From: Pseudonocardia sp. KRD291
Lineage (GTDB): Bacteria > Actinomycetota > Actinomycetes > Mycobacteriales > Pseudonocardiaceae
DNA length: 64,000 nt
Assembly: GCF_019263595.1 (NCBI RefSeq)
Contig: NZ_JADQDD010000002.1
Location: 1-64,000 of the forward strand
Direction: 5' to 3'
This document shows, piece after piece, positions 1-64,000 of the stretch. The position numbers and the translations under genes were made by a program. A model generated the notes under the pieces. It did no database searches. It saw only the letters and a program-made list of their open reading frames with translations, and was not told the origin of the DNA. Numbering within the stretch: position 1 is the stretch's first letter; each line of letters begins with the position of its first letter.

Positions 1-287
1 CCTTCGGCGAACAGCCGGGGCAGTACCGAGTAGTGCGCCGGGACGACGTCGAGGCGACCGGCCCGATGAGCGGCGCGCAACCGTCCCATCGCCCCGTAGG
101 AGCTCAGCGACACCGCGTCCGGCGGCGTCTCGAGCCGCCGGTTGAAACTCAGCCCGCAGAACGCCCGGACGGCACCGATGTCGCCGGCCTGGTCCAGGAG
201 CGCGTCGACCAGCGGGGTGGCCTCGGCGGCGGCCTGGCTCCACCAGACTCCGTCGCCGCGGCGCAGGAACGGTCGCAGGTCCAGCAT
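1..287 (-). CDS. Acetyl-CoA hydrolase/CoA-transferase family protein, N-terminal part (runs off the window)
   Basis: The reverse strand reads from ATG at 287 to the window edge, giving the first 95 residues. The pattern GDGVWWSQ, then SYGAMGRLR and VPAHYS, resembles the N-terminal lobe of the acetyl-CoA hydrolase / 4-hydroxybutyrate CoA-transferase family, which moves CoA between acyl groups. It starts 2 bases after the thiolase stop, so it is the distal gene of the 3451-1 operon. The catalytic glutamate lies in the missing C-terminal part, so activity and substrate cannot be judged. Family assignment comes from remembered patterns only. Confidence 0.65.
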   Translation of the reverse strand, partial: MLDLRPFLRRGDGVWWSQAAAEATPLVDALLDQAGDIGAVRAFCGLSFNRRLETPPDAVSLSSYGAMGRLRAAHRAGRLDVVPAHYSVLPRLFAE

Positions 288-289
288 CG

Positions 290-1477
290 TCAGACCCGCT
301 CCAGCAGCGTCGCGGTGCCGAGGCCGCCACCGCAGCACATCGTGACCAGGGCCAGCTCGGCGTCGCGTCGCGCCAGCTCCGCGACGGCGGTGGACAGCAG
401 CCGTCCGCCGGTCGCGCCGACCGGGTGCCCCAGCGCGATCGCTCCGCCGTTCACGTTGACCCGGTCCGGGTCGGGCTCGAGCTCGCGCTGCCATGCCAGC
501 ACGACGGAGCTGAACGCCTCGTTCACCTCGAACAGGTCGATGTCGGCGATGCTCAGCCCGGTGCGCTCCAGGATGCGGTGGGTCGCCGGGATCGGGCCGG
601 TCAGCATGATCACCGGATCCACGCCGACGGTCGTCTGGTCCAGGATGCGGGCCCGCGGGGTCAGGCCGTGCTCGGCGACGGCGGCCCCGGAGGCGAGCAG
701 CACCCCGGAGGCGCCGTCACAGATCGGTGACGAGCTCCCTGCGGTGATCCTTCCGCCCTCGCTGCGGAACACCGTCTTCAGCCCGGCGAGGGACTCGGTC
801 GTGGTACCCGGGCGCACGGTCTGGTCGCCGGTGCGCACCTCGCCGTCCAGCTTCCACGGGATGACCTCGTCGTCGCACCGGCCGTCCTGCGCCGCCGCCA
901 CGGCCAACCGGTGCGAGCGCGCAGCGAACTCGTCCATCTCCTCGCGTGAGAGATCCCAGCGGTCGGCGATGAGCTCGGCGCTCTCACCCTGGTTGACGAA
1001 GTCGTACTGCTCCCACATCCGTGCGGTCCACGGTTCCCCGTAGAGCTCCGAGATCGTCGCGGGTGCGTTCATCGGCACGTGGCCCATGTGCTCGACGCCC
1101 CCGGCGATCACGACGTCGTGCACTCCCGACGCGATCAGTGCCGCGCCCATCTCCGACGCGGTCTGCGCCGACCCGCAGCGCCGATCCAGCACGACGGCCG
1201 GCACCTCCGGCGGGTAGCCCTCCTGCAGCCATGCGTTCCGTGCGATGTTGCGGGACTGCTCGCCGAACGGCGCGGTGCACCCGACGACGAGGTCCTCCAC
1301 CACCGACGGAGCGATCCCGGCGCGGCCCACCAGGTCGCGGTAGACCGCGCCGAGGAGGTCGTTGGGATGGGTGTGACGGAACCAGCCCTTCTCCGGGTGG
1401 GAGCGGCCGAACGGCGTGCGGGTGCCCTCGACGACGAAGACGTCGCGGCCCGCGAGGGGGCTCTGCCTGCCGGGCAT
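290..1477 (-). CDS. Thiolase (acetyl-CoA C-acyltransferase)
   Basis: This 395-residue degradative thiolase cleaves a 3-oxoacyl-CoA with free CoA. All catalytic residues are visible: nucleophile C101 in RRCGSAQ, H351 in GHPVGATGG and C381 in CCGGGLG. NEAF at about 319-322 is also typical. The length is normal for the family. The start ATG shares one base with the stop of the upstream SDR (TGATG), so translation is probably coupled. With the SDR and the acyl-CoA dehydrogenase it makes a compact beta-oxidation set. The substrate is not known. Confidence 0.9.
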   Translation of the reverse strand: MPGRQSPLAGRDVFVVEGTRTPFGRSHPEKGWFRHTHPNDLLGAVYRDLVGRAGIAPSVVEDLVVGCTAPFGEQSRNIARNAWLQEGYPPEVPAVVLDRRCGSAQTASEMGAALIASGVHDVVIAGGVEHMGHVPMNAPATISELYGEPWTARMWEQYDFVNQGESAELIADRWDLSREEMDEFAARSHRLAVAAAQDGRCDDEVIPWKLDGEVRTGDQTVRPGTTTESLAGLKTVFRSEGGRITAGSSSPICDGASGVLLASGAAVAEHGLTPRARILDQTTVGVDPVIMLTGPIPATHRILERTGLSIADIDLFEVNEAFSSVVLAWQRELEPDPDRVNVNGGAIALGHPVGATGGRLLSTAVAELARRDAELALVTMCCGGGLGTATLLERV

Positions 1478-2241
1478 CAGATCACGGTCCCGCCGTCGAC
1501 CGGCAGAACCTGGCCGGTGATGTAGGAGGCGGCCGCGGAGGCCAGGAACACGAAGCTCGGGGCGATCTCGTCGGCGTCCGCCCAGCGCCCGAGCGGGATG
1601 CGTTCGAGTGTCTTCGCCGCGAGCTTCTCGTTGCTGCGGATGTTCTCCGTCATCGGGGTGGCCGCCAGCGGCGCGAGCGCGTTGACCGTGACCTTCTGTC
1701 GGGCCAGTTCCTTGGCCAGTGACTTGGTGAGGCCGATGATCCCCGCCTTCGCGGCGCCGTAGTTCGCCTGGCCGATCGTGCCGACCAGCCCGGCGGCGGA
1801 GGTGACGTTGAGGATGCGCCCGTTGCCGTCGCCGGCCAGGAACGGCAGCGCCGCCTGGGAGCAGGTGAACGATCCGTTCAGGTGGATGTCGACGATGCGC
1901 CGGAAGTCCTCCTCGGCGAGCTTGGCGAACATCGCCGGCGCGATGGCACCGGCGTTGTTGACCAGAACGTGCAACGTCCCGCCTGCCAGGTCGGCGGCCG
2001 CAGCCGCGGCCCGGTCGGCAGCGGCCCGGTCGCGGACGTCGAGCTCCGCGGATTCGGCCGTTCCACCGTCCTCGACGATCCGCTCGGCGACGGTGCGCGC
2101 GGCGTCGGCATCGACGTCGGTGACGAGAACGGCCGCTCCGGACCGGGCGAACGCGGACGCCACGGCGGCACCGATGCCGCCCCCTGCCCCGGTGACCAGG
2201 GCGGAGCGTCCGTCGAGGGAGAAGACGTCGAGCGCGGGCAT
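1477..2241 (-). CDS. SDR-family oxidoreductase (FabG / 3-hydroxyacyl-CoA dehydrogenase-like)
   Basis: A 254-residue classical short-chain dehydrogenase. The cofactor motif TGAGGGIG is at 17-24, NNAG at 95-98, and the catalytic S148, Y161 and K165 are all present. A GAGGAGG ribosome site sits about 9 bases before the ATG. It lies between an acyl-CoA dehydrogenase and a thiolase, so oxidation of a 3-hydroxyacyl-CoA is the likely role. That is inferred from position, since the family alone does not fix the substrate. Confidence 0.85.
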   Translation of the reverse strand: MPALDVFSLDGRSALVTGAGGGIGAAVASAFARSGAAVLVTDVDADAARTVAERIVEDGGTAESAELDVRDRAAADRAAAAAADLAGGTLHVLVNNAGAIAPAMFAKLAEEDFRRIVDIHLNGSFTCSQAALPFLAGDGNGRILNVTSAAGLVGTIGQANYGAAKAGIIGLTKSLAKELARQKVTVNALAPLAATPMTENIRSNEKLAAKTLERIPLGRWADADEIAPSFVFLASAAASYITGQVLPVDGGTVI

Positions 2242-2284
2242 GTGGTTTTGCCTCCTCGTGGTGGGACCGACCCGATGGGTGGGT

Positions 2285-3451
2285 TCAGTAGCTGCGGGGC
2301 AGGCCCAGGACGTGCGAGCCGAGATAGTTCAGGACCATCTCCTGGCTCAGCGGCGCGATCTTGAGCAGTCGCGCCTCGCGGAAGTAGCGGGCGACGTTGT
2401 ACTCCTCGGAGTAGCCCATCCCGCCGTGCGTCTGCAGTGCCCGGTCGGCGGCCTCGAAGCCGGCGTCGGCGCACAGGTACTTGGCGGTGTTGGCCTCGCG
2501 GCCGCTCGGTTCGCCCTTGTCGTAGAGCCAGGTCGCCTTGCGCAGCACGAGCTCGGCGGCGTCGAGCCGGGCCAGCGAGTCGGCCAGCGGGAACTGCAGG
2601 CCCTGGTTCATGCCGATCGGCCGACCGAACACGTGGCGCTCGTTGCCGTAGCGGGTGGCGCGGTCCAGGGAGACCCGGCCCAGGCCGAGTGCCTCGGCGG
2701 CGACCAGCATCCGCTCCGGGTTCATGCCGTCGAGAATGTAGGTGAAGCCCTTGCCCTCCTCGCCGACCCGATCCTCGACCGGGATCATCAGGTCGTCGAT
2801 GAAGAGCTCGTTGGACGAGACGGCGTTGCGTCCCATCTTCGGGATCGGCCGGACGTCGATCCGGTCCCGGTCGAGGTCGGTGAGGAACAGGGTCATGCCG
2901 TCGGTCTTCTTGGCGACCTCATCGGCCTTCTCGGTGCGGGTGAGGAGAAGGATCTTGTTCGACTCCATCGCCTTGGAGATCCAGACCTTGCGCCCGTTGA
3001 CCCGGTAGTGGTCGCCTTCGCGCTCCGCGAAGGTCGTGATCTTCGTGGTGTCCAGTCCGGCACCGGGCTCGGTCACGCCGAAACAGACGTGCGTGGAACC
3101 GTCGACGACACCCGGCAGTGTCCGGCGCTTGAGCTCGTCCGAGCCGTGCTTGATCACCGGATGCATACCGAAGATCGTCAGATGGATCGCGGAAGCGGCG
3201 TTCATGCCGCCGCCCGACTTCGCAACCTCCTCGATCAGGATCGACGCCTCGGTGATGCCGAAGCCGTGACCGCCGTACTCCTCGGGCGTCGTGATCCCGA
3301 GCCAGCCGCCCGACGCCAGGACGTCGTAGAACTCGGAGGGGAATCGCTTGTCGCGGTCGCACTCCATCCAGTACTGGTCGTCGAACTTGGCGGCGAGGTC
3401 TGCGACCGCCGCCCGGATCGTCGCCTGATCGTCCGTGAGGCCGAAGTCCAC
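2285..3451 (-). CDS. Acyl-CoA dehydrogenase
   Basis: A 388-residue FAD-dependent acyl-CoA dehydrogenase. FGVTEPGAGLD, the VNGRKVWIS strand and the C-terminal HGGMGYSEEYN plus IAPLSQEM segments are those of actinobacterial FadE proteins. The start is GTG at 3451, chosen because AGGAGG sits eight bases upstream and the family motif begins directly after it. It is followed by SDR and thiolase genes in the same direction. With the 376-residue dehydrogenase upstream (3516-4646) it may form a heteromeric enzyme, but there is a 64-base gap with its own promoter-like region between them. Confidence 0.88.
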   Translation of the reverse strand: MDFGLTDDQATIRAAVADLAAKFDDQYWMECDRDKRFPSEFYDVLASGGWLGITTPEEYGGHGFGITEASILIEEVAKSGGGMNAASAIHLTIFGMHPVIKHGSDELKRRTLPGVVDGSTHVCFGVTEPGAGLDTTKITTFAEREGDHYRVNGRKVWISKAMESNKILLLTRTEKADEVAKKTDGMTLFLTDLDRDRIDVRPIPKMGRNAVSSNELFIDDLMIPVEDRVGEEGKGFTYILDGMNPERMLVAAEALGLGRVSLDRATRYGNERHVFGRPIGMNQGLQFPLADSLARLDAAELVLRKATWLYDKGEPSGREANTAKYLCADAGFEAADRALQTHGGMGYSEEYNVARYFREARLLKIAPLSQEMVLNYLGSHVLGLPRSY

Positions 3452-3485
3452 TGGGCACCTCCTGTGACCGCCATGTCGGGAACTG

Positions 3486-3519
3486 GTCTTAATCTACCAA
3501 AGGACTGACCATTAGTCAG
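3486..3519 (-). promoter_or_regulatory. Possible promoter/operator region for the 3451-1 operon
   Basis: The gap between two dehydrogenase genes is unusually AT-rich. It holds a perfect 5-base inverted repeat CTGAC-CATTA-GTCAG at 3505-3519 that runs over the upstream stop codon. On the reverse strand it also holds a TAGATT hexamer (3491-3496), suitable as a -10 box about 40 bases before the GTG. The stretch ACCAAAGGACTGACC partly resembles the sequence before the GntR gene at 4750, so that regulator may act here (inference). Confidence 0.4.
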
Positions 3520-4646
3520 CTGGGGTCACACCCGATCGCGCGAGCGGCGGCGCCACCCTTCGATGACATCTCCGGCCCCGGGACGAGTGGCAGCCGATCC
3601 GCCAGGACGTCGTTCCACGCGCCGGGCGACCCGAGGAGCTCAGCGTCGAGCAGGGCCCGCTTGTAGAAGAACTGCAGGTCGTGCTCCCACGTGTAGCCGA
3701 TGGCGCCGTGCAGGGTGAGCGCCGAGTCGGCCGCGACCGGGCCCGCGGCGCAGATCTGCGCCTTGGCCGTGGCCGCGTACACCGCGGCGTCGTCCCGGCC
3801 CGCGTCGACGACGGCCGCCGCGAGGTAGGCGATCGACCGGGACGACTCCACCTTCACCAGCATCTCGGCGGCGGCGTGCTTGACCGCCTGGAAGGATCCG
3901 ATCGGCACACCGAACTGCTTGCGCTGGCCGACGTACTCCACCGTGGCGTCGAGCATCGCGACCATCGCGCCCAGCGCGTCGGCCGCCACCAGCACCGCAC
4001 CTCTGTGTGCACACCGCGCGAGCACCTCAGCGGCATCCGCCTGGATCAGTGTGGACGGCACCCCGTCCAGCTCGATGTCGGCGACGGAGCGGCTGCGGTC
4101 GGTCAGCGCGCGCGGCTGCACCCGAACGCCGGGGCGGCCGGCGTCGACGAGGTGGAGTTCGAGACCCTTCTCCCCGCGCACCGGGACGACGAACCGCGCG
4201 GCCACATCGGCCGCCAGGACGGTCGGAACCGACCCGGACAGTCCGGCCCCGGCGGCGCGGACGGTCGCATCGCCTCCCGGGATCGTCCCCGCCGGCGTCG
4301 CCAGTGCGACGACGGCACCGTCGCCGAACAGCGCCTTCGCGGCGTCCGGAACGGCGGCCACGGCCGGGAGGGCGACCATCGACGCCAGCCAGGACGACGA
4401 CGGTGCGGCATGCCGTCCGAACTGTTCGGCGGCCAGTGCGAGCTCGACCAGACCGCCGCCCTCACCGCCCAGATCCTCGGGAGCGCCGACGCCGAACCAT
4501 CCGTCGGTGTGCAGCCGGTGTGCGAACGTCGCGTGGTCACCGGCGTCCAGCCAGCCCCGCAACGTGTCCCGCGGACAGACGTCACCGAGCCAGTCCGCCA
4601 GGACGGTGCGGAAGTCGGCCTGCTCGGGCGAGAGTTCCCAGCGCAT
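3516..4646 (-). CDS. Acyl-CoA dehydrogenase, second-subunit type
   Basis: A 376-residue acyl-CoA dehydrogenase homologue. RKQFGVPIGSFQAVKHAAAEM and LTLHGAIGYTWEHDLQ are the recognisable C-terminal helices, while the N-terminal half is rich in Ala and Gly and lacks a clear TEPGAGSD-type FAD loop. This fits the beta-type subunits of heteromeric actinobacterial FadE enzymes, so it may need the 2285-3451 protein as partner. ATG at 4644-4646 is divergent from the GntR gene at 4750, with about 100 bases between. Confidence 0.82.
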   Translation of the reverse strand: MRWELSPEQADFRTVLADWLGDVCPRDTLRGWLDAGDHATFAHRLHTDGWFGVGAPEDLGGEGGGLVELALAAEQFGRHAAPSSSWLASMVALPAVAAVPDAAKALFGDGAVVALATPAGTIPGGDATVRAAGAGLSGSVPTVLAADVAARFVVPVRGEKGLELHLVDAGRPGVRVQPRALTDRSRSVADIELDGVPSTLIQADAAEVLARCAHRGAVLVAADALGAMVAMLDATVEYVGQRKQFGVPIGSFQAVKHAAAEMLVKVESSRSIAYLAAAVVDAGRDDAAVYAATAKAQICAAGPVAADSALTLHGAIGYTWEHDLQFFYKRALLDAELLGSPGAWNDVLADRLPLVPGPEMSSKGGAAARAIGCDPS

Positions 4647-4689
4647 TGTCGTGCTCCTGTTCGTGCCGGCGAGCGGTGCGGCGCCACCG

Positions 4690-4749
4690 CGCTACGCCGA
4701 CCCAGTGCTAGTTTGGGTTGGACCTTTAGACAAATGGGAGGGAGTCCGC
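4690..4749. promoter_or_regulatory. Divergent promoter region between dehydrogenase and GntR gene
   Basis: The short gap contains TTTGGGTTGGACCTTTAG and AGACAAATG, bounded by TTTG and CAAA half-sites, followed by GGGAGG as ribosome site for the GntR gene. GACCTTTAGACA partly matches the sequence before the 3451 gene. GntR/FadR proteins often bind their own divergent promoters, so autoregulation is a reasonable guess, but no operator is proven. Confidence 0.3.
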
Positions 4750-5511
4750 ATGGCAGCCGACCCGCTGCGTTCGGCTATCCGGCTGTCGCCGATGGAGGTC
4801 CCGAAGGCCTCCGACGTGCTCGCCAACGAACTGCGCGAGCGCATCCTGTCCGGTGAGTTCGTCGAGGGGACTCCCCTGCCGCCGGAACGCGAACTCGTCG
4901 TCCAGACCCGGATGAGCCGCACCACCGTCCGCGAGGCACTGCGCATCCTGGAGGTGCAGGGCCTGATCCGGATCAAGGCCGGCCGGTCCGGTGGTGCCTT
5001 CGTGCAGAAGCCGGGCGAGGAATCGGTCGCGACGTCGCTCGGGCTGCTGATCCGCGGACGGCAGATGCGCCTCACCTCGGTCCACGCGACCCGCGAGGCG
5101 ATCGAACCGGCGTGCGCCAAACACGCCGCGCTCAACCGCACCGAGGAGGACGTGCGCCGGCTGGAGGCCACCAACGACGACATCCGGGCCAGCGCGGACC
5201 TGGACGGCTTCCTGCGAGCCAACGTCGACTGGCACGTCGCCGTCGCGACCGCCAGTCACAACGAGATCCTGACCGGGATCATGATGGCGCTCTCCCGCGC
5301 CATCTACACCGCCACGAACAACGAGGGCTTCGTCAACGACGAGGTGCGCGACGTGACGGTCCGCGCCCACCGATCCGTCCTGCGCGCCATCCGGGAGCGC
5401 GACCCCGAGGCCGCGGAGCGCCGGATGGGGCGCCACGTCCACGCCTACGCCTCGGCCGCACTCGCCGTCGACCAGCGCACCACGGTCTCGGTGGCCCCCG
5501 AGGAGGACTGA
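4750..5511 (+). CDS. GntR-family (FadR/FCD subfamily) transcriptional regulator
   Basis: A 253-residue regulator. Residues about 18-85 form the winged helix-turn-helix (LPPERELVVQTRMSRTTVRE), with the FCD ligand-binding domain after it. The start ATG at 4750 was chosen over longer in-frame options because GGGAGG lies just before it and the FadR-type fold begins directly after. FCD regulators usually sense small carboxylates or acyl-CoAs. Divergent from a beta-oxidation operon, it most likely represses that operon until an intermediate accumulates (inference). Confidence 0.88.
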   Translation: MAADPLRSAIRLSPMEVPKASDVLANELRERILSGEFVEGTPLPPERELVVQTRMSRTTVREALRILEVQGLIRIKAGRSGGAFVQKPGEESVATSLGLLIRGRQMRLTSVHATREAIEPACAKHAALNRTEEDVRRLEATNDDIRASADLDGFLRANVDWHVAVATASHNEILTGIMMALSRAIYTATNNEGFVNDEVRDVTVRAHRSVLRAIRERDPEAAERRMGRHVHAYASAALAVDQRTTVSVAPEED

Positions 5512-5545
5512 GACGCGGCGGATGTAGGTGGCCGGCCCGCCGGTC

Positions 5546-6354
5546 TCAGGAGGCATCGGGAGCCCCTCCCCTCCCGGCCGTGACGGCCGCAGCCCGGACG
5601 ACATCGCGGGCGGCCTGTCGGGAGCCGAGGCCCCGGACGTCTTCGGCATCTGCCCGACCGCGCAGAGCAGGCTCGGCGCGAACGGCTTCCCCAGCTCCTC
5701 GGCGACCCTGCGGCGCAGCTCCTGCGCCACAACTCCAGCACCCGCACCGACGACAGGTCGATCTCGCGCGACGGCCCGGCGTCCGTGGTCCGGACGGTGC
5801 GGATCAACGTCGTGGACACCCCCAGCATGGTGACGCGGTGGCGCCGCACCAGATGCCAGATCCTGTCGGGGTCGGGCACATCCGGAGAGCCCTCGTAGAG
5901 GGACCGCGTCACCCCGCCCGATGCCCAGGTCCCGCAACCCGGCTGCCACCCGGCGCGCCCGGTCGTCGAGCTCGGCGAAGCTCAGCCGGACGACTGTGCC
6001 GTCCTCCGCCTCGTGCACCACCGCCGCGAGATCGCGGGTCGCGGGGTCCTCCGCCCACCGGGCGAGGCAGGAGTCGGCGACGATGAGCTCGCCGCCGACG
6101 AACCACTCCGGGTCCATGATCCCGGCCGAGATATCGAGGACCTGTGAGCAGGGCCTGCCGAACCGCAGTCCCACTTCCTCGACGACCGTGTGCCAGTACC
6201 AGCCGACGTCGGCGACCGAGCGCTTGCGCAGTTCATCGATGTCCGGGACGCCGTGCCGGCGGGCGAACCGGGCGACCTCGGTGTATCCAGGACCAGGCTC
6301 CCAGACGTAGACACCCGGCGCGTCCGACCGGTCGGACGGCGATGTCGCGACCAT
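5546..6354 (-). pseudogene. Decayed AMP-dependent acyl-CoA synthetase (acetoacetyl/acetyl-CoA synthetase-like)
   Basis: Three separate pieces of one ligase remain, in order. N-terminal residues are encoded 6354 to about 5925 (WYWHTVVEEVGL, FAELDDRARRVA). A middle piece is at about 5912-5755 in another frame (LYEGSPDVPDP, HRVTMLGVSTTLIRTV). A C-terminal piece is at about 5740-5546 (RRVAEELGKPFAPS then PKT, then a shifted frame ending RQAARDVVRAA). Large internal stretches including the ATP loop are missing. An intact member is over 600 residues and about 270 codons are left. It starts two bases after the stop of the dehydrogenase at 6357, so it was the second gene of that operon. Confidence 0.8.
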
Positions 6355-6356
6355 GC

Positions 6357-7538
6357 TCAGCCCCTCGGAAGGCCGAGCATCCGCTCGGCGACGATGTTGC
6401 GCTGGATGAACGTGGACCCACCGGCGATCGCGGTGCCGCGGGCCTGGTAGGCGAGGCGCTGCCAGCGGCTCTCGGCCGGCGACTGCTCCGCCGGGGCGAG
6501 CTGCCCCCCGAGTGGGGACAGCGACTGCCGGAAGTCGGCGAGGTCGTCGACGAGCGGGCAGAAGTAGAGCTTGCCGATCGAGGTGGCCGGGCCCGGCGAA
6601 GCGCCGTCCGCGGCGGCGGTCAGGACCCGCTGCCCGATGGCGTGGTGGACGAGCGCACGGCCGTACAGGTCGGCGACGGTGCGCCGGACCGTCGGGTCGG
6701 CCCCGAGCGGGTTCCCGCCGGCATCGCGCATCTCACGGATCTCGTCGACGATGTCGCCGACCGCGCGCCGGGTGTTGACCCTCCCGGTCGCGATGCCGAC
6801 CCGCTCGAAGCCGAGCGTCGCCATCGCGACCCGCCAGCCGTCGTGCTCCCCGCCGAGCAGGAGCTCGTCCGGGACGAACACGTCGTCCAGGAACACCTCG
6901 TTGAACTCGGCCTCGCCGAGCATGTGCGCCAGCGGCCGGACGGTGACGCCCGGGCTGTCCATCGGCAGCAGGAAGTAGCTGATCCCCTTGTGTCGCGGCC
7001 GGTCGGTGTCGCCGGTCCGGGCCAGGAGGATCGCGTTGCCCGCGAGCTGGGCACGACTGGTCCAGATCTTCTGGCCGGTGATCCGCCATCCACCCTCCAC
7101 CCGCTCCGCACGGGTACGCAGCGAGGCCAGGTCGGAGCCGGAGTCCGGCTCGGAGAACAGCTGACACCAGAGACCGTCGCCATGGAGGATCGGGCGCAGG
7201 AAGCGCTCCTTCTGCGCGTCGGTGCCGAAGGCGACGATCGTCGGCCCGGCGAAGTCCTCGCCGACGGTGTTGAGCCGCTCCGGCGCGCCGGCCCGGTCGG
7301 CCTCGTCGGTGAACACCGCGCGGAGCTTCGCGTCGAGGCCCTGCCCGCCGTACCCGCGCGGCCAAGACAGACCGGCGAAGCCACCGTCGACGAGCATCTG
7401 CTGCCACTGCTGCCAGAAGGGCAGCTTGTCGGCCAGCTCGACCGGCTCGGGCCAGGGCAGCTGCGGGAGCGTCTCGGCGAGCCATGCCCGCGCGCGTTCC
7501 CGGAACGCGGCCTCCTCGGGCGAGTCAGCGAGGTCCAT
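6357..7538 (-). CDS. Acyl-CoA dehydrogenase
   Basis: A 393-residue acyl-CoA dehydrogenase. SEPDSGSDLASL is the FAD/substrate loop, followed by GWRITGQKIWTS and IQRNIVAERMLGLPRG at the C-terminus. ATG at 7538 was chosen rather than an upstream in-frame start because AAGGAG lies six bases before it and MDLADSPEEAAFRERAR begins the family's first helix. It was once co-transcribed with the decayed ligase. The 17-base regulon-like box lies about 30-45 bases upstream. Confidence 0.88.
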   Translation of the reverse strand: MDLADSPEEAAFRERARAWLAETLPQLPWPEPVELADKLPFWQQWQQMLVDGGFAGLSWPRGYGGQGLDAKLRAVFTDEADRAGAPERLNTVGEDFAGPTIVAFGTDAQKERFLRPILHGDGLWCQLFSEPDSGSDLASLRTRAERVEGGWRITGQKIWTSRAQLAGNAILLARTGDTDRPRHKGISYFLLPMDSPGVTVRPLAHMLGEAEFNEVFLDDVFVPDELLLGGEHDGWRVAMATLGFERVGIATGRVNTRRAVGDIVDEIREMRDAGGNPLGADPTVRRTVADLYGRALVHHAIGQRVLTAAADGASPGPATSIGKLYFCPLVDDLADFRQSLSPLGGQLAPAEQSPAESRWQRLAYQARGTAIAGGSTFIQRNIVAERMLGLPRG

Positions 7539-7568
7539 CAACGCTCCTTTGTCGGTGTGGAAGTCCGA

Positions 7569-7584
7569 TACTATTATATAGGTC
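7569..7584. promoter_or_regulatory. Regulon-box variant upstream of the 7538 dehydrogenase
   Basis: TACTATTATATAGGTC is a sharply AT-rich patch in GC-rich DNA and keeps TACTAT and TAGR of the box seen elsewhere in the island. Spacing between the two halves is one base shorter than in the best copies at 23526 and 42842. It contains CTATTATATAG, a near-palindrome. It is the weakest member of the set. Confidence 0.4.
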
Positions 7585-7642
7585 AGACCAAAGCGAGCGT
7601 CGCCGGTGACCCCGCGGGTCGACCGCCCGGGACCGGACACAG

Positions 7643-7684
7643 GACGTCCCCGGCTCCGCGTGGCGGCGCAGAACCGGGGACGTC
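7643..7684. terminator. Hairpin after the 8819-7701 alcohol dehydrogenase gene
   Basis: GACGTCCCCGG at 7643-7653 pairs perfectly with CCGGGGACGTC at 7674-7684 around a 20-base loop. It lies 17 bases past the alcohol dehydrogenase stop. It has no U-tract, as is common in high-GC actinobacteria. Confidence 0.55.
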
Positions 7685-7700
7685 GGGCGGGCGTGCCGGG

Positions 7701-8819
7701 TCAGAACCGGATGACGCCACGGATGTTGCGGCCGGAGTGCATGTCCTCGTAACCCTGGTTGATGTCGTCCAACGCGTACTCGGTCGTGACGAGCTCGTCG
7801 AGCTTCAGGTAGCCGGACATGTACAGGTCCAGCAGCTTCGGGATGTCGGCGCGCGGGTTCGACGACCCGAACAGCGAGCCCTTGATCTTCTTCTCGAAGA
7901 GGATCAGCTCCAGGATCGGCACCGGGATCCCGACGTCGGTCACGTTGCCGAGCGCGGTGACCACGACCGTGCCCTGCTTGCGGATGCCCGCGAAGGCCTG
8001 GGCGATGTGCTCGCCGGTGATCACGCCGACGGTCACGATGGCGACGTCGGCGCCCTGGCCGTTGGTGAAGCTCTGGGCGATCTGCGTGCCCTCCTCGACG
8101 GTCGCCACCGCGTGGGTGGCGCCGAGGGACAGCGCGGTGTCGCGCTTGAAGGCGACCGGGTCGACCACGATGATCCGGGCGGCACCGGCGTGCTGGGCGC
8201 CCTGCACCGCGTTGGCACCGATGCCGCCGGAGCCGAGGATCAGCACGGTGTCGCCGGCCTGGACGCCTCCGGTGGTCACCGCCGAGCCCCAGCCGGTGCC
8301 GACCGCGCAGCCGAGCAGGCAGGCCCGCTCGAGTGGCGTGTCGGCCGGCGCCTTGATCGCGGAGTCGACGGCGACGGTGGTGTGCTCGGCGAAGGTGGAG
8401 ATGCCGAGCGCCTGGCCGACCGGGGACCCGTCCTCGAGCTGCATCCGGAAGCTGGTCGGGTCGTTCCACCGGGAGCCGACGAGCGCGTTGGCACCGAGAT
8501 CGCAGAGGTTCTGGTGACCGGTCGAGCACCAGCGGCACTTACCGCAGGCCGGGAGGAACGAGAAGATGGCCTTGTCACCCACCTCCCAGCCGGAGGTGTT
8601 CGGGCCGACGGACTCGACGACGCCGCCACCCTCGTGGCCACCACACACCGGGTAGACCGCCACCGGGAGATCCCCGGTGGCCATGTGGTCGTCGGAGTGG
8701 CAGAGGCCGGAGGCGACCATCTTGATCCGGATCTCGTCCTGGCGCGGGTCGTCGACGTGCAGGTCGACGACCTCGAACTTGCCGGGGGCCTGACGGAGGA
8801 TGGCTCCGCGTGTCTTCAT
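7701..8819 (-). CDS. NDMA-dependent (mycofactocin-type) zinc alcohol dehydrogenase
   Basis: A 372-residue medium-chain zinc alcohol dehydrogenase. Catalytic zinc ligands C40 and H62-E63 and structural zinc cysteines C92, C95, C98 and C106 are visible, with GSGGIG as nucleotide loop. The sequence style (MKTRGAILRQAPGKFEVVD, and the C-terminal RNIRGVIRF) fits the Rxyl_3153 group of NDMA-dependent alcohol dehydrogenases. These hold their NAD tightly and are thought to pass electrons to mycofactocin. It follows the 8856-10382 aldehyde dehydrogenase in the same direction (36-base gap), so together they would take an alcohol to an acid. Confidence 0.85.
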   Translation of the reverse strand: MKTRGAILRQAPGKFEVVDLHVDDPRQDEIRIKMVASGLCHSDDHMATGDLPVAVYPVCGGHEGGGVVESVGPNTSGWEVGDKAIFSFLPACGKCRWCSTGHQNLCDLGANALVGSRWNDPTSFRMQLEDGSPVGQALGISTFAEHTTVAVDSAIKAPADTPLERACLLGCAVGTGWGSAVTTGGVQAGDTVLILGSGGIGANAVQGAQHAGAARIIVVDPVAFKRDTALSLGATHAVATVEEGTQIAQSFTNGQGADVAIVTVGVITGEHIAQAFAGIRKQGTVVVTALGNVTDVGIPVPILELILFEKKIKGSLFGSSNPRADIPKLLDLYMSGYLKLDELVTTEYALDDINQGYEDMHSGRNIRGVIRF

Positions 8820-8855
8820 GGGAACTCCTGGGATGTGTTCGTGCCCACCGGCCGG

Positions 8856-10382
8856 TCAGGCCTGCGGGGCGGGGAGGTAGACGGTCTTCACGACCTGGTA
8901 GCTGTTGAGGGCCTCCGGGCCCAGCTCGCGGCCCATGCCGCTGGCCTTGACCCCGCCGAACGGGGCCACCGGCTCGTTCACGTAGTGGTTGATGCCGATC
9001 GAGCCCGTGCGGACCCGCCTCGCAACCGCCTCACCGCGCTCCAGGTCTGCTGTCCAGACCGACCCGCCGAGGCCGAGGCCGTAGTCGGAGTCGTTCGCGA
9101 TCGCGACGGCCTCGTCCTCGCTGCCGTAGGGGATCACCGACAGCACCGGCCCGAAGATCTCCTCCTGGGCGATCGTGTGGTTGTTGTCCACGTCGGCGAA
9201 CACCGTCGGCTCGACGAACCAGCCCTGGTCCAGGCCGGCGGGACGGCCACCGCCCACGGTGAGCCGGGCCCCCTCGGCCTTGCCCTTGGCGATGTAGGAC
9301 TCCACGCGATCCCGCTGCCGGGACGACACCAGCGGGCCCATCTGGGTGCCCTCTGCCAGCGGGTCGCCGATCTTCAGCGAACCGGCCAGGCCGGAGATCG
9401 TGTCGACGACCTCGTCATAGCGGGAGCGCGGGGCGAGCACCCGGGTGCCGAGCCAGCAGATCTGACCGTTGTTCAGCAGGGTCGCCGCGAAGAAGCTCTC
9501 GATCGTCGAGCCCAGGTCGGCGTCGTCGAGGACGATCGCCGCGGACTTGCCGCCGAGCTCGAGGGTGACCGGGCGCAGCAGGCGCCCGCACGTCTCGGCG
9601 AACGACCGGCCGGCGGCCGAGGATCCGGTGAACGACACCTTGTCCACACCCGGGTGCGCGACCAGATGCGCACCCACCTCGCGGCCGCCCTGCACCACGT
9701 TCAGCACACCGGCGGGCAGCCCGGCCTCCGCGGCCGCTTCCGCCATCAGCATGGCGTCGAGGACGGTCTCCGGCGCGGGTTTGAGAACCACCGTGCACCC
9801 GGCCGCGAGCGCGGGGGCGAGCTTGAGGAAGGTGATGCCCTGCGGCACGTTCCACGGCACGATCGCACCGACGACGCCGATGGGCTCACGCAGCACACGG
9901 GCCTTCCCACCGAGCATCCCGTCGCGGGTCTCCTCCTGGCCCTGGGCGACGATCCCGGAGTAGTAGCGCAGCAGCAGTGGCGGGAAGCCGGCCTCGAGCT
10001 GCATCGCCACCGGCAACGGCATGCCGTTCTGGGCGCTCACGCGGGTGGCCGTCTCCTGAGCACGGCTCTCCAGGGCGACGGCGAACCGCTCGAGCGCCTC
10101 GGCGCGCTGGGCCGGGGACCAGCGCGACCAGCCGTGCGGGTCGTCGAACGCGCGCCGGGCGGCCGCGACCGCGTCGTCGACGTCGTGTTCGACGGACTCC
10201 GGCACGCTGCCGAGCCGCTCGCCACTGGCGGCGGCGTGGACATCGTTCCGGCCTGAGCCGCGCGGGGCGGCCCAGTCCCCGTCGAGCCGGTTCAGAGCTG
10301 TACGCGCGCCGCAGTCGGGTTCGACCACATCGTCGGCGACGAAGCCGCGTGCAGGGCGCTCGGCGACAACGCCCAATAACAC
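8856..10382 (-). CDS. Aldehyde dehydrogenase
   Basis: An NAD(P)-dependent aldehyde dehydrogenase of up to 508 residues. E275 in LELGGKSAA and nucleophile C309 in NNGQICW are the catalytic pair, and PWNVPQGITF is the cofactor-binding segment. The start is uncertain: GTG at 10382 gives an N-terminal extension of about 30 residues before the usual DGDWAAPRGSG opening and has only a distant GGAG, and a later in-frame GTG near 10331 is possible. It is divergent from another aldehyde dehydrogenase at 10489, with a perfect palindrome in the shared promoter. Confidence 0.85.
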   Translation of the reverse strand: MLLGVVAERPARGFVADDVVEPDCGARTALNRLDGDWAAPRGSGRNDVHAAASGERLGSVPESVEHDVDDAVAAARRAFDDPHGWSRWSPAQRAEALERFAVALESRAQETATRVSAQNGMPLPVAMQLEAGFPPLLLRYYSGIVAQGQEETRDGMLGGKARVLREPIGVVGAIVPWNVPQGITFLKLAPALAAGCTVVLKPAPETVLDAMLMAEAAAEAGLPAGVLNVVQGGREVGAHLVAHPGVDKVSFTGSSAAGRSFAETCGRLLRPVTLELGGKSAAIVLDDADLGSTIESFFAATLLNNGQICWLGTRVLAPRSRYDEVVDTISGLAGSLKIGDPLAEGTQMGPLVSSRQRDRVESYIAKGKAEGARLTVGGGRPAGLDQGWFVEPTVFADVDNNHTIAQEEIFGPVLSVIPYGSEDEAVAIANDSDYGLGLGGSVWTADLERGEAVARRVRTGSIGINHYVNEPVAPFGGVKASGMGRELGPEALNSYQVVKTVYLPAPQA

Positions 10383-10439
10383 CCGCTCGGCCTGCTCCTG
10401 CCCCGCGACCCGGAGGGCTAGACACAGCTAGATCACTCA

Positions 10440-10457
10440 CTATGATATTCATAGATT
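10440..10457. promoter_or_regulatory. Regulon box between two divergent aldehyde dehydrogenase genes
   Basis: CTATGATATTCATAG (10440-10454) is a perfect 15-base palindrome, and TATGATATTCATAGATT (10441-10457) is a full copy of the island-wide box. TAGATT could serve as a -10 hexamer for the rightward gene. It is the most symmetrical copy, consistent with control of both directions by a dimeric regulator. Confidence 0.65.
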
Positions 10458-10488
10458 AGCCGACACAGCAGAGTTGCAGGAGGACGGC

Positions 10489-11985
10489 ATGACCACGACC
10501 AGCCCGAGCCCCACCAGGCTCGACATCGAATGTCCCCATCTGACCGAGGTGTTCGTCGCGGGCGAGTGGGTCACTCCCGCCTCGTCCGCGACCCTGGACG
10601 TCGTCATGCCCTCGACCGGCGACACCGTCGCGACGGTCGCCCTGCCCGGCCGGGCGGAGGCCGACGCTGCGGTCGCAGCGGCGCGGAGCGCGTTCGACGA
10701 GGGCCCCTGGCCACGGATGTCGGTCGAGGAGCGGGCCGAGGTCTGCTCCCGGTTCGCCGACGAGCTCGAGTCCCGCATGGACCAGATGAACCGTCTGTGG
10801 GCGTTCGAGTCCGGCTTCCCGATCTCGCACGGTGAGATGATCAACTCCGGCGCCGGGAAGATGATCTGGCGGTACGCCATCGGGCGTGCGCCGGAGCTTC
10901 CCTGGGAGGAGCGGCGCACCGCGGCCGGCTCGGACGTGTTGCTGACCCGCGAGCCGATCGGCACCGTGCTGGCGATCATGACCTACAACGGACCGGTCGT
11001 GGAGCTCGGAATGAAGATCATCCCCGGGCTACTGGCGGGGTGCCCGATCGTGCTCAAGCCGGCTCCCGACTCACAGCTGACGACCCGCGTGGTGGCCGAC
11101 GCCGCCGCGGCGGCCGGGTTCCCGCGCGGCGTGGTCAGCGTGCTCGCGGCCGACCTGGAGACCAGCCAGTACCTCGTCAGCCATGACGACATCGACATGG
11201 TGCACATGACCGGCGGGGGGCCGGTCGCCGTCGACATCGTGTCCCGTACCTCCGCCCGGCTCGCCCGCACGGCACTCGAGCTCGGCGGCAAATCGCCCGC
11301 GATCATTCTCGACGACGCGAAGCTCGAGGACGTGCTGCCGACGCTGGTGCCCGGCGGGATCGGCGGCGTCGGCCAGGTCTGTGTCAGCCTCTCCAGGGTG
11401 CTGGTCTCCCGCGCCCGCTACGAGGAGGTAGTCGCCGCGCTGGTCGAGGAGTTCGCCAAGTACCCCGTGGGCGACCCGTTCGACCCGACTACCATCCTCG
11501 GGCCGCTGGGCAACGAGCGCGCCCTGCACCGGGTCGAGTCGATGCTCGAGCGTGCGGTCCAGGATGGCGCGAAGGTCGTGGCCGGCGGGCGCAGGCCGCC
11601 GGAGTTCGACGGCAAGGGCTTCTACTTCGAACCCACGCTGCTGCGCGACGTCGACCAGGACAGCTACATCGCGCAGGAGGAGGTCTTCGGCCCGATCATC
11701 TCGGTGATCGCCTACGACGACGTCGAAGACGCGATCGCGATCGCCAACAACACCCGGTTCGGGCTCGCGGCCTCGGTCTACTCGTCCGACTCCGACGCGG
11801 CGCTCGCGGTCGCCAGGCGGATCCGCTCCGGCGGTGTCGCCATCAACCTGGCCGGCGTGTGTCTGACCGAGCCCTTCGGCGGGGTCCGCCAGTCCGGGTG
11901 GGGGCGGGAGTGCGGCGCGGAGGGCATCCTCGAGTTCACCGACATCAAGCAGATCCTGCTCAGCGGCTCGTACGTCGACGCCTGA
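10489..11985 (+). CDS. Aldehyde dehydrogenase (atypical cofactor loops)
   Basis: A 498-residue member of the aldehyde dehydrogenase superfamily. E264 in LELGGKSPA and C298 in GQVCVS are in place. The usual PWNFP segment reads TYNGPV, and the usual FTGS loop reads MTGGGPV, so it is a divergent subgroup. ATG at 10489 was preferred to an upstream TTG because AGGAGG lies right before it. It is followed 17 bases later by an acyl-CoA ligase, suggesting that the aldehyde becomes an acid that is then CoA-activated. Confidence 0.87.
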   Translation: MTTTSPSPTRLDIECPHLTEVFVAGEWVTPASSATLDVVMPSTGDTVATVALPGRAEADAAVAAARSAFDEGPWPRMSVEERAEVCSRFADELESRMDQMNRLWAFESGFPISHGEMINSGAGKMIWRYAIGRAPELPWEERRTAAGSDVLLTREPIGTVLAIMTYNGPVVELGMKIIPGLLAGCPIVLKPAPDSQLTTRVVADAAAAAGFPRGVVSVLAADLETSQYLVSHDDIDMVHMTGGGPVAVDIVSRTSARLARTALELGGKSPAIILDDAKLEDVLPTLVPGGIGGVGQVCVSLSRVLVSRARYEEVVAALVEEFAKYPVGDPFDPTTILGPLGNERALHRVESMLERAVQDGAKVVAGGRRPPEFDGKGFYFEPTLLRDVDQDSYIAQEEVFGPIISVIAYDDVEDAIAIANNTRFGLAASVYSSDSDAALAVARRIRSGGVAINLAGVCLTEPFGGVRQSGWGRECGAEGILEFTDIKQILLSGSYVDA

Positions 11986-12002
11986 GTGAGAAGGAGACCC
12001 CT

Positions 12003-13532
12003 ATGTACCCGGGCACGTTCGCCGAACTCACCCCCGGCAAGCCCGCCGTGATCATGTCCGACACCGGCGCGACGCTGACCTACGCGGAGCTCGACGAACG
12101 TTCGGCCCGCCTCGCTCACGTCCTGCGCGAGGCGGGCCTGCGACCCGGTGACGACGTCGCGCTGCTCGCCGAGAACTCGCCGCGCACGTTCGAGGTCTTC
12201 TGGGCCGCCATCCGGAGCGGTCTCTACGTCACCGCGATCAACCATCACCTCACCGCCGCGGACGTCGGCTACATCGTCGGCGACTGCGGCGCGACGGCAC
12301 TCGTCGTCTCGGCGGTACAGGGGGAGATCGCCCTCGCGGCCGACACGCCGGGGGTCTCGCTGCGCCTGGCCTTCGGCGGGGCCGTGGCCGGGTACGGCGA
12401 CTACGAGGAAGCCCTCGCCGCCGCCCCGCCCGAACGGCCCGCGGACCAGCCCCGCGGCAAGGACATGCTCTACAGCTCGGGCACCACCGGACGTCCCAAG
12501 GGCGTCAAGGCGCCGCTCCCCGGCGTACAGGTCGACGAGGCACCGGACGCACTGCTGACGGTGTTCGGCCCGCAGTACGGATTCACCCAGGACATGGTCT
12601 ACCTCTCCCCCGCGCCGCTCTACCACGCCGCACCGCTGAGGTTCGGCGGAATGGTGCACTCGGTCGGCGGGACCGTGGTCGTGATGCCCCGGTTCGACGC
12701 GGCCGCGGCGCTGGAGTCCCTCGAGCGCTACCGCGTCACCCACAGCCAGTGGGTCCCCACGATGTTCGTCCGGATGCTCAAGCTCCCCGACGAACAGCGC
12801 ACGTCGCGCGACCTGTCCTCGCACCGCGTCGCCGTGCATGCGGCCGCGCCCTGCCCCGTCGAGGTCAAACAACGGATGATCGAGTGGTGGGGCCCGATCC
12901 TGCACGAGTACTACGGCTCCACCGAGGCCATCGGGCTCACGCTGATCGACTCCCCCACCTGGCTCCGCAAACCCGGCTCGGTCGGCACCGCGCTCCTCGG
13001 GACCGTCCGGATCTGCGACGACGCAGGTGACGAGCTACCCCGGGGCGAGGTCGGCCTCGTCTACTTCGAACGCGACGAGCTGCCCTTCGCGTACCACAAC
13101 GACCCCGACAAGACCCGCGAGGCGCAGAACCCGAAGCACCCGAGCTGGGGCACCACCGGCGACATGGGCTACCTCGACGACGGCGGGTTCCTCTACCTCA
13201 CCGACCGGAAGGCGTTCATGATCATCTCTGGTGGTGTGAACATCTACCCGCAGGAGATCGAGGACGCGCTCGCGCTGCATCCCGCCGTCCTCGACGTCGC
13301 CGTGATCGGCGTGCCGGACGACGAGATGGGCGAGCAGGTCAAGGCCGTCGTCCAGGCGGACGCGGGCGCCGCCCCCGGCGCCGACCTCGGGCGGGAACTT
13401 CTGGAGTTCCTGGGCGAGCGCCTCGCCCGCTACAAGCTGCCGCGGAGCATCGACTTCGTCGGCTTCCTGCCCCGGACCGAGACGGGCAAGTTGCAGAAGC
13501 GGCTCCTGCGAGGCACCTACACCAGCCCGTGA
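12003..13532 (+). CDS. Acyl-CoA synthetase (AMP-forming, FadD-like)
   Basis: A 509-residue ligase that would activate a carboxylic acid to its CoA thioester. YSSGTTGRPKGV is the ATP loop, YYGSTE the adenylate motif, TTGDMGYLDD and ISGGVNIYPQEIE the hinge region, and K in TGKLQKR the C-terminal catalytic lysine. The ATG at 12003 has GAAGGAG upstream and is the first codon giving a normal family N-terminus. Its close relatives in actinobacterial steroid and terpenoid islands act on bulky acids, though this one's substrate is unknown. Confidence 0.88.
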   Translation: MYPGTFAELTPGKPAVIMSDTGATLTYAELDERSARLAHVLREAGLRPGDDVALLAENSPRTFEVFWAAIRSGLYVTAINHHLTAADVGYIVGDCGATALVVSAVQGEIALAADTPGVSLRLAFGGAVAGYGDYEEALAAAPPERPADQPRGKDMLYSSGTTGRPKGVKAPLPGVQVDEAPDALLTVFGPQYGFTQDMVYLSPAPLYHAAPLRFGGMVHSVGGTVVVMPRFDAAAALESLERYRVTHSQWVPTMFVRMLKLPDEQRTSRDLSSHRVAVHAAAPCPVEVKQRMIEWWGPILHEYYGSTEAIGLTLIDSPTWLRKPGSVGTALLGTVRICDDAGDELPRGEVGLVYFERDELPFAYHNDPDKTREAQNPKHPSWGTTGDMGYLDDGGFLYLTDRKAFMIISGGVNIYPQEIEDALALHPAVLDVAVIGVPDDEMGEQVKAVVQADAGAAPGADLGRELLEFLGERLARYKLPRSIDFVGFLPRTETGKLQKRLLRGTYTSP

Positions 13533-13588
13533 CCGCGCTCCTGGCGGCCATCGCCGGCGGCCCCGGTAACCCGTCTGCCGCTCCATCC

Positions 13589-15217
13589 TCAGCCGGGCTG
13601 CCTCGCGGCGTGGAGTCCTGCCAGATAGCCCATCGTGCAGCCCGGCCCGAGCGTCGCGCCTGCGCCCGGGTAGCCCGGGCCCATCGGGTGCGACGTGGTG
13701 TTGCCGGCCGCGTACAGCCCCGGGACGTGGTCACCGAACGGGTCGAGCGCCCGCCCGTTCCCGTCCGTGACCACACCCCCCTTGGTGCCGATCACGCCCG
13801 AGCGCACCTCGATCGCGTAGAACGGTGCGGTGTCGACCGGGCCCAGGGCCGGGTACGGGGCGTACTGGTCGCCCCAGTAGCGATCGTAGGCACTCTCCCC
13901 ACGGTGGAACTGCGGGTCGCGGCCCTCCTGCGCATGGGTGTTGAACTCCGCGAGCGTCGCGGAGACGCCCTCGGCGTCGATGCCCAGCTTCCCCGCCAGC
14001 TCGCCGAGGGTCGGTGCGCTGGTCAGCCACACCGGCGTGGGCTGTTCGGCCCGATGGCCGAGGAAGCCGTACTCCCGGAGGTGGCGCTGGTCGAAGATCA
14101 GGTACGCGGGCAGGTTGGTGAACCCGTACGCGCGGGGGTCGAACGCGTGGAACGCCTTGGTCATGTCGTTGTAGTTGTGCGCCTCGTTGACGAACCGGCG
14201 GCCCGCGCCGTTCACGATCACGGAGCCGGGTCCGGTCCGCTCGAAACGGAGCAGGGTGCCGGTCGGGCACCCGTCTGTCTCGTCGCCGGGCACGTGGACC
14301 ATCGGGCCCCACCACGCCTCACGCATGTTCCCCAGCGCGACACCGGCCTTGGCCGCCATCCGGATCCCGTCACCGGTGTTGTGCGGTGGGCTGCAGCTCG
14401 CCTCGACCGGGCCGGGCAGGAAGTTCTCGACCATGTCCGGCGCCCATTCGAAGCCGCCGCAAGCCAAGATCACCCCTGACGGTGCCCTCACCGTTGTGCC
14501 GTCGGCCAGCACGACGCCGGTGACGCGGCCGTCGGTGGCCGTCAGCCGCTCGGCACCGGCGCCGGTCGCGAGTGCGACCCCGGCCCGTGCGCACGCGTGC
14601 ACCAGCGGTGCGACGAGTGCCCGTCCCCTCGCCACCAGGCCCCGCTCGGCCCGCTGCGCGAGCTCCTCCCACGGGAAACGGGTGAAGATCCGCCACTGCT
14701 CGTACTCGACCATGGTGAACGGCGGACGGTGGTCGGGTCGCAGGCTGTCCCGGAGCTTGCCCAGCGGGGTGATGTCGAAGGGCAGCGGATCGAGAGAACG
14801 GCCGCCGGCGTGCGCTCCCGGCCACTCGGGGTGATAGTCGGGAAAGTGCTCCATGGCGCAGAAGTGCAGGCCGGCGCGATCGGCCAGGAAGCCGAGCAGC
14901 TCGTCGCCCCGGTCGGCGAGTGACTCCAGCACGTCGACGCTGGTTCGCCGATCGGTGACGGCGGCGAGGTAGCGCAGCGCCTCCGTCCGGTCGTCGGTTT
15001 TCCCGATCTCGCGCAGGTAGCGGTTCATCGGGATCCAGAGCATGCCGCCCGAGACCGCCGAGGTGCCGCCGAGGTAGGGGCCCTTCTCGAGCACGAGCAC
15101 CCTTGCCCCACCCGCTGCCGCGGCCAGCGCCGCGGTGAGCCCGATGGCGCCGGACCCGACCACGACGACGTCGTGCTCGTCGCCGATCGCCCCGGCCCAT
15201 TCCGTTCGTGCGGTCAT
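13589..15217 (-). CDS. KstD-like FAD-dependent dehydrogenase (3-ketosteroid-1-dehydrogenase / fumarate-reductase-type)
   Basis: A 542-residue flavoprotein. GSGAIGLTAALAAAAGG at about 22 is the FAD Rossmann motif, LGGTSAVSGGMLWIP is the signature loop of the 3-ketosteroid-dehydrogenase group, and GPGYPGAGATLGPG near the C-terminus is the second FAD contact. Such enzymes desaturate ring ketones. It is the last gene of the run starting at the P450 (21176) and follows the molybdenum hydroxylase large subunit by 27 bases, so it may act on that enzyme's product. A true steroid substrate is not implied. Confidence 0.82.
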   Translation of the reverse strand: MTARTEWAGAIGDEHDVVVVGSGAIGLTAALAAAAGGARVLVLEKGPYLGGTSAVSGGMLWIPMNRYLREIGKTDDRTEALRYLAAVTDRRTSVDVLESLADRGDELLGFLADRAGLHFCAMEHFPDYHPEWPGAHAGGRSLDPLPFDITPLGKLRDSLRPDHRPPFTMVEYEQWRIFTRFPWEELAQRAERGLVARGRALVAPLVHACARAGVALATGAGAERLTATDGRVTGVVLADGTTVRAPSGVILACGGFEWAPDMVENFLPGPVEASCSPPHNTGDGIRMAAKAGVALGNMREAWWGPMVHVPGDETDGCPTGTLLRFERTGPGSVIVNGAGRRFVNEAHNYNDMTKAFHAFDPRAYGFTNLPAYLIFDQRHLREYGFLGHRAEQPTPVWLTSAPTLGELAGKLGIDAEGVSATLAEFNTHAQEGRDPQFHRGESAYDRYWGDQYAPYPALGPVDTAPFYAIEVRSGVIGTKGGVVTDGNGRALDPFGDHVPGLYAAGNTTSHPMGPGYPGAGATLGPGCTMGYLAGLHAARQPG

Positions 15218-15244
15218 CGTCGACCTCCCGGTCCTGGCTTTCCG

Positions 15245-17596
15245 TCAGTCTTCGATGACACCCAGTGCCTGGAGCACCTTCGTCGGCGTCAGCGGAGTTG
15301 CGGTGATGCGACCGGCCTCGACCTGCCCGAACGCGTCGTCGACGGCGTTGAGCAGCGCCGCCGGCGCGAGTACCGTCCCGCCCTCCCCGACACCGCGGGA
15401 GCCGACCATGGTCGGCGCCTGGTACTCGAGGTGTTCGATCTCGATCTCGGGAACCTCGGGCGCGCTGGGCATCAGGTAGTCCATGAACGTGCCGGCCAGG
15501 TACTGCCCGTCCTCGCCGTAGGCGGCGTGCTCCAGCAGCATCCCGCCCAGGCCCATCGCGATGCCGCCGATCACCTGGCCGTCCACCACGGCCGGGTTGA
15601 TGATCTTCCCGCAGTCCTCGACGACCAGATAGCGGGTGACCGCGATCTTGCCGGTCTCCTGGTCGATCTCGACCCAGCAGGCGTGGCTGCCCTGGCCCCA
15701 GCCGCCGTTCTCGCCGTCGTAGTGAGCCGTCGTCTCGAGGTTGAGGTCAACGCCCTGGGGCATCATCCCTGGTGCCATGTAGCAGCCCATCGCGAGATCG
15801 GCGAGCGGCACCGCCGAGCCCGGCGCACCCTTCACCGAGATCACCGAGTTCTCGATCTGCAGGTCGGACGGGCTCGCCTCGAGCATGTGCGCGGCGATGT
15901 CGAGGACCCGCGCCCGCACCTCACGTGCGGCCACCATCGCGCCGCCGGTGGCCATCATCCCGGCCTTGCTGCCGCCGGTACCGATCATGGTGAAGACCGT
16001 CGCGTCGGTGTCGCCGAAGACGATCCGGACGTCGTCGAACGCGACCCCCATCTCGTCCGCGATCACCTGGGCGAGCGTGGTCTCGTGCCCCTGGCCGTGC
16101 GGGATCTGGGTGGTGAACGCCGTGATGTGACCGTCGGGTTCGACGCGCAGCCGCACCGGCTCCGCCGAAAACGGGAAACCGATCAGGCCCCAGAACTCCG
16201 GGGTGCCCGGCGCCGGCTCGTAGAACGTCCCGACGCCGAAGCCGACCAGGCGGCCCTCGGCCCGTGCCTTCTCCTGCTGCGCCCGGATCTCGTCGAGATC
16301 GATCATCTCGGTGAGCCGTGCGAACGTCTCCGCCGCCGTGACCCCGTCCAGTGTGAAGCCGGCCCCGCTCATCGTGGGCTGCTCGGTCACCGGGATCAGG
16401 TTGCGCTGCCGGACCTCGACCGGGGAGATGCCGACCCGCTTCGCGATCAGGTCCATCATCCGTTCCCGGACCAGGGTCTCCACGGCCCACGGGCCGCGCA
16501 GCGAGATGTAGGACGCCTTGTTCGTGCACGCCGCCGTCGAGGTGAACCGGTAGGCCGGGACCCGGTACGGACCGGGCAGCATGTGACCCGCGATGCCGGT
16601 CACCACCGGCGCGGGCGGCATCACCGGGTATGCGCCGTGGTTCATCACCATGTTCACGCGGAACCCGAGCAACGTCCCGTCGGCCTTGACCGCCGCGTCG
16701 ATCGTGAGGGTCTCGTCCCGTGCCGACCCGCCCGCGGTGAGGTTCTCGTTGCGGTCCTCCACCCACTTCAGCGAGACACCGAGGTGCTTCGCCGCGGCGC
16801 AGAGCGCGACGTCCTCCCGGTACATCGAGAACTTCAGCCCGAAGCTACCGCCGATGTCGCTGGTCACCACCCGCATGAGGTGGATGGGCTGGTTGATGAA
16901 CCCGGCGACGAGCAGCCGCATCAGGTGCGAGGTCTGCGTCGAGGCCTCGTAGGTGAGCACCCCCGTCGAGCGGTCGTAGGTCGCGACGCCGCCCCGCCCC
17001 TCCATCGGGGCGCAGGTCCAGCGGTGCTGGTCGAGCCGGTCGGTGACGACGTGGTCGGCCTCGGCGAACGCCGCGTCGATGTCGCCGACGGCGATCTCAC
17101 CGGAGTGGATGACGTTGCCCGGCACCTCGTCGAACAGTTGCGGCGCGCCGTCGGCCAGGGCCTGGGTGGTGCTCACGACCGGCTCCAGCGGGTCGTAGTC
17201 GATCTCGATCAGGCTCGCGGCGTCCTCCGCGACGTACCGGTCCGAGGCCACGACGAGCGCGACCGGCTCACCGACGTAGCGGACCGTCCCGGTCGCGAGG
17301 GCGGTGAAGCTCGGGCTGTTCAGTCCGGGGATCGGGGCGCCGAGGTTGATCGGGTTCGTGAACTGCGCCATCTCGTCGCCGGTGATGACCGCGACGACAC
17401 CCTCCATCTCCCGTGCCGCCGCGACGTCGCACCCGGAGATCCGGGCATGCGGAAGGGTGCTGCGCACGAAATGACAGGTCAGGGTGTTCCGCTCGTGCAC
17501 ATCGTCGATGTAGCGCCCCGCACCGGTCAGGATCCGGACGTCCTCGCGACGTTTGATCCGGGCTCCGACGAGCCCGCCCACGACACTGGAGCTCAT
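15245..17596 (-). CDS. Molybdenum hydroxylase large subunit (CoxL/XDH family)
   Basis: The 783-residue molybdopterin subunit of a xanthine-dehydrogenase/CO-dehydrogenase-type enzyme, which hydroxylates a carbon using water. GGSFGLKF (249-256) binds molybdopterin, GQGHETTLAQ is conserved, and E738 in VGEGG is the catalytic glutamate. The active-site loop reads SYISLRGPW (362-370) and not AYRCSFR, so true CO dehydrogenase activity is unlikely. The start at 17596 overlaps the small-subunit stop by four bases. No maturation genes (CoxD/E/F type) are nearby. Confidence 0.88.
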   Translation of the reverse strand: MSSSVVGGLVGARIKRREDVRILTGAGRYIDDVHERNTLTCHFVRSTLPHARISGCDVAAAREMEGVVAVITGDEMAQFTNPINLGAPIPGLNSPSFTALATGTVRYVGEPVALVVASDRYVAEDAASLIEIDYDPLEPVVSTTQALADGAPQLFDEVPGNVIHSGEIAVGDIDAAFAEADHVVTDRLDQHRWTCAPMEGRGGVATYDRSTGVLTYEASTQTSHLMRLLVAGFINQPIHLMRVVTSDIGGSFGLKFSMYREDVALCAAAKHLGVSLKWVEDRNENLTAGGSARDETLTIDAAVKADGTLLGFRVNMVMNHGAYPVMPPAPVVTGIAGHMLPGPYRVPAYRFTSTAACTNKASYISLRGPWAVETLVRERMMDLIAKRVGISPVEVRQRNLIPVTEQPTMSGAGFTLDGVTAAETFARLTEMIDLDEIRAQQEKARAEGRLVGFGVGTFYEPAPGTPEFWGLIGFPFSAEPVRLRVEPDGHITAFTTQIPHGQGHETTLAQVIADEMGVAFDDVRIVFGDTDATVFTMIGTGGSKAGMMATGGAMVAAREVRARVLDIAAHMLEASPSDLQIENSVISVKGAPGSAVPLADLAMGCYMAPGMMPQGVDLNLETTAHYDGENGGWGQGSHACWVEIDQETGKIAVTRYLVVEDCGKIINPAVVDGQVIGGIAMGLGGMLLEHAAYGEDGQYLAGTFMDYLMPSAPEVPEIEIEHLEYQAPTMVGSRGVGEGGTVLAPAALLNAVDDAFGQVEAGRITATPLTPTKVLQALGVIED

Positions 17597-18108
17597 CGCC
17601 GTGTCTCCGATCCCGACGCCGAGCCGGTCGCTGCCGTCAGCGCCGCCTCCGCGCCGTCGACGATCGCCTGGTAGCCGGAGCAGCGGCAGATGTTGCCCGA
17701 GAGCTCCTCCCGGATCTCGGTCCGCGAACGCGGGCATCCCCGCCCGGCCCGCGCGTCCCGCTCCATCCCGTAGATCGTCATCACGAAGCCCGGCGTGCAG
17801 AACCCGCACTGGAACGCGCCACTCTCCCAGAGGGCGGTCTGCACCGGATGCATCTGACCCGGCTCCGCGATCCCCTCCACGGTGGTGACCTCGTGCCCGT
17901 CCGCGTGGACCGCGAGCGCCAGGCAGGAGCGCACCGCCTCGCCGTCGAGCAGGACCGTGCACGCCCCGCAGACGCCGTGCTCGCACCCGAGGTGTGTGGC
18001 GGTCAGGCCCAGCGTGTGGCGGAGGAAGTCGGCCAGCGTGCGCCGCGGCTCCACCAACGCCGTGTGGACCGTTCCGTTGACGGTCACCGTGATCTCCCGG
18101 TCGCTCAC
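17593..18108 (-). CDS. Molybdenum hydroxylase 2Fe-2S small subunit (CoxS-like)
   Basis: A 171-residue iron-sulfur subunit. C42, C47, C50 and C62 bind the plant-type N-terminal cluster. C101, C104, C141 and C143 (CGFC then CRC) bind the second cluster. It moves electrons from the molybdenum site to the FAD subunit. Both ends overlap neighbouring genes by four bases, so the three subunits are translated together. The C-terminal tail after CRCSG is a little longer than usual. Confidence 0.93.
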   Translation of the reverse strand: MSDREITVTVNGTVHTALVEPRRTLADFLRHTLGLTATHLGCEHGVCGACTVLLDGEAVRSCLALAVHADGHEVTTVEGIAEPGQMHPVQTALWESGAFQCGFCTPGFVMTIYGMERDARAGRGCPRSRTEIREELSGNICRCSGYQAIVDGAEAALTAATGSASGSETRR

Positions 18109-18983
18109 CGGTTCCCCCTCGCGCGATCGGTGGCGGTGCGCAGGGCCCGCCGGACGAGTACACCGACCACATGAGTGCGGTAGGCGCCGGATGCGTGCAG
18201 GTCGGTCGCGGGTCTCAACGCCGACGAGGTCGCGGCGGCCGCGGCGGCGAACGCGTCCTCCGCCGCCGTCGCCCCGCGCAACGAGGACTCGGCCCCGGTC
18301 GCCCGGACCGGGGTCAGTCCGACCCCGGAGACCGCGATCCGGGCCTGCGCGACGGTGTCCCCGTCGAGCCGGACGTGCACCGCGACGCCGGCCATCGCGA
18401 AGTCACCGTGCCTGCGGGCGACCTCGGCGAACGCCGACCCCGAGCCCGGCCCATCGGCCGTGAAGCGGATGCCGGTCAGGACCTCCTCCTCGGTCAGAGC
18501 GGTGGTCAGGAATCCCTCGAAGAACTCCGTCGCTGGGATCACCCGACCACCCGCAGGGCCCTGCGCCACCATCTCGGCGTCCAGGCACAGCGCGACCGCG
18601 GGCATCTCCGCGGCCGGGTCGGCGTGCGCGATGCTCCCGCCCACGGTCCCGCGGTTGCGGATCGCCGGGTGCCCGACGTTGCCGAGCGCCTCGACCACGA
18701 GCGGGGCGGCCGCCGACACCTCGGCGGAGCGCTCCACCGCACGCTGGCGGCACATCGCGCCCACGGTCAGGGTGTCGCCCTCGCGCCGGATGTCCGCCAT
18801 CCCGTCGACCCCGTTCAGATCGACGACGTGCAGCGGCTGGCTCAACCGTAGGTTCAGTAGCGGCATCAGGCTCTGTCCGCCCGCCATGACCTTCGCGTCG
18901 CCCGGGTCGTCGAGTCCGGAGAGGACCTTGACGGCCTCGTCGACGGACGTCGGCGTCCAGTACTCGAAAGATGCCGGCTTCAT
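18105..18983 (-). CDS. Molybdenum hydroxylase FAD subunit (CoxM-like)
   Basis: A 292-residue FAD-binding subunit. AGGQSLMPLLNLR (about 34-46) and GTVGGSIAHADPAAE (about 111-125) are the two FAD motifs of the medium subunit family. It completes a three-gene set in the order FAD, 2Fe-2S, Mo. It begins 52 bases after the end of the EthD-like gene, with no clear promoter between, so it is probably in the same operon as the P450. Confidence 0.92.
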   Translation of the reverse strand: MKPASFEYWTPTSVDEAVKVLSGLDDPGDAKVMAGGQSLMPLLNLRLSQPLHVVDLNGVDGMADIRREGDTLTVGAMCRQRAVERSAEVSAAAPLVVEALGNVGHPAIRNRGTVGGSIAHADPAAEMPAVALCLDAEMVAQGPAGGRVIPATEFFEGFLTTALTEEEVLTGIRFTADGPGSGSAFAEVARRHGDFAMAGVAVHVRLDGDTVAQARIAVSGVGLTPVRATGAESSLRGATAAEDAFAAAAAATSSALRPATDLHASGAYRTHVVGVLVRRALRTATDRARGNR

Positions 18984-19035
18984 TGCTCACCCCTTCCGGG
19001 AGGTGTTTTGGCCCGCGCGCGAACCGCGACGCGCG

Positions 19036-19739
19036 TCACCCGACGTGCTCCTCGAGCCAGATGACGCGGTGCTCCTCGGCGAGAAGCGCGACGCACGAGT
19101 CCTTGTCGATGAATTCGGGGTCCAGCAGCCCGGGCCACGCGGCCGAGTCGCGTGCCCGCAGGAACGCGTCGACATCAGGCCAGGACAGTTCACGTACCGC
19201 GTCGAACGCGGGGGCGGGCCCGTCGGCCGGATAGCTCTCCGAGACCGACGGCGCGATGACGTGACGTGTCGCCCTCAGCGCGGAGGTCAACTCCCACTGC
19301 CCGGACCCGAGGAAGCCCGTGCGCCACCGCTCCCGGTCGGCCCCGGCCGGACGTCGCAGCAGCTGCAGGAGCTTCACGCCCACGGCCTCCGGGCCACGAG
19401 GCGGACCCGCGTCGACGACGTGCTCGACGGTGACGAGGAACTCCAAGTTGTCAACGTCCATGAAGTTCGGCTCGTCCCGCAACGCGTGCTCGACGTAGTC
19501 CGGGTCCTCGCCCATGGCCAGCCCCGCCGCGGCATCGACGAAGTACGCCTCGGCGATCCCTCGTACGGGGACTCGGGCAGCCCGGGCGCCGGCTGGGAGA
19601 TCCGGTGACTCTGCACGTACCGCTGCAGGCTCGTGATCTTCTTGGCCAGCGTGGCGTGCGGATCCCGCCAGTACGCGTGGAACTGCGCGTCGGAGATGTC
19701 GGTGCGGCGCGGGATGAGCGCGTAGAGCTTTGCCGTCAC
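19036..19739 (-). pseudogene. EthD-domain protein with a one-base frameshift
   Basis: The N-terminal part starts at GTG 19739 (AKLYALIPRR, FHAYWRDPHA) and runs to about 19560. The C-terminal part continues in another frame (GIAEAYFVDAAAGLAMGED, EPNFMDVDNLEFLV) to 19036. Deletion of one base in the GGATC stretch near 19555-19562 explains the break: adding one base restores a single 234-residue protein. EthD proteins are small ferredoxin-like-fold helpers of P450 systems and dimerise. Here it sits directly after a P450 and its ferredoxin, with a GTGA overlap. The defect may be real or a sequencing error. Confidence 0.75.
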
Positions 19740-19936
19740 GACTCGACGACCGAGATCGCGCCTTCGGGGCAGGCGCGCGCGCCGTGGCGTGTCGCCTCCT
19801 CGTGCTCCTCGGGTACGTCGATCATCGTGTCGCGTGGCTCGCTGTAGCCCTCGTCGTCCACGTCGAACACCTCGGGGGCGAGCGAGTAGCACCGGCCGTG
19901 CCCGGTGCACAGTGCACCGTCGACCTTGACCTTCAT
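19736..19936 (-). CDS. [3Fe-4S]-type P450 ferredoxin, CxxHxxC variant
   Basis: A 66-residue ferredoxin. C10, C16 and C56 (C-P) bind the cluster, and the usual second cysteine is H13, giving CTGHGRC. Such CxxHxxC ferredoxins are known as redox partners of actinobacterial P450s. It starts 31 bases after the P450 stop and is the obvious electron donor for it. No dedicated ferredoxin reductase is adjacent; the reductase at 27540 could serve. Confidence 0.9.
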   Translation of the reverse strand: MKVKVDGALCTGHGRCYSLAPEVFDVDDEGYSEPRDTMIDVPEEHEEATRHGARACPEGAISVVES

Positions 19937-19967
19937 CGGTTCTCCGGCTTGTCGTGGTGGGTGGCGG

Positions 19968-21176
19968 TCAGGCGGACGGGGTCCAGCGCAGGTGCAGGTT
20001 CTTCATCGTCCGCAGCTGCGCGCTCTCGTAGGACGGAGTGGTGCCCGGCTCCAGCTCGAACTCCGGGATCCGGGCCAGGAACTCCTCGATCGTCACCCGC
20101 AGCTCCAGCCGGGCAAGGTGTGCTCCGAGGCAGCGGTGCACACCGACGCCGAACGCCGACTGCACGACATCGGTGCGGCGGATATCGAACTCGCCGGGGT
20201 TCGCGCAGGCGTCGGGATCGCGCGACGCGGCCGCGTAGTTGAGCGCGAGACGGTCGCCCGCCTTGAGCTGGACTCCGGCGATCTCGACATCGGCCTTCAC
20301 GGTGCGCGCCGGCGCGACCACCGGCGGGTAGAGCCTGGCGGTCTCCTCCACGGCGTTCGGGACCAGTTCCGGGTGTGCGGCCAGGTCGCGGCGGATCTCC
20401 GGGTGGGTGGCGAGGTGGTAGATCGCCCCCGCCATCGCATGGGTCGTGGTGGCCAGCCCACCGAAGATCACGTCCAGCAGCGTGTGGACCTTGTCCTCCC
20501 ACGGTGACGGTTCGCCGTCCTTGTCGACGCCGGCGTTGATGACGTCGATGACGTCTCCCTTGGGCTCCTGCTCGGCACGCGCCTTGAGGAAGTCGTTCAG
20601 ATACTCGTACACGCGCCCGAAGGCGGGGATCCGGTCGTCGAGCGGGCCGAACGAGTAGGTGTCGATGTCATTGAAAAGCTGTGGCAGGTCCTCGTCCGGG
20701 ATCGGGACGATCGAGTTGAACAGGATCAGACCCGGCAGCTGCGAGGCGAAGTCCGCGACGAACTCGCACTCGCCCTTGTCCGCGAAGCCGTCCAGGAGCT
20801 GGCGGGCGTAGGTACGGGCTAGGTCCTCGACCTTCGACACGTTGCCGGGAGCGAAGAACGGGTTCAGCACGCGCCGCCAGGTGTCGTGGTAGGGCGGGTC
20901 GAGGTCCTCGGGGAGGATCGGGATCGTCACCTCCGGCGGGTTGAGCAGCCACCCGTCGGCGCTGGAGAACGTGCGCCAGTCCTGGCCCACCCGCCGCACG
21001 TCGGCGTGTTTGTTGACCACGTAGTAGCCCTTGCCCACAGTGCTGTGCGCAACCGGGCAGCGTGCGACCAGGTCGTCGAGGACCTCCTCGAAGTTCTCGG
21101 CGAGCGAGACGTCCTCGATGTCGAAGTCCGTGTGCATGTCGCGCCCGGTCGTCGGGCGGGCGGGTGTCTCGGTCAC
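19968..21176 (-). CDS. Cytochrome P450
   Basis: A 402-residue soluble bacterial P450. C349 in AFGVGVHRCLG is the haem ligand, GGLATTT (239-245) the I-helix oxygen-activating segment, and E278-x-x-R281 the K-helix pair. The GTG at 21176 is used, with a GAGGGGC site before it. It heads an apparent seven-gene run: P450, ferredoxin, EthD, Mo hydroxylase M-S-L, KstD-like. The I-helix motif is GLATTT and not the usual AGxDT; the acid residue is absent, which occurs in some P450s but deserves note. The substrate is unknown. Confidence 0.92.
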   Translation of the reverse strand: MTETPARPTTGRDMHTDFDIEDVSLAENFEEVLDDLVARCPVAHSTVGKGYYVVNKHADVRRVGQDWRTFSSADGWLLNPPEVTIPILPEDLDPPYHDTWRRVLNPFFAPGNVSKVEDLARTYARQLLDGFADKGECEFVADFASQLPGLILFNSIVPIPDEDLPQLFNDIDTYSFGPLDDRIPAFGRVYEYLNDFLKARAEQEPKGDVIDVINAGVDKDGEPSPWEDKVHTLLDVIFGGLATTTHAMAGAIYHLATHPEIRRDLAAHPELVPNAVEETARLYPPVVAPARTVKADVEIAGVQLKAGDRLALNYAAASRDPDACANPGEFDIRRTDVVQSAFGVGVHRCLGAHLARLELRVTIEEFLARIPEFELEPGTTPSYESAQLRTMKNLHLRWTPSA

Positions 21177-21226
21177 GTCGTCGTGCCCCTCTGCGTCGGT
21201 CAGGATCGAAAGCGCCTGAAACTGAT

Positions 21227-21243
21227 AACGATGACCCTAGACT
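21227..21243. promoter_or_regulatory. Regulon-box variant upstream of the P450 operon
   Basis: AACGATGACCCTAGACT matches the island box in 12 of 17 positions against its closest copy (at 34147), keeping CCCTAGA. It lies about 50 bases before the leftward P450 gene, in the 209-base gap shared with the rightward dehydrogenase pair. Confidence 0.4.
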
Positions 21244-21317
21244 GACGTGACTGCCGTAACACTGTCAAGTCCGCCACTCGGTCACCCACGCGACACCTCG
21301 CCCGGCTTATCTCTATG

Positions 21318-21334
21318 TACTGTGTTCATAGATT
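21318..21334 (+). promoter_or_regulatory. Regulon box upstream of the 21386 dehydrogenase pair
   Basis: TACTGTGTTCATAGATT is a clear copy of the island box, preceded by CTATG (21313-21317) that makes a longer imperfect inverted repeat with CATAG. TAGATT would serve as -10, about 52 bases before the ATG. Confidence 0.55.
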
Positions 21335-21385
21335 TGTCGCGCCGCGCACCACGACGGTGCGCGTGGAACCGAGGAGCGAGAGTCG

Positions 21386-22510
21386 ATGAAGTCCGACACG
21401 GCATCGCAACCCACCCCCTTCGAGCTGCGGAAGGAGGTACGGCAGCTCTGTGCCGACTGGCAACAAGCCGGCCGCTACACGCCGCGTAGCGACTCGTGGC
21501 TGCGCAGCCCCGACCCGGAGTTCAGCAAGGAACTGGCGGCCCGCGGGCTGATCGGGCTGACCTGGCCGGCGCCGTACGGGAAGGGCCTGAGCAACGTCCA
21601 CCGCCTGGCCGTCACCGAGGAGCTCCTGCGGGCCGGTGCGCCGGTCGCATCGCACTGGATCGCCGACCGGCAGATCGGCCCCACCGTCCTGCGGCACGGC
21701 AACCCGCGCCTGCAGGCAGAGATCCTGCCGGGGATCGCGTCGGCCGACCTCGCATTCTGCCTCGGTCTCAGCGAGCCGGAGGCCGGCTCCGACCTGGCCT
21801 CGGCCCGGACCAGGGCCCTCCCGGACGGCGACGGTTTCCGGATCTCCGGTCGCAAGATCTGGACCAGTGGGGCGCACCACGCCACCCATGCCTACGTGCT
21901 CGCCCGCACCACGCCCCGGACCGAGAGAGACCGCCCGCACCGGGGACTCTCCGAGTTCGTGGTCGACATGACGGCCGACGGGGTCGGGGTCTCACCGATC
22001 GTCGACATGACCGGGGAGCACCACTTCAATGAGGTCACGTTCGACGACGTCCGGGTATCCGCGCACCGCCTGATCGGCACCGAGGGCGAGGGCTGGCGCC
22101 AGGTCACCGAGCAGCTCGCGTTCGAACGGGGCGGCCCGGAGCGGGTCCTCACGACCTACCCGCTGCTGCTCGCGATCCTGCGCGACGCGAGCCCGCTCTC
22201 GTCGACTCTGGCCCCGGAGCTGGGCAGGTTCGCCGCGCAGCTCGGGGTGCTCCGCCGCCTGTGCCACATGATCGCGGAGATGCTGGACGCGGGAGCGGCC
22301 CCCGTCCAGGAGGCTGCCACCTGCAAGCTGCTCGGCAACGCCTTCGAGCGCGACGTCCTCGAACTGGCTCGCCGCGTCGTCCCGCACGGACCGCCGAGCC
22401 TGCGGCAATCACTCGATCAAGCCCTGCTGGCCTCACCCGGATTCTCCCTTCGCGGCGGCGCGTCCGAGGTACTGCTCTCCATCGTGACGAAGAACGAGGT
22501 GGCGTCGTGA
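21386..22510 (+). CDS. Acyl-CoA dehydrogenase, alpha-type subunit
   Basis: A 374-residue dehydrogenase. LSEPEAGSDLASARTRA is the FAD loop, SGRKIWTSGA follows, and FSLRGGASEVLLSIV carries the C-terminal glutamate position that acts as base in this family. It overlaps the next dehydrogenase gene by four bases (GTGA), the layout of two-gene heteromeric FadE enzymes. The ATG has GAGGAG about ten bases upstream. Confidence 0.87.
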   Translation: MKSDTASQPTPFELRKEVRQLCADWQQAGRYTPRSDSWLRSPDPEFSKELAARGLIGLTWPAPYGKGLSNVHRLAVTEELLRAGAPVASHWIADRQIGPTVLRHGNPRLQAEILPGIASADLAFCLGLSEPEAGSDLASARTRALPDGDGFRISGRKIWTSGAHHATHAYVLARTTPRTERDRPHRGLSEFVVDMTADGVGVSPIVDMTGEHHFNEVTFDDVRVSAHRLIGTEGEGWRQVTEQLAFERGGPERVLTTYPLLLAILRDASPLSSTLAPELGRFAAQLGVLRRLCHMIAEMLDAGAAPVQEAATCKLLGNAFERDVLELARRVVPHGPPSLRQSLDQALLASPGFSLRGGASEVLLSIVTKNEVAS

Positions 22511-23460
22511 GCGAGCTCCGCGACCTGGTGCGCGACGTCGTGAGCGGGGGCGGCGACCCCTGGAAGACGTTGACCGACCTGGGATTGACCACCGTGGGAG
22601 TGGCGGAGGAAACAGGCGGCTCCGGCGGAGAGATGAGCGACCTCGTCGAGATCGCGGAATCGCTGGCCGAACACGGCGCCGGCACGCCGCTCGCCGAACA
22701 TGCGACGGCGTGCTGGGCCATGGCCGGGTCGGGCGTGTCACCCGCCCTCGGGACCGTCGCGTACACCACCCACCCGCCGTCGCGCACTCTGCGGTTGACG
22801 GTCCCCTGGGCGGCGGCACCCGCCTCGCACGTGATCGTGCTGGGCGAGAACGGCCCGCCCGCGGTGCTGGACACCGGGGGCAAGGGAGTCCTGATCACGC
22901 CGGGGACAGATGCCGCCGGACAGCCACTCGACCAGCTCGAGGCACCCGCCGCGACGCTCGTCCCGCTGACCGGAGTCGAGACCGAGGCGGTGTCGGCACG
23001 CCTGGCCCTGCTGCGGTCGGCGGCGATGGTCGGCGCGGCGCGCGGCGCCTACGGCCTGACGCGTGACCACGTCCATAGCCGCGAACAGTTCGGCCGTCCG
23101 CTCGTCAAGCTGTCAGCCGTCGGCACGGCGCTGGCCCGGTTCCGGGTCGAGATCATCCAGGCCGAGGCCGCCCTGGCGATGGCGCTCGCGGACGCCGGGA
23201 CATCGAGGGCGTACCCCGCGGCCGGCGCGGCCCGGATCGTGTGCGGGGCCGCGGCCACCGAAGCAGCGCAGTTGGCCCATCAGCTGCACGGCGCCATCGG
23301 CATCACGCAGGAGTACGACCTGCACCCGCTCACGCGACTGCTGTGGGCCCTTCGGGACGCGGACCGCCCCGAGGAGCACTGGGCGACCGTGCTCGGCGAG
23401 CGCGTTCTCGCCGCCGGTGAGTCCCACCTCTGGGACGAGCTGACCGCCGTACACGCCTGA
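22507..23460 (+). CDS. Acyl-CoA dehydrogenase, beta-type subunit (short)
   Basis: A 317-residue dehydrogenase homologue, about 60 residues shorter than normal. The C-terminal domain (HSREQFGRPLVKLSAVG, HQLHGAIGITQEYDLHP) is intact and the N-terminal part is reduced. GTG at 22507 overlaps the stop of the first subunit, which fixes the start. Reduced subunits of this kind pair with a complete one in steroid side-chain dehydrogenases of mycobacteria. By analogy this pair should form one enzyme for a bulky acyl-CoA. Confidence 0.83.
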   Translation: MSELRDLVRDVVSGGGDPWKTLTDLGLTTVGVAEETGGSGGEMSDLVEIAESLAEHGAGTPLAEHATACWAMAGSGVSPALGTVAYTTHPPSRTLRLTVPWAAAPASHVIVLGENGPPAVLDTGGKGVLITPGTDAAGQPLDQLEAPAATLVPLTGVETEAVSARLALLRSAAMVGAARGAYGLTRDHVHSREQFGRPLVKLSAVGTALARFRVEIIQAEAALAMALADAGTSRAYPAAGAARIVCGAAATEAAQLAHQLHGAIGITQEYDLHPLTRLLWALRDADRPEEHWATVLGERVLAAGESHLWDELTAVHA

Positions 23461-23525
23461 CCAACCGCCCGAGACGGATGACCCACCACCGGCCGCCGGG
23501 CGCTTGACGTCGGTGTGACTATCAC

Positions 23526-23542
23526 TACTATATCCCTAGATT
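23526..23542 (+). promoter_or_regulatory. Regulon box upstream of the 23580 P450
   Basis: TACTATATCCCTAGATT differs by one base from the copy at 42842-42858 on the other strand, 19 kb away. TAGATT is suited as a -10 hexamer, 38 bases before the start codon. This pair is the strongest evidence that the box is conserved by selection. Confidence 0.65.
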
Positions 23543-23579
23543 TATCGCTCGATGACGCGCGACGAAGGGACAGCCCACC

Positions 23580-24773
23580 ATGACGACCGCGGTCGACTTC
23601 AACCCGCTCTCCCCCGAGTTCCAGCAGCAGCCCTATCCGCTGTACAAGCAGGCCCGGGACGAGACGCCGGTCCGGTTCATCGAGGCGCTCAACGCCTGGG
23701 GCATCTTCCGGTACGAGGACTGCGCCTACACGTTCAAGCACCCGGAGCTGTTCTCGGCACGGGACTTCATCGCCAACGCCTTCGGCGAGTTCGACCCTGT
23801 CCCCGAAGTACCCTCGATCATCGCGATGGACCCGCCGGAGCACACCCGGCTGCGCAAGCTCGCGAACGTAGCGTTCACCCCGAAGGTGATCCGCGGCATG
23901 CAGGACCGGATCGAGAAGGTGATCGGGGACCTGCTCGACGAGGCGCAGCAGAAGGACGAGTTCGACTTCGTCTCCGACTTCGCCGCCTACGTGCCGGTCA
24001 GCGTGACCGCCGAGATCCTCGGCGTGGACGCGGTGCTCGGCCGGGGCGACTTCAAGCGATGGACCATGGACCTGATCAAGGCCCCCAGCCGGACGGCCCT
24101 GCCCGCAGACGAGCTCGCCCAGATGAAGCGCAGCGTCGAGGAGCTGCGCGCCTACTTCACCGACCAGATCGCCTACCGGCGCAAGAACCCCGGCAACGAC
24201 CTCATCTCCGCCCTCGTGCACGCCGAGGAGGAGAACCAGTCGCTCACCGAGACCGAGATCCTCAGCCTCGTCGCACTGATCCAGTTCGGCGGGTCGGAGA
24301 CCCCGTCGCACCTGATCGGCACATCGATGTGGGAGCTGTTCCAGCAGCCCGGGACGCGCGCCCGGGCGCAGGCCGACCCCGCGCTGTTCAGCGAGGTCGT
24401 CGACGAGACGATGCGCCACCAGTCGCCGGTGCACTTCGTGTTCCAGACGGCCACGCAGGACATCGCGATGCACGGCGAGACGATCCCGGCGGACTCGCTG
24501 GTGTTCTCCTTCATCGGTTCGGCCAACCGCGACGAGCGGGTGTTCGAGAACCCCGACACCTTCGACATCGACCGCCCCGGCAAGAACAAGCACCTGGGCT
24601 TCGCCCGAGGCGCGCACTACTGCATCGGCGACATGCTCGGGAAGCTCATGTGCGGCAGCGCCGTCCGCCAGGCCCTGCAGCGCATGCCCGCCCTGCACCC
24701 GGTCGAGCCGGACATGGAGTGGATGCCGTCGTTCTGGATCCGGGGCCCGAAGGAGCTACGGGTCGCCCCGTAG
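23580..24773 (+). CDS. Cytochrome P450
   Basis: A 397-residue P450. C348 in GFARGAHYCIG is the haem ligand, GGSET (237-241) the I-helix motif, and E276-x-x-R279 the K-helix pair. It is not a close copy of the P450 at 19968. It is followed 29 bases later by a ferredoxin gene, its probable electron donor. ATG at 23580 with GAAGGGA upstream. The reaction is probably hydroxylation of the island's substrate; position and substrate are unknown. Confidence 0.92.
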   Translation: MTTAVDFNPLSPEFQQQPYPLYKQARDETPVRFIEALNAWGIFRYEDCAYTFKHPELFSARDFIANAFGEFDPVPEVPSIIAMDPPEHTRLRKLANVAFTPKVIRGMQDRIEKVIGDLLDEAQQKDEFDFVSDFAAYVPVSVTAEILGVDAVLGRGDFKRWTMDLIKAPSRTALPADELAQMKRSVEELRAYFTDQIAYRRKNPGNDLISALVHAEEENQSLTETEILSLVALIQFGGSETPSHLIGTSMWELFQQPGTRARAQADPALFSEVVDETMRHQSPVHFVFQTATQDIAMHGETIPADSLVFSFIGSANRDERVFENPDTFDIDRPGKNKHLGFARGAHYCIGDMLGKLMCGSAVRQALQRMPALHPVEPDMEWMPSFWIRGPKELRVAP

Positions 24774-24802
24774 CCCATCCTGACCATTCGGAGGAACTCG
24801 GC

Positions 24803-25144
24803 ATGACCTACCTGATCGCCGGCCCCTGCATCGACGTGCTCGACCGTTCCTGTCTGGAGGAATGCCCCGTCGACTGCATCTACGAGGGGGACCGCAAGCT
24901 CTACATCCATCCCGACGAGTGCGTCGACTGCGGCGCCTGCGAGCCGGTGTGTCCCGTCGAGGCCATCACCGAGGACCTGGCGGCCACCCGCGACGAGCTC
25001 GCCTTCGTCGAGGACAACCGCCGGTTCTTCGTCGACGTCCTAGCCGGCCGCTCGGACGCGATCGGCGGGCCTGGCGGCGCGGCGGACGCCGGCCGGATCG
25101 GGGTCGATACACCGCTGGTCAGCGCACACCCCGTGACGAGCTGA
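24803..25144 (+). CDS. fdxA: 7Fe ferredoxin (FdxA-like)
   Basis: A 113-residue ferredoxin. The spacing C9, C17, C21, C25 then C40, C43, C46, C50 fits the Azotobacter-type [3Fe-4S][4Fe-4S] ferredoxins of actinobacteria. GGAGG precedes the ATG at 24803. It follows a P450, so electron supply is the likely role. The Gly/Ala-rich tail after residue 85 is not part of the cluster domain. Confidence 0.88.
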   Translation: MTYLIAGPCIDVLDRSCLEECPVDCIYEGDRKLYIHPDECVDCGACEPVCPVEAITEDLAATRDELAFVEDNRRFFVDVLAGRSDAIGGPGGAADAGRIGVDTPLVSAHPVTS

Positions 25145-25164
25145 TCGGCCGCCGGCGGATGCAC

Positions 25165-25198
25165 GATGGGCCCGGATCCTGGTGGGCCCGGGCCCATC
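25165..25198. terminator. Bidirectional terminator hairpin
   Basis: GATGGGCCCGG (25165-25175) pairs perfectly with CCGGGCCCATC (25188-25198) around a 12-base loop. It lies between the convergent ferredoxin and SDR genes and would end both transcripts. No T-tract is present. Confidence 0.7.
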
Positions 25199-25223
25199 CC
25201 GCGTCCTCACCGCCCTCGGCGTC

Positions 25224-25997
25224 TCACCAGAGCTCGCGCATCGCGCCCCACGGCCCGCCCTGTGCGCTGACGCCGCCGTCGACCGTGACGACCTGGCCGG
25301 AGATCATGGCCGCAGCCGGGGAGACGAGGAACTCGGCCACGTCGGCGACGTCGTCCGGTGTGCAGAGCCGTCCGACCGGGGTGTGGTCGACGAGCAACCG
25401 GCGGACGTCGTCCTGACCGTTCAGGTACGTCTCCAGCGAGTCGGTGAGCACCGGGCCCGGGACGATCGTGTTGGCGGTGACGCCTCGAGGGCCCAGCTCG
25501 ACGGCCCAGGACCGGGTCAGGGCCTCAAGCGCCGCCTTCGCCCCACCCAGCAGCCCGTGTCCGGCCTGGGCGAACCGGGCGTCCAGGCCACCGATCGTCA
25601 GCACCCGGCCACCGGCCCCCATCGCCGGGGCGGTGCGGTGCACCAGCTCGACCAGACTGTCGACGACCGTCGCGAACGTCATCCGGCTGTGCCTTACGCC
25701 GACGTCGACCAGCGGCTTGAACGCCGTCGATGCCGCGTTCGCGACGAGGGTGTCGAGCCGCCCGAAGCGCTGCAGGACGGAGTCGGCGAGACGGGCGACC
25801 TGCTCGGCATCACCCAGGTCCGCGGTGACGACGAGCGTGTCGGCCCCCTTCCCCGCGACGACCCGCGCGACCTCCTCGGCCGCCGCAGCGTCCCGGCGCC
25901 CGTGGACCACGCAGTCGTGGTCCACCGCGAGCCGTTCGAGGATCGCGCGGCCGATACCGCGGGCACTGCCGGTGACCAGGGCGACCCGCCTGGTCAC
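25224..25997 (-). CDS. SDR-family protein of the FabL-like type lacking the catalytic tyrosine
   Basis: A 257-residue short-chain dehydrogenase fold. TGSARGIG binds the cofactor and the NAAS segment (87-90) is like FabL enoyl reductases, which use Y-x6-K. Here K154 is present but the tyrosine position is H147, and the usual serine is glycine. It therefore either uses a different acid/base or is not a redox enzyme. GTG at 25997 overlaps the amidohydrolase stop. It is the last gene of the ten-gene run starting at 34081. Confidence 0.78.
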   Translation of the reverse strand: MTRRVALVTGSARGIGRAILERLAVDHDCVVHGRRDAAAAEEVARVVAGKGADTLVVTADLGDAEQVARLADSVLQRFGRLDTLVANAASTAFKPLVDVGVRHSRMTFATVVDSLVELVHRTAPAMGAGGRVLTIGGLDARFAQAGHGLLGGAKAALEALTRSWAVELGPRGVTANTIVPGPVLTDSLETYLNGQDDVRRLLVDHTPVGRLCTPDDVADVAEFLVSPAAAMISGQVVTVDGGVSAQGGPWGAMRELW

Positions 25998-26779
25998 CCG
26001 GCGATCCCGAGCAGGCGGGCGAGGTTCCCGCCGAGCACCGCGTCGGTGTCGTCGTCGGACAGGCCCAGGCTCCTGATCGTCTCGATCTCGGCGCCCGGGT
26101 CGGCCATCGGCCAGTCCGAGGCGAACACGACCCTCTCCGGCCCGTGCTTCTCGATCACGGCCTTGACCCGATCCGGCGCCAGGGTCGCCAGACCCGGCGG
26201 CCACGAGGTGTCCAGGTGCACGGGCAGCCCGACGACCGTCTCGACCGCCTCCTCGAACCGCCGGTAGCCGCCGAAGTGGCAGGCGATCACGTCCAGCCGG
26301 GGGAACTGGCGGACGATCTCGGCGAGCATGGCCGGGCTGCACCGCTCGCCCGGGTCCTCCCCGGCCGCGCCGACGTGGATGATCACGGCGAACTCGCCGG
26401 ACATCGCGTCCAGCGTGGCGAGCAGGCGGGGGTCATCGAGGCGCAGGTCCTGGAACATCGGGTGCACCTTGGCGCCCTTGAGCCCGTACGCGCGCAGGCT
26501 CGCGACGTTCTCCTCCGGGCTCAGCCCCGGGTGCACGGAGCCGAACCCGACGAAGCGGGCCGGGTCCAGCGACCCGGCGAACCGGTTGGCGTTGTCGACG
26601 CGGTCCGGGGTGTTGGCGACGCCCAGGCAGACCGAGCGGTCCACCCCGGAGGCCGCCATGACCTCGGTGAGGCTGTCGACGGTGCCGTCGCCGAAGCGCT
26701 TGAGGTCCGCGGGTGAGCCGGCGATCGCTTTCTTCGCGACCCGGTCCGGATACACGTGGGTGTGCCCGTCAATGATCAC
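25994..26779 (-). CDS. Amidohydrolase-2 family protein (ACMSD-like)
   Basis: A 261-residue TIM-barrel metal hydrolase. DGHTHVYP gives H6 and H8, KVHP, IIHVG and CHFGG supply further ligands, and FASDWPM carries the catalytic aspartate. Relatives remove carboxyl groups or hydrate/hydrolyse ring-cleavage products. It overlaps both neighbours by four bases, so it is tightly co-translated with two SDR genes. A second amidohydrolase lies at 30507 in the same operon. Confidence 0.85.
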   Translation of the reverse strand: MIIDGHTHVYPDRVAKKAIAGSPADLKRFGDGTVDSLTEVMAASGVDRSVCLGVANTPDRVDNANRFAGSLDPARFVGFGSVHPGLSPEENVASLRAYGLKGAKVHPMFQDLRLDDPRLLATLDAMSGEFAVIIHVGAAGEDPGERCSPAMLAEIVRQFPRLDVIACHFGGYRRFEEAVETVVGLPVHLDTSWPPGLATLAPDRVKAVIEKHGPERVVFASDWPMADPGAEIETIRSLGLSDDDTDAVLGGNLARLLGIAG

Positions 26780-27525
26780 AGCTTGTTCACCTCTCCCCCG
26801 TCGAACACGACGACGGATCCGGTCATGAAATCCGACAGCGGGGAGGCTAGGTAGCAGACCAGCGGGCCGAACTCCTCGCTGCGGCCCATCCGGCCGGCGG
26901 GGATCTTGCGCAGGCGCCGGGTCAGGGTCTCCGGGTCATCGAGGACGGCGGACTGGGCATCGGTCTCGAACGCGCCCGGCGCGATCGCCGTGACCTGCAC
27001 GCCGAACCGGCCCCATTCCGCGGCGAGCGCCTTGGTGAACTGCAGGATCGCGCCCTTCGACGCCGAGTACGACACCAGCACCGGCTTGCCGTTGATCCCG
27101 GACGTACTGGCGACGTTGATGACCTTGCCGGAGCGCTGGGCCAGAAAGTGCTTCCCCGCCGCCCTGGCCAGCACCGCCGGCGCCCGCACGTTGACCGCGA
27201 AGACCTCGTCCCACTGTTCCTGGGGCTGGTCGACGAACCGTCCGGCCGGGGCGATGCCGGCGTTGTTGACCACGATGTCGAGGCGCCCGAAACGCTCGAC
27301 GGCGAGGTCGGGCAGGGCGGCCACCTCGTCGGCCGATGCCATGTCGACGGTCGCGATCGCGATCCGGTCTGGGTGGGTGGCCTGCAGCTTCTCCAGGCCC
27401 GGGGTGGTCCGGGCGACCGCGAGCACCCGCGCGCCCTCGGCCGCGAGTGATTCGGCGGCTGCGCGCCCCAGCCCTCGGCTCGCGCCGGTGACGATCGCGA
27501 CCCGGCCTTCTAGATCGATGTCCAT
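26776..27525 (-). CDS. SDR-family oxidoreductase
   Basis: A 249-residue classical SDR with everything needed: TGASRGLG (13-20), NNAG (87-90), S140, Y153 and K157. ATG at 27525 was chosen because it places the Rossmann motif at the normal distance. It ends in a four-base overlap with the amidohydrolase. Substrate unknown; a hydroxyl/keto conversion on a CoA ester or ring intermediate is likely. Confidence 0.87.
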   Translation of the reverse strand: MDIDLEGRVAIVTGASRGLGRAAAESLAAEGARVLAVARTTPGLEKLQATHPDRIAIATVDMASADEVAALPDLAVERFGRLDIVVNNAGIAPAGRFVDQPQEQWDEVFAVNVRAPAVLARAAGKHFLAQRSGKVINVASTSGINGKPVLVSYSASKGAILQFTKALAAEWGRFGVQVTAIAPGAFETDAQSAVLDDPETLTRRLRKIPAGRMGRSEEFGPLVCYLASPLSDFMTGSVVVFDGGEVNKL

Positions 27526-27539
27526 GGTGCGTGCCTTTC

Positions 27540-28523
27540 TCAGATGTCGAGCACGAGCTCGTCGTCGAGCGACCGGGAGACGCAGATCAGCATGATCTCG
27601 CCGGCCTCCTGCTCGTCGCCGCTCAGGACGGAGTCGCGGTGATCGGGCCGCCCGGAGACGACGTCGGACTCGCAGGTGCCGCAGGTGCCCTCCCGGCAGC
27701 TCGACGGCACGGGAGCACCGGCCTCCTCCAGCACCTCGAGGATCGAGTGGTCCGGGCCCACCTCGACCTCGATCCCGGACCGGGCGCACCGCACCCGGAA
27801 GCCCTGCGACCGCACGGGTTCGCCGATCTCCTTGGGCGCGAAACGTTCCACGTGCAGCGCGCCGTGCGGCCAGCTCGCGCACTGCTGCTCGACGGCCTGC
27901 AGCAGAGGTTCGGGACCGCAGCAGTAGACGAGCGTGCCCTCGGCGGGTGTCCCGAGGATCTCGCCGAGCGGGAGCAGCCCGTGGCTGTCCTGCGGGTGGA
28001 CCCGCACCCGATCGCCGTGCGCGGCGAGCTCGTCGCGGAACGCCATCGAGGCCGCGCGCCGGCCCCCGTAGACGAGACTCCAGTCCGCACCCGACGCCGC
28101 CGCCTGCGCGATCATCGCCAGGATCGGGGTGATGCCGATGCCGCCCGCGACGAACACGTAGCGCGGCGCCGGCTCCAGTGCGAAGTGGTTGCGCGGGCCG
28201 CGGACGGTGAGGATGTCGCCGACCCCGATCCGGTCGTGCACGTGCTCCGACCCGCCGCGGCTCCCGGGTTCGCGCAGCACCGCGATCCGCCAGGTCTCGC
28301 CGTTGCCGGGGTCGCCGCAGAGCGAGTACTGGCGTTCGAGGTGCTCGTCGAGTACGAGGTCGATGTGCGAGCCCGGGGTCCAGGACGGCAGCGCGCCGCC
28401 GCCGCAGCGGCGCAGCTCCAGCGACACCACGTCCTCGGCCACGGCCTCACGGGCGATGACCTCGACCTTCAGCTCCTCCTCGGCCGCGGTGCGCGCCGGC
28501 GCGCCTTCCGCCGGGCCGGTCAC
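27540..28523 (-). CDS. FAD/2Fe-2S oxidoreductase (phthalate-dioxygenase-reductase type)
   Basis: A 327-residue reductase. RQYSLCG (64-70) binds flavin, GGIGITP (127-133) binds NAD(P), and a C-terminal plant-type 2Fe-2S domain has C276, C281, C284 and C314. It takes electrons from NAD(P)H to a terminal oxygenase or ferredoxin. With the Rieske ferredoxin at 30101 it could feed the two P450s, as no Rieske oxygenase alpha subunit is present in the window. GTG start overlaps the ligase stop. Confidence 0.9.
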   Translation of the reverse strand: MTGPAEGAPARTAAEEELKVEVIAREAVAEDVVSLELRRCGGGALPSWTPGSHIDLVLDEHLERQYSLCGDPGNGETWRIAVLREPGSRGGSEHVHDRIGVGDILTVRGPRNHFALEPAPRYVFVAGGIGITPILAMIAQAAASGADWSLVYGGRRAASMAFRDELAAHGDRVRVHPQDSHGLLPLGEILGTPAEGTLVYCCGPEPLLQAVEQQCASWPHGALHVERFAPKEIGEPVRSQGFRVRCARSGIEVEVGPDHSILEVLEEAGAPVPSSCREGTCGTCESDVVSGRPDHRDSVLSGDEQEAGEIMLICVSRSLDDELVLDI

Positions 28524-30064
28524 CGCGCGCCGCCCTTCCCCGCGGCGATCTCCACGACCGAACGCTTGGCGATCTTGCCGACGGCGTTCTTGGGCAGCGA
28601 GTCCAGCGTCAGCACCTGACCGGGGACCTTGATACTGGGCAGCCCGGCGGCGCGGCAGTGCGCCTGCAGCTCCGCGGTGTCGAGCGTGGCGCCGGCGCGC
28701 AGCGCAACCGCCGCAAGCACGGACTCACCCCACTCGGTGTCCGGTAGTCCGACGACCGCGGCCTCGAGGACCGCGGGGTGGGCGTAGAGCACGTTCTCGA
28801 TCTCCGACGGGGTGATGTTGTAGCCACCGCGGATGATCAGGTCCTTCTTGCGGTCGACGATGTAGAGGTAGCCCTCGTCGTCGAACTGCCCGATGTCACC
28901 GGAGCGCACCCACCCGTCGACCAGCGTCTCCGCCGTCTTCTCCGGGTTCCGGTGGTAGCCGAGCATGGTGTACGGGGTGTGGAACAGGACCTCGCCGCGC
29001 TCGCCGGGGGCGGCGTCGCCGCCCTCGTCGTTCACCACCCGCACGTCGGTCAGGAAGGACGGCCGCCCGGCGGATGCCGTGAGGTCGGTGCGGCCCTCGG
29101 CGATCCGCCGGTGGTCGTTCTGGCGCAGCATGGTCGCGATCGAGGCGACCTCGGCCATCCCGTAGAGCTGGCTGAACACCGGCCCGAACCGCCTGACCAG
29201 CTCGGTGACCCGGTCCGGGGCGATCGGCGCGGCGCCGTACCCGATCGAGGTCAGTGTGGGCAGCGCGGAGCGTTCCAGGCCGGCTTCGAGCACGCGGTAG
29301 AGCATGGTCGGCACCAGGTAGGTGTGCGTGGCGCCCTGCTTCGTCGCCTCGGCCGCGAACGCGCCGGGGTCGAAACCCCGGGAGTCGAGGAACCCGACGG
29401 CACCGCCGAGGAAGAACGTCGGCGCGAGGGTGATCTGCACGCTGGAGTTGTGCGGGATGGCGGTCAGCCAGCGCGAGCTCGCCGACATCCCGTACTCGAG
29501 CCCGGCGACCATCGCGTGTGTCGACACCGCGCGGGCGTCGAACAGGATGCCCTTGGGCGCCCCGGTCGTCCCGCTGGTGTAGACGATGCAGAACTCGTCC
29601 TCGGGCGCCCGGGCGTGCACCGTCGGCGGCGGCGCCGACGAGGCGCTTGCGAGCGAGCCGTACCCGGCGTCGGACGCGTCGTCGACGTCGAGCACGGCCA
29701 TGCCGAACTCGGCGCCGAGCGTCTCGGCCAGGTCGCGGAGGGGCCCCTCGGTGAGCAGGACGCGGGCGCCGGCGTTGCCGAAGATCGCCCGGTACTCGTC
29801 CTCGCTCATCCGGAAGTTGAGCCCGCAGTACACCGCGCCCGCCTTGGCGCAGCCCACGATCGCCTCGGCGACCTCGATCCGGTTGCGCAGCAGCACCGCG
29901 ACACGGTCCCCCGGGCGCACGCCGAACCGGCCCTGCAGGGTGTTCGCGAGGCGGTTGGAGCGTTCGTCGAGCTCGGCGTAGCTCAGTGACCGGTCACCCT
30001 CGAACGCCGCGGTCGCGTGCGGGGTGTTCCGGGCATGCGCCAGTACGGCGACACCGATGTCCAT
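28520..30064 (-). CDS. Acyl-CoA synthetase (AMP-forming)
   Basis: A 514-residue ligase. YTSGTTGAPKG is the ATP loop, QLYGMAE the adenylate motif, SGDIGQFDDEGY and IIRGGYNITPSEIE the hinge, and K in VGKIAKR the C-terminal lysine. It differs clearly from the ligase at 12003, so the pathway activates at least two acids, or one acid in two contexts. It sits between the Rieske ferredoxin and its reductase in the operon. Confidence 0.9.
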   Translation of the reverse strand: MDIGVAVLAHARNTPHATAAFEGDRSLSYAELDERSNRLANTLQGRFGVRPGDRVAVLLRNRIEVAEAIVGCAKAGAVYCGLNFRMSEDEYRAIFGNAGARVLLTEGPLRDLAETLGAEFGMAVLDVDDASDAGYGSLASASSAPPPTVHARAPEDEFCIVYTSGTTGAPKGILFDARAVSTHAMVAGLEYGMSASSRWLTAIPHNSSVQITLAPTFFLGGAVGFLDSRGFDPGAFAAEATKQGATHTYLVPTMLYRVLEAGLERSALPTLTSIGYGAAPIAPDRVTELVRRFGPVFSQLYGMAEVASIATMLRQNDHRRIAEGRTDLTASAGRPSFLTDVRVVNDEGGDAAPGERGEVLFHTPYTMLGYHRNPEKTAETLVDGWVRSGDIGQFDDEGYLYIVDRKKDLIIRGGYNITPSEIENVLYAHPAVLEAAVVGLPDTEWGESVLAAVALRAGATLDTAELQAHCRAAGLPSIKVPGQVLTLDSLPKNAVGKIAKRSVVEIAAGKGGAR

Positions 30065-30100
30065 GTGTCGTGTCTCCTCGGGTTGCGCGGGTTCCCGCGC

Positions 30101-30514
30101 TCAGACGTAGAGCACGACGTCATCGCCGTCGACGACGACGGTGTAGACGCGCACTCGGGCACGCTCGGTCTTGACCAGGGCCCGCCCGGTGTCGAGCCGG
30201 AACTCGTAGCCGTGCCAGGGACAGGTGATGAACTCGTTGTGCCGGCCGTAGGAGTACTCGTGCGGTGCGGTGTCGGCCATCGTGCCCTTGACGACGCCCT
30301 CACACAGCGGCGCGCCGTGGTGCGGGCACGTGTTCATCAGCGCGTGGTATCGGCCGTCGACGTTGAGCACCCCGATCGACCGGCCGTCGATCTCGACGAT
30401 CTTCCGGTCGCCCGGCGGCAGCTCGTCGACGCGGCATACGACATGCGGCGTGCCTTTCGGATGCACGGCGTCCTCCTTCTGGACGAGGTCGGGCCCGGTC
30501 GTCGTCTCAGTCAA
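30101..30514 (-). CDS. Rieske 2Fe-2S ferredoxin
   Basis: A 137-residue Rieske protein. C63-x-H65 (CPHHG) and C98-x2-H101 (CPWHGYEF) are the cluster ligands. It is somewhat longer than bacterial Rieske ferredoxins because of a 23-residue N-terminal tail and a longer loop. The start is TTG at 30514, overlapping the amidohydrolase stop, with GGAG six bases before it. It is an electron carrier only: there is no catalytic iron domain. Confidence 0.87.
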   Translation of the reverse strand: MTETTTGPDLVQKEDAVHPKGTPHVVCRVDELPPGDRKIVEIDGRSIGVLNVDGRYHALMNTCPHHGAPLCEGVVKGTMADTAPHEYSYGRHNEFITCPWHGYEFRLDTGRALVKTERARVRVYTVVVDGDDVVLYV

Positions 30515-31652
30515 GGCGGTCTCCGTAGACCTCTCGGGGGGTCTCGACCTGGATCCGGCGGCGCAGCTCCGGCGTGAGCCCCTGAAGCGCGCGGTCCGGG
30601 TTGTCGAAGTCCCAGTGCGGGTAGTCAGAGCTGTACATCAGCACGCGCTCGGCGTGCATCATCTCCATCAGCGGCGCCAAGTGGCGCGGGTCGTGCGGCT
30701 CGACGAAGGGCTGCGTGGTGAACCGGACGTGGTCGAGCAGGTACTCCGACGGCGGCCGGGTCAGCCACGGCACCTCGTTGCGCAGACCCTTCCAGTCCCG
30801 GTCGAGCTTCCACATGACCTCGAGCGCCCACATGAACCCGCCCTCGGCGATCACATGCTTGAGCTTCGGGAACTTCTCGAACACGCCGTGGCAGATCATG
30901 CTCAGCGTGTTGGACTGGTGGATCTGGCCCAGCGCGGTGTGCCACTCCAGGTAGAAGGTCGGCGTGCCGGCCATCTGGGGCGCCTTCGCGAACACGTTCT
31001 CGGTGCCGCTGGGGTGTGTGACCAGCGGCAGCTCGTGCCGGGCGCAGGCCTCGTAGATGGGCCAGTAGTGCTTCTCGCCCATCAGGATCTGCCCGAGTGG
31101 CATGAACACCGCGACCACGCCGTCGCGACCGGCCACCCGGTCGATCTCGGCGACCGCGGCCTCCGGGTCCTGCGGGGCGACCACGAGGGCACCGCGGAAG
31201 CGCTTGTCCTCCTGCAGCCAGCGCTCGGTCATCCACTCGTTGTAGGCCGAGGCGATGGTCGCGGCGACCATGCCGTCGGGCATTGCGCCGATGCCCAGGC
31301 ACTGCCCGGAGAGCAGCACGGCCCGGTACACGTGGTGCGGGTCGAGCAGCTGCTTGGCCGTGAACACCGGGTCCGTGGCAGGCGGGACGCCGGGCTGTGC
31401 CGCGTCCGCGCGGTAGGCACCGGCCGGGTTGATGTAGAGGTAGTCCAGCGGCAGCGTGAACTGGGCCGCGGCCATCCCCTTCGCCCAGTCGTCGCCGCTG
31501 ATGCCCAGGCGCGTCTTCCACGTCTCGCTCATGTACGGCATCAGGTCGCGGATGCCGTTGACGAAGTTCGGGTGGACGTCGGAGTCGATCACTCCGTTGC
31601 GCTTCAGGTCGAGCTCGTCGGTGGCGCCTCTGGGCGCCTCGGTCGTCGTCAT
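30507..31652 (-). CDS. Amidohydrolase-2 family protein (ACMSD-like)
   Basis: A 381-residue metal-dependent hydrolase/decarboxylase. DSDVHPNF is the N-terminal metal site in the form D-x-H, LVTHPSG and ICHG give further histidines, and YSSDYPHWDFD carries the catalytic aspartate. ATG at 31652 follows GGAAGGAG, deciding the start. Relatives act on ring-cleavage acids. Two members in one operon suggest two hydrolytic or decarboxylating steps. Confidence 0.87.
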   Translation of the reverse strand: MTTTEAPRGATDELDLKRNGVIDSDVHPNFVNGIRDLMPYMSETWKTRLGISGDDWAKGMAAAQFTLPLDYLYINPAGAYRADAAQPGVPPATDPVFTAKQLLDPHHVYRAVLLSGQCLGIGAMPDGMVAATIASAYNEWMTERWLQEDKRFRGALVVAPQDPEAAVAEIDRVAGRDGVVAVFMPLGQILMGEKHYWPIYEACARHELPLVTHPSGTENVFAKAPQMAGTPTFYLEWHTALGQIHQSNTLSMICHGVFEKFPKLKHVIAEGGFMWALEVMWKLDRDWKGLRNEVPWLTRPPSEYLLDHVRFTTQPFVEPHDPRHLAPLMEMMHAERVLMYSSDYPHWDFDNPDRALQGLTPELRRRIQVETPREVYGDRLD

Positions 31653-31680
31653 CGCCGACTCTCCTTCCGGTGGTGGTGGT

Positions 31681-32838
31681 CTATCGGGCGCGTCCGAGGA
31701 GCGCGAGGTTGTAGTACTGGGCCCCCGAGCCGGCGCCGGCCGCGATCGCGACCTCGGCCCCGGGGATCTGCCGCTCGCCCGCCTGCCCGCGCAGCTGGCG
31801 GACGGCTTCGGCGATCTTGAGTGTGGGTGCTCCCCAGCCGATGTGGCTGAAGGACAGGAGTCCGCCGTCGGTGCAGGTGGGCAGCTTGCCGTCCGGCCCG
31901 ATGCCGGTGGCGAGCGCGAAGTCGGTTCCCTCGCCGACCTCGCAGAAACCCAGCGCCTCGAACTGGCGGGCGACCTCGAGCGAGTTGACGTCGTAGAGCT
32001 GGGCCACGTCGACGTCACACGGGCCGAGCCCGGCGAGCCCGAAGGCCTTCGCCGCCGCCCGCCTCCCGATCGGCCAGACCTGCTCGTAGCGGGGTGGGTC
32101 GACATACTGCTGACGCATCCACTCCATGCCCGCGCCGAGCACGACGACCGGGTGGTGCGGCAGGTCGCGGGCACGTTCGAGGGTGGTCACGACGATCGCG
32201 GCGCCGCCCTCGGAGGCCAGGCAGAGATCCAGCAGCGTGAACGGGTCGACGACCGGCGGCGCGGCCAGCACGTCGTCCGCGGTGAACGGCCCACGCCCGT
32301 GCATGACCGCCTCGGGGTTCGCGGACCCGGTGTTGCGGATCGTCGCGGCGATCTCCGCAGCGCCGCGCCGGGCGTGCGGGAACCGGGCGAGATGGCGCTG
32401 GGCGACCAGGGCGAAGTGCGCGGCGGTGAACGCGCCGAACGGTTCGACGAACTCGTTGCCCGGGCGGGTGTAGGACGCGACCTGGCCGCCGCCCAGCACG
32501 CCCGCCTGCCCGCCTGTGATCAGGATCGTGGTGGCCTGCCCGGTGAGGATGGCCCCGGCCGCGTCGAGCAGCGCCGGGACCCCCTGCGGGTAGGAGTCGC
32601 CGATCCAGTCGAGCGGCACGCCGAGCAGGGTCGACCAGTCCGCAGAGCCCGGCGCCAGCTCGGTTCCGCCGGGGCCGGGCCAGCGGGCCGCGATGCCGTC
32701 GACGTCGGTATGGCTCAGGCCGGCGTCGGCGAGGGCGAGCTTGGCCGCGTCCAGGGCGACCTGCAGCGAGTTGCGCTGCGAGCGCTTCCGCTGCGGCGTC
32801 ACCCCGACGCCGACGACGGCGACACCGGACAGGTTCAC
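31681..32838 (-). CDS. Thiolase-fold lipid-transfer-protein-like enzyme (Ltp2-type, probable aldolase)
   Basis: A 385-residue thiolase-superfamily protein without the nucleophilic cysteine: the site reads IGDSYPQG (S82). The HPxGATG motif is replaced by FSHIGWGAP. Proteins of this kind pair with DUF35 proteins and, as in steroid side-chain removal (Ltp2 with ChsH2), cleave carbon bonds by retro-aldol chemistry instead of thiolysis. The DUF35 gene lies directly upstream with a four-base GTGA overlap, strongly supporting the pairing. The substrate is inferred to be a branched or tertiary hydroxyacyl-CoA. Confidence 0.83.
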   Translation of the reverse strand: MNLSGVAVVGVGVTPQRKRSQRNSLQVALDAAKLALADAGLSHTDVDGIAARWPGPGGTELAPGSADWSTLLGVPLDWIGDSYPQGVPALLDAAGAILTGQATTILITGGQAGVLGGGQVASYTRPGNEFVEPFGAFTAAHFALVAQRHLARFPHARRGAAEIAATIRNTGSANPEAVMHGRGPFTADDVLAAPPVVDPFTLLDLCLASEGGAAIVVTTLERARDLPHHPVVVLGAGMEWMRQQYVDPPRYEQVWPIGRRAAAKAFGLAGLGPCDVDVAQLYDVNSLEVARQFEALGFCEVGEGTDFALATGIGPDGKLPTCTDGGLLSFSHIGWGAPTLKIAEAVRQLRGQAGERQIPGAEVAIAAGAGSGAQYYNLALLGRAR

Positions 32839-33218
32839 GAGGTGGCCTCCGCGAACGCCGGCTGGGTCCGGCCGTCACGCTCGACCCAGGTGACCTCGAC
32901 GGCACTGCCGATCTGCGGGAGCCGGTCGCCGACGAGGGTGGCGAGCATGCTCCAGCCCTCCTCCAGGTCGATGACGCCGAGCCCGAACGGCACCGTGAAG
33001 CCGGGGCTCGGGGCCTTGTGTACGACGGTGGCGCTGTAGACGGTCCCGCGCCCGGAGCTCGGCCGGTAGACCCAGTCCTCCGACAGGCACGCGGGACAGG
33101 CGACCTGCGGGGTGAAGAAGCTGTGGCCGCAGTCCCGGCACACGGGGCGCACAAGCTCACGGCGGGCGGCCGCGGCCCAGAAGTCCGCGGTCAGCGCCGT
33201 GCTGTCGAGCACGGTCAC
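32835..33218 (-). CDS. DUF35 OB-fold/zinc-ribbon protein, partner of the thiolase-like enzyme
   Basis: A 127-residue protein with a rubredoxin-like zinc ribbon (C27, C30, C41, C44) followed by an OB fold that binds acyl-CoA. GTG at 33218 overlaps the stop of the gene before. DUF35 proteins form complexes with Ltp-type thiolases and are needed for their activity or stability. Here there is no fused MaoC domain, unlike ChsH2, so hydration must come from another enzyme. Confidence 0.88.
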   Translation of the reverse strand: MTVLDSTALTADFWAAAARRELVRPVCRDCGHSFFTPQVACPACLSEDWVYRPSSGRGTVYSATVVHKAPSPGFTVPFGLGVIDLEEGWSMLATLVGDRLPQIGSAVEVTWVERDGRTQPAFAEATS

Positions 33219-34081
33219 GCCCCACCCACCAGCAGCCGGTGCGCGGCGTCCTTGACGGTCATCCCGACCTCGACACCACGCCGGGCCGCGGCCTCGTTGT
33301 GCGCGCTGATCAGGCCGTGGGCGTAGCCGAGGAAGGCGTCGCCGATCGGCGCGGTCGTGCCGTCGATGCAGGCGCCGGCCAGCCCGGCCTCGTCCGCGGT
33401 AACCAGGCCGGACACGCCCGAGCGGTTCTTGCTCATCCCGCCGTCGTGGCAGATGAACCCCCACGGGTTCGCCTCGAGCAGGAACTTCGCGCCGCTGCGT
33501 CCGGTGTGTCCTGCCGTGACCAGCACGCTGGCCTGCTCGTCCTCGGGGTAGGCCCAGACGATCGAGTCGGTCACCACCACCCGCCGGCCGCTCTCGTGGC
33601 GCTCCACGATCTCGCGGCGGACCTTGTTGCCGACCTCGGTGTCGGTGGGGTCGTTGTCCAGCAGGACATCCGCTGCCTCGGCCACACTCATCCCGGCCGT
33701 CACCCCGCAGATCTCGGCGACGTAGTTGACGTGCTTCACGACACCGCTGCGGTAGAGGTCCTCACCATTACCCATGTCCGCGGTCATCCCGTCCGCGGTG
33801 GCCGCGGGGATGCCCAGCGCCTCCAGGTACCAGAGCCCGGCGATGCCGGCGCCGTCCTTGCCGACGCAGGCGTCGTGCCCGATGACCCCGCGCGGCCGGT
33901 GGATCGCCACCATCCGCGCCGGCAGCACCCCGATGTAGGAAGCGGGCACGACGACGTCGGTACCGGTGTTGCGGGCGTCGACGTACCGCGCCGAGTCCAT
34001 CGTGACGATCCGCCGGCCGTCCCGCTCCACCACGATCTCCTGAGGGTGGTCCTGCTCCCGCTCCAGCAGCGTCTTGCTCAT
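33215..34081 (-). CDS. Conserved protein of unknown function heading the ten-gene operon
   Basis: A 288-residue soluble protein that I do not recognise. It has several glycine- and charge-rich motifs (HRPRGVIGHDACVGKDG, TADMGNGEDLY, CHDGGMSKNRSG, TTAPIGDAFLGYAHG) that look like an enzyme active site with histidines and acids. There is no signal peptide or membrane segment. ATG at 34081 follows GGTGAG. It overlaps the DUF35 gene by four bases and is the first gene after the regulon box, so it is expressed with the aldolase pair. It may process the same intermediate. Confidence 0.7.
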   Translation of the reverse strand: MSKTLLEREQDHPQEIVVERDGRRIVTMDSARYVDARNTGTDVVVPASYIGVLPARMVAIHRPRGVIGHDACVGKDGAGIAGLWYLEALGIPAATADGMTADMGNGEDLYRSGVVKHVNYVAEICGVTAGMSVAEAADVLLDNDPTDTEVGNKVRREIVERHESGRRVVVTDSIVWAYPEDEQASVLVTAGHTGRSGAKFLLEANPWGFICHDGGMSKNRSGVSGLVTADEAGLAGACIDGTTAPIGDAFLGYAHGLISAHNEAAARRGVEVGMTVKDAAHRLLVGGA

Positions 34082-34146
34082 CTCACCGGTCCTGACGTCG
34101 TCGTCGGCGGCCGCGGCCTACTCTTCCGGCGCCGCCTCGAGATCAC

Positions 34147-34163
34147 AATCTAGGGATATGATT
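34147..34163 (-). promoter_or_regulatory. Regulon box upstream of the ten-gene operon
   Basis: On the reverse strand the sequence is AATCATATCCCTAGATT, sharing ATATCCCTAGATT with the copy at 23526. It lies about 65 bases before the start at 34081, with TAGATT as a possible -10. Confidence 0.6.
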
Positions 34164-34391
34164 AACAACAGATCGGATCCTAGACGCTCGTCGGCGAGAT
34201 CACCAGATGTGAGTCGACGGCCATTCGCGCGGACGTACCGAGCACCCGGGAACAGGCAGGGCACAGCCGGAGCACAGCGAGCAGAAGCACTGCACGCCCA
34301 GGCCATGGCCGAGCAGTTCGAAGCCGTTCAGCCGAGACGATGGGCATGCAGTCGACGTTGCCGGCGGCGGCCCGAGGCCGCGTGAGCCCGC

Positions 34392-34407
34392 CCGGCCGTG
34401 CGGCCGG
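34392..34407. terminator. Short hairpin after the GntR gene
   Basis: CCGGCC (34392-34397) pairs with GGCCGG (34402-34407) around GTGC, six bases past the GntR stop. It is short but GC-only. No T-tract. Confidence 0.4.
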
Positions 34408-34413
34408 AGGGAC

Positions 34414-35187
34414 TCAGGTGCCGTACATCTCCCAGCTCAGGACCTCGTCCATCTGCCGCTGGTAGTGCCGCTCGAAGTAGGCCAGCGTGTCGTCCATGTG
34501 CTCGCGCATGGCTGCCTCGGCCTTGTCGCCCTCACCGGACTCGATCCCGATGCAGACCTCGTCGTGCGCCCGCCAGACGATCTTGCGGAACCGACGCGGG
34601 TAGTCGACACCCAGAACGGTCCCGTCGGTGATCCAGTGCAGGGAGTTGATGCAGTACCCGAACAACGGGTTCTCCGAGCCCCAGGCGACGAGATCATGGA
34701 ACCGGCGGTTCTCGTCCAGGAACGCCTCACGGTCGTCCAGACTCTCGCCCATCCGGTCCACCGACCCCCGCAGGTCCGCGAGCAGCCCATGATCACTGCG
34801 CTCTGCGCACAGCCGCGCCGTGAGCGGCTCCAGCAGCTGGCGTGTCTCGATCACCGCGCGGAACGGCGTGTCGGCGAACTGCATGAGCAGGGCGAGCGTG
34901 CTGGCCAGGTGCCGCGAGTCCGGCGACGTGACCACCGGCCCACCACCGGGCCCCGGCCGGATCATCAGGACGCCCTGCAGTTCCAGGACCCGCAGAGCCT
35001 CGCGCAGCGTGTTGCGCCCGACGTTGTAGGTCTCGAGCATGTCCCGCTCGGGCGGCAGATGGGCGCCCGGCTGCAGGTTGCGGCCCTTGATCTCCTTGAC
35101 GATCCGCTGCGCGATCACCGTCGCCCGCTTCGGAGGCATGCCGGACGGCGCCGAGCGCGGCGCGACGTCCTTACGGGCGGCGGTCAT
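34414..35187 (-). CDS. GntR-family (FadR/FCD) transcriptional regulator
   Basis: A 257-residue regulator. The winged helix is at about 20-85 (LPPERDMLETYNVGRNTLREALR) and the FCD domain follows with the usual histidines (ENRRFHDLVAWGSENPLF, REHMDDTLAYF). ATG at 35187 was chosen over GTG at 35193 because GGGAG lies five bases before the ATG and the GTG falls inside that site. It lies in the middle of the box-bearing promoters and is one of three candidate controllers of them. Confidence 0.88.
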   Translation of the reverse strand: MTAARKDVAPRSAPSGMPPKRATVIAQRIVKEIKGRNLQPGAHLPPERDMLETYNVGRNTLREALRVLELQGVLMIRPGPGGGPVVTSPDSRHLASTLALLMQFADTPFRAVIETRQLLEPLTARLCAERSDHGLLADLRGSVDRMGESLDDREAFLDENRRFHDLVAWGSENPLFGYCINSLHWITDGTVLGVDYPRRFRKIVWRAHDEVCIGIESGEGDKAEAAMREHMDDTLAYFERHYQRQMDEVLSWEMYGT

Positions 35188-35242
35188 GGTCACTCCCTGT
35201 CCAGCGCGGAACTTTCCTGACCATCGTACTCAGAGATCCCGC

Positions 35243-36022
35243 TCATTCCGGGGCACCTGGCTCGTCCCGCGAGTCGATCACTCCCTGCGCGGCGGGCAGC
35301 CAGGACGCCACGCCGGCGAACGGCATGGCCGTGAGCGTGGCCTCGACCAGCTGCTCCTCGGTGGCCCCGGCACGTCGCGCGCCGCGCGCGTGGATCGCGA
35401 CGAAGCGGGCCTGGTACTCGGCGGCGTTCACCGAACACAACAGCAGCTCCATGTCGCGCGCGGGCAGCGGCGTTTCCCCCAAGGAGGACTCCCGCATGAG
35501 GAAGTAACCCTCCAGCCCCTTCCCTGCCCGATCCCCGAGCAGCTCGACGTAGTCTGGCACGGAGCCGAAGTACTCGCGGAAGTAGGAGTAGGCGCCCTGG
35601 ACGTCGGCGTCGAAGCCGGCGGTTGCGTCGTCCCCGCTCGCAGGGGGCCCCGCGGGTGGTCCGTAGGCCTTGTCCGTCGCCTCGACGAACAGAGCGTGCG
35701 GGGTCACGCCCCGCGAGATCAGCAGTCCGACCGAGGCACCCTCCGCGTGCTCGCGCGGGACACCCTGCTTCGCCGCGGCTGCGAGGAAGTGGTCGACGAG
35801 GTCGCCGTCCCGCTTGACCGCGCAGATCGCCGCCGCGAACAGCGATTTCAACCCCGCCGGCAGCGCACCGCCGGCGGTGATCACATCTGAGACCCGCGCC
35901 AGGCCCTCGACGAACTTCGGGGCGGAGCCCTCCAGTCTCGGCAGCCACTCCGGCTGCGGCAGGAGTTCCGCCGCGCGCCGCCCACCCGACGTGGTCACCG
36001 CGTTCGCACCGGTTGTCGTCAT
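35243..36022 (-). CDS. Carboxymuconolactone-decarboxylase (CMD/AhpD) family protein, two-repeat
   Basis: A 259-residue all-helical protein with two CMD-like repeats. The second is clearest: LLLCSVNAAEYQARFVAIH then RRAGATEEQLVEAT, with the conserved histidine. It lacks a CxxC pair, so AhpD-type peroxidase function is unlikely. A lyase or decarboxylase role on a ring-derived intermediate is possible. ATG at 36022 fits the helical start. It is divergent from the leaderless dehydrogenase at 36119 and lies 55 bases upstream of the GntR gene. Confidence 0.75.
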   Translation of the reverse strand: MTTTGANAVTTSGGRRAAELLPQPEWLPRLEGSAPKFVEGLARVSDVITAGGALPAGLKSLFAAAICAVKRDGDLVDHFLAAAAKQGVPREHAEGASVGLLISRGVTPHALFVEATDKAYGPPAGPPASGDDATAGFDADVQGAYSYFREYFGSVPDYVELLGDRAGKGLEGYFLMRESSLGETPLPARDMELLLCSVNAAEYQARFVAIHARGARRAGATEEQLVEATLTAMPFAGVASWLPAAQGVIDSRDEPGAPE

Positions 36023-36102
36023 CGACTCCACCCTTCTCTCGACCACGTTGTCCGTGTCACCGTCGCAGCCGGCCCGGAGCCGTCGACGCCGGTCGCGCTG
36101 TT

Positions 36103-36125
36103 TAGTATCATAGTATTCATGGACT
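36103..36125 (+). promoter_or_regulatory. Regulon-box variant overlapping the 36119 start codon
   Basis: CATAGTATTCATGGACT (36109-36125) matches the copy at 10441 in 12 of 17 positions and runs through the start codon of the rightward gene. TAGTAT at 36103-36108 could be the -10 box. A regulator bound here would block initiation directly. Confidence 0.5.
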
Positions 36126-37276
36126 CCACAGAGAAGTGGTTCGGCTTCGGTGCCGCCGAACGTGCGTTGCAGGAGGAGGCGGCCGCTCTCACGGCCTCCG
36201 TCGCGGACATCTCGGCCGAGGCGGACGCGATGAGCGAGATCCATCCCGGGATACGCGAGGCGCTGCGGGCGAGTGGGCTGGCCGGGCTGATGGTGCCCGC
36301 CGAGTTCGGCGGGCGCGCGGAGAAGGTCGACCCGCTGGCCGTCTGCCTGGTGCGCGAGGTCCTGATGAAAGGCTCATCGCACCTGGACTCGATGTTCGCG
36401 CTGCAGGGCATCGGCAGCTACGCGATCACCGTCGGCGGCACGGACGAGCAGCGCCGGCACTGGCTGCCCCGCGTCGCCTCGGTGGAGACCCTCGCCGGCC
36501 TGGCGCTGACCGAGGACAACGCCGGCTCCGACCTGAAGAACGTATCCACGACCGTCACGGAGAAGAACGGTGAGCTCGTCGTGCACGGGGAGAAGACCTT
36601 CATCTCCAACGCCGGCGCCGCGGACTTCTTCGTCACGCTGGTGAAGGAGGAGCTCGACGGCGGTCCGTCGCTGTCGCTGGTGCTCGTGCCCGCCGACGCT
36701 CCCGGTGTCAGCACCCGGCCGAGCCCCGAGCTGATCGCCCCGCACGTGCTCGGCGACGTCTCCTTCGACGGTGTCGCGCTCCCGCCCGAGGCGCGCCTCG
36801 GCGTGCCCGGCAAGGCGATGTCGCTGGTGCTCAGCACGCTCGCCGTGTTCCGGGTGTCGGTCGCGGGCGCGGCCGTCGGGCTGGCGACCGGAGCGCTGGA
36901 GGAGGCCGCCCGGCACGCCCGGACCCGCGAGCAGTTCGGCCGGCCGCTGCTCAAGCACGGCCCGGTCGCCCAGCTGCTCGCCGACTCCTGGAACGACGTC
37001 GAGATGGCCCGGTTGCTCACCTACCAGGCCGCCGCCTTCGCACGCGAGGACGCCCGCGCGGCGCTGAACCGCTCGTCGATGGCCAAGGTCGCCGCGACCG
37101 AGGCGGCCAGCCGCGTCGTGGACCGGTCGGTACAGGTGATGGGCCGCTGGGGTCTGATCGCGAACAGCCCGATCGAGCGCTACTACCGCCAGGCCCGGCC
37201 GATGCGCGTCTACGAGGGTGCCTCAGAGGTCCTCAAGCTCGGCATCGCGACGACGCTCTGCGCCGAGGTCGACTGA
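36119..37276 (+). CDS. Acyl-CoA dehydrogenase, probably translated from a leaderless mRNA
   Basis: A 385-residue dehydrogenase. LTEDNAGSDLKN is the FAD loop, TREQFGRPLLKHGPVAQ the dimer region, and VYEGASEVLKLGIA carries the catalytic glutamate as in standard short/medium-chain enzymes. No Shine-Dalgarno sequence precedes the ATG: the ten bases before it follow a TAGTAT -10-like hexamer, so transcription should start at or next to the ATG. Leaderless mRNAs are common in actinobacteria. It stands alone between two divergent/convergent neighbours. Confidence 0.88.
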   Translation: MDSTEKWFGFGAAERALQEEAAALTASVADISAEADAMSEIHPGIREALRASGLAGLMVPAEFGGRAEKVDPLAVCLVREVLMKGSSHLDSMFALQGIGSYAITVGGTDEQRRHWLPRVASVETLAGLALTEDNAGSDLKNVSTTVTEKNGELVVHGEKTFISNAGAADFFVTLVKEELDGGPSLSLVLVPADAPGVSTRPSPELIAPHVLGDVSFDGVALPPEARLGVPGKAMSLVLSTLAVFRVSVAGAAVGLATGALEEAARHARTREQFGRPLLKHGPVAQLLADSWNDVEMARLLTYQAAAFAREDARAALNRSSMAKVAATEAASRVVDRSVQVMGRWGLIANSPIERYYRQARPMRVYEGASEVLKLGIATTLCAEVD

Positions 37277-37327
37277 GTCCCGGCGGTCGAGGGACGAAGC
37301 AGCGGCACTGAGTCCCCGGAACGACAG

Positions 37328-37358
37328 ACGCCGGCGGCCCGTCACGGCCCGCCGGCGT
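37328..37358. terminator. Strong bidirectional terminator hairpin
   Basis: ACGCCGGCGG (37328-37337) pairs perfectly with CCGCCGGCGT (37349-37358) around an 11-base loop, between the convergent dehydrogenase and crotonase genes. Confidence 0.75.
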
Positions 37359-37382
37359 CGTCGTGTCCGGCGCGGGACCGGG

Positions 37383-38189
37383 TCAGCGCCCGCGCCAGTG
37401 CGGCGCACGCTTCTCCGCGAACGCCCGGGCACCTTCGCGGGCGTCCTCTGAGCTGCGCACCGGGTCGATCACGACCTCCTGGCGGGCGAACTGCTCGTCC
37501 TCGTGCCAGAGCGCGGACTCGACCATCACCTTCTTGGACGCGCGCACGGCCAGCGGCGCGTTCCGGGCGATCTCCTCGGCCAGGGACCGGGCCGCCGCCA
37601 GCGCGCCCCCGTCCGGTACCACCGCGTTGACCAGTCCCAGCTGCGCGCACCGGGGCGCGGTGAGCGGGCGGCCCGTCAGCACGGCTTCGGTCGCCAGGTT
37701 GCGCGGGATCCGCCGGGGCAGGCGCAGCATCCCGCCACCCGAGGCGACCAACCCGCGGGTGACCTCGGGGAGGCCGAAGGTCGCGCTCTCCCCGGCCACG
37801 ATCAGGTCGCAGGCCAGCGCGATCTCGAACCCCCCGCCGAGCGCCGGGCCCTCCACCGCGGCGATGAGTGGCTTCCGGGGCGGTCTCGCCACGAGCCCGA
37901 ACCCGCCGCGGTGCTCGTCCACGGGCCGCTCGCCGGTTTCGGCGTACGCCTTGAGGTCCATTCCGGCCGAGAACATCTCCGGTGTCCCGGTGAGGATGCC
38001 GACCCGCAGCTCGTCGATGGCGTCGAGCTCGTCGAGCGCGGCGCTGAGCAGGCAGGCGGTATCGAGATCGATCGCGTTGCGCCGCCGCGGCCGGTTGAGG
38101 GTGAACACGGCGATGCCCTCGACGTGCTCGACGAGCAGCGGAACGGACCGGGCGTCGTCTGCTGTGTGCGCGACGAGCTGCTCGGTCAT
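37383..38189 (-). CDS. Enoyl-CoA hydratase/isomerase (crotonase family)
   Basis: A 268-residue crotonase. Both catalytic glutamates are present: E122 in GGGFEIALACD and E142 in FGLPEV. The oxyanion-hole segment FSAGMDLKAY is at about 73-82. It would hydrate a 2-enoyl-CoA. It shares a four-base overlap with the SDR upstream and belongs to a three-gene unit thiolase, SDR, crotonase, which is a nearly complete beta-oxidation spiral without the dehydrogenase. Confidence 0.9.
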   Translation of the reverse strand: MTEQLVAHTADDARSVPLLVEHVEGIAVFTLNRPRRRNAIDLDTACLLSAALDELDAIDELRVGILTGTPEMFSAGMDLKAYAETGERPVDEHRGGFGLVARPPRKPLIAAVEGPALGGGFEIALACDLIVAGESATFGLPEVTRGLVASGGGMLRLPRRIPRNLATEAVLTGRPLTAPRCAQLGLVNAVVPDGGALAAARSLAEEIARNAPLAVRASKKVMVESALWHEDEQFARQEVVIDPVRSSEDAREGARAFAEKRAPHWRGR

Positions 38190-38950
38190 CGCGGCGCCAT
38201 CCGGACGCCGCCGTCGAGCCGGATGGTCTCGCCGTTGATCATGGGGTTCTCCAGCACGTGCATCGCCAGCGCGCCGAACTCGTCGGGGGCGCCGAGCCGG
38301 CTGGGATGCGGCACCATCTTCCCGAGCGAGTCCCGGACCTCCTGCGGCAGGCGGCCCAGCAGTGGTGTGTCGAAGATGCCCGGCGCGATGGTGGCCACCC
38401 GGATCTGCTTGCTGGCGAGGTCGCGGGCGGCGACCAGCGTCATCCCGACCACACCCGCCTTGGACGAGGCGTAGGGGATCTGCCCGATCTGGCCCTCCCA
38501 GGCCGCGACCGAGGACGTCAGAACGATGGCGCCACGCTCCCCGTCGACCGGCTCGGTACGGGCGATCCGCGCCGCGGCGAGGCGGACCACGTTGAACGAG
38601 CCGATCAGGTTCAGGTTGATGATCGCCGCGTAGTCCTCGAGCGAGCCAGGGCTACCGTCCTTGCCCAGGATGCGCATCGCGTGGCCGCGCCCGGCGCAGT
38701 GCACGACCGCGCGCAGCGGGCCGTACTCCTGCGCCGCATCCAGCGCGGGGGTCACGCCGTCCTCCGTCGTCACGTCGCCCGGGACGAACCGCGCGCTCCC
38801 GCCGAGCTCGGCGGCGGCCTCGGCGCCGCGGGACGACTCCAGGTCCAGGAGCACGACCCGCGCGCCGGCCTTGACCAGGCGGTGCGCCGTCGCGAGCCCG
38901 AGGCCGGATGCGCCCCCGGTCACGACCGCGGAGATGCCTGAGATGTCCAC
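38186..38950 (-). CDS. SDR-family 3-hydroxyacyl-CoA dehydrogenase (type II-like)
   Basis: A 254-residue SDR resembling type II hydroxyacyl-CoA dehydrogenases. TGGASGLG is at 11-18, S146/S147, Y160 and K164 are present, and the NNAG motif is HCAG. GTG at 38950 has GGAGGAA just upstream. It sits between thiolase and crotonase, fitting the 3-hydroxyacyl-CoA oxidation step. Confidence 0.88.
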   Translation of the reverse strand: MDISGISAVVTGGASGLGLATAHRLVKAGARVVLLDLESSRGAEAAAELGGSARFVPGDVTTEDGVTPALDAAQEYGPLRAVVHCAGRGHAMRILGKDGSPGSLEDYAAIINLNLIGSFNVVRLAAARIARTEPVDGERGAIVLTSSVAAWEGQIGQIPYASSKAGVVGMTLVAARDLASKQIRVATIAPGIFDTPLLGRLPQEVRDSLGKMVPHPSRLGAPDEFGALAMHVLENPMINGETIRLDGGVRMAPR

Positions 38951-39011
38951 GTCATTCCTCCGACTGTCGCCGCGCGCCGGGTCTTTCCGGCACGCTCGGT
39001 GGTCTCGCTGG

Positions 39012-40193
39012 TCAGATGCGCTCGAGCAGCAGGGCGTTCGCCATGCCGCCGGCCTCGCACATGGCCTGTAGCCCGATCCGCCCGCCGGTGGCCTCGAGCG
39101 CGCCGAGCATGGTGGTGGCCAGCCGCGCACCGGAGGCGCCCAGCGGGTGTCCCAGGGCGATCGCACCGCCGCGCGGGTTGAGCCGGGCCGGATCCGCGTC
39201 GAACTCGGCCTGCCAGGCCAGGGGCACCGAGGCGAACGCCTCGTTGACCTCGTAGTGGTCCACGTCGGCGAGCGCCAGCCCTGCCCGGTCGAGTACCCGG
39301 CGGGTGGCCGGGATCGGCGCGGTGAGCATCGCGATCGGGTCGTCCCCGCAGACCGCGAACCCGCGGAACCGGGCGCGCGGGCTCAGGCCGAGCTCGGTCG
39401 CGGCGCGCTCGCTCGTCAGCAGGATCGCGCTCGCGCCGTCGGTGATCTGTGACGAGTTGCCGGCCGTGACCGACCACCCGATCTCGGGGAACCGCCGTGC
39501 CGCGTCGTCGTCGGCGAAGGCCGGCGTCAGCCCGGCGAGCTTCTCGGCGGTGGTCCCGCGACGGATACTCTCGTCGCGCGCCACGACCGTGCCGTCCCCC
39601 AGCGTGATCGGCACGATCTCGCGGTCGAAGCCGCCGGAGTCCGCGGCCTCGCCGGCCAACCGGTGCGAGCGGGCCGCGTAGTCGTCGAGCTGCTCGCGGG
39701 AGAGCTTCCAGCGCGCGGCCACGAGCTCGGCGGCGACGCCTTGGGACACCAGGCCCGGGGCGTAGCGCGCAGTGACCGACGGCCCGTACACGTCGGCGCC
39801 GAGCCGGTTGCTGCCCATCGGGACCCGGCTCATCGACTCGACGCCGGCCACCACCACGACGTCGTACTGACCGCTCATGATCCCGGCCGCGGCGAAGTGC
39901 ACCGCCTGCTGACTCGACCCGCACTTGCGCTCGACGGTCACGGCCGGGACGTGCTCGGGCAGGCCGGCGGCGAGCCACGCCATGCGGCCCACGTTGCCGG
40001 ACTGCTCGCCGGCCTGGCTCACGCATCCGGTCACCACGTCGTCGACCCGGGCAGGGTCGATCCCGGTGCGCGCCAGCAGACCCGAGATCGTCTGCGCGAG
40101 CAGTTCCACCGCATGCAGGCCGGACAGTGCGCCGCCGGGCTTGCCCTTGCCCATCGGCGACCGGACCGCGTCGACCACTACTGCCTCGTCCAT
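39012..40193 (-). CDS. Thiolase (acetyl-CoA C-acyltransferase)
   Basis: A 393-residue thiolase. C91 in RKCGSSQQ, the GHPLGASGARL histidine and the MCEAGGMANA cysteine are the catalytic set. ATG at 40193 is preferred to the GTG three bases upstream because AGGAGG is four bases before the ATG. A perfect TATAAT lies on the same strand at 40221-40216, inside the regulon box, which places the promoter. Distinct from the thiolase at 290. Confidence 0.9.
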   Translation of the reverse strand: MDEAVVVDAVRSPMGKGKPGGALSGLHAVELLAQTISGLLARTGIDPARVDDVVTGCVSQAGEQSGNVGRMAWLAAGLPEHVPAVTVERKCGSSQQAVHFAAAGIMSGQYDVVVVAGVESMSRVPMGSNRLGADVYGPSVTARYAPGLVSQGVAAELVAARWKLSREQLDDYAARSHRLAGEAADSGGFDREIVPITLGDGTVVARDESIRRGTTAEKLAGLTPAFADDDAARRFPEIGWSVTAGNSSQITDGASAILLTSERAATELGLSPRARFRGFAVCGDDPIAMLTAPIPATRRVLDRAGLALADVDHYEVNEAFASVPLAWQAEFDADPARLNPRGGAIALGHPLGASGARLATTMLGALEATGGRIGLQAMCEAGGMANALLLERI

Positions 40194-40214
40194 CACGCCT
40201 CCTCAACTCAGGAT

Positions 40215-40231
40215 TATTATATACATAGATT
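40215..40231. promoter_or_regulatory. Regulon box with embedded TATAAT, upstream of the thiolase operon
   Basis: TATTATATACATAGATT is a full copy of the box, here in the opposite orientation relative to the downstream gene. On the gene strand it contains TATAAT (40221-40216). It lies between the thiolase start and the terminator of the MFS gene. Confidence 0.6.
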
Positions 40232-40259
40232 ATGCGAGAGACGACCCCACGACGACGAC

Positions 40260-40288
40260 GGGCCGTCCGCCGCGAGGGCGGACGGCCC
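40260..40288. terminator. Strong terminator hairpin after the MFS gene
   Basis: GGGCCGTCCGCC (40260-40271) pairs perfectly with GGCGGACGGCCC (40277-40288) around GCGAG, 16 bases past the MFS stop. It insulates the thiolase operon from the transporter transcript. Confidence 0.8.
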
Positions 40289-40304
40289 GCAGGCACGCAG
40301 GGCT

Positions 40305-41681
40305 TCAGTCGTGGACCGAGGCCTGTGCGAACGAGTCGGCCGAGCCCCGGAACTTCGGCAGCCGCATCGTCCACAACGCGCCGGCCACGGTGCACAGACC
40401 ACCGAGCAGGAAGATCAGGGCGAGCGGCATCGTGGACCCGCCGAGCTCCTCGGCCCAGGCCAGCGCGGGGATCGGCAGGAGCGCCCCGCCGATCACGCTG
40501 GCGATCGCGAAGGAGAACGACAGCCCGAAGTAGCGCAAGCGGACCGGGAACGCCTCGGCCATCGTCGCGCCGATCACGCCGTTGGTCATCCCGTAGTTCA
40601 CCAGGCCCACGGTCATGCCGAGCCACAGCAGCGCCGGCGAGCCTTCGGAGACGAGCCAGTAACCGGGGAACGCCCACACCGCCGTGAAGATCCCGCAGAG
40701 CAGCAGCACCCGCTCCTTGCCGATCCGTCTGCCCAGGTACGCGGACCCGAGGGTCACCGGCACCACGACCACCGTCGCGATCACCATGCCGATCTCGACA
40801 TCGATGGCCGTCAGCCCCTCGACGTGGCGCGGCACGAACGCGAGCAGACCCGTCGCGAAGGTGAGCACGGCGATCGCCGCAGCCTGCCAACAGAGAATCA
40901 TGGCCACGATGGCCTTCCAGCCCTCCCGGAGGGTGACCCCGAAGCCGGCACGGGGCACCTTCTCCGACTCCGCGCGCGCGATCGCGGCCTTGAACTCGGG
41001 GGTCTCCTCGATCCGCGTGCGGATGACGATCCCGACCGCGATCAGGACCGCGCCGGCCAGGAACGGGATCCGCCAGCCCCAGGCCTGGAACGTCTCCGGG
41101 CTCACCGCGGTGCCGATCAGCAACAGCGATCCGGCGGCCAGACCGACGCCGAGCGTCGCACCCACCTGCGGGATCGCGCCGTAGAACGTCTTCCTCTTCT
41201 CCGGCGCGTGCTCGACCGCGATGAGGATCGCGCCGCCCCACTCGCCGCCGTAGGCAAGCCCCTGCAGCACCCGGAGCGTCACCAGCAGGATCGGGGCCGC
41301 CGCCCCGATCGTGGCGTAGGTCGGCAGCAGGCCGAGCAGCACGGTCGCGACGCCCATCAGCCCCAGCGTGAGGATCAGCCCGCGCCGCCGGCCCACCCGG
41401 TCGCCGATCCGCCCGAACAGGATCGCCCCCACCGGCCGGACCACGAACGCCACGGCCTGGCTCGAGATCGCGAACAGGGTGCCCGCCCACGGCGCGGCCC
41501 CGGGGAAGAACAGCGGCCCGAAGACCAGGGCCGCGACGAACGAGTACAGGATGAAGTCGTAGATCTCGATCAGGTTGCCCACGCACGACGCGGCCGCGAT
41601 CTTGCGCAGGGACAACCCCTGCCCCGGCGCTGCTGGGGCGACGGGCACTCCGGGCCCGGCGGCCTGCTGTTCGGTGGTCAC
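40305..41681 (-). CDS. MFS transporter, metabolite:H+ symporter (MHS) type
   Basis: A 458-residue inner-membrane transporter with about 12 hydrophobic helices. GRIGDRVGRRRGL is the loop 2-3 motif, and IYDFILYSF in helix 1 and LQGLAYGGEWGGA in helix 4 fit the MHS/ProP-like group that imports small carboxylates and aromatic acids. It starts at GTG 41681 after GGAAGGAAGGGG. It is co-directional with the alcohol dehydrogenase upstream (66-base gap), so it is the likely importer of the island's substrate or an acid intermediate. Confidence 0.88.
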   Translation of the reverse strand: MTTEQQAAGPGVPVAPAAPGQGLSLRKIAAASCVGNLIEIYDFILYSFVAALVFGPLFFPGAAPWAGTLFAISSQAVAFVVRPVGAILFGRIGDRVGRRRGLILTLGLMGVATVLLGLLPTYATIGAAAPILLVTLRVLQGLAYGGEWGGAILIAVEHAPEKRKTFYGAIPQVGATLGVGLAAGSLLLIGTAVSPETFQAWGWRIPFLAGAVLIAVGIVIRTRIEETPEFKAAIARAESEKVPRAGFGVTLREGWKAIVAMILCWQAAAIAVLTFATGLLAFVPRHVEGLTAIDVEIGMVIATVVVVPVTLGSAYLGRRIGKERVLLLCGIFTAVWAFPGYWLVSEGSPALLWLGMTVGLVNYGMTNGVIGATMAEAFPVRLRYFGLSFSFAIASVIGGALLPIPALAWAEELGGSTMPLALIFLLGGLCTVAGALWTMRLPKFRGSADSFAQASVHD

Positions 41682-41747
41682 GGTCGTTCCCCTTCCTTCC
41701 GGATGGCGTCATTGCCGTCCCGGGGTATCCAGCACGGGGGGTGCACG

Positions 41748-42797
41748 TCAGTTCTGCTCGGGGAGCAGCACACCGCGGCCGGTGAGCCGGCCGGCCTCCA
41801 GCTCGTCCAGCGCCAGCAGGCCCTGGTCCAGCGGGAAGGTCTGGACCTGCGGCCTCAGGTGACCGGATGCCGCGAGGGCGACCACCTCGACCAGATCCGC
41901 CTTCGTCCCGCTGTAGGGACGGGTCAGCGAGGCCCCCCAGGGCAGCGACATGGCGCCCTGGCTGGTCTCGAACGTGAAGTGCCCCTCCGTGAGCCCGATC
42001 GCCCGCACGGCGCCGTACGGAGCGACGATCCCGGTGGCCAGCGCCAGCGTGGAGTCGGTCCCCACCAGGTCCAGCACCACTTCCGCGCCGTAGCCGCCGG
42101 TTCTAGAGAGCACCTGCTCCGCGACCGTCGGGTCAGCGGAGTGCAGGGCGGCGTCGACCTCGCTGCGGACGGCGTCCAGTGCGTCGTCGCGAACGTCCAG
42201 CACGACGATCCGGGCGGCGGTGATCGCCCGCAGGATCTGGATCGCCATCCGGCCGAGGCCACCGGCGCCGATCACGACGGCGATCGAGCCCGGGGTGAGC
42301 AGGTGCGCGGTCTCGCGCACCGAGTGGTACGGCGTCAGCGCGGCGTCGGTGAGGGTCGCGGCGACGGCCGGGTCGAGGTCGGCGATCCCGACGAGAGCCG
42401 CCGCCGGGACGACCATGTACTCCGCCATGCCGCCGTTCACGCTGACACCCGGCGTCGCCGCCGGGAACATCCGGTTGCCGGTGCGACGGCACGCGTTCTG
42501 CCGGCCGGCGGTACACGCCGAGCACGTCCCGCAGGACCACACCGGATAGACCGCCGCGGAGGTTCCGGCTTCCCAGCCGCGAACCCCTGCGCCGACCTCG
42601 ACGATCTCGCCCGCCGTTTCGTGTCCCAGGATCGTGCCGGCAGGGATCCATGCCTCCGTGGTCCGGCGCATGTGCACGTCGGTCTGGCACACGCCCGCGG
42701 CGAGCACCCGCAGCAGGACCTCGTGCTCGCCGACCACCGGTGTGTCGACCTCGGTGAGCTCGAGCTTCGTGGGCCCCAGGAGCTGGATCGCCTTCAT
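41748..42797 (-). CDS. Zinc-dependent alcohol dehydrogenase (MDR family)
   Basis: A 349-residue alcohol dehydrogenase. C37 and H59-E60 bind catalytic zinc, C89, C92, C95 and C103 bind structural zinc, and GAGGLGRMAI is the NAD loop. ATG at 42797 follows GGAGG. It differs from the NDMA-type enzyme at 7701 and resembles NAD-dependent secondary or aryl alcohol dehydrogenases. It is first in a two-gene unit with the MFS transporter, under the regulon box at 42842. Confidence 0.88.
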   Translation of the reverse strand: MKAIQLLGPTKLELTEVDTPVVGEHEVLLRVLAAGVCQTDVHMRRTTEAWIPAGTILGHETAGEIVEVGAGVRGWEAGTSAAVYPVWSCGTCSACTAGRQNACRRTGNRMFPAATPGVSVNGGMAEYMVVPAAALVGIADLDPAVAATLTDAALTPYHSVRETAHLLTPGSIAVVIGAGGLGRMAIQILRAITAARIVVLDVRDDALDAVRSEVDAALHSADPTVAEQVLSRTGGYGAEVVLDLVGTDSTLALATGIVAPYGAVRAIGLTEGHFTFETSQGAMSLPWGASLTRPYSGTKADLVEVVALAASGHLRPQVQTFPLDQGLLALDELEAGRLTGRGVLLPEQN

Positions 42798-42841
42798 GGG
42801 CCGCCTCCGTCGTTGTGCCGGAGCGAGCAGCCCCGACGTAG

Positions 42842-42858
42842 AATCTAGGGACATAGTA
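42842..42858 (-). promoter_or_regulatory. Regulon box upstream of the alcohol dehydrogenase-MFS unit
   Basis: Reading on the gene strand, TACTATGTCCCTAGATT is 16 of 17 identical to the copy at 23526. It lies about 45 bases before the start at 42797, with TAGATT as a possible -10. Confidence 0.65.
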
Positions 42859-43088
42859 TGTATGGACACGGCGGTGTCAAGGGTCACGATCGGAATGCGT
42901 GGAAAGGGGAGAGCCCGGAGCGTTCGTCACGTTCGCCACCTCGGCCCGGTCGGAAGCCGTGCGGCGGACCGTCGTCCACACAGGGGATCTCGAAGACCTG
43001 TGAGCCCACGAGTTCGCCCGAGGCCGCGCACCCTGCCCCGGCCGCCTGGCGGACCTGCAGACCGGGTGGGCCTATGGCCGCGAAACGG

Positions 43089-43736
43089 TCACGTGGGATC
43101 GGCCATGGATCCGCCGACGAGGGCGAGGGCGAAGCCGATGTACTGGGCGGCGATCTCCTCGGGCCTTTTGGGCCCGCCCGGGGTGTACCACTCGGCCACG
43201 CCCTGGCAGAGCACGAGCACGGCGCGAGTGGCCTCGTTGGGGTCGGTTGTGCGGAACTCGCCGGTGGCGCGGGCGGCCTCGACCTCGGTGAGCACCATGC
43301 GTTGAAGTTCGTCTCGAAGGGCGACGTGCCTGCTCCGGTATGGCTCCTCCAGCGCATGGATCTCGCGGGCCGCTCTGGCGAGCCGGCGCCGGTGCGACAT
43401 ATACAGCACGATGTTCTCGACGAGCGCGATGAACCGGTCGCGGGGCGCATCCTCTGCTGCGGCGAGCGCGGCCCGGCTACGGGCCATGACGTCCTCGTTC
43501 GATATCCGTAGCAGGGTCGCGAGCATCTCTTGCTTGCTGGAGTGGTGGTGGTAGAGGCCGGGGACCGACAGGCCCGCCTTCATCGCGATGGCCCGCACGG
43601 TGGTGCCGTGGTAGCCGAACTTGACGAAGACGTCGAGTGCCGCGTCGAGGACGTCCGGCAGTGTGCGGTCGTGCGTGTAGCGCCGCCAGTCAACGATCTC
43701 GACGTCTAGCTGCTCGTGGTCCACGCTGGTCATCAC
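43089..43736 (-). CDS. TetR-family transcriptional regulator
   Basis: A 215-residue regulator. The helix-turn-helix at about 30-75 reads FVKFGYHGTTVRAIAMKAG then GLYHHHSSKQEML. The C-terminal ligand domain has the KstR2/FadR-like layout and ends near a conserved W-Y-P-GG segment. Start is GTG 43736 or ATG 43733. It follows the double hot-dog hydratase by 19 bases, so it may be co-transcribed with that operon, and it lies 230 bases from the regulon box at 42842. It is a strong candidate to bind the repeated box or the operon promoter at 49016-49146. Confidence 0.87.
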   Translation of the reverse strand: MMTSVDHEQLDVEIVDWRRYTHDRTLPDVLDAALDVFVKFGYHGTTVRAIAMKAGLSVPGLYHHHSSKQEMLATLLRISNEDVMARSRAALAAAEDAPRDRFIALVENIVLYMSHRRRLARAAREIHALEEPYRSRHVALRDELQRMVLTEVEAARATGEFRTTDPNEATRAVLVLCQGVAEWYTPGGPKRPEEIAAQYIGFALALVGGSMADPT

Positions 43737-43755
43737 ACCACTTTCCTTGCCGGGC

Positions 43756-44637
43756 TCAGGCCGCGGCGTACCCGACTTCGGCGTACACGTGGCCGCCCCG
43801 GGCGTGGTCGCCGCACACGCTGTAGGTCCGGCCGTCCGTGTGCCCCCGCAGGGTCAGCACGTCTCCGGGGACGGCCGGGCGCGCCAGCCGCAGCTGCAGC
43901 GAGCGGCACCAGGCCCGGCCCGATGTTGCACCGGTGAACCGGAGCACCAGGCCCGCCGTGGTGACGATGCTCGCGATGATGTCCGGAAGCCCTTGCGCTG
44001 TGGCGACCTGATGGTCGTGGTGTACCGCCTCGTGGTCGTTCGACGCCAACGACGCGGTCACAATCAGAGTGCGGCTCAGGGGGACGGCCAACGGCTCCAG
44101 GTTCTGAGGCCCCTCATTGACGCTGGCTGGCCGTCTGCCTCGCTCCCCCGGCGCCGGATCGAAGTAGAAGGTGCGGGCGCGCAGCCGGCCGACGGGGCCC
44201 TCGTCGTCGGCGATCGTGAAGCCGATCGTGACGAAGCGCCCGCGGCCGAGCGCGGTGTCCTTGAGTGCGGACACCGCCTCCACCCGGGACCGTTCTGTGA
44301 GCAGCACACCGGGATGGATGGGGCGCAGATACTCCTGCTCGTAGTCGGTGGCAACGACCGCGGTCAGTCCTGCCTCGCGGGCGAGCCCGCGCACCCGGGC
44401 GTGCAGCGTGGGGTGCGCGGCCCGGTCGGTGACCGGCATGGTCCAGGTCTGCAGCATCGCGGGCGGCGCGAGGACCGTCGGGTATCCGGCTCGGCGCGCC
44501 GCCGCCTCGTCGAGGTACAGCGGGTTCGTCTCATCGAGAGCCGCGCACCAGGTGCGGATCGCGTACTCGCTCACCGGCACCTCGGCGCTCCGCTGACCGC
44601 CGTCGAGCGTCGCGGCGAGGTCGAGTGCGTCGGTCAT
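43756..44637 (-). CDS. Double hot-dog MaoC-like enoyl-CoA hydratase
   Basis: A 293-residue protein with two hot-dog halves. The N-terminal half looks like the FAS1-type dehydratase domain (ETNPLYLDEAAARRAGYPT). The C-terminal half carries the active-site-like SLASNDHEAVHHDHQVATA with aspartate and histidine. Such proteins hydrate bulky enoyl-CoAs. ATG at 44637 overlaps the CoA-transferase stop by four bases. It is the last enzyme gene before the TetR gene. Confidence 0.82.
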   Translation of the reverse strand: MTDALDLAATLDGGQRSAEVPVSEYAIRTWCAALDETNPLYLDEAAARRAGYPTVLAPPAMLQTWTMPVTDRAAHPTLHARVRGLAREAGLTAVVATDYEQEYLRPIHPGVLLTERSRVEAVSALKDTALGRGRFVTIGFTIADDEGPVGRLRARTFYFDPAPGERGRRPASVNEGPQNLEPLAVPLSRTLIVTASLASNDHEAVHHDHQVATAQGLPDIIASIVTTAGLVLRFTGATSGRAWCRSLQLRLARPAVPGDVLTLRGHTDGRTYSVCGDHARGGHVYAEVGYAAA

Positions 44638-45761
44638 CCTCGAAACTCCACGGCGTCCAGCTCCCGACGGGGTCGCAGCGGGCGTTCGACGGTGCGCTCC
44701 AACCGCACCGGGCTCGCCACACCGCGCTCCTCGCCGACCTCTCGGAGCAGCCCGCTCTCGGCGGCCAGCGGATCCGCGACGACAGCGGCGTAGTCCTTGA
44801 CCTCGGCGACGAGGACGCCGACCTCCAGCAGACGGGCGACCCACTCCGCGACGCTGCCGCCGGCGAGTCTCTTCTCGATCAGCTCGACCAGCTCGCCACG
44901 GTGCCGGGCCCGGTCGACACCATCGGTGAACCGCGGGTCGTCGAGCAGCTCGGGAGCTCCGATCGCGGCGGTGAACGCGCGCCAGTGCGAGTCGAGGTAG
45001 GCGCTGACGATGATGGCGCCGTCCGCGCATCGCAGGAGGTCGGCGGGCGCGGTGAGGGGGGCGCTGTTGCCGGCCCGCGGTGACTGCACACCGGTCATGA
45101 GAAATTCGGTCAGCGGGCCGGTCTGCAGGTGCAGGGCAACGTCGTACAGGCTCAGCCGCACGACATCCCCACGTCCGGTTCGCTCCCGGCGGAACAATGC
45201 GGCCAGCACGCCATGGCACAGCGCGTGCCCGCACGCCGCGTCCACGGCGGTGAAGCCGATCTTGGTTCCGGGGCGGTCCGGGTAGCCCGTGGTCGAGATG
45301 ATCCCGCTTTCGGCCTGCACCACGATGTCTACGCCGCCCTTGGTCCGCCCGATCGGTCCGCGCCCGAAGCCGGACACCGACGCGTAGACCAGCCGCGGGT
45401 TGCGGTCGAGCAGCTCGTCCGCACCCAGGCCCAGACGTTCCATCACACCCGGCCGGGCAGCCTCGATCACCACGTCTGCTTCGTCGATCAGGCGCAGCAC
45501 CCGCTCGCGGCCCTCCGGGCTACGCAGGTCCAATCGGATCAGCCGCTTGTCGCGGTTGTAGCCCACGAAGACCGGTGAGTCCGGCAGCCTCGCCGCCGCG
45601 AGCGAGCGCAGCAGCCTGCCGCCATCACCCTGCGGAGGCTCGACCTTGACCACGTCCGCGCCGTAGTCGGCCAGTAGCAGACCGGCCGACGGACCGGCGA
45701 CCATCTGGGCCAGCTCCAGGACCTTGATGCCGGCGAGCGGGAGCTCTTCGCCGGCGCTCAC
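44634..45761 (-). CDS. CaiB/BaiF (class III) CoA-transferase
   Basis: A 375-residue class III CoA transferase. VLELAQMVAGPSAGLLLADYGADV is the N-terminal Rossmann part, shown here only in outline, VKVEPP follows, and the aspartate in TAVDAACG fits the catalytic position. It would move CoA to a carboxylate without ATP. GTG at 45761 overlaps the stop of the gene before. With the hot-dog hydratase it suggests an acyl-CoA pathway separate from the ligase-driven one. Confidence 0.88.
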   Translation of the reverse strand: MSAGEELPLAGIKVLELAQMVAGPSAGLLLADYGADVVKVEPPQGDGGRLLRSLAAARLPDSPVFVGYNRDKRLIRLDLRSPEGRERVLRLIDEADVVIEAARPGVMERLGLGADELLDRNPRLVYASVSGFGRGPIGRTKGGVDIVVQAESGIISTTGYPDRPGTKIGFTAVDAACGHALCHGVLAALFRRERTGRGDVVRLSLYDVALHLQTGPLTEFLMTGVQSPRAGNSAPLTAPADLLRCADGAIIVSAYLDSHWRAFTAAIGAPELLDDPRFTDGVDRARHRGELVELIEKRLAGGSVAEWVARLLEVGVLVAEVKDYAAVVADPLAAESGLLREVGEERGVASPVRLERTVERPLRPRRELDAVEFRG

Positions 45762-46870
45762 GACAGGCCCAGCCACGGCAGCCGGCCACTCAGGATCAGC
45801 GTCATGCTTCCCTGCCCGCGGCTCACCGGACCGGCCCCTACCAGCTCGACGGCGACCGGCTGGATCCGGTGCCAGTGCTCGTTCTCGGTGCCGTCCGGGT
45901 AGCGAATCGTCGAGGGATGGGAGACGTCCCAGACGTCGTGCTCGAGACGCGCGTCGCGCCACACGCCGAGGCCACCGCGGTCCGACCAGCCGCCGGAGTA
46001 GCCGAGGCCCTGCATCGCGATCGAGGAGCCCAGCGCCGTGCAGCGGAACGTCACCTCCTCGCCGTCGGACAGGGTGGCGCCGAGCGCGCAGTCGGTGAAC
46101 CGCCGGGTGTCCGGGTGCAGTGAGACGTCCAGGTCGGTACCGGAAACCTCCTGCACCAATCTGCTGCCGTCCCGCCACGCGAGGTCGCCGGTGACGTAGC
46201 CGGGATCGTCGCCGCGCCGGTCGAACAGGACGTGCCCGGCGACCGCGTCGGTGGCGAAGAACAGGAACGCCATGGCGAACCCCTTCTGCGCCAGGTCCGG
46301 TTTCGGCCCGGTCACCGGCTCCCGGACCCCCATCCGCGGGCGCACTCCCCACGAATGGTCGCGACAGGCCCACCAGTCTGCGACCTCGACCGTCTCGCCG
46401 CCCACTTCCAGCCGTCCACGGACGGTGCCGATCTGATCGAACCGGCGGTAGTTCTCGGTGACCCGGCCGCGGGTACGCGCGAAGTGCGGCCGCTCCTCGG
46501 CGGGCGGCAGCACGCCGGTCCAGATCAGTTCCCCGGACACGCCGTGCTCGCCGGGGGCGATCGTGAGCCGGAACTCCTGCAGCGGCACGGTGGGTCGCAC
46601 GGTCAGCGGCCCACAGACCGGGTCGACCTCATGGCCCAGCGAACGCGACACGCGGACGTTGTACTGCCGCCCCCGGTGCACGACGATGACGCCGCCGTCG
46701 AGCACGTTCATGTTGCGGTAGGCGCCCATGGTGACCTGGATCGCCGTGTCACCGTAGGGCGCGTAGCAGGCGAACCAGTAGCGGTCGAAGAACCGCGGGT
46801 CGCTGGTGCCGACGTGGTCGAAGGTGGTCGGCAGCTGGTGCCAGAGGCTGTCGTCGAGGCTGGTCAGCAC
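45758..46870 (-). CDS. CrtC/AttH-like lipocalin-type protein of unknown function
   Basis: A 370-residue soluble protein with two probable beta-barrel halves. ADWWACRDHSWGVRP around 168 is the most distinctive segment and resembles the hydroxyneurosporene-synthase/AttH-like lipocalin families, which hydrate or modify lipids and terpenoids. No signal peptide. GTG at 46870 is one base after the stop of the upstream gene. Function is not assigned; a hydratase or lipid-binding role fits its place between a CoA transferase and a kinase-like gene. Confidence 0.5.
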   Translation of the reverse strand: MLTSLDDSLWHQLPTTFDHVGTSDPRFFDRYWFACYAPYGDTAIQVTMGAYRNMNVLDGGVIVVHRGRQYNVRVSRSLGHEVDPVCGPLTVRPTVPLQEFRLTIAPGEHGVSGELIWTGVLPPAEERPHFARTRGRVTENYRRFDQIGTVRGRLEVGGETVEVADWWACRDHSWGVRPRMGVREPVTGPKPDLAQKGFAMAFLFFATDAVAGHVLFDRRGDDPGYVTGDLAWRDGSRLVQEVSGTDLDVSLHPDTRRFTDCALGATLSDGEEVTFRCTALGSSIAMQGLGYSGGWSDRGGLGVWRDARLEHDVWDVSHPSTIRYPDGTENEHWHRIQPVAVELVGAGPVSRGQGSMTLILSGRLPWLGLS

Positions 46871-46871
46871 G

Positions 46872-47321
46872 TCACCCTCCTGCCTTCGGTACGTCTGGCA
46901 CCATCCGCATCGGGTAGCGGCGCGCGCGCTCGTCGAAGTGCGCAGCGATCGCCCCGTGTTCCGGGCTCGTCGGGTCGATCGCGACGACGACCTCGGAGAG
47001 CAGCGCCCGCAGCCCGTCGCTTCTGACGTCGACCGCGACGACGTCCAGCGGATCGACCGGCGCCTCGTCGAGCGCCTCCGCGATCCGTGCGCCGAGGGGC
47101 GCGGGGGCCGCCTCGCGGGCGCGGCCGAGCAGGGTGGCGGTCTCAGCGACGTCCCAGTGCAGGAACGGCAGGATCGCGGCCCAGCTCGTCTCCAGCATCC
47201 GCAGGTTCTTCACCAGCCCGCGCAGCACCTCGGCGGCGGGGGTGCCCTCGATCTCGGGCGACACCACCCGCTCGAGCGCGAGGCAGGTGCCCGCCAGCTG
47301 CTCGGCGACGGTAGGCCTCAT
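46872..47321 (-). CDS. Small helical protein, partner of the phosphotransferase
   Basis: A 149-residue protein, mostly predicted helix, without recognised catalytic motifs (MRPTVAEQLAGTCLALERVV start). Small helical proteins of this sort are often encoded beside ACAD10/11-type phosphotransferases. The four-base overlap with the phosphotransferase gene supports a complex. Specific function unknown. Confidence 0.6.
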   Translation of the reverse strand: MRPTVAEQLAGTCLALERVVSPEIEGTPAAEVLRGLVKNLRMLETSWAAILPFLHWDVAETATLLGRAREAAPAPLGARIAEALDEAPVDPLDVVAVDVRSDGLRALLSEVVVAIDPTSPEHGAIAAHFDERARRYPMRMVPDVPKAGG

Positions 47322-48349
47322 CGTGGCCCCTCCTCGATCATCCGCAGCATCGCCCGTATGAGCCAGGTCGGGCTGTGGTGCACCCGGTCGAACCGGCCGG
47401 CGACGAACTCGTGCTGGCCGGTCAGCACGATCACGGCGAGCTTCCAGCAGGAGAACACGTTCCACCAGGTGAGCTCGGCGTCGTCCACCGCGTGGCCGGT
47501 CGCGGCCGTGTAGGCCGCGACGATCTGCTCCCGCTCCCAGAGCCCACGGATCTGGTGCTCCTTCGCCCGGACCGGGTTGGTGATCCAGCCCAGGTCCTCC
47601 AGCGGGTCCCCGAGGTGCGCGGTCTCCCAGTCCAGCACCGCGCTGATCCGATCGCCGACGACGAGTGCGTTACCCGGCTTGAAGTCACCGTGCACGAGCA
47701 CCGTTCGGGTCGAGCGGCGTGCCCGCTCGCGCAGCCAGCGCAGCACGAGCTCGAGCTCGGGCACCGGTTCGAGGGCAACCCGGCGCAGCTCGCCCTCCCA
47801 CCGGTCCAACGCGGCGACCGCTGCGTCGGCACCGGGATCCTTGAGCGCACCATCGAGCCGGTGGGCGCGCCAGTCCACGTGCTGGATCCACACCAGCTGC
47901 TCCAGGAAGGCCCGGGCGAGGCCCGACCTGACCGGCTCGGAACGGTCCGAGTTCAGCACGAACCAGTCGCAGACACCCTCGACCCGCTCCATCACCAGCG
48001 ACGGGCTGCCGAACACTGCCCCGTCCTCGTCCAGCCACAGCGCCCGCGGGGCAGCGACCGGCGTCGGCTCCAGGGCCTGGAGCACCGCGAACTCCTCGCG
48101 ACGCTCGGTGTCCAACAGGCTGCCTGCGGGGTCGCGGCGCACGATCAACGGCAAGTCGTGCTCCCCCGCGGTGTCCCGCCATGCGGCGTTCAGGACCCAG
48201 TTCTCCCGGGAGAGCCCGCCCGAGATGCGGACCAGCCCGGTCAGCCGTAGGTCCTCGACCCCGGGAACCCGCTCCCGGATCAGTCGCTCCAGGTGAGCGG
48301 CGACACCTCCCGGGTCGGGTTCGTGCTCTTCGGCGACGGATGGCGGCAC
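47318..48349 (-). CDS. Aminoglycoside-phosphotransferase-like kinase (ACAD10/11-type)
   Basis: A 343-residue APH-fold kinase. VHGDFKPGN is the catalytic loop, VLDWE the metal-binding motif, and LIVRRDP the ATP-lysine strand. In mitochondria and actinobacteria such kinases phosphorylate 4-hydroxyacyl-CoAs so they can enter beta-oxidation. Given the acyl-CoA neighbours, that role is more likely than antibiotic resistance. GTG start at 48349. Confidence 0.83.
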   Translation of the reverse strand: MPPSVAEEHEPDPGGVAAHLERLIRERVPGVEDLRLTGLVRISGGLSRENWVLNAAWRDTAGEHDLPLIVRRDPAGSLLDTERREEFAVLQALEPTPVAAPRALWLDEDGAVFGSPSLVMERVEGVCDWFVLNSDRSEPVRSGLARAFLEQLVWIQHVDWRAHRLDGALKDPGADAAVAALDRWEGELRRVALEPVPELELVLRWLRERARRSTRTVLVHGDFKPGNALVVGDRISAVLDWETAHLGDPLEDLGWITNPVRAKEHQIRGLWEREQIVAAYTAATGHAVDDAELTWWNVFSCWKLAVIVLTGQHEFVAGRFDRVHHSPTWLIRAMLRMIEEGPR

Positions 48350-48397
48350 GTGCGCAACTCCTCCCGGCGGAGCCGTGGCCGGCCCGCCGCACGATCG

Positions 48398-49015
48398 TCA
48401 GTCCTTCAGGAACGAGCGGGCGACCGCGTGCAGCTCGGCCACCTCGAACATCTCCCCGTCCGGGATTCGCTCGTAGCTCGGGGCGGTCAACATGTAGACG
48501 TCCTCGCCGATCAGCCGGGCCCGCTCGTCGTAGCGCCAGAACATCGCCATCGGCAGCAACTGCGCGTACATCTGATCGTCCGCGGCGAGGTCGGCACCCT
48601 CCGCAGCAAGAACCCTGCCGGTGGTGAACCGCACGAACGTCGAGTACGACGCGACGCCCCAGTCGTTCACCCAGCAGATGTGGTCCTGAAAAGTCGACAC
48701 GACCTCGTTCACCGCGTCGTAGTAGCCCTGGACCGCGTCCATGCCCTCGTAGGCGGCCAGCGACGGACCCCACTTCACGTGGTAGATCGGCTCCTCGACT
48801 GTCATCTCCGGGGTCAGGATCTTCTTGTCCTGCCCGGAGAACTCCAGACCGGCATGCCGCAAGAAATTGTCGAGAATCGCCTGGCGGTGCGCGTCTCTCT
48901 CACCTTCACGCGCGTCAGAAATCACCTGAAGACAGTCACGGAATGCGCGCAGATAACGGTTCACGACGTCGTGCCCCTTCACTTCAAGATCGAGTTGAAC
49001 CTGGCGAGGACGCAT
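48398..49015 (-). CDS. NTF2/SnoaL-like protein
   Basis: A 205-residue protein with an NTF2-like core: residues about 85-190 read YEGMDAVQGYYDAVNE then WVNDWGVASYSTF. Such cone-shaped folds serve as cyclases, isomerases or hydroxysteroid-type isomerases. The N-terminal 60 residues are extra. ATG at 49015. It heads the operon that runs to the TetR gene. Substrate unknown. Confidence 0.7.
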   Translation of the reverse strand: MRPRQVQLDLEVKGHDVVNRYLRAFRDCLQVISDAREGERDAHRQAILDNFLRHAGLEFSGQDKKILTPEMTVEEPIYHVKWGPSLAAYEGMDAVQGYYDAVNEVVSTFQDHICWVNDWGVASYSTFVRFTTGRVLAAEGADLAADDQMYAQLLPMAMFWRYDERARLIGEDVYMLTAPSYERIPDGEMFEVAELHAVARSFLKD

Positions 49016-49073
49016 GTCGCCGACAGACCGCTACTCCGCGTGAAGCGCGACCGCGGTGGCGACAAGACACAAC

Positions 49074-49093
49074 TTGACACATCAGAATGTCGA
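49074..49093. promoter_or_regulatory. Imperfect inverted repeat in the promoter of the 49015 operon
   Basis: TTGACA (49074-49079) and TGTCGA (49088-49093) form an inverted repeat with one mismatch, separated by eight bases, about 60 bases before the leftward start at 49015. The spacing suits a TetR-type operator for the product of 43089. TTGACA could also be a rightward -35 box. Confidence 0.35.
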
Positions 49094-49146
49094 TTGCAAG
49101 GGTACCGAGCGAGCGATCGGTCGGAACGTCGAAGGAGCTGGTCCGA

Positions 49147-49569
49147 ATGATCTATCCCGGTGCCGGGAACGTCGTGCAGTGCTGTTTCGTCGTCGACGAA
49201 ATCGAGGCCGCGATGCAGCGCTGGCGCAGGTCGGCGGGACCCACGTCGAGCTCATCCAGCAACTCTGCGACGGTCCGAGCGTCTACCGCGACGCCTTCCC
49301 CGACGGCGTCGGGGGCTTCCATCACGTCGCCGTGCTCGTGCCGGACGTCGACGCCGCCCGCCGCTTCTGCGAGGAGCGCGGGATCGGGATTGCCATGTCG
49401 CTGACGTTCGGCCAGACCTCGGTCATCTACGCCGACACGCGCCGGGGAACTCGGGTGCATGACCGAAGTGCTTCGCGACGACGACGCGATCGTCGAGCTG
49501 TACGCCCACGTCGCCGCGACCGCGGTCGGCTGGGACGGGACTGATCCCGTTCGCGGCCTGCCGACCTGA
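49147..49569 (+). pseudogene. Decayed VOC (glyoxalase-like) protein gene
   Basis: The first 27 codons read MIYPGAGNVVQCCFVVDEIE. The frame then shifts near 49222 to GGTHVELIQQL, GFHHVAVLVPDVDAARRF and FGQTSVIYAD, and shifts back near 49445 to MTEVLRDDDAIVELYAHVAA, ending at TGA 49567. About 60-70 codons normally between the two first parts are missing. Intact relatives are metal-dependent epimerase/dioxygenase-type enzymes. It is followed by an intact SDR gene 30 bases later. Confidence 0.8.
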
Positions 49570-49598
49570 CCCCACACACAGCGAAGGAGCTGGTCAGC

Positions 49599-50417
49599 AT
49601 GTCAGAGTCACCCCTGGTCCGCACGGCTTCCCGGTTCACCGGGAAGGTCGTGATCGTGACCGGAGCCGGAGCCGGGATCGGCTGGGAGACCGCACGCCGG
49701 TTCGCCGGCGAGGGCGCCCGCGTCGCGCTCTTCGAGCTCGAGGAGACTGCCGGGAATCACATCGCCGAGGTCATCGAGGCCGACGGCGGCGAGGCCATAG
49801 CCCTGACCGTCGACGTCACCGACGAGAACGCCGTCGCCGCCGCCATCGACACGGTTCTGAAGACCTGGGGCCGGCTCGACGTCGTGGTGAACAACGCCGG
49901 CCACGGTGACCCACGGTTCGTCGCCGACATGACGGTCCCCGAGTGGGACCACATGCTCACGCTGAACCTGCGATCGGTGTTCGTGATGTCCCGCGCGGTG
50001 TGGCCGGTGTTCACCGACGCGGGCGGCGGCGCGATCCTCAACGCGTCGTCGATCACCGGTCGGATGGCGATGTTCGGCCTCGCCGCCTACGGCGCATCCA
50101 AGGCCGCAATCGCCACCGCGACCCGCGTGATGGCCATCGAGGGCGGCAAGGTGGGCATCCGGGTCAACTGCGTGTCCCCCGGCTACATCCTGACTCCCGG
50201 CTTCCAGGAGTTCATCGACCACCAGGACGACCCGCAGGCGTTCCACGACTCAATGGCCAACCAGTCGGCCCTGCGCCGCTTCGGCTCACCCGGCGACGTC
50301 GCTGAGGCCTACCTATACCTCGCCTCCGACGCCGCCGCCTGGGTCACCGGAACCGATCTCGTCGTCGACGGCGGGATCACGGCGGGCCAGCTGCCGGACT
50401 CCGATCCGCGCAACTGA
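49599..50417 (+). CDS. SDR-family oxidoreductase
   Basis: A 272-residue classical SDR: TGAGAGIG near residue 21, NNAG, NASS and YGASK are all present. A GAAGGAGC site precedes the ATG. It lies between a broken VOC gene and a truncated NTF2-like gene, so it is probably the survivor of a former hydrophobic-compound operon. Substrate unknown. Confidence 0.87.
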   Translation: MSESPLVRTASRFTGKVVIVTGAGAGIGWETARRFAGEGARVALFELEETAGNHIAEVIEADGGEAIALTVDVTDENAVAAAIDTVLKTWGRLDVVVNNAGHGDPRFVADMTVPEWDHMLTLNLRSVFVMSRAVWPVFTDAGGGAILNASSITGRMAMFGLAAYGASKAAIATATRVMAIEGGKVGIRVNCVSPGYILTPGFQEFIDHQDDPQAFHDSMANQSALRRFGSPGDVAEAYLYLASDAAAWVTGTDLVVDGGITAGQLPDSDPRN

Positions 50418-50451
50418 CCGCCACCATCCACACCGATCAAGGGAAATCATC

Positions 50452-50871
50452 ATGAACATGGACTGGGCAGCGGAGTACATCCGCTCCTTCGCCAAGGGCC
50501 CCGAACTGGTCCTCGCCCACTGGGCGACCGAGGGACCGATCGTGCACGAGGACCCCGTCCTCGGGCAGCGCAGCACGACGCGCGAAGCCATCGCCGCGAC
50601 GTTCGCCACATACGCCAACACCGACCCCACGAACGGCATCGGAATCCATCAGTTCGTCGCCGACGAGTACATCGAAAACGACCACAGCGGCGTCACCCAC
50701 TGGACCTGGACCGCCGAGCACTGCGCATCCTTCCTCGCGGTCAGCACGAAGCCGGAGGCGACCATCACCGTGGCGTTGGGCGCGAAGGCGAAGATGAGCA
50801 GCGAGAGGGCGACCACCACCATGCTCACCGCGCCCACGGCCCGCCGCTCGAACCGGTCGATGACCGGATAG
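50452..50871 (+). pseudogene. Truncated NTF2/SnoaL-like gene reading into antisense transporter sequence
   Basis: Residues 1 to about 97 (GPELVLAHWATEGPIVHEDP, HWTWTAEHCASF) match a SnoaL-like fold. After about 50740 the frame reads the reverse strand of an MFS gene up to a chance stop at 50871. The 139-residue product therefore has a normal first half and an unnatural tail. ATG at 50452 is preceded by AGGGAAATC. A deletion or inversion joined the two genes. Confidence 0.75.
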
Positions 50872-51680
50872 GCGAGGAACGCGCCGGGCACACTGGCCAG
50901 GGAGATGGAGAACGCGATGCGCAGTGCCTCGGCGTTGGGGAGCCCGCGCTCGACCAGCAGCGTCGCCACCCAGCCGTTGAAGCCGTAGTTGAGCAGGATG
51001 AAGCAGATCATGCAGATCGACAGGACCACGAGCCGGCCGAGATACCTCCGGGTGAACAGGTCACCGAGGACACCCGGCGCCGTCTCCTGGGCCACGACCG
51101 GGTCGGGCAGCGCACCGCCGATCTTCAGCCGGGCCTTCGCCTCCAGGCGGTTCACCAGCCGCTCCGCCTGGACCGTCCGTCCGTTGTCCACCTGCCAGCG
51201 CACCGACTCGGGGAGGATGCGCAGTCCGAGGATGCAGCCGACGACGCCGAGCGCGCCGACGCCGATCACCCACCGCCACATGCCCGGGCCGAGCGGCACC
51301 AGCAGGCTCGAGATCCCGGCCACGAGCGACACGCCGATGCAGCCGAGGCCCAGGAGGATCGCCTGGTAGCGGCCGCGCAGGTGCGGGTACATCTCACTGA
51401 CGAAGACGAGCAGGACCCCCGTCATGGCCTGCAGGCCGATCCCGGTCAGGATGCGGAACACCCCGAGCCACTCCACGTTCGGCGACGCGGCGGCGGCGAG
51501 CGAGAACAGCGAGTAGAAGACGACGGAGCTCAGAATGACCGTCCGGCGTCCGATGCGGTCCGCCAGCCTCCCGCCGAGGACGGCGCCGAACATCATGCCG
51601 ACGAAGGTGATGGACGTGAGTAGACCGATGGTGCCGATCGAGAGACCCCACTCGGCCCGGAGCGCCGTGTACCCGCCGGT
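50740..51680 (-). pseudogene. MFS transporter gene truncated at both ends
   Basis: The reverse strand codes for the middle of a sugar-porter-like MFS protein: ALRAEWGLSIGTIGLL, then GGRLADRIGRRTV (loop 2-3 motif), then helices up to VMVASGFVLTA. The first helix is lost upstream (stop at 51734-51732 and no start codon between), and the last helices are cut at about 50740 where the NTF2-like gene begins. It cannot make a working transporter. Confidence 0.78.
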
Positions 51681-52023
51681 GTCGCGCCGTCGACAGCCGG
51701 CGGCTGAATCATCGATAGTCGGTACGGTTGATCATGCATCGTCCGAAGGCCATGGCGGTGCCAAGCCGACCACGCACAGCCGGTGAAAGCTGTCCGAGCC
51801 CCCGCCGCGACACCCGAAGCGCGCGTTCGCCCAGTTGCTGCAGCCGGTGCAAGGCGGACCGCCCAGGGGTCAAGACATGCTCAAATAGGCCGCGACTGAC
51901 GTCGCAGACGAAAACAGCGGTGCAGATCTCGAACGAACCCGTCGGGCCTGTTCCCCGCGTTCTGGCCGCTGCTCCACCCGGCCGCTCCGGCGCGGCGGTC
52001 GGTGTGTCGGTTCCGGCATCAAC
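51681..52023. other. Non-coding stretch without supported gene
   Basis: About 340 bases between the truncated transporter and the acetyltransferase. It includes an AT-rich patch around 51703-51740 (GAATCATCGATAG and TTGATCATGCATCG) but no recognisable protein, RNA or repeat. It is probably debris from the rearrangement at 50.7 kb. Confidence 0.5.
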
Positions 52024-52506
52024 CTATAGATTCAGGTGAAACCAGTGTTCATCGCAGAACACCCCTGGCGCGACCTGTAGCGCCCGAGGGAATACACCGA
52101 CTTGAGTCCATCCTCGCCGGGAGTAGAACTCGGGCAGCGGCCCGCCGCCGCGCGTCGACAACCGCAGCTGGAGAAACCCACGCTGTCGCGCGCTGTCGAC
52201 GACGCGCTCGAGCAAGCGACTACCGATGCCGGCACCTTGGCAGGATGGCTCGACCATCAGTTTCGTGACGGCCGCCCGATGCTCGAACAGGTTCCCTTGT
52301 GCTGGCCTGAGCACTACCAGCCCGCGCAGTCCCCCAGCTCCTCGTTCGACGAGCATGTGCTCCGTCCCTTGAACCGTGCCCTCGTGCAGGGCGGCGGCTG
52401 CTGTCTCGATCTCGCGGCCTGGTACGTCCGCAGGGAATCCGACTGCGCCACCCGAGCGCACCACGGCCTCCCACAAGGCGACGACCTCTTCGACCGTTCT
52501 TGTCAC
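52024..52506 (-). CDS. GNAT-family N-acetyltransferase
   Basis: A 160-residue acetyltransferase. VTKLMVEPSCQGAGIGSRLL is the acetyl-CoA binding motif A (Q-x-x-G-x-G), followed by the C-terminal YSRRGWTQVG strand. GTG start at 52506. It is divergent from the GntR gene at 52611 with about 100 bases between. The substrate cannot be told from sequence. Confidence 0.8.
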   Translation of the reverse strand: MTRTVEEVVALWEAVVRSGGAVGFPADVPGREIETAAAALHEGTVQGTEHMLVERGAGGLRGLVVLRPAQGNLFEHRAAVTKLMVEPSCQGAGIGSRLLERVVDSARQRGFLQLRLSTRGGGPLPEFYSRRGWTQVGVFPRALQVAPGVFCDEHWFHLNL

Positions 52507-52573
52507 GGGCCCCTCCGCTCACGTCGGCAACGGGGCGGTTCTTGACCCCACCCACATCGGATCCTACAGTCCT

Positions 52574-52590
52574 TCATATCTCGTATATGA
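52574..52590. promoter_or_regulatory. Palindromic operator candidate for the sugar-acid GntR regulator
   Basis: TCATAT-CTCGT-ATATGA is a perfect 6-base inverted repeat (52574-52579 and 52585-52590), about 20 bases before the GntR start. Its size fits GntR/FCD operators. It differs from the catabolic-island box, so this operon has its own control. Confidence 0.6.
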
Positions 52591-52610
52591 GAGTCGAGGA
52601 CGGGAGCCCG

Positions 52611-53357
52611 ATGCAGAGCAGTCCCATGGATGCCACGACCGCCGTGCGGCTGTCGTTGGCCGACGCGGACAACGATCCGCTGGCGAACCGCACCGACCGT
52701 GCGTTGTCGGTTGTGAAGCGCGGCATCCTCACCGGCCGGTTGCGCCCCGGTCAGCAGCTGATCGAGTCCGAGATCGCGGAGATGCTCGGCATGTCCAAGA
52801 CGCCCGTGCGGGAGGCACTGAAGACATTGGTCGGGAGCGGGCTGGTCAGCCTGAGCCGGTACAAGGGTGCGGTGGTCCGCGAGCTGGACAGTGCCGCGGC
52901 CGCCGCGATCTACGATCTCCGCATCCTGCTCGAGCCCGAGGCCGTCCGCCGGACGGTGGCGGGCGGCAGCGACCTCGACACCGCGTCGACCGCGTTGGAT
53001 CGGGCGCTCGGGGCGGGCGAGGCCGGCGACGAGGTCGAGATGAGCCTGGCCAACCGCGAGTTCCACCGGTCGCTCTATCTCGGCTGTGGCAACCCGTTGC
53101 TGGTCGCCACACTCGACGGGCTGAAGGACCAGACCGCCCTCGTCAGCGTGTCCGGATGGCGGGCTGCCGGTGGCTGGCGCACCGAGGCAGACGAGCATCG
53201 CGCAATCCTCGATGCCGCTCGTGCCGGTGACAGCACACGCGCTGCCGACTCGCTACGCGACCACATCGCGGGCTTCGTCGCGCGGGTTCTCCCCCGGCTC
53301 GGCCGCACCGTAGATCCGACCGACCGGAACGGGCCCGCGGAGCAAACCGCCGGCTGA
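52611..53357 (+). CDS. GntR-family (FCD) transcriptional regulator of the sugar-acid operon
   Basis: A 248-residue regulator: winged helix at about 25-90 (EIAEMLGMSKTPVREALK) and an FCD domain. ATG at 52611 was chosen because GGGAG lies five bases before it; an ATG at 52587 lies inside the palindrome. It is first of an apparent operon of sugar-acid genes and probably represses it until a sugar acid binds. Confidence 0.88.
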   Translation: MQSSPMDATTAVRLSLADADNDPLANRTDRALSVVKRGILTGRLRPGQQLIESEIAEMLGMSKTPVREALKTLVGSGLVSLSRYKGAVVRELDSAAAAAIYDLRILLEPEAVRRTVAGGSDLDTASTALDRALGAGEAGDEVEMSLANREFHRSLYLGCGNPLLVATLDGLKDQTALVSVSGWRAAGGWRTEADEHRAILDAARAGDSTRAADSLRDHIAGFVARVLPRLGRTVDPTDRNGPAEQTAG

Positions 53358-53378
53358 GGCTCACACGAGACCACCTTC

Positions 53379-53404
53379 CCTCCGGGACCGATCGGCTCCG
53401 GAGG
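53379..53404. terminator. Hairpin between the GntR gene and the dehydratase gene
   Basis: CCTCCGG (53379-53385) pairs with CCGGAGG (53398-53404) around a 12-base loop. It may lower read-through from the regulator into the enzyme genes or act as an attenuator. Confidence 0.45.
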
Positions 53405-53436
53405 CGATGTCCCCTGCCTACACACCGAGGAGCGCC

Positions 53437-54342
53437 ATGGACTTCGACGAGATTCGGACCAGACTGGCTGATGTCGTCGCGATCACGCCGACACCGTTCA
53501 CTGCCGACGACACCATCGACGCGCCCACCTTCGAACGTCTCGTCGGCCGGATGGTCGACGGCGGGGTGCGGGTACTGACGGCCAACGGCAATACCGGCGA
53601 GTTCTACACCCTGACGCCGGCGGAGACCCGTGCTGTAGTCGACCTGACCGCGTCAGCGATCGGAGAGCACTCTCTCCTCGTGGCGGGCGTCGGGTTCGAC
53701 GTCACCACGGCCGTCGACTCGGCCCGCCATGCCGCGTCACGCGGCGCCGCAGCCGTCATGGTGCACCAACCGGTGCACCCCTACGTGTCCCGTCGCGGCT
53801 GGATCGACTACCACCGCGCCATCGCCACCGCAGTGCCGGAAGTGGCGGTGATCCCCTACGTCCGCAACACACGGATCGCTGCGAGCGACTTCGGTGAACT
53901 CGCCGACGCCGCTCCCAACGTGGTGGCCGTCAAGTACGCGATCCCCGACCCAGCGCACTTCGCCGCCGTGGCTCGTCGCGCAGGGCTGGACCGGTTCACC
54001 TGGATCGCCGGGCTCGCCGAGCTGTCGGCGCCGTCCTACGCCTCCGCCGGCGCCACGGGCTTCACCTCGGGCCTGGTCGCTGTCGTACCCGAGCTGTCGC
54101 TGGGGATGCACCGGGCCCTCGCCGCGGGTGACTTCCCGGCGGCGATGCAGATCTGGGACACCGTCCGGGACTTCGAGTACCTTCGCGCCGCCCACGACAA
54201 CGCCGACAACGTCAGCGTCATCAAGGAGGCCTTGCACCAGATCGGATACGGCCGCCCCGACGTCCGGCCACCGGCATCACGGCTCGACGCCGACGCGCGT
54301 GGCGACGTCGAGAAGATTCTCGCGGCGTGGGGTGTCCGATGA
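53437..54342 (+). CDS. DapA-family keto-deoxy sugar-acid dehydratase (5-dehydro-4-deoxyglucarate dehydratase-like)
   Basis: A 301-residue class I aldolase-fold enzyme. GNTGEF (51-56), Y141 in PYVRNT and Schiff-base K166 in VAVKYAIP are in the positions of the DHDPS/KDG dehydratase family. It likely dehydrates and decarboxylates 5-keto-4-deoxyglucarate (or dehydrates a keto-deoxy-pentonate) to 2-oxoglutarate semialdehyde. Its stop overlaps the start of the semialdehyde dehydrogenase by four bases, which supports this. Confidence 0.88.
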   Translation: MDFDEIRTRLADVVAITPTPFTADDTIDAPTFERLVGRMVDGGVRVLTANGNTGEFYTLTPAETRAVVDLTASAIGEHSLLVAGVGFDVTTAVDSARHAASRGAAAVMVHQPVHPYVSRRGWIDYHRAIATAVPEVAVIPYVRNTRIAASDFGELADAAPNVVAVKYAIPDPAHFAAVARRAGLDRFTWIAGLAELSAPSYASAGATGFTSGLVAVVPELSLGMHRALAAGDFPAAMQIWDTVRDFEYLRAAHDNADNVSVIKEALHQIGYGRPDVRPPASRLDADARGDVEKILAAWGVR

Positions 54343-55835
54343 GCGCCGCAGTCACCACCGTGGACCCGCGGAGCGGGATGTCGACGAGCACGGACCTGCA
54401 CGAGACCGACCCGGCCGACGTCGCCGCCGCCTGCTCGGCAGCGGCCGCCGCGTCCCGCGAGCTCGACGCCGCCGGCCGGGGGTTCCGCGCAGGGCTGCTC
54501 ACCACCATGGCCGACGCCCTGGAACAGCGGCGCGAGGACGTCGTCGCGACCGCCGACCGGGAGACCGCCCTCGGCCCGGACCGGCTCAACGGCGAGCTGA
54601 CACGTACCGCATACCAGCTCCGGCTCTTCGCCGACGTTCTCCGGGAAGGCTCCTACCTCGAGGCGACCATCGACCACGCCGGTGACACGCCGATGGGACC
54701 GCGCCCCGACCTGCGCCGGATGCTGGTCCCGGCCGGGCCGGTCGCGGTGTTCGGCGCGAGCAACTTCCCGCTGGCCTTCTCGGTGCCGGGAGGCGACACC
54801 GCGGCGGCGCTGGCGGCGGGCTGCGCCGTGGTGGTGAAGGCGCACGGCAGCCACCCGCTGACCTCGGCCCTGTGCGGCGAGATCCTCGCCGGGGCGGCGG
54901 CCGACGCCGGCGCGCCGGCGGGCACCGTCGCGGTCGTGTTCGGTCGCGGGGCAGGGGAGGCACTGGTCGGCGACCCGCACGTCACGGCGGTCTCGTTCAC
55001 CGGCGGGCACGCGGGCGCCTCGGCGTTGAAGCGCCTCATCGCCCAGCGTCCGGACCCGATCCCGTTCTACGGCGAGCTCGGCAGCGTGAACCCGCTCCTG
55101 GTCACCTCGATCGCGGCAGCGGAGCGCGCCTCGGACATCGGCTCCGGCCTGGTCGGTTCGTTCACCCTGGGCGGCGGCCAGTTCTGCACCAAACCCGGCC
55201 TCGTCCTGGTCCCGGCGGATGCGGCCGGCGACGCGGTGATCGAGGCCGTGCGGGAATCCCTCGCCGAGGTCGCGCCGCCGGTACTGCTCAACCGCGGGAT
55301 CAGCGACTCCTACGCTAAAGCTCTCGCCGGTCTGACCCGCTACGACCCGATCGTCGGGACCACCCCGGACGGGCAGGGATTCGCCGCGCGTCCCGCCGTC
55401 CTGGTCACCGACCGGCTCGACGACGCTCTGCTCGACGAGGTCTTCGGGCCGCTGGCCGTGGTCGTGCGCTACCGGCCCGATGAGCTCGCGACCCTGCTGC
55501 GCCGCCTTCCCGGATCTCTCGTCGCCAGTGTGCACGGCGGCAGCTCTGCCGACGCGGAGCGGGACGCCGCCGCCGCGGTGCTCCGGGAGCGGACCGGACG
55601 GCTGCTCTTCGACGGCTTCCCCACCGGTGTCGCCGTGTCATGGGCGCAGCACCACGGAGGCCCGTGGCCCTCGACCGACAGCTTCCACACCTCCGTCGGG
55701 ACCACGGCGATCCGCCGCTTCCTGCGCCCCATGGCCTGGCAGGCCGCTCCGGAGCACGTGCTGCCTGAGGAGCTGCGCGACGGCACCGTCTCGGTTCCCC
55801 GCCGGGTGGACGGAGCGCTCGTCCTCCCTTCCTGA
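54339..55835 (+). CDS. 2-oxoglutarate-semialdehyde (2,5-dioxovalerate) dehydrogenase
   Basis: A 498-residue aldehyde dehydrogenase of the KGSADH group. FGASNFPLAFSVPGGDTA and VVVKAHGSHP are typical of that group, and the nucleophile is the cysteine of GGGQFCTKPG. It oxidises 2-oxoglutarate semialdehyde to 2-oxoglutarate. ATG at 54339 overlaps the dehydratase stop (ATGA). Confidence 0.9.
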   Translation: MSAAVTTVDPRSGMSTSTDLHETDPADVAAACSAAAAASRELDAAGRGFRAGLLTTMADALEQRREDVVATADRETALGPDRLNGELTRTAYQLRLFADVLREGSYLEATIDHAGDTPMGPRPDLRRMLVPAGPVAVFGASNFPLAFSVPGGDTAAALAAGCAVVVKAHGSHPLTSALCGEILAGAAADAGAPAGTVAVVFGRGAGEALVGDPHVTAVSFTGGHAGASALKRLIAQRPDPIPFYGELGSVNPLLVTSIAAAERASDIGSGLVGSFTLGGGQFCTKPGLVLVPADAAGDAVIEAVRESLAEVAPPVLLNRGISDSYAKALAGLTRYDPIVGTTPDGQGFAARPAVLVTDRLDDALLDEVFGPLAVVVRYRPDELATLLRRLPGSLVASVHGGSSADAERDAAAAVLRERTGRLLFDGFPTGVAVSWAQHHGGPWPSTDSFHTSVGTTAIRRFLRPMAWQAAPEHVLPEELRDGTVSVPRRVDGALVLPS

Positions 55836-55930
55836 CCCACCCGTTCCGACCGTTGCATCCAGCCGGGCATGCCGCCGCCGCCCGGTCGACGCCGCCTGCG
55901 CACAGCAGGGCGGCACGAGAGGAAATCCAC

Positions 55931-57109
55931 GTGAGCACGCTCATCGACAAGGTCGAGGTCGTCCAGTTCGACGTCGACACCCCCGGCTACACCCGCACCT
56001 TCGACGTCGACGTCCGCGGCGGTTCCTGGTACTACCAGCCCGGCGTCACCGGCAAGCGCGCCGTCGTGATGGTCCGCGTGCACACCACCGACGGCCACGT
56101 CGGCGAGTACGCCAACCACGCACCGACCGGTGCCGCACAGCAGGCCGCCGACGTGGCCAGGATCGCCATCGGCCGTCCCTGGCACGCCCGCGAGCAGATC
56201 CTGCGCACCGGCCGGCGGCTGTCCCGCCCCGCCCACTCCTACGGCTTGTGCCTGTTGGACAACGCGCTGTGGGACCTGGCGGGCAAGGTCTACGGCGCCT
56301 CGTTGACCGAGCTTCTCGGGGGCGGCCGGGAGCGGGTCCGGGCCTATGCCTCCTCGGTGAACTCTGATCGGGCGGGAAGCCTCAGCACGAAAGAGGAGGT
56401 GGCAGCCTTCTTCGGGTCCCTACGTGAGCTGGGCTGGACCGGGTTCAAGATGCATAGCTGGCACGAGGGCGACAAGTGGGAGGAAGCCGAGAACGTCGCG
56501 CACATGCGCGCCACCCTGGGCGAGCGCGCCGACCTCATGCTCGACCCCGCGTGTGTCTTCGATTCGGTCTCGGATGCGATCTTCGTGGGCAAGGCGTGTC
56601 AGGAAGCGGGGTTCCGCTGGTACGAGGACCCCCTGCGGCCGCTCGGCATCGGAGCCTTCCAGCACAAGCAGCTGCGCGACGCGCTCGACATCCCGATCCT
56701 GCAGACCGAGCACGTCCCGGGCCCCGAGGCCAAGGCCGACTTCCTGCTCGCCGGGGGCACCGACCTGCTCCGCGTCGACGCCCACTACGACCTCGGCATC
56801 ACCGGCTGCCTCAAGACGATCAAGTTCGCCGAGTCGCTCGGGGTGAACGTCGAGGTACACGGCCCGGGCCCCATCCACCGACACCTGGTCGCCGCCATGC
56901 AGGCGACCTCGCTCTACGAGGTCGCCAACGTCTCACCGCACCTGGACGACCCATCGCCGGAGATCTACACCTGTGGCTACACCGACGGCTATACCTCCAT
57001 CGCCGCTGACGGCACCCTTCCCGTGCCCTCCGGCCCTGGGATCGGCGTGACCTACGACGACGAGCTGGTGACCAAGCGAGCCACCGCCACGGTCACCGTC
57101 ACCGACTGA
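55931..57109 (+). CDS. Enolase-superfamily (mandelate-racemase type) sugar-acid dehydratase
   Basis: A 392-residue enolase-superfamily enzyme. Metal ligands D205, E232 and E260, the K173-x-H175 pair and the H310/D283 dyad are visible, so it belongs to the mandelate-racemase subgroup in which many sugar-acid dehydratases fall. It should perform the first dehydration of an aldarate or aldonate. KMH replaces the common KxK, and DPACVF replaces D-x-N, so specificity is unusual. GTG start at 55931 with AGAGGAAA before it. Confidence 0.87.
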   Translation: MSTLIDKVEVVQFDVDTPGYTRTFDVDVRGGSWYYQPGVTGKRAVVMVRVHTTDGHVGEYANHAPTGAAQQAADVARIAIGRPWHAREQILRTGRRLSRPAHSYGLCLLDNALWDLAGKVYGASLTELLGGGRERVRAYASSVNSDRAGSLSTKEEVAAFFGSLRELGWTGFKMHSWHEGDKWEEAENVAHMRATLGERADLMLDPACVFDSVSDAIFVGKACQEAGFRWYEDPLRPLGIGAFQHKQLRDALDIPILQTEHVPGPEAKADFLLAGGTDLLRVDAHYDLGITGCLKTIKFAESLGVNVEVHGPGPIHRHLVAAMQATSLYEVANVSPHLDDPSPEIYTCGYTDGYTSIAADGTLPVPSGPGIGVTYDDELVTKRATATVTVTD

Positions 57110-57122
57110 CCCATTTCCGGTG

Positions 57123-57141
57123 GGCCCGCGCGTCGCGGGCC
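57123..57141. terminator. Hairpin between the dehydratase and the transporter gene
   Basis: GGCCCGCG (57123-57130) pairs with CGCGGGCC (57134-57141) around CGT; flanking GGT and ACC extend it with one bulge. It could end transcripts of the enzyme genes or lower transporter expression. Confidence 0.5.
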
Positions 57142-57172
57142 ACCGCCCCTCCCCTTCAGCGAGGCAGGTGCA

Positions 57173-58525
57173 ATGCAGCACTCCGCAGAGGCGGTCCCTG
57201 CGCCGGAGTCCCAGGCGCTCGAGTCCGCCACCCGCAAGGCGTTCCGCAGGCTCGTCCCACTCGTGATGATCATGTTCGTCGCGAACTACATCGACCGGGT
57301 CAACATCGGCTTCGCCAAGGACGCCCTCGAGGCCGACTCGGGCATCGGCGCCGGAGCCTTCGGTCTCGGCGCAGGCCTGTTCTTCATCACCTACGCGATC
57401 TTCGAGGTGCCGAGCAATATCCTGCTCGAACGCTACGGCGCCAAGTTCTGGCTCACCCGGATCATGGTCAGCTGGGGTCTGGTTTCGGCGGCCATGATGT
57501 TCGCCCACAACGAGTGGATCTTCTACGCACTCCGGCTCGCTCTGGGAGCCGCAGAGGCCGGCTTCTTCGCCGGAGTGATCTTCTTCTTCACCCAGTGGTT
57601 TCCCAACGCCACCCGTGGACGCGCGAACGCCGCCCTGTACTCGGCCTCGACCATCGCCGCCGTCATCGCGGGTCCGATGTCCGGTGTGCTGCTCGGCATG
57701 CACGACGTGCTCGGTCTGCGCGGTTGGCAGTGGATGTTCCTCATCGAGGGCCTCGCCGCGATCCTGATCGGCGTCCTGGTCTGGTTCCGCCTCGAGTCCC
57801 AGCCCCGCGACGCCGACTGGCTGAGCGAGCAGGAGAAGGACGCTCTCACCACGAAGTTGCAGGCCGAGGAGGCCGAGCGCCTCGCCACGAAGCAGGAGAA
57901 GGCTCCGTCGCGCTGGTCCATGCTCCGCGACCCGCAGATGCTGCTGTTCTGTTTCGTCTACTTCGCCGCCCAACTCGCCCAGTACTCGGTGACCTTCTGG
58001 CTGCCCAGCTTCGTGCGCGACATCGGAGGCCTCAGCGAGTTCATGATCGGTGTCATCGCGGTCGTGCCGTTCGCGGTGGCGTTCTTCGCCATTCTCGCCG
58101 CGGGCCGCATCTCCGACGCAACCGATCTGCGGCGCACGGTCCTCGGGGCCGGCTTCGTGCTCGCGGCCGTGGGCCTGGTGGCGGCGGCGATCACCGCTCC
58201 GGTGCTGGCCGTCGTCATGCTCATCGTGGCCACCGTCGGCTTCAAGGTCGCCGCATCGTCGTTCTACGTGATCCCGCAGCAATACCTCGTCGGGGCCCTC
58301 GCCGCGCCCGGCCTCGCCCTGATCAACTCCGTCGGCAACCTCGGCGGCTTCGTCGCCCCGACGATGATGGGGCAGGTTCAGGAACGCACCGGAAGCGTCT
58401 CCGGCGGCCTGATCGTCGTCGCAGCCTGCTGCATCGTCGCGCTCCTGGCCTGCAGCCTCCTCAAGTACGTCTCGCCCTCCCGCACAACGGCACCGGTGAC
58501 CGCCTCGGGCACCGCGACCGGCTGA
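57173..58525 (+). CDS. MFS transporter, anion:cation symporter (ACS) family
   Basis: A 450-residue transporter with 12 hydrophobic helices. FVANYIDRVNIGFAKDAL in helix 1 is the signature of the ACS family, which imports hexuronates, galactarate and similar organic anions. Placed right after the sugar-acid enzymes, it is the expected substrate importer. ATG at 57173. Confidence 0.9.
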   Translation: MQHSAEAVPAPESQALESATRKAFRRLVPLVMIMFVANYIDRVNIGFAKDALEADSGIGAGAFGLGAGLFFITYAIFEVPSNILLERYGAKFWLTRIMVSWGLVSAAMMFAHNEWIFYALRLALGAAEAGFFAGVIFFFTQWFPNATRGRANAALYSASTIAAVIAGPMSGVLLGMHDVLGLRGWQWMFLIEGLAAILIGVLVWFRLESQPRDADWLSEQEKDALTTKLQAEEAERLATKQEKAPSRWSMLRDPQMLLFCFVYFAAQLAQYSVTFWLPSFVRDIGGLSEFMIGVIAVVPFAVAFFAILAAGRISDATDLRRTVLGAGFVLAAVGLVAAAITAPVLAVVMLIVATVGFKVAASSFYVIPQQYLVGALAAPGLALINSVGNLGGFVAPTMMGQVQERTGSVSGGLIVVAACCIVALLACSLLKYVSPSRTTAPVTASGTATG

Positions 58526-58585
58526 CCCGGCACGAACATCGCCCGGCAGGCGCCCCGTCGACAACGACGTCACTCGGAGGTCACC

Positions 58586-59920
58586 ATGTCAGAACTCACC
58601 CCGCCCACCACGGAGGCGAACGGCACGGAGTCCGTGCGGACCGGCCGCGCCGGTCGCCTGCTGGGGCATCTCAAGACCGTCGGTCCGGGACTCGTCGTCG
58701 CTCTGACGTGGGTCGGCGCAGGCGATCTCGTCGAGAACACCGTGGCCGGCGGCAACTACGGCTACGCACTGCTGTGGGTCATCCCGCTCTCACTGGTCTT
58801 CCGGTTCTTCCTCGTGTCCACGATCGCCCGCTACCCGTTGTTCAACGTGCACGGCGACACGAGCATCGTCCGCGGCATCGTGCGGCTTCGACCGGCGCTG
58901 GGCTACGTGTTCGGCGCAGCTCTGCTGCTGTACTGCTACATCAACATGGCGTTCATGCTGAGCGGCGTCGGCACCTCGCTGGAGGCCCTCACCGGCGGCA
59001 CCATCAACAGGTTCTGGGGCGCCGTCCTCGGCGTGCTGACCATCGTGATCCTGGTGGGACGCGGGGTGTACTCCACCCTGGAGACCGCCTTCAAGATCAT
59101 CCTCGCGGTGCTGAGCCTGGCCTTCGTCGTCGCCGTCGCGCTGGTGGGCGTCGACTGGCCGGCGCTGGCGAGCGGTCTGGTCGGGTTCGAGCTGCCCCCA
59201 GACGTGGGCTTGTTCAGCTCCGGGCTGCTACTGCTGAGCCTCGTGATGGCCAGTGTGGGATCCCTGGCGAACCTGATCTATCCCCAGATGATGGAGGAAA
59301 AGGGCTGGACGACACCGCAGCACCGCCGCAAGCAGCAGCTGGATCTGCTGTTCGGCACCGTCGCGGTCGCGTTCCTCGGCGTCATGATGTGGATCGTCGG
59401 GGCCGAGGTACTACACGGAGGGCCACCCGCGACCACCGACCGGCAGATCGCCGGCGCGCTCGGTGGAGCGATCGGCCCGGTCGGCACCTACATCTTCTAC
59501 TTCGGCCTTCTGGCGGCGACATGGACGACCGCGGCCGGTGTGCTGTTCAGCATCAGCAAGCTCGCTGTCCAGTCCTTCCGCACCGCGCGCAACGCCGCTC
59601 GTGACAACATCGAGGCACCGGTGGACACCCGGGGCGGGCTCTACCGGCTGTTCCTCGCGGTGGGGCTGAGCGCGCTGGTCTGGTCCTTGCCGTGGGCACC
59701 CGGGTTCGCCGCCCTGACGGTCGCCCTGGTGACCTTCCAGGCGCCCATGCTGGTGCTGACGGTGGTCGTACTGCTCGTCGTACTCAACCGGACATCGATG
59801 ATGGGCACCCGCCGCAATCGGTGGTGGGAGAACGCTGTGTTGGTCGTCCTGCTCGGCTTCACCCTCTTCGCCTGCTACCACGGTTTCGCCGATGCCGTGT
59901 CGCTCATCGTCGCGGGCTGA
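58586..59920 (+). CDS. Nramp-fold transporter lacking the metal-binding motif
   Basis: A 444-residue protein with about 11 hydrophobic helices. GPGLVVALTWVGAGDLVEN and GYALLWVI match Nramp helix 1, but the DPGN metal motif is GAGD (44-47), and the helix-6 MPH motif is absent (MASVGSLANLIYPQ). It is therefore unlikely to be a manganese or iron importer. Its place among sugar-acid genes suggests transport of an organic substrate or a co-ion. GGAGGTC precedes the ATG. Confidence 0.75.
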   Translation: MSELTPPTTEANGTESVRTGRAGRLLGHLKTVGPGLVVALTWVGAGDLVENTVAGGNYGYALLWVIPLSLVFRFFLVSTIARYPLFNVHGDTSIVRGIVRLRPALGYVFGAALLLYCYINMAFMLSGVGTSLEALTGGTINRFWGAVLGVLTIVILVGRGVYSTLETAFKIILAVLSLAFVVAVALVGVDWPALASGLVGFELPPDVGLFSSGLLLLSLVMASVGSLANLIYPQMMEEKGWTTPQHRRKQQLDLLFGTVAVAFLGVMMWIVGAEVLHGGPPATTDRQIAGALGGAIGPVGTYIFYFGLLAATWTTAAGVLFSISKLAVQSFRTARNAARDNIEAPVDTRGGLYRLFLAVGLSALVWSLPWAPGFAALTVALVTFQAPMLVLTVVVLLVVLNRTSMMGTRRNRWWENAVLVVLLGFTLFACYHGFADAVSLIVAG

Positions 59921-59945
59921 CCGCGGCCGCCACGGGAGAAACACC

Positions 59946-61058
59946 ATGAGCACCGACACCTCCGTCGGCACCACCCGCTATGCCGCTTCCGACCTGACGC
60001 GTTTCGCCGAAGCGCTTCTGCGGGCTGCCGGCATCGACAACGATCACGCCGCAGCGATGACCGCCCGCATGATCGACGGTGACCTGCTCGGACACCGAAC
60101 CCATGGCCTGTCCTTTCTCAGCACGTACCTCGACCGGATCAGCGGCGGCCACATCGGCAGTGCGGGCGCGCTCGAGACGCTGCACGACGACCGGGCCGCC
60201 ATCGCCTGGCAGGCGAATCGCCTCCCGGGAGCATGGGTGATGGGAGAGGCGACCGCTCTCGCACTCGACCGCATCACGGACCACGCGGTCGTCACGGTGA
60301 CCATCGCCAACTGCTCCCATATCGGATGTCTGCAGAGCTACTTGCTTCCCTTCACCGCCCGCGGGCTCCTGGTCACCCTCACCGCGACCAACCCCGGAGT
60401 GGCCTCGGTCGCGGCTCCCGGTGGCACCCAGGGAGTGATCACTACCAATCCCATTGCGATGGGAATTCCGACATGGAACGACCCGATCCTGATCGATCAA
60501 TGCACGTCTGTGGGAAGCAACGCCCTGTTCGACGACTACGCCGCACACGGCGAACGCCTCCCCGGAGAGTGGTTGCTCGACGCCGCCGGTCTCCCGACAG
60601 ACGATCCGACCGTCCTCCGAGCGGACCCGCCCGGAACGATCCAATCTCTGGGCCAGACAGACTTCGGCTACAAGGGGTTCGGCTTCGGCCTGATGTCGGA
60701 AGCGCTTTCGATCGCCCTGCCCGGCTACGGCCGTCGAACCCACCCGGGCAGATTCGGACAGGGAGTCTTTCTGCAAGTGATCGACCCTGCCCGGTTCTGC
60801 GGCTCGGATGCCTTTCTCGATGAGGTTACCCACCTGGTCACGACCATTCGTAACGACCCCGGCGCGGCTGGCGCAGCGGTGCGGCTACCTGGGGAACGAG
60901 CACTGTCCGCGCGTCGCGACCAAATCCGCGATGGCGTACTGGTCGAGCCTCAGACTCTTGCGCGTCTGGAGCCTTGGGCACGCCGCAGCCGGACCCCACT
61001 CCCCACACCTACAAGAGCGCCTATAACGATGCCTCCACCATCTACTGAGAGCGACTAG
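59946..61058 (+). CDS. Ldh2-family (malate/L-lactate/ureidoglycolate type) NAD(P)-dependent dehydrogenase
   Basis: A 370-residue member of the Ldh2 family. GHRTHGLSFL, ANCSHIGCLQ and GVITTNPIAMGIP are family segments. It would reduce or oxidise a 2-oxo/2-hydroxy acid linked to the sugar-acid route. The last 25 residues (from RRSRTPLPT) do not look like the family and end 72 bases before the insertion element, so the natural C-terminus may have been replaced. ATG at 59946. Confidence 0.82.
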   Translation: MSTDTSVGTTRYAASDLTRFAEALLRAAGIDNDHAAAMTARMIDGDLLGHRTHGLSFLSTYLDRISGGHIGSAGALETLHDDRAAIAWQANRLPGAWVMGEATALALDRITDHAVVTVTIANCSHIGCLQSYLLPFTARGLLVTLTATNPGVASVAAPGGTQGVITTNPIAMGIPTWNDPILIDQCTSVGSNALFDDYAAHGERLPGEWLLDAAGLPTDDPTVLRADPPGTIQSLGQTDFGYKGFGFGLMSEALSIALPGYGRRTHPGRFGQGVFLQVIDPARFCGSDAFLDEVTHLVTTIRNDPGAAGAAVRLPGERALSARRDQIRDGVLVEPQTLARLEPWARRSRTPLPTPTRAPITMPPPSTESD

Positions 61059-61071
61059 GTGTTGTGACCCC

Positions 61072-61119
61072 GGAGGTTGTTGACGACGGCGTGTCGTCTT
61101 GATCGGGGAGAGCCTCCGG
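61072..61119. other. Nested hairpin beside the insertion element
   Basis: CCGGAGG (61072-61078) pairs with CCTCCGG (61113-61119), and inside it GACGAC pairs with GTCGTC around GGCGT. It lies just outside the left inverted repeat of the IS3 element and past the Ldh2 stop, so it could be the operon terminator or a remnant of another mobile-element end. Confidence 0.4.
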
Positions 61120-61130
61120 TGCGGGGTGGG

Positions 61131-61157
61131 TGAAGCGCCCCGGGTTCAGTGGAGGCT
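61131..61157 (+). repeat. Left terminal inverted repeat of the IS3 element
   Basis: TGAAGCGCCCCGGG, four unmatched bases, then GTGGAGGCT. The orfB stop codon lies inside it. Confidence 0.8.
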
Positions 61158-61383
61158 GGGTTCTCCCGAGCTGGGTTCTTCTCGGGCTGGTTGGTGAGCG
61201 TAGTAGTTGTGTTCGTACTCGACCGGCGGGATGTTGCCGATCATGGAGTGCAGCCTGCGGGTGTTGAACCAGTGCACCCAGGACGCGGTCACGAGTTCGA
61301 GGTCATCGACGGTGCGCAGCGGCCCGTCCCGGCGGACGCATTCGGACTTGTAGAGCCCGATCAACGACTCGGCCATGGCGTTG
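61146..61383 (-). pseudogene. IS3 orfB transposase, 3' fragment
   Basis: Codes for the end of an IS3 integrase-type transposase: NAMAESLIGLYKSE contains the catalytic glutamate of the DDE triad, then the usual WFNTRRLHSMIGNIPP segment. The preceding part, up to GDSYD, lies 1.3 kb away at 62710, with the IS110 element between. Confidence 0.85.
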
Positions 61384-61398
61384 ATGCTCCTATAGTCG

Positions 61399-62485
61399 TC
61401 AAGCGACGAGAGCCAATTCCGGTGTTTTGTGTGGAGCCACCAGAATCCGATAGATCTCGCGGATCAGGTGGCGCTTGAGGCAGCGCAGGATCTCCTTCGT
61501 CGTCCGGCCTTCCTTCGCCCGTCGCGCGACGTAGGCGATCGTCGGCTGGTGGGAGCGCATGCGGACGACGAGGATCCGGTGTAGGGCGGCGTTGGCCTGG
61601 CGGTGCCCGCCTCGGTTGAGCCGGTGGCGGGTGGTCTTGCCGGAGCTCGCGGGGATGGGGCAGGCGCCGCAGAGCTTGGCCAGGGCGGCCTCGCTGTGAA
61701 TGCGTTCGGGGTTGTCACCGACCACGATCAGCATCTCCGCTGCGGAGTCCGCGGCGATCCCGAACTGGCCGGTCAGCTGCGGTGCTGCGCGGTCAACGAG
61801 AGTGTCGAGGACACGCTCGTGGCGGCGCGCCTCGAAGTCGAGGCTGCGGTGGCGATCGGCCAGTGCGCGAAGGGTGTAGCGGGCTGCGGCTTCGGGACTG
61901 TCCATGGTCTCGTAGCGCAGGGCGCGGCAGGCATCGAGGAGCTCGCGGTCGTTGAAGGGCTCGAGAGCCTCGCGCAGCTCGGAGGGTGCGTTCACGAGGA
62001 TGGTCTTGAGGGTGACGATCGCCTGGGTGCGGGCCTTGGTCGCGGTGTCCTTCGCGATCTTGATCTGGCGGATCATCTCGACGGTGCCATCACCGGTCTT
62101 CGGGGTGGCGGTTGCTGTGCCGGACAGGACGCTGCGGGCGGCGGTCTCGGCGTCGATGGTGTCGTTCTTGCCGCGTAGGTGTCGCACGGTGCGGTCGCCT
62201 CGATTGACCTCGACGACCTGGTCGCCCGCCCGCCGCAGGAACGAAGGCCAGCCCGGCGCCGTAGGAGCCGGTGCCCTCGACCCCGAACAGCACCTGTCCG
62301 CTGTCGTACTCGGCGGCGAGCCCGACGGCCCAGTCGCTCAGCTGCACGTAGCCGGCGCGATTGACGCTGATCGTGGTCGAGCCCAGCACAGCGCCGACCT
62401 GGTCGAGCGCGACTGCGACGTGGTTGTGCTTGTGGGTGTCGACTCCGACGACGATGCGCCGACGGTTCTCCTGCGGGATGCTCAC
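61399..62485 (-). pseudogene. IS110-family transposase with a one-base frameshift
   Basis: The N-terminal part starts at GTG 62485 (VVGVDTHKHNHVAVAL, FGVEGTGSYG), then a frameshift near 62243-62247 (one extra T in GCCTTCG) moves to FLRRAGDQVVEVNRGDR, KNDTIDAETAARS and LCGACPIPASSGKTTRHR. The RuvC-like acidic residues and the C-terminal serine of the DEDD transposase are all present once the shift is corrected. As read, the gene is broken. Confidence 0.8.
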
Positions 62486-62709
62486 TGTTGACTGCGGTCC
62501 TTCCCGGAAGCGTGGTCGACAGCGCGCCGGGCGGGCGGACAGGACTGTGATGGGACCTGCTCAGATCAGGCTCCTATGAGGTCACTGCCCGCTCGGCGCG
62601 CCATCTGTGGCGGTGTCGCCCGGGCAGCCGACAGATCAACGCCAGGGCACCGAGAGGGCCAGTCGTAAGCACGGGTCAGACCGACCGGGCGACGAACAGC
62701 AGTCTCACA
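62486..62709 (-). ncRNA. Candidate bridge RNA of the IS110 element
   Basis: In IS110-group elements the non-coding left end before the transposase codes for a bridge RNA that pairs with both target and donor DNA. This 224-base stretch is in that position and holds several GC-rich inverted segments. Its reverse strand carries CATAGGAGCC (62581-62569 region), resembling ATAGGAGC at the opposite element end (61384-61396), as expected of a donor-binding loop. Structure was not folded. Confidence 0.45.
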
Positions 62710-63440
62710 GTCGTAGGAGTCACCGATCGAGCCGATCGAGGCCAGCGCACCGGCCTGGACGAGCCGGTCGCCGTAGCGAATGGCCGTGTATTGACTTCCG
62801 GCATCCGAGTGGTGGATCAACCCCTCAAGACGGCCATCAGTGGTCTGGCCTGCGTTTTCACGGGTCCACAGCGCCATCGCCAAGGCGTCAAGGGGGAGCT
62901 CGGTGGGCATCCGAGCCGCGCAGCGCCACCCCACGATCCGCCGGGAGTACACGTCGGAGACGAACGCGGTGAACACCGTCCCCGACCAGGTCGGCACGTA
63001 GGTCAGGTCGACCACCCAGAGCTGGTTCGGTTGCTGCGCGGTGAAGTCCCGGTCGACCAGGTCCGGGGCGCGCCCGGCCTGCTGGTCGGGCCGGGTGGTG
63101 ATCACCGGCTGGCCGCGGCGCACCCCGCGCAGCCCGAGCTCGCGCATCAGCCGTTCCACGGTGCAGCGCGCGACCGGCCCGCCGCCCTGGCCGGTGACGC
63201 CATCGCGGCGCAACTGGTGCCACATCTTGCGGGCTCCGTAGAGGCCGCGGCCCTTGTCCCGGTCGAAGAAGGTGGCCTCGATCGTCTCGGCCAGCGCCGC
63301 GTCGTGCAGCGCCCGCCGCGACGGCCCCTGTTCTTGTGGGCGTAGTAGCCGCTCGCGGCGACCGCGATGCCCTGTGCGCGAAGGGCATCGCAGATCGGCT
63401 CGACCCCGAAACGGCCCTTGTGTTGATCGATGTAGGCCAC
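62710..63440 (-). pseudogene. IS3 orfB transposase, 5' fragment with a frameshift
   Basis: Starts VAYIDQHKGRFGVEPICDAL and reads to YYAHKNR. One base is missing in the run of four C at 63325-63328 and the frame changes to PSRRALHDAALAETIEAT. It goes on with WVVDLTYVPTW (first D) and LIHHSDAGSQYT (second D) to GDSYD, where the IS110 element interrupts it. Both the frameshift and the insertion destroy the transposase. Confidence 0.83.
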
Positions 63441-63442
63441 GA

Positions 63443-63778
63443 TCAGCGGATACGGCGGTCGAGCTCCGCCGCCGCGAAAAACGCCGACGCCGTCTTCAAG
63501 ATCTCATTCGCCCGCCGCAGCTCGGCGTTCTCCTGCCGCAGCCGCTTGAGCTCATCGGACTCCGCCGTGGTCACACCCGGGGCCAGGCCGTCGTCGATAT
63601 CGGACTGGCGGCACCAGCCGCGCAGTGTGTCGGGCAGGACCCCCAACTGCGGACCGATCCGCTTACACGCCGCGTTGACCGACAGCCCGGGCTCCTGTCG
63701 GCGTGCTTCCCGGACCATCCGCTTGGCCCGCTCGCGCATCTCGTCGCTGAACTTCCTCGGTGCCGGCACGATCTCCAC
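63443..63778 (-). CDS. IS3-family orfA (HTH protein)
   Basis: A 111-residue protein: helix-turn-helix (KRIGPQLGVLPDTLRGW) then a leucine-zipper-like coiled coil (ELKRLRQENAELRRANEIL). It binds the element ends. GCGTTTTTCGCG near its end is a possible slippery site for a -1 frameshift that would fuse it to orfB. GTG start at 63778. It is intact although orfB is not. Confidence 0.88.
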   Translation of the reverse strand: MEIVPAPRKFSDEMRERAKRMVREARRQEPGLSVNAACKRIGPQLGVLPDTLRGWCRQSDIDDGLAPGVTTAESDELKRLRQENAELRRANEILKTASAFFAAAELDRRIR

Positions 63779-63794
63779 CTTCCCGTGGAATCAG

Positions 63795-63821
63795 AGCCTC
63801 CACCACTCCCGGGGCGCTTCA
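63795..63821 (-). repeat. Right terminal inverted repeat of the IS3 element
   Basis: On the reverse strand, TGAAGCGCCCCGGG, AGTG, then GTGGAGGCT, matching the left end at 61131. Confidence 0.8.
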
Positions 63822-63833
63822 TCGCGTACGGGG

Positions 63834-64000
63834 TCAGTCGAACAACGCCGATGTCGCGGCATCAATATGCCGCTGCATCAGCCCACCGGCCGCCTTTTGG
63901 TCCTGCTTGCTGATCGCGTCGAGAATGCGTTCGTGGAACTGTTGGGCCGCACGGAGCGCGTCCGGCGACTGGTAGCGCTCGATGTCGATGGCGGCGCGGA
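63834..64000 (-). CDS. GntR/FCD-family regulator, C-terminal part (runs off the window)
   Basis: The reverse strand codes for 54 residues to a TGA at 63836-63834. AAQQFHERILDAI and AAGGLMQRHIDAATSALF match the last helices of an FCD domain with its metal-binding histidines. The stop lies 12 bases outside the IS3 end. The DNA-binding part is beyond the window. Confidence 0.65.
   Translation of the reverse strand, partial: RAAIDIERYQSPDALRAAQQFHERILDAISKQDQKAAGGLMQRHIDAATSALFD

What the first reader, a model, noticed from the sequence alone, without database searches (positions are those of the whole stretch)
31681..34081. Aldolase-type thiolase, free DUF35 protein and an unknown enzyme as one co-translated unit
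Three genes overlap by four bases each. The thiolase-fold protein has S82 where the nucleophilic cysteine should be and no HPxGATG motif. The DUF35 protein has no MaoC domain, unlike ChsH2. The first gene (33215-34081) belongs to no family I know and has conserved-looking H/D/G motifs. Together they may be a new carbon-carbon-cleaving complex.
Basis: partly seen in the sequence, partly recalled or inferred. Interest (0 to 1): 0.7.

Follow-up and report, generated by a model that had tools for sequence, protein, structure and literature searches.

The report
Aldolase pair with unstudied partner protein
Some soil bacteria carry what looks like a carbon-carbon-cutting enzyme pair whose genes usually sit right behind the gene of a doubled-up protein of unknown function that seems to have evolved together with it, which makes that protein a good target for finding a new enzyme.

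Summary
Gene A (33215-34081), a free DUF35 protein (32835-33218) and a thiolase-fold protein without the thiolase cysteines (31681-32838) overlap by 4 bases each. The pair is best read as a CoA-thioester retro-aldolase of Ltp2/Sal type: the catalytic Tyr is kept (Y282), but His332 and Val284 replace the known proton donors. Free DUF35 proteins are ordinary. Gene A fits no family model reliably; it is a tandem duplication of a ~130-residue domain whose predicted fold resembles DUF1805 (1qw2, Z 8.4), itself of unknown function. Gene A orthologs (64% or more) directly precede DUF35 in 17 of 20 neighbourhoods. In a 396-genome sample the close Ltp occurs only where gene A does. Between lineages, gene A's distances follow Ltp (r 0.91) but not DUF35 (0.43) or the ligase (0.58). 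Distant relatives (29-45%) mostly sit in other catabolic neighbourhoods, and six same-genus genomes lack it: accessory, not housekeeping. The operon adds a CoA ligase and an amidohydrolase-fold dinuclear monooxygenase with Rieske ferredoxin and reductase. Gene A's activity, and any three-protein complex, remain unproven. Verdict: new variant of a known kind, with an uncharacterised partner.

The parts
33215..34081 (-). Gene A (288 aa): tandem duplication of a DUF1805-like domain (repeat 1 about residues 17-141, repeat 2 about 158-284); polar residues invariant in 11 diverse members: D29, S48, N119, H192, D213, K218, N262
   Evidence: (halves 34% identical over 127 positions, E 5e-19)
32835..33218 (-). 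Free DUF35 protein (127 aa): zinc ribbon C27/C30/C41/C44 plus OB fold, no MaoC
31681..32838 (-). Ltp-type thiolase-fold protein (385 aa) without the thiolase cysteines; Y282-D-V-N and H332
30507..31652 (-). Amidohydrolase-fold dinuclear monooxygenase (ARO) candidate; D25, H27, H213, E270, D343, H346, D348 align with AibH2 D25, H27, H211, E265, D337, H340, D342
30101..30514 (-). Small Rieske [2Fe-2S] protein, presumed electron carrier of the ARO
   Evidence: role inferred from PMC10811679 and PMC7782822
28520..30064 (-). Acyl-CoA ligase (AMP-binding); in 8 of 17 loci its counterpart sits between DUF35 and Ltp
27540..28523 (-). Ferredoxin reductase with C-terminal Fer2, similar to the Rhodococcus gene annotated PDR/VanB family
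26776..27534 (-). SDR (SDR1); start taken at 27534, not verified
25994..26779 (-). Second, smaller Amidohydro_2 protein
34414..35193 (-). GntR/FCD regulator upstream of gene A
36119..37276 (+). Acyl-CoA dehydrogenase (ACAD2), same neighbourhood, other strand
10474..11985 (+). Aldehyde dehydrogenase about 20 kb away, 68.7% identical to the one in the Rhodococcus WAY2 cluster; membership in the pathway is inferred

Best explanation
The trio is the C-C-cleaving core of a catabolic operon. [quoted passage not shown] The substrate acid is activated by the operon's CoA ligase, its beta-hydroxyl is installed either by the ARO monooxygenase (Rieske ferredoxin plus reductase) or by acyl-CoA dehydrogenase plus a hydratase, and the released aldehyde or ketone goes to ALDH/SDR enzymes. 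Gene A is a dedicated partner of this aldolase: two DUF1805-fold domains, each with a conserved D / (S or G)(Y or H)xG / DxxxGK-like / N set, probably an acid-base enzyme acting at the step next to the cleavage, perhaps taking the place that the MaoC hydratase half has in ChsH2/Shy. Shown here: gene order, conservation, domain content, kept and lost residues, predicted fold, co-occurrence and distance correlation. Inferred: aldolase chemistry, the roles of Tyr282 and His332, the ARO's role, every activity of gene A, any complex.
For: Ltp: best solved relatives by sequence are 4u4e, 9myr and 6ok1 (that 9myr is CtSal and 6ok1 TcLtp2 is my matching of the listed molecule names and of the 50-residue Tyr spacing to PMC12329534). 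Tyr of YD[V/I] and His of HIGWG are kept in 17 of 17 orthologs read, window included; catalytic residues from PMC12329534 passages. DUF35: ribbon and OB fold. Coupling of gene A: directly upstream of DUF35 in 17 of 20 ortholog neighbourhoods, 12 of the 17 with a -4 overlap by a first-ATG/GTG rule. In 396 actinobacterial genomes an Ltp of 57% or more occurs in own, G162, G247 and G258, the same four that have gene A at 64% or more. In plasmids the 3 records with Ltp at 67% or more are the 3 with gene A at 75% or more. Of 8 gene-A genomes searched (of 14 found), 7 have an Ltp of 59% or more. Between-lineage distances: A-Ltp r 0.911 over 93 pairs, A-ligase 0.575; on 11 loci common to seven genes, A-Ltp 0.872, A-ACAD2 -0.841. 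A 38% relative of gene A in G461 is beside a zf-ChsH2-bearing protein, a thiolase and an AMP ligase. Pathway: ARO ligands aligned, Rieske and reductase adjacent, ALDH conserved.
Against: The proton donors of Ltp2 and of Sal are both absent, so the active site is a third type and aldolase activity is not assured. DUF35's distances do not follow gene A's between lineages (r 0.43 over 93 pairs; 0.094 on the common set), so by this measure the trio is not one unit. Five genomes have Ltp of 45-46% with DUF35 next to it and no gene A. In G550 the gene before DUF35 is a P450, gene A lying about 17 kb away. L015's 2.1 Mb MAG has gene A and no Ltp match at E 1e-20. No ARO, Rieske or reductase label was found beside the core in the Patulibacter and f32 loci (L012-L014, L027, L029, L031). 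Crotonase-type hydratases are also in the neighbourhood, so gene A need not be the hydratase. The distance correlation rests on about four lineages with non-independent pairs. In some searches only the best 6 and 4 candidates per genome were scored where there were more.
Confidence: 0.5

Rival explanations
1. Gene A is an independent pathway enzyme (isomerase, hydrolase, lactonase or decarboxylase) acting on a free acid or sugar-acid-like intermediate; it is next to the aldolase only because the genes are co-regulated.
For: Distant relatives stand in neighbourhoods without a DUF35/Ltp label: before a RuBisCO-like protein and a four-carbon acid sugar kinase in four haloarchaeal plasmids (in one search the RuBisCO-like gene is annotated only as a short piece) and, as a single-domain protein, in two actinobacteria (L033, L034); with HMG-CoA lyase, CoA transferase and RraA in Aminobacter; with ACAD/ECH/mmsB in Rhizobium. 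Seven polar residues are invariant across 11 members.
Against: Between lineages gene A's distances follow Ltp and not ACAD2 or thiolase_cat; A precedes DUF35 directly in 17 of 20 loci.
Confidence: 0.35
2. The thiolase-like/DUF35 pair is not an aldolase but a Claisen-type or acyl-transfer enzyme or a decarboxylase, with gene A as third component as HMG-CoA synthase or PhlA is elsewhere.
For: DUF35-thiolase pairs with a third protein are known (6esq and 5m3k; HMG-CoA synthase and PhlA named in PMC12329534); the GHP His is kept; G461 has a gene A relative next to a zf-ChsH2-bearing protein and a thiolase with Thiolase_N and an HPIGATG motif.
Against: No nucleophilic Cys and no second Cys in the window's protein; the Ltp2/Sal Tyr is kept in 17 of 17.
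Confidence: 0.2
3. Gene A is a non-catalytic scaffold or regulator of the aldolase.
For: Coupling to Ltp by order and distance; the only clear solved relative of its fold, 1qw2, is listed as a protein of unknown function.
Against: D, S, H, K and N residues invariant across 11 members down to about 30% identity, in two repeats, look like ligand or catalytic sites; superfamily members occur away from aldolases.
Confidence: 0.15

Closest known systems
Ltp2-ChsH2(DUF35) steroid aldolase of T. curvata (taken to be 6ok1) and CtSal-CtShy(DUF35) (taken to be 9myr)
   Same: Thiolase fold without thiolase chemistry, catalytic Tyr of the YD motif, partner DUF35 with zinc ribbon and OB fold
   Different: DUF35 is free, not fused to MaoC; Val284 at the His296/Cys304 position; His332 at the Tyr344/Gln352 position; gene A as extra partner
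BbsAB, PhlABC and the archaeal thiolase/HMG-CoA synthase/DUF35 complex (7pxp, 5m3k, 6esq)
   Same: Free DUF35 protein with a thiolase-fold partner, in two cases with a third protein (passage)
   Different: Those keep thiolase or acyl-transfer chemistry and their third protein is of the thiolase superfamily (recalled, not from a call); here the extra protein is DUF1805-like
DUF1805 (PF08827; TA1206, 1qw2)
   Same: Fold of each repeat of gene A (Z 8.4, 90 residues, rmsd 2.8); weak profile match in 8 of 11 superfamily members at E up to 1
   Different: Below the curated cut-off for the window's protein; gene A is a tandem duplication with its own D/H/K/N set; no function for DUF1805 met in the searches made
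Amidohydrolase-related dinuclear oxygenases (AibH2, SfbO, PtmU3)
   Same: 30507-31652 matches 8sm7 at 316 bits and aligns with all seven AibH2 residues checked; Rieske ferredoxin and reductase adjacent
   Different: Substrate unknown; in one operon with a CoA ligase and an Ltp/DUF35 pair

Membership tests
Ltp2/Sal-type aldolase | Thiolase-superfamily fold without nucleophilic Cys | tested here: met
   by sequence:
Ltp2/Sal-type aldolase | Catalytic-base Tyr in the YDxx motif | tested here: met
   Y282, 17 of 17 orthologs; motif from PMC12329534
Ltp2/Sal-type aldolase | Proton donor: second Tyr (Ltp2) or Cys of YDC (Sal) | tested here: not met
   His332 and Val284 at these positions; so it is said to work like one, not filed as an Ltp2 or a Sal
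Ltp2/Sal-type aldolase | Physical complex with DUF35 | not testable with these tools
   adjacency only
Ltp2/Sal-type aldolase | Retro-aldol cleavage of a beta-hydroxyacyl-CoA | not testable with these tools
   none
Ltp2/Sal-type aldolase | Place in the Ltp2 or Sal clade of a tree | not tested
   no tree was built
ChsH2/Shy | MaoC domain fused to DUF35 | tested here: not met
   only zf-ChsH2 and OB_ChsH2_C above cut-off
DUF35 (PF01796/PF12172) | Zinc ribbon and OB fold above curated cut-offs | tested here: met
   59.4 vs 27.1 and 38.1 vs 23.2 bits
DUF1805 (PF08827) | Score above curated cut-off | tested here: not met
   27.3 vs 29.5 bits
DUF1805 (PF08827) | Shared fold with TA1206 (1qw2) | tested here: inconclusive
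   Z 8.4, rmsd 2.8, 90 aligned of 102 residues, next entry 4.9; Foldseek E 1.1
Y-family DNA polymerase (PF00817 IMS) | Polymerase domain beyond a short local stretch | tested here: not met
   best stretch 28 of 148 profile positions; Dpo4 at E 0.13 only
ARO monooxygenase (gene 30507-31652) | PF04909 with the dinuclear ligand set and a neighbouring Rieske ferredoxin | tested here: met
   metal content and activity not testable

The most novel reading that the evidence does not exclude
Gene A, DUF35 and Ltp form a three-component C-C lyase in which a tandem DUF1805-fold protein, a class with no known activity, is the enzyme that makes or receives the aldol intermediate, replacing the MaoC hydratase of the steroid systems; the same fold would then perform related acid-base chemistry in the RuBisCO-like-protein operons of haloarchaea.
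Probability: 0.22. Interest if true: 0.75.

Novelty: new variant of a known kind. Interest (0 to 1): 0.5.

Why it matters
It ties an unnamed protein family found in actinobacteria, alphaproteobacteria and haloarchaea, with a DUF1805-like fold of unknown function, to a defined type of chemistry, and gives it a small, testable operon in culturable soil actinobacteria. It also puts an emerging oxygenase class (AROs) in one operon with an Ltp/DUF35 pair and suggests a third arrangement of the aldolase active site, of use to those who look for new C-C lyases.

Tried and rejected
Gene A as a DNA polymerase Y relative: Pfam IMS passes its cut-off but with a best stretch of 29 residues, and a PDB profile search gives Dpo4 at E 0.13: rejected as a local look-alike. 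Gene A in viruses: 11 stretches matched a pattern, none encodes a relative; BFVD gave no match below E 0.001 for repeat 2; PHROGs none for gene A. Foldseek against PDB gave nothing below 0.001 for the whole protein or for repeat 2. PF08827 searched six-frame in the own genome: no match at E 0.1, while it rang in 4 of 14 control genomes. P450s of the window as a clue to the substrate: nearest solved ones are a CYP125 ancestor, CYP101s and a miscellany: uninformative; the 530-aa ORF at 23552-25144 carries a ferredoxin at its end and overlaps the P450 at 23580-24773.

Paper searches: PtmU3+amidohydrolase+monooxygenase (5 papers), DUF1805 (2 papers, listing only), DUF35+aldolase+thiolase+Ltp2, amidohydrolase/Rieske/acyl-CoA synthetase/thiolase/DUF35, at least 4 of 5 (3 papers, none on such a cluster by title), RuBisCO-like/DUF1537/isomerase/apionate (53, 20 listed), YunC/TA1206/DUF1805 (91, of the 20 listed one concerns the protein by its title and counts, the rest look like author names), platensimycin/PtmU3/thiolase/aldolase/DUF35 (592, 20 listed), six terms with Pseudonocardia (0). 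I met no paper describing gene A or this cluster in these searches; most subscription journals are not held. Read: PMC12329534 passages, PMC7782822 passages, PMC10811679 part 1 of 3; everything else listing or start of abstract only.

Not examined or dropped: of the 13 plasmid records, 10 were opened (not H3, H11, H12); H3 (Rhodococcus USK10) has gene A and Ltp about 2 kb apart on one strand and is not among the 20 neighbourhoods. L012's contig ends soon after gene A; a contig of the same genome starts with DUF35-ligase-Ltp. Gene labels are best BLAST matches to annotated Rhodococcus, haloarchaeal and alphaproteobacterial proteins, so genes unlike these were left unlabelled. Thiolase motif names (NEAF, GHP, CxG) are recalled.
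Full report
What is there. The window lies in a Pseudonocardia-like genome: the nearest relatives of gene A, 89-93% identical, are eight Pseudonocardia loci; the own assembly is G000:C112. The finding's three genes are real minus-strand genes: gene A 33215-34081, a DUF35 protein 32835-33218 and a thiolase-fold protein 31681-32838, overlapping by GTGA twice.

The pair. DUF35: zf-ChsH2 and OB_ChsH2_C above cut-offs, no MaoC; C27-x2-C30-x10-C41-x2-C44 is the C4 ribbon described in PMC12329534 (passages). Free DUF35 proteins are known in several solved complexes, so this is ordinary. The thiolase-fold protein has Thiolase_C_1 and its best solved relatives by sequence are 4u4e, 9myr and 6ok1, the last two of which I take to be CtSal and TcLtp2. 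It lacks both thiolase Cys residues and keeps the GHP His as H332. TcLtp2 uses Y294 and Y344, CtSal Y302 and C304 (PMC12329534). In the alignment the Tyr of 6ok1's YDHF falls on Y282 here, and the residue 50 further on, the place of Y344, is H332; the His296/Cys304 place is Val284. Tyr and His are kept in 17 of 17 orthologs read, the window's included. So this is an aldolase-like active site of a third make, and membership in Ltp2 or Sal proper fails on the proton donor.

Gene A. No family model covers it reliably. Its halves align over 127 positions at 34% identity, E 5e-19: a tandem duplication. AlphaFold2 gave mean pLDDT 84 for the whole (18 sequences, pTM 0.59) and 91.4 with pTM 0.89 for repeat 2 alone (30 sequences). 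Repeat 2 matches 1qw2 (TA1206, the DUF1805 structure; that link is recalled) at Z 8.4, rmsd 2.8, 90 aligned residues, the next entry being 4.9. That is just above the level at which the tool warns of common arrangements, and Foldseek itself gave only E 1.1, but DUF1805 is also the Pfam family that 8 of 11 superfamily members touch at E up to 1, below cut-off for the window's protein. Across these 11 members, down to 30% identity to gene A, D29, S48, N119, H192, D213, K218 and N262 do not vary.

Conservation of the unit. I examined 20 neighbourhoods of gene A orthologs with at least 64% identity (window; L004-L017; G258, G162, G247; two Rhodococcus plasmids). DUF35 follows directly in 17, of which 12 have a 4-base overlap by a first-ATG/GTG rule (the others: +4 twice, -1, -11, +52). 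In eight Pseudonocardia loci and the window the order is A-DUF35-Ltp with the ligase downstream, in the other eight A-DUF35-ligase-Ltp. The three exceptions: L012, where the contig ends but another contig of that genome begins with DUF35-ligase-Ltp; L017/G550, where the pair lies about 17 kb away on the same contig behind a P450; L015, a 2.1 Mb MAG with no Ltp match. Of 396 actinobacterial genomes, an Ltp of at least 57% identity occurs in the own genome and three others, exactly those with a gene A of at least 64%; five further genomes have an Ltp of 45-46% with DUF35 next to it and no gene A (only the best 6 and 4 candidates per genome were scored). In the plasmid collection the three records with Ltp at 67% or more are the three with gene A at 75% or more; a fourth record has Ltp at 47%. 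Of 8 gene-A genomes searched for Ltp, 7 have one at 59% or more.

Distances. Over 17 loci, pairwise distances of gene A correlate with Ltp at r 0.965, ligase 0.909, DUF35 0.876, thiolase_cat 0.874, GntR 0.835, ACAD2 0.789; the highest pair of all is ACAD2-thiolase_cat at 0.980 (the sets of loci differ). Counting only pairs between lineages, A-Ltp is 0.911, A-ligase 0.575, A-DUF35 0.43 and DUF35-Ltp 0.563 (93 pairs each); on the 11 loci that hold all seven genes, between lineages, A-Ltp is 0.872 while A-ACAD2 is -0.841, A-thiolase_cat -0.586 and A-DUF35 0.094 (26 pairs). So gene A and Ltp appear to share a history that the neighbouring beta-oxidation genes do not, and the small DUF35 protein does not visibly follow either. 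About four lineages contribute and pairs are not independent.

The wider family. All 13 plasmid matches of gene A are annotated as hypothetical or not annotated; ten of them, outside Rhodococcus, are 29-34% identical. Four haloarchaeal ones stand before a RuBisCO-like protein (in one a short annotated piece) and a four-carbon acid sugar kinase; single-domain ones do so in two actinobacteria (L033, L034). Others lie in Rhizobium, Aminobacter, Ponticoccus and Methylovirgula neighbourhoods with no DUF35 label. In the family of the window's genome 7 of 150 genomes have a relative, own included, only the window's being above 60%; the six other same-genus genomes listed have none, although eight Pseudonocardia loci were found: the cluster is accessory. 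In one of the seven, G461, a 38% relative is divergent from a 432-aa protein with a zf-ChsH2 ribbon at its end (its OB part is below cut-off), a thiolase and an AMP ligase. A second paralog (50-55%) sits directly upstream of gene A in L012, L013, L014 and L031.

The operon. Downstream of the trio is an Amidohydro_2 protein whose best solved relatives are 8sm7 (316 bits), 8sm6, 8sm9, 8sm8 and AibH2 (6m1w), with PtmU3 further off. AibH2's D25, H27, H211, E265, D337, H340 and D342 (PMC7782822) align with D25, H27, H213, E270, D343, H346, D348 (numbering). With the Rieske protein and the reductase it has the layout that PMC10811679 (part 1 read) uses to recognise such oxygenases. PtmU3 is told to be a beta-hydroxylase that accepts CoA-ligated substrates (PMC7782822), which would make the kind of alcohol that a retro-aldolase needs; this link is inference, and no such oxygenase was labelled beside the core in the Patulibacter and f32 loci. 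An ALDH 68.7% identical to that of the Rhodococcus cluster is in the window about 20 kb away, fitting an aldehyde product.

Judgement. The pair as CoA-thioester retro-aldolase is the most likely reading (about 0.6 on its own); gene A as a functional partner of Ltp is well supported (about 0.75); what gene A does is open, and 'hydratase in the MaoC position' is my leading guess at no more than about a quarter. The finding is a real combination of a known aldolase type with an uncharacterised protein family.

Noticed in passing
window 27540-31652: Genes for an amidohydrolase-fold dinuclear monooxygenase system (oxygenase, Rieske ferredoxin, reductase) in the same operon; no paper on such a cluster met.
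   Followed up: partly
window 33215-34081: Pfam's IMS (DNA polymerase Y) model passes its gathering cut-off on gene A with a best stretch of 29 residues; automatic annotation may call such proteins ImpB/MucB/SamB family.
   Followed up: yes
L037, L040, L041, L042, L033, L034: Gene A relatives, two-domain in haloarchaea and single-domain in two actinobacteria, before a RuBisCO-like protein and a four-carbon acid sugar kinase.
   Followed up: partly
L068 4732-8175: A 38% gene A relative divergent from a 432-aa protein ending in a zf-ChsH2 ribbon, a thiolase and, further on, an AMP ligase.
   Followed up: partly
L012, L013, L014, L031: A second gene A paralog (about 50-55% identical) directly upstream of gene A; the window's genome gave only one full match.
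   Followed up: no
window 19968-21176 and 23580-24773: Two cytochrome P450 genes, one nearest to CYP125/CYP101 types among solved structures; substrate not deducible.
   Followed up: partly
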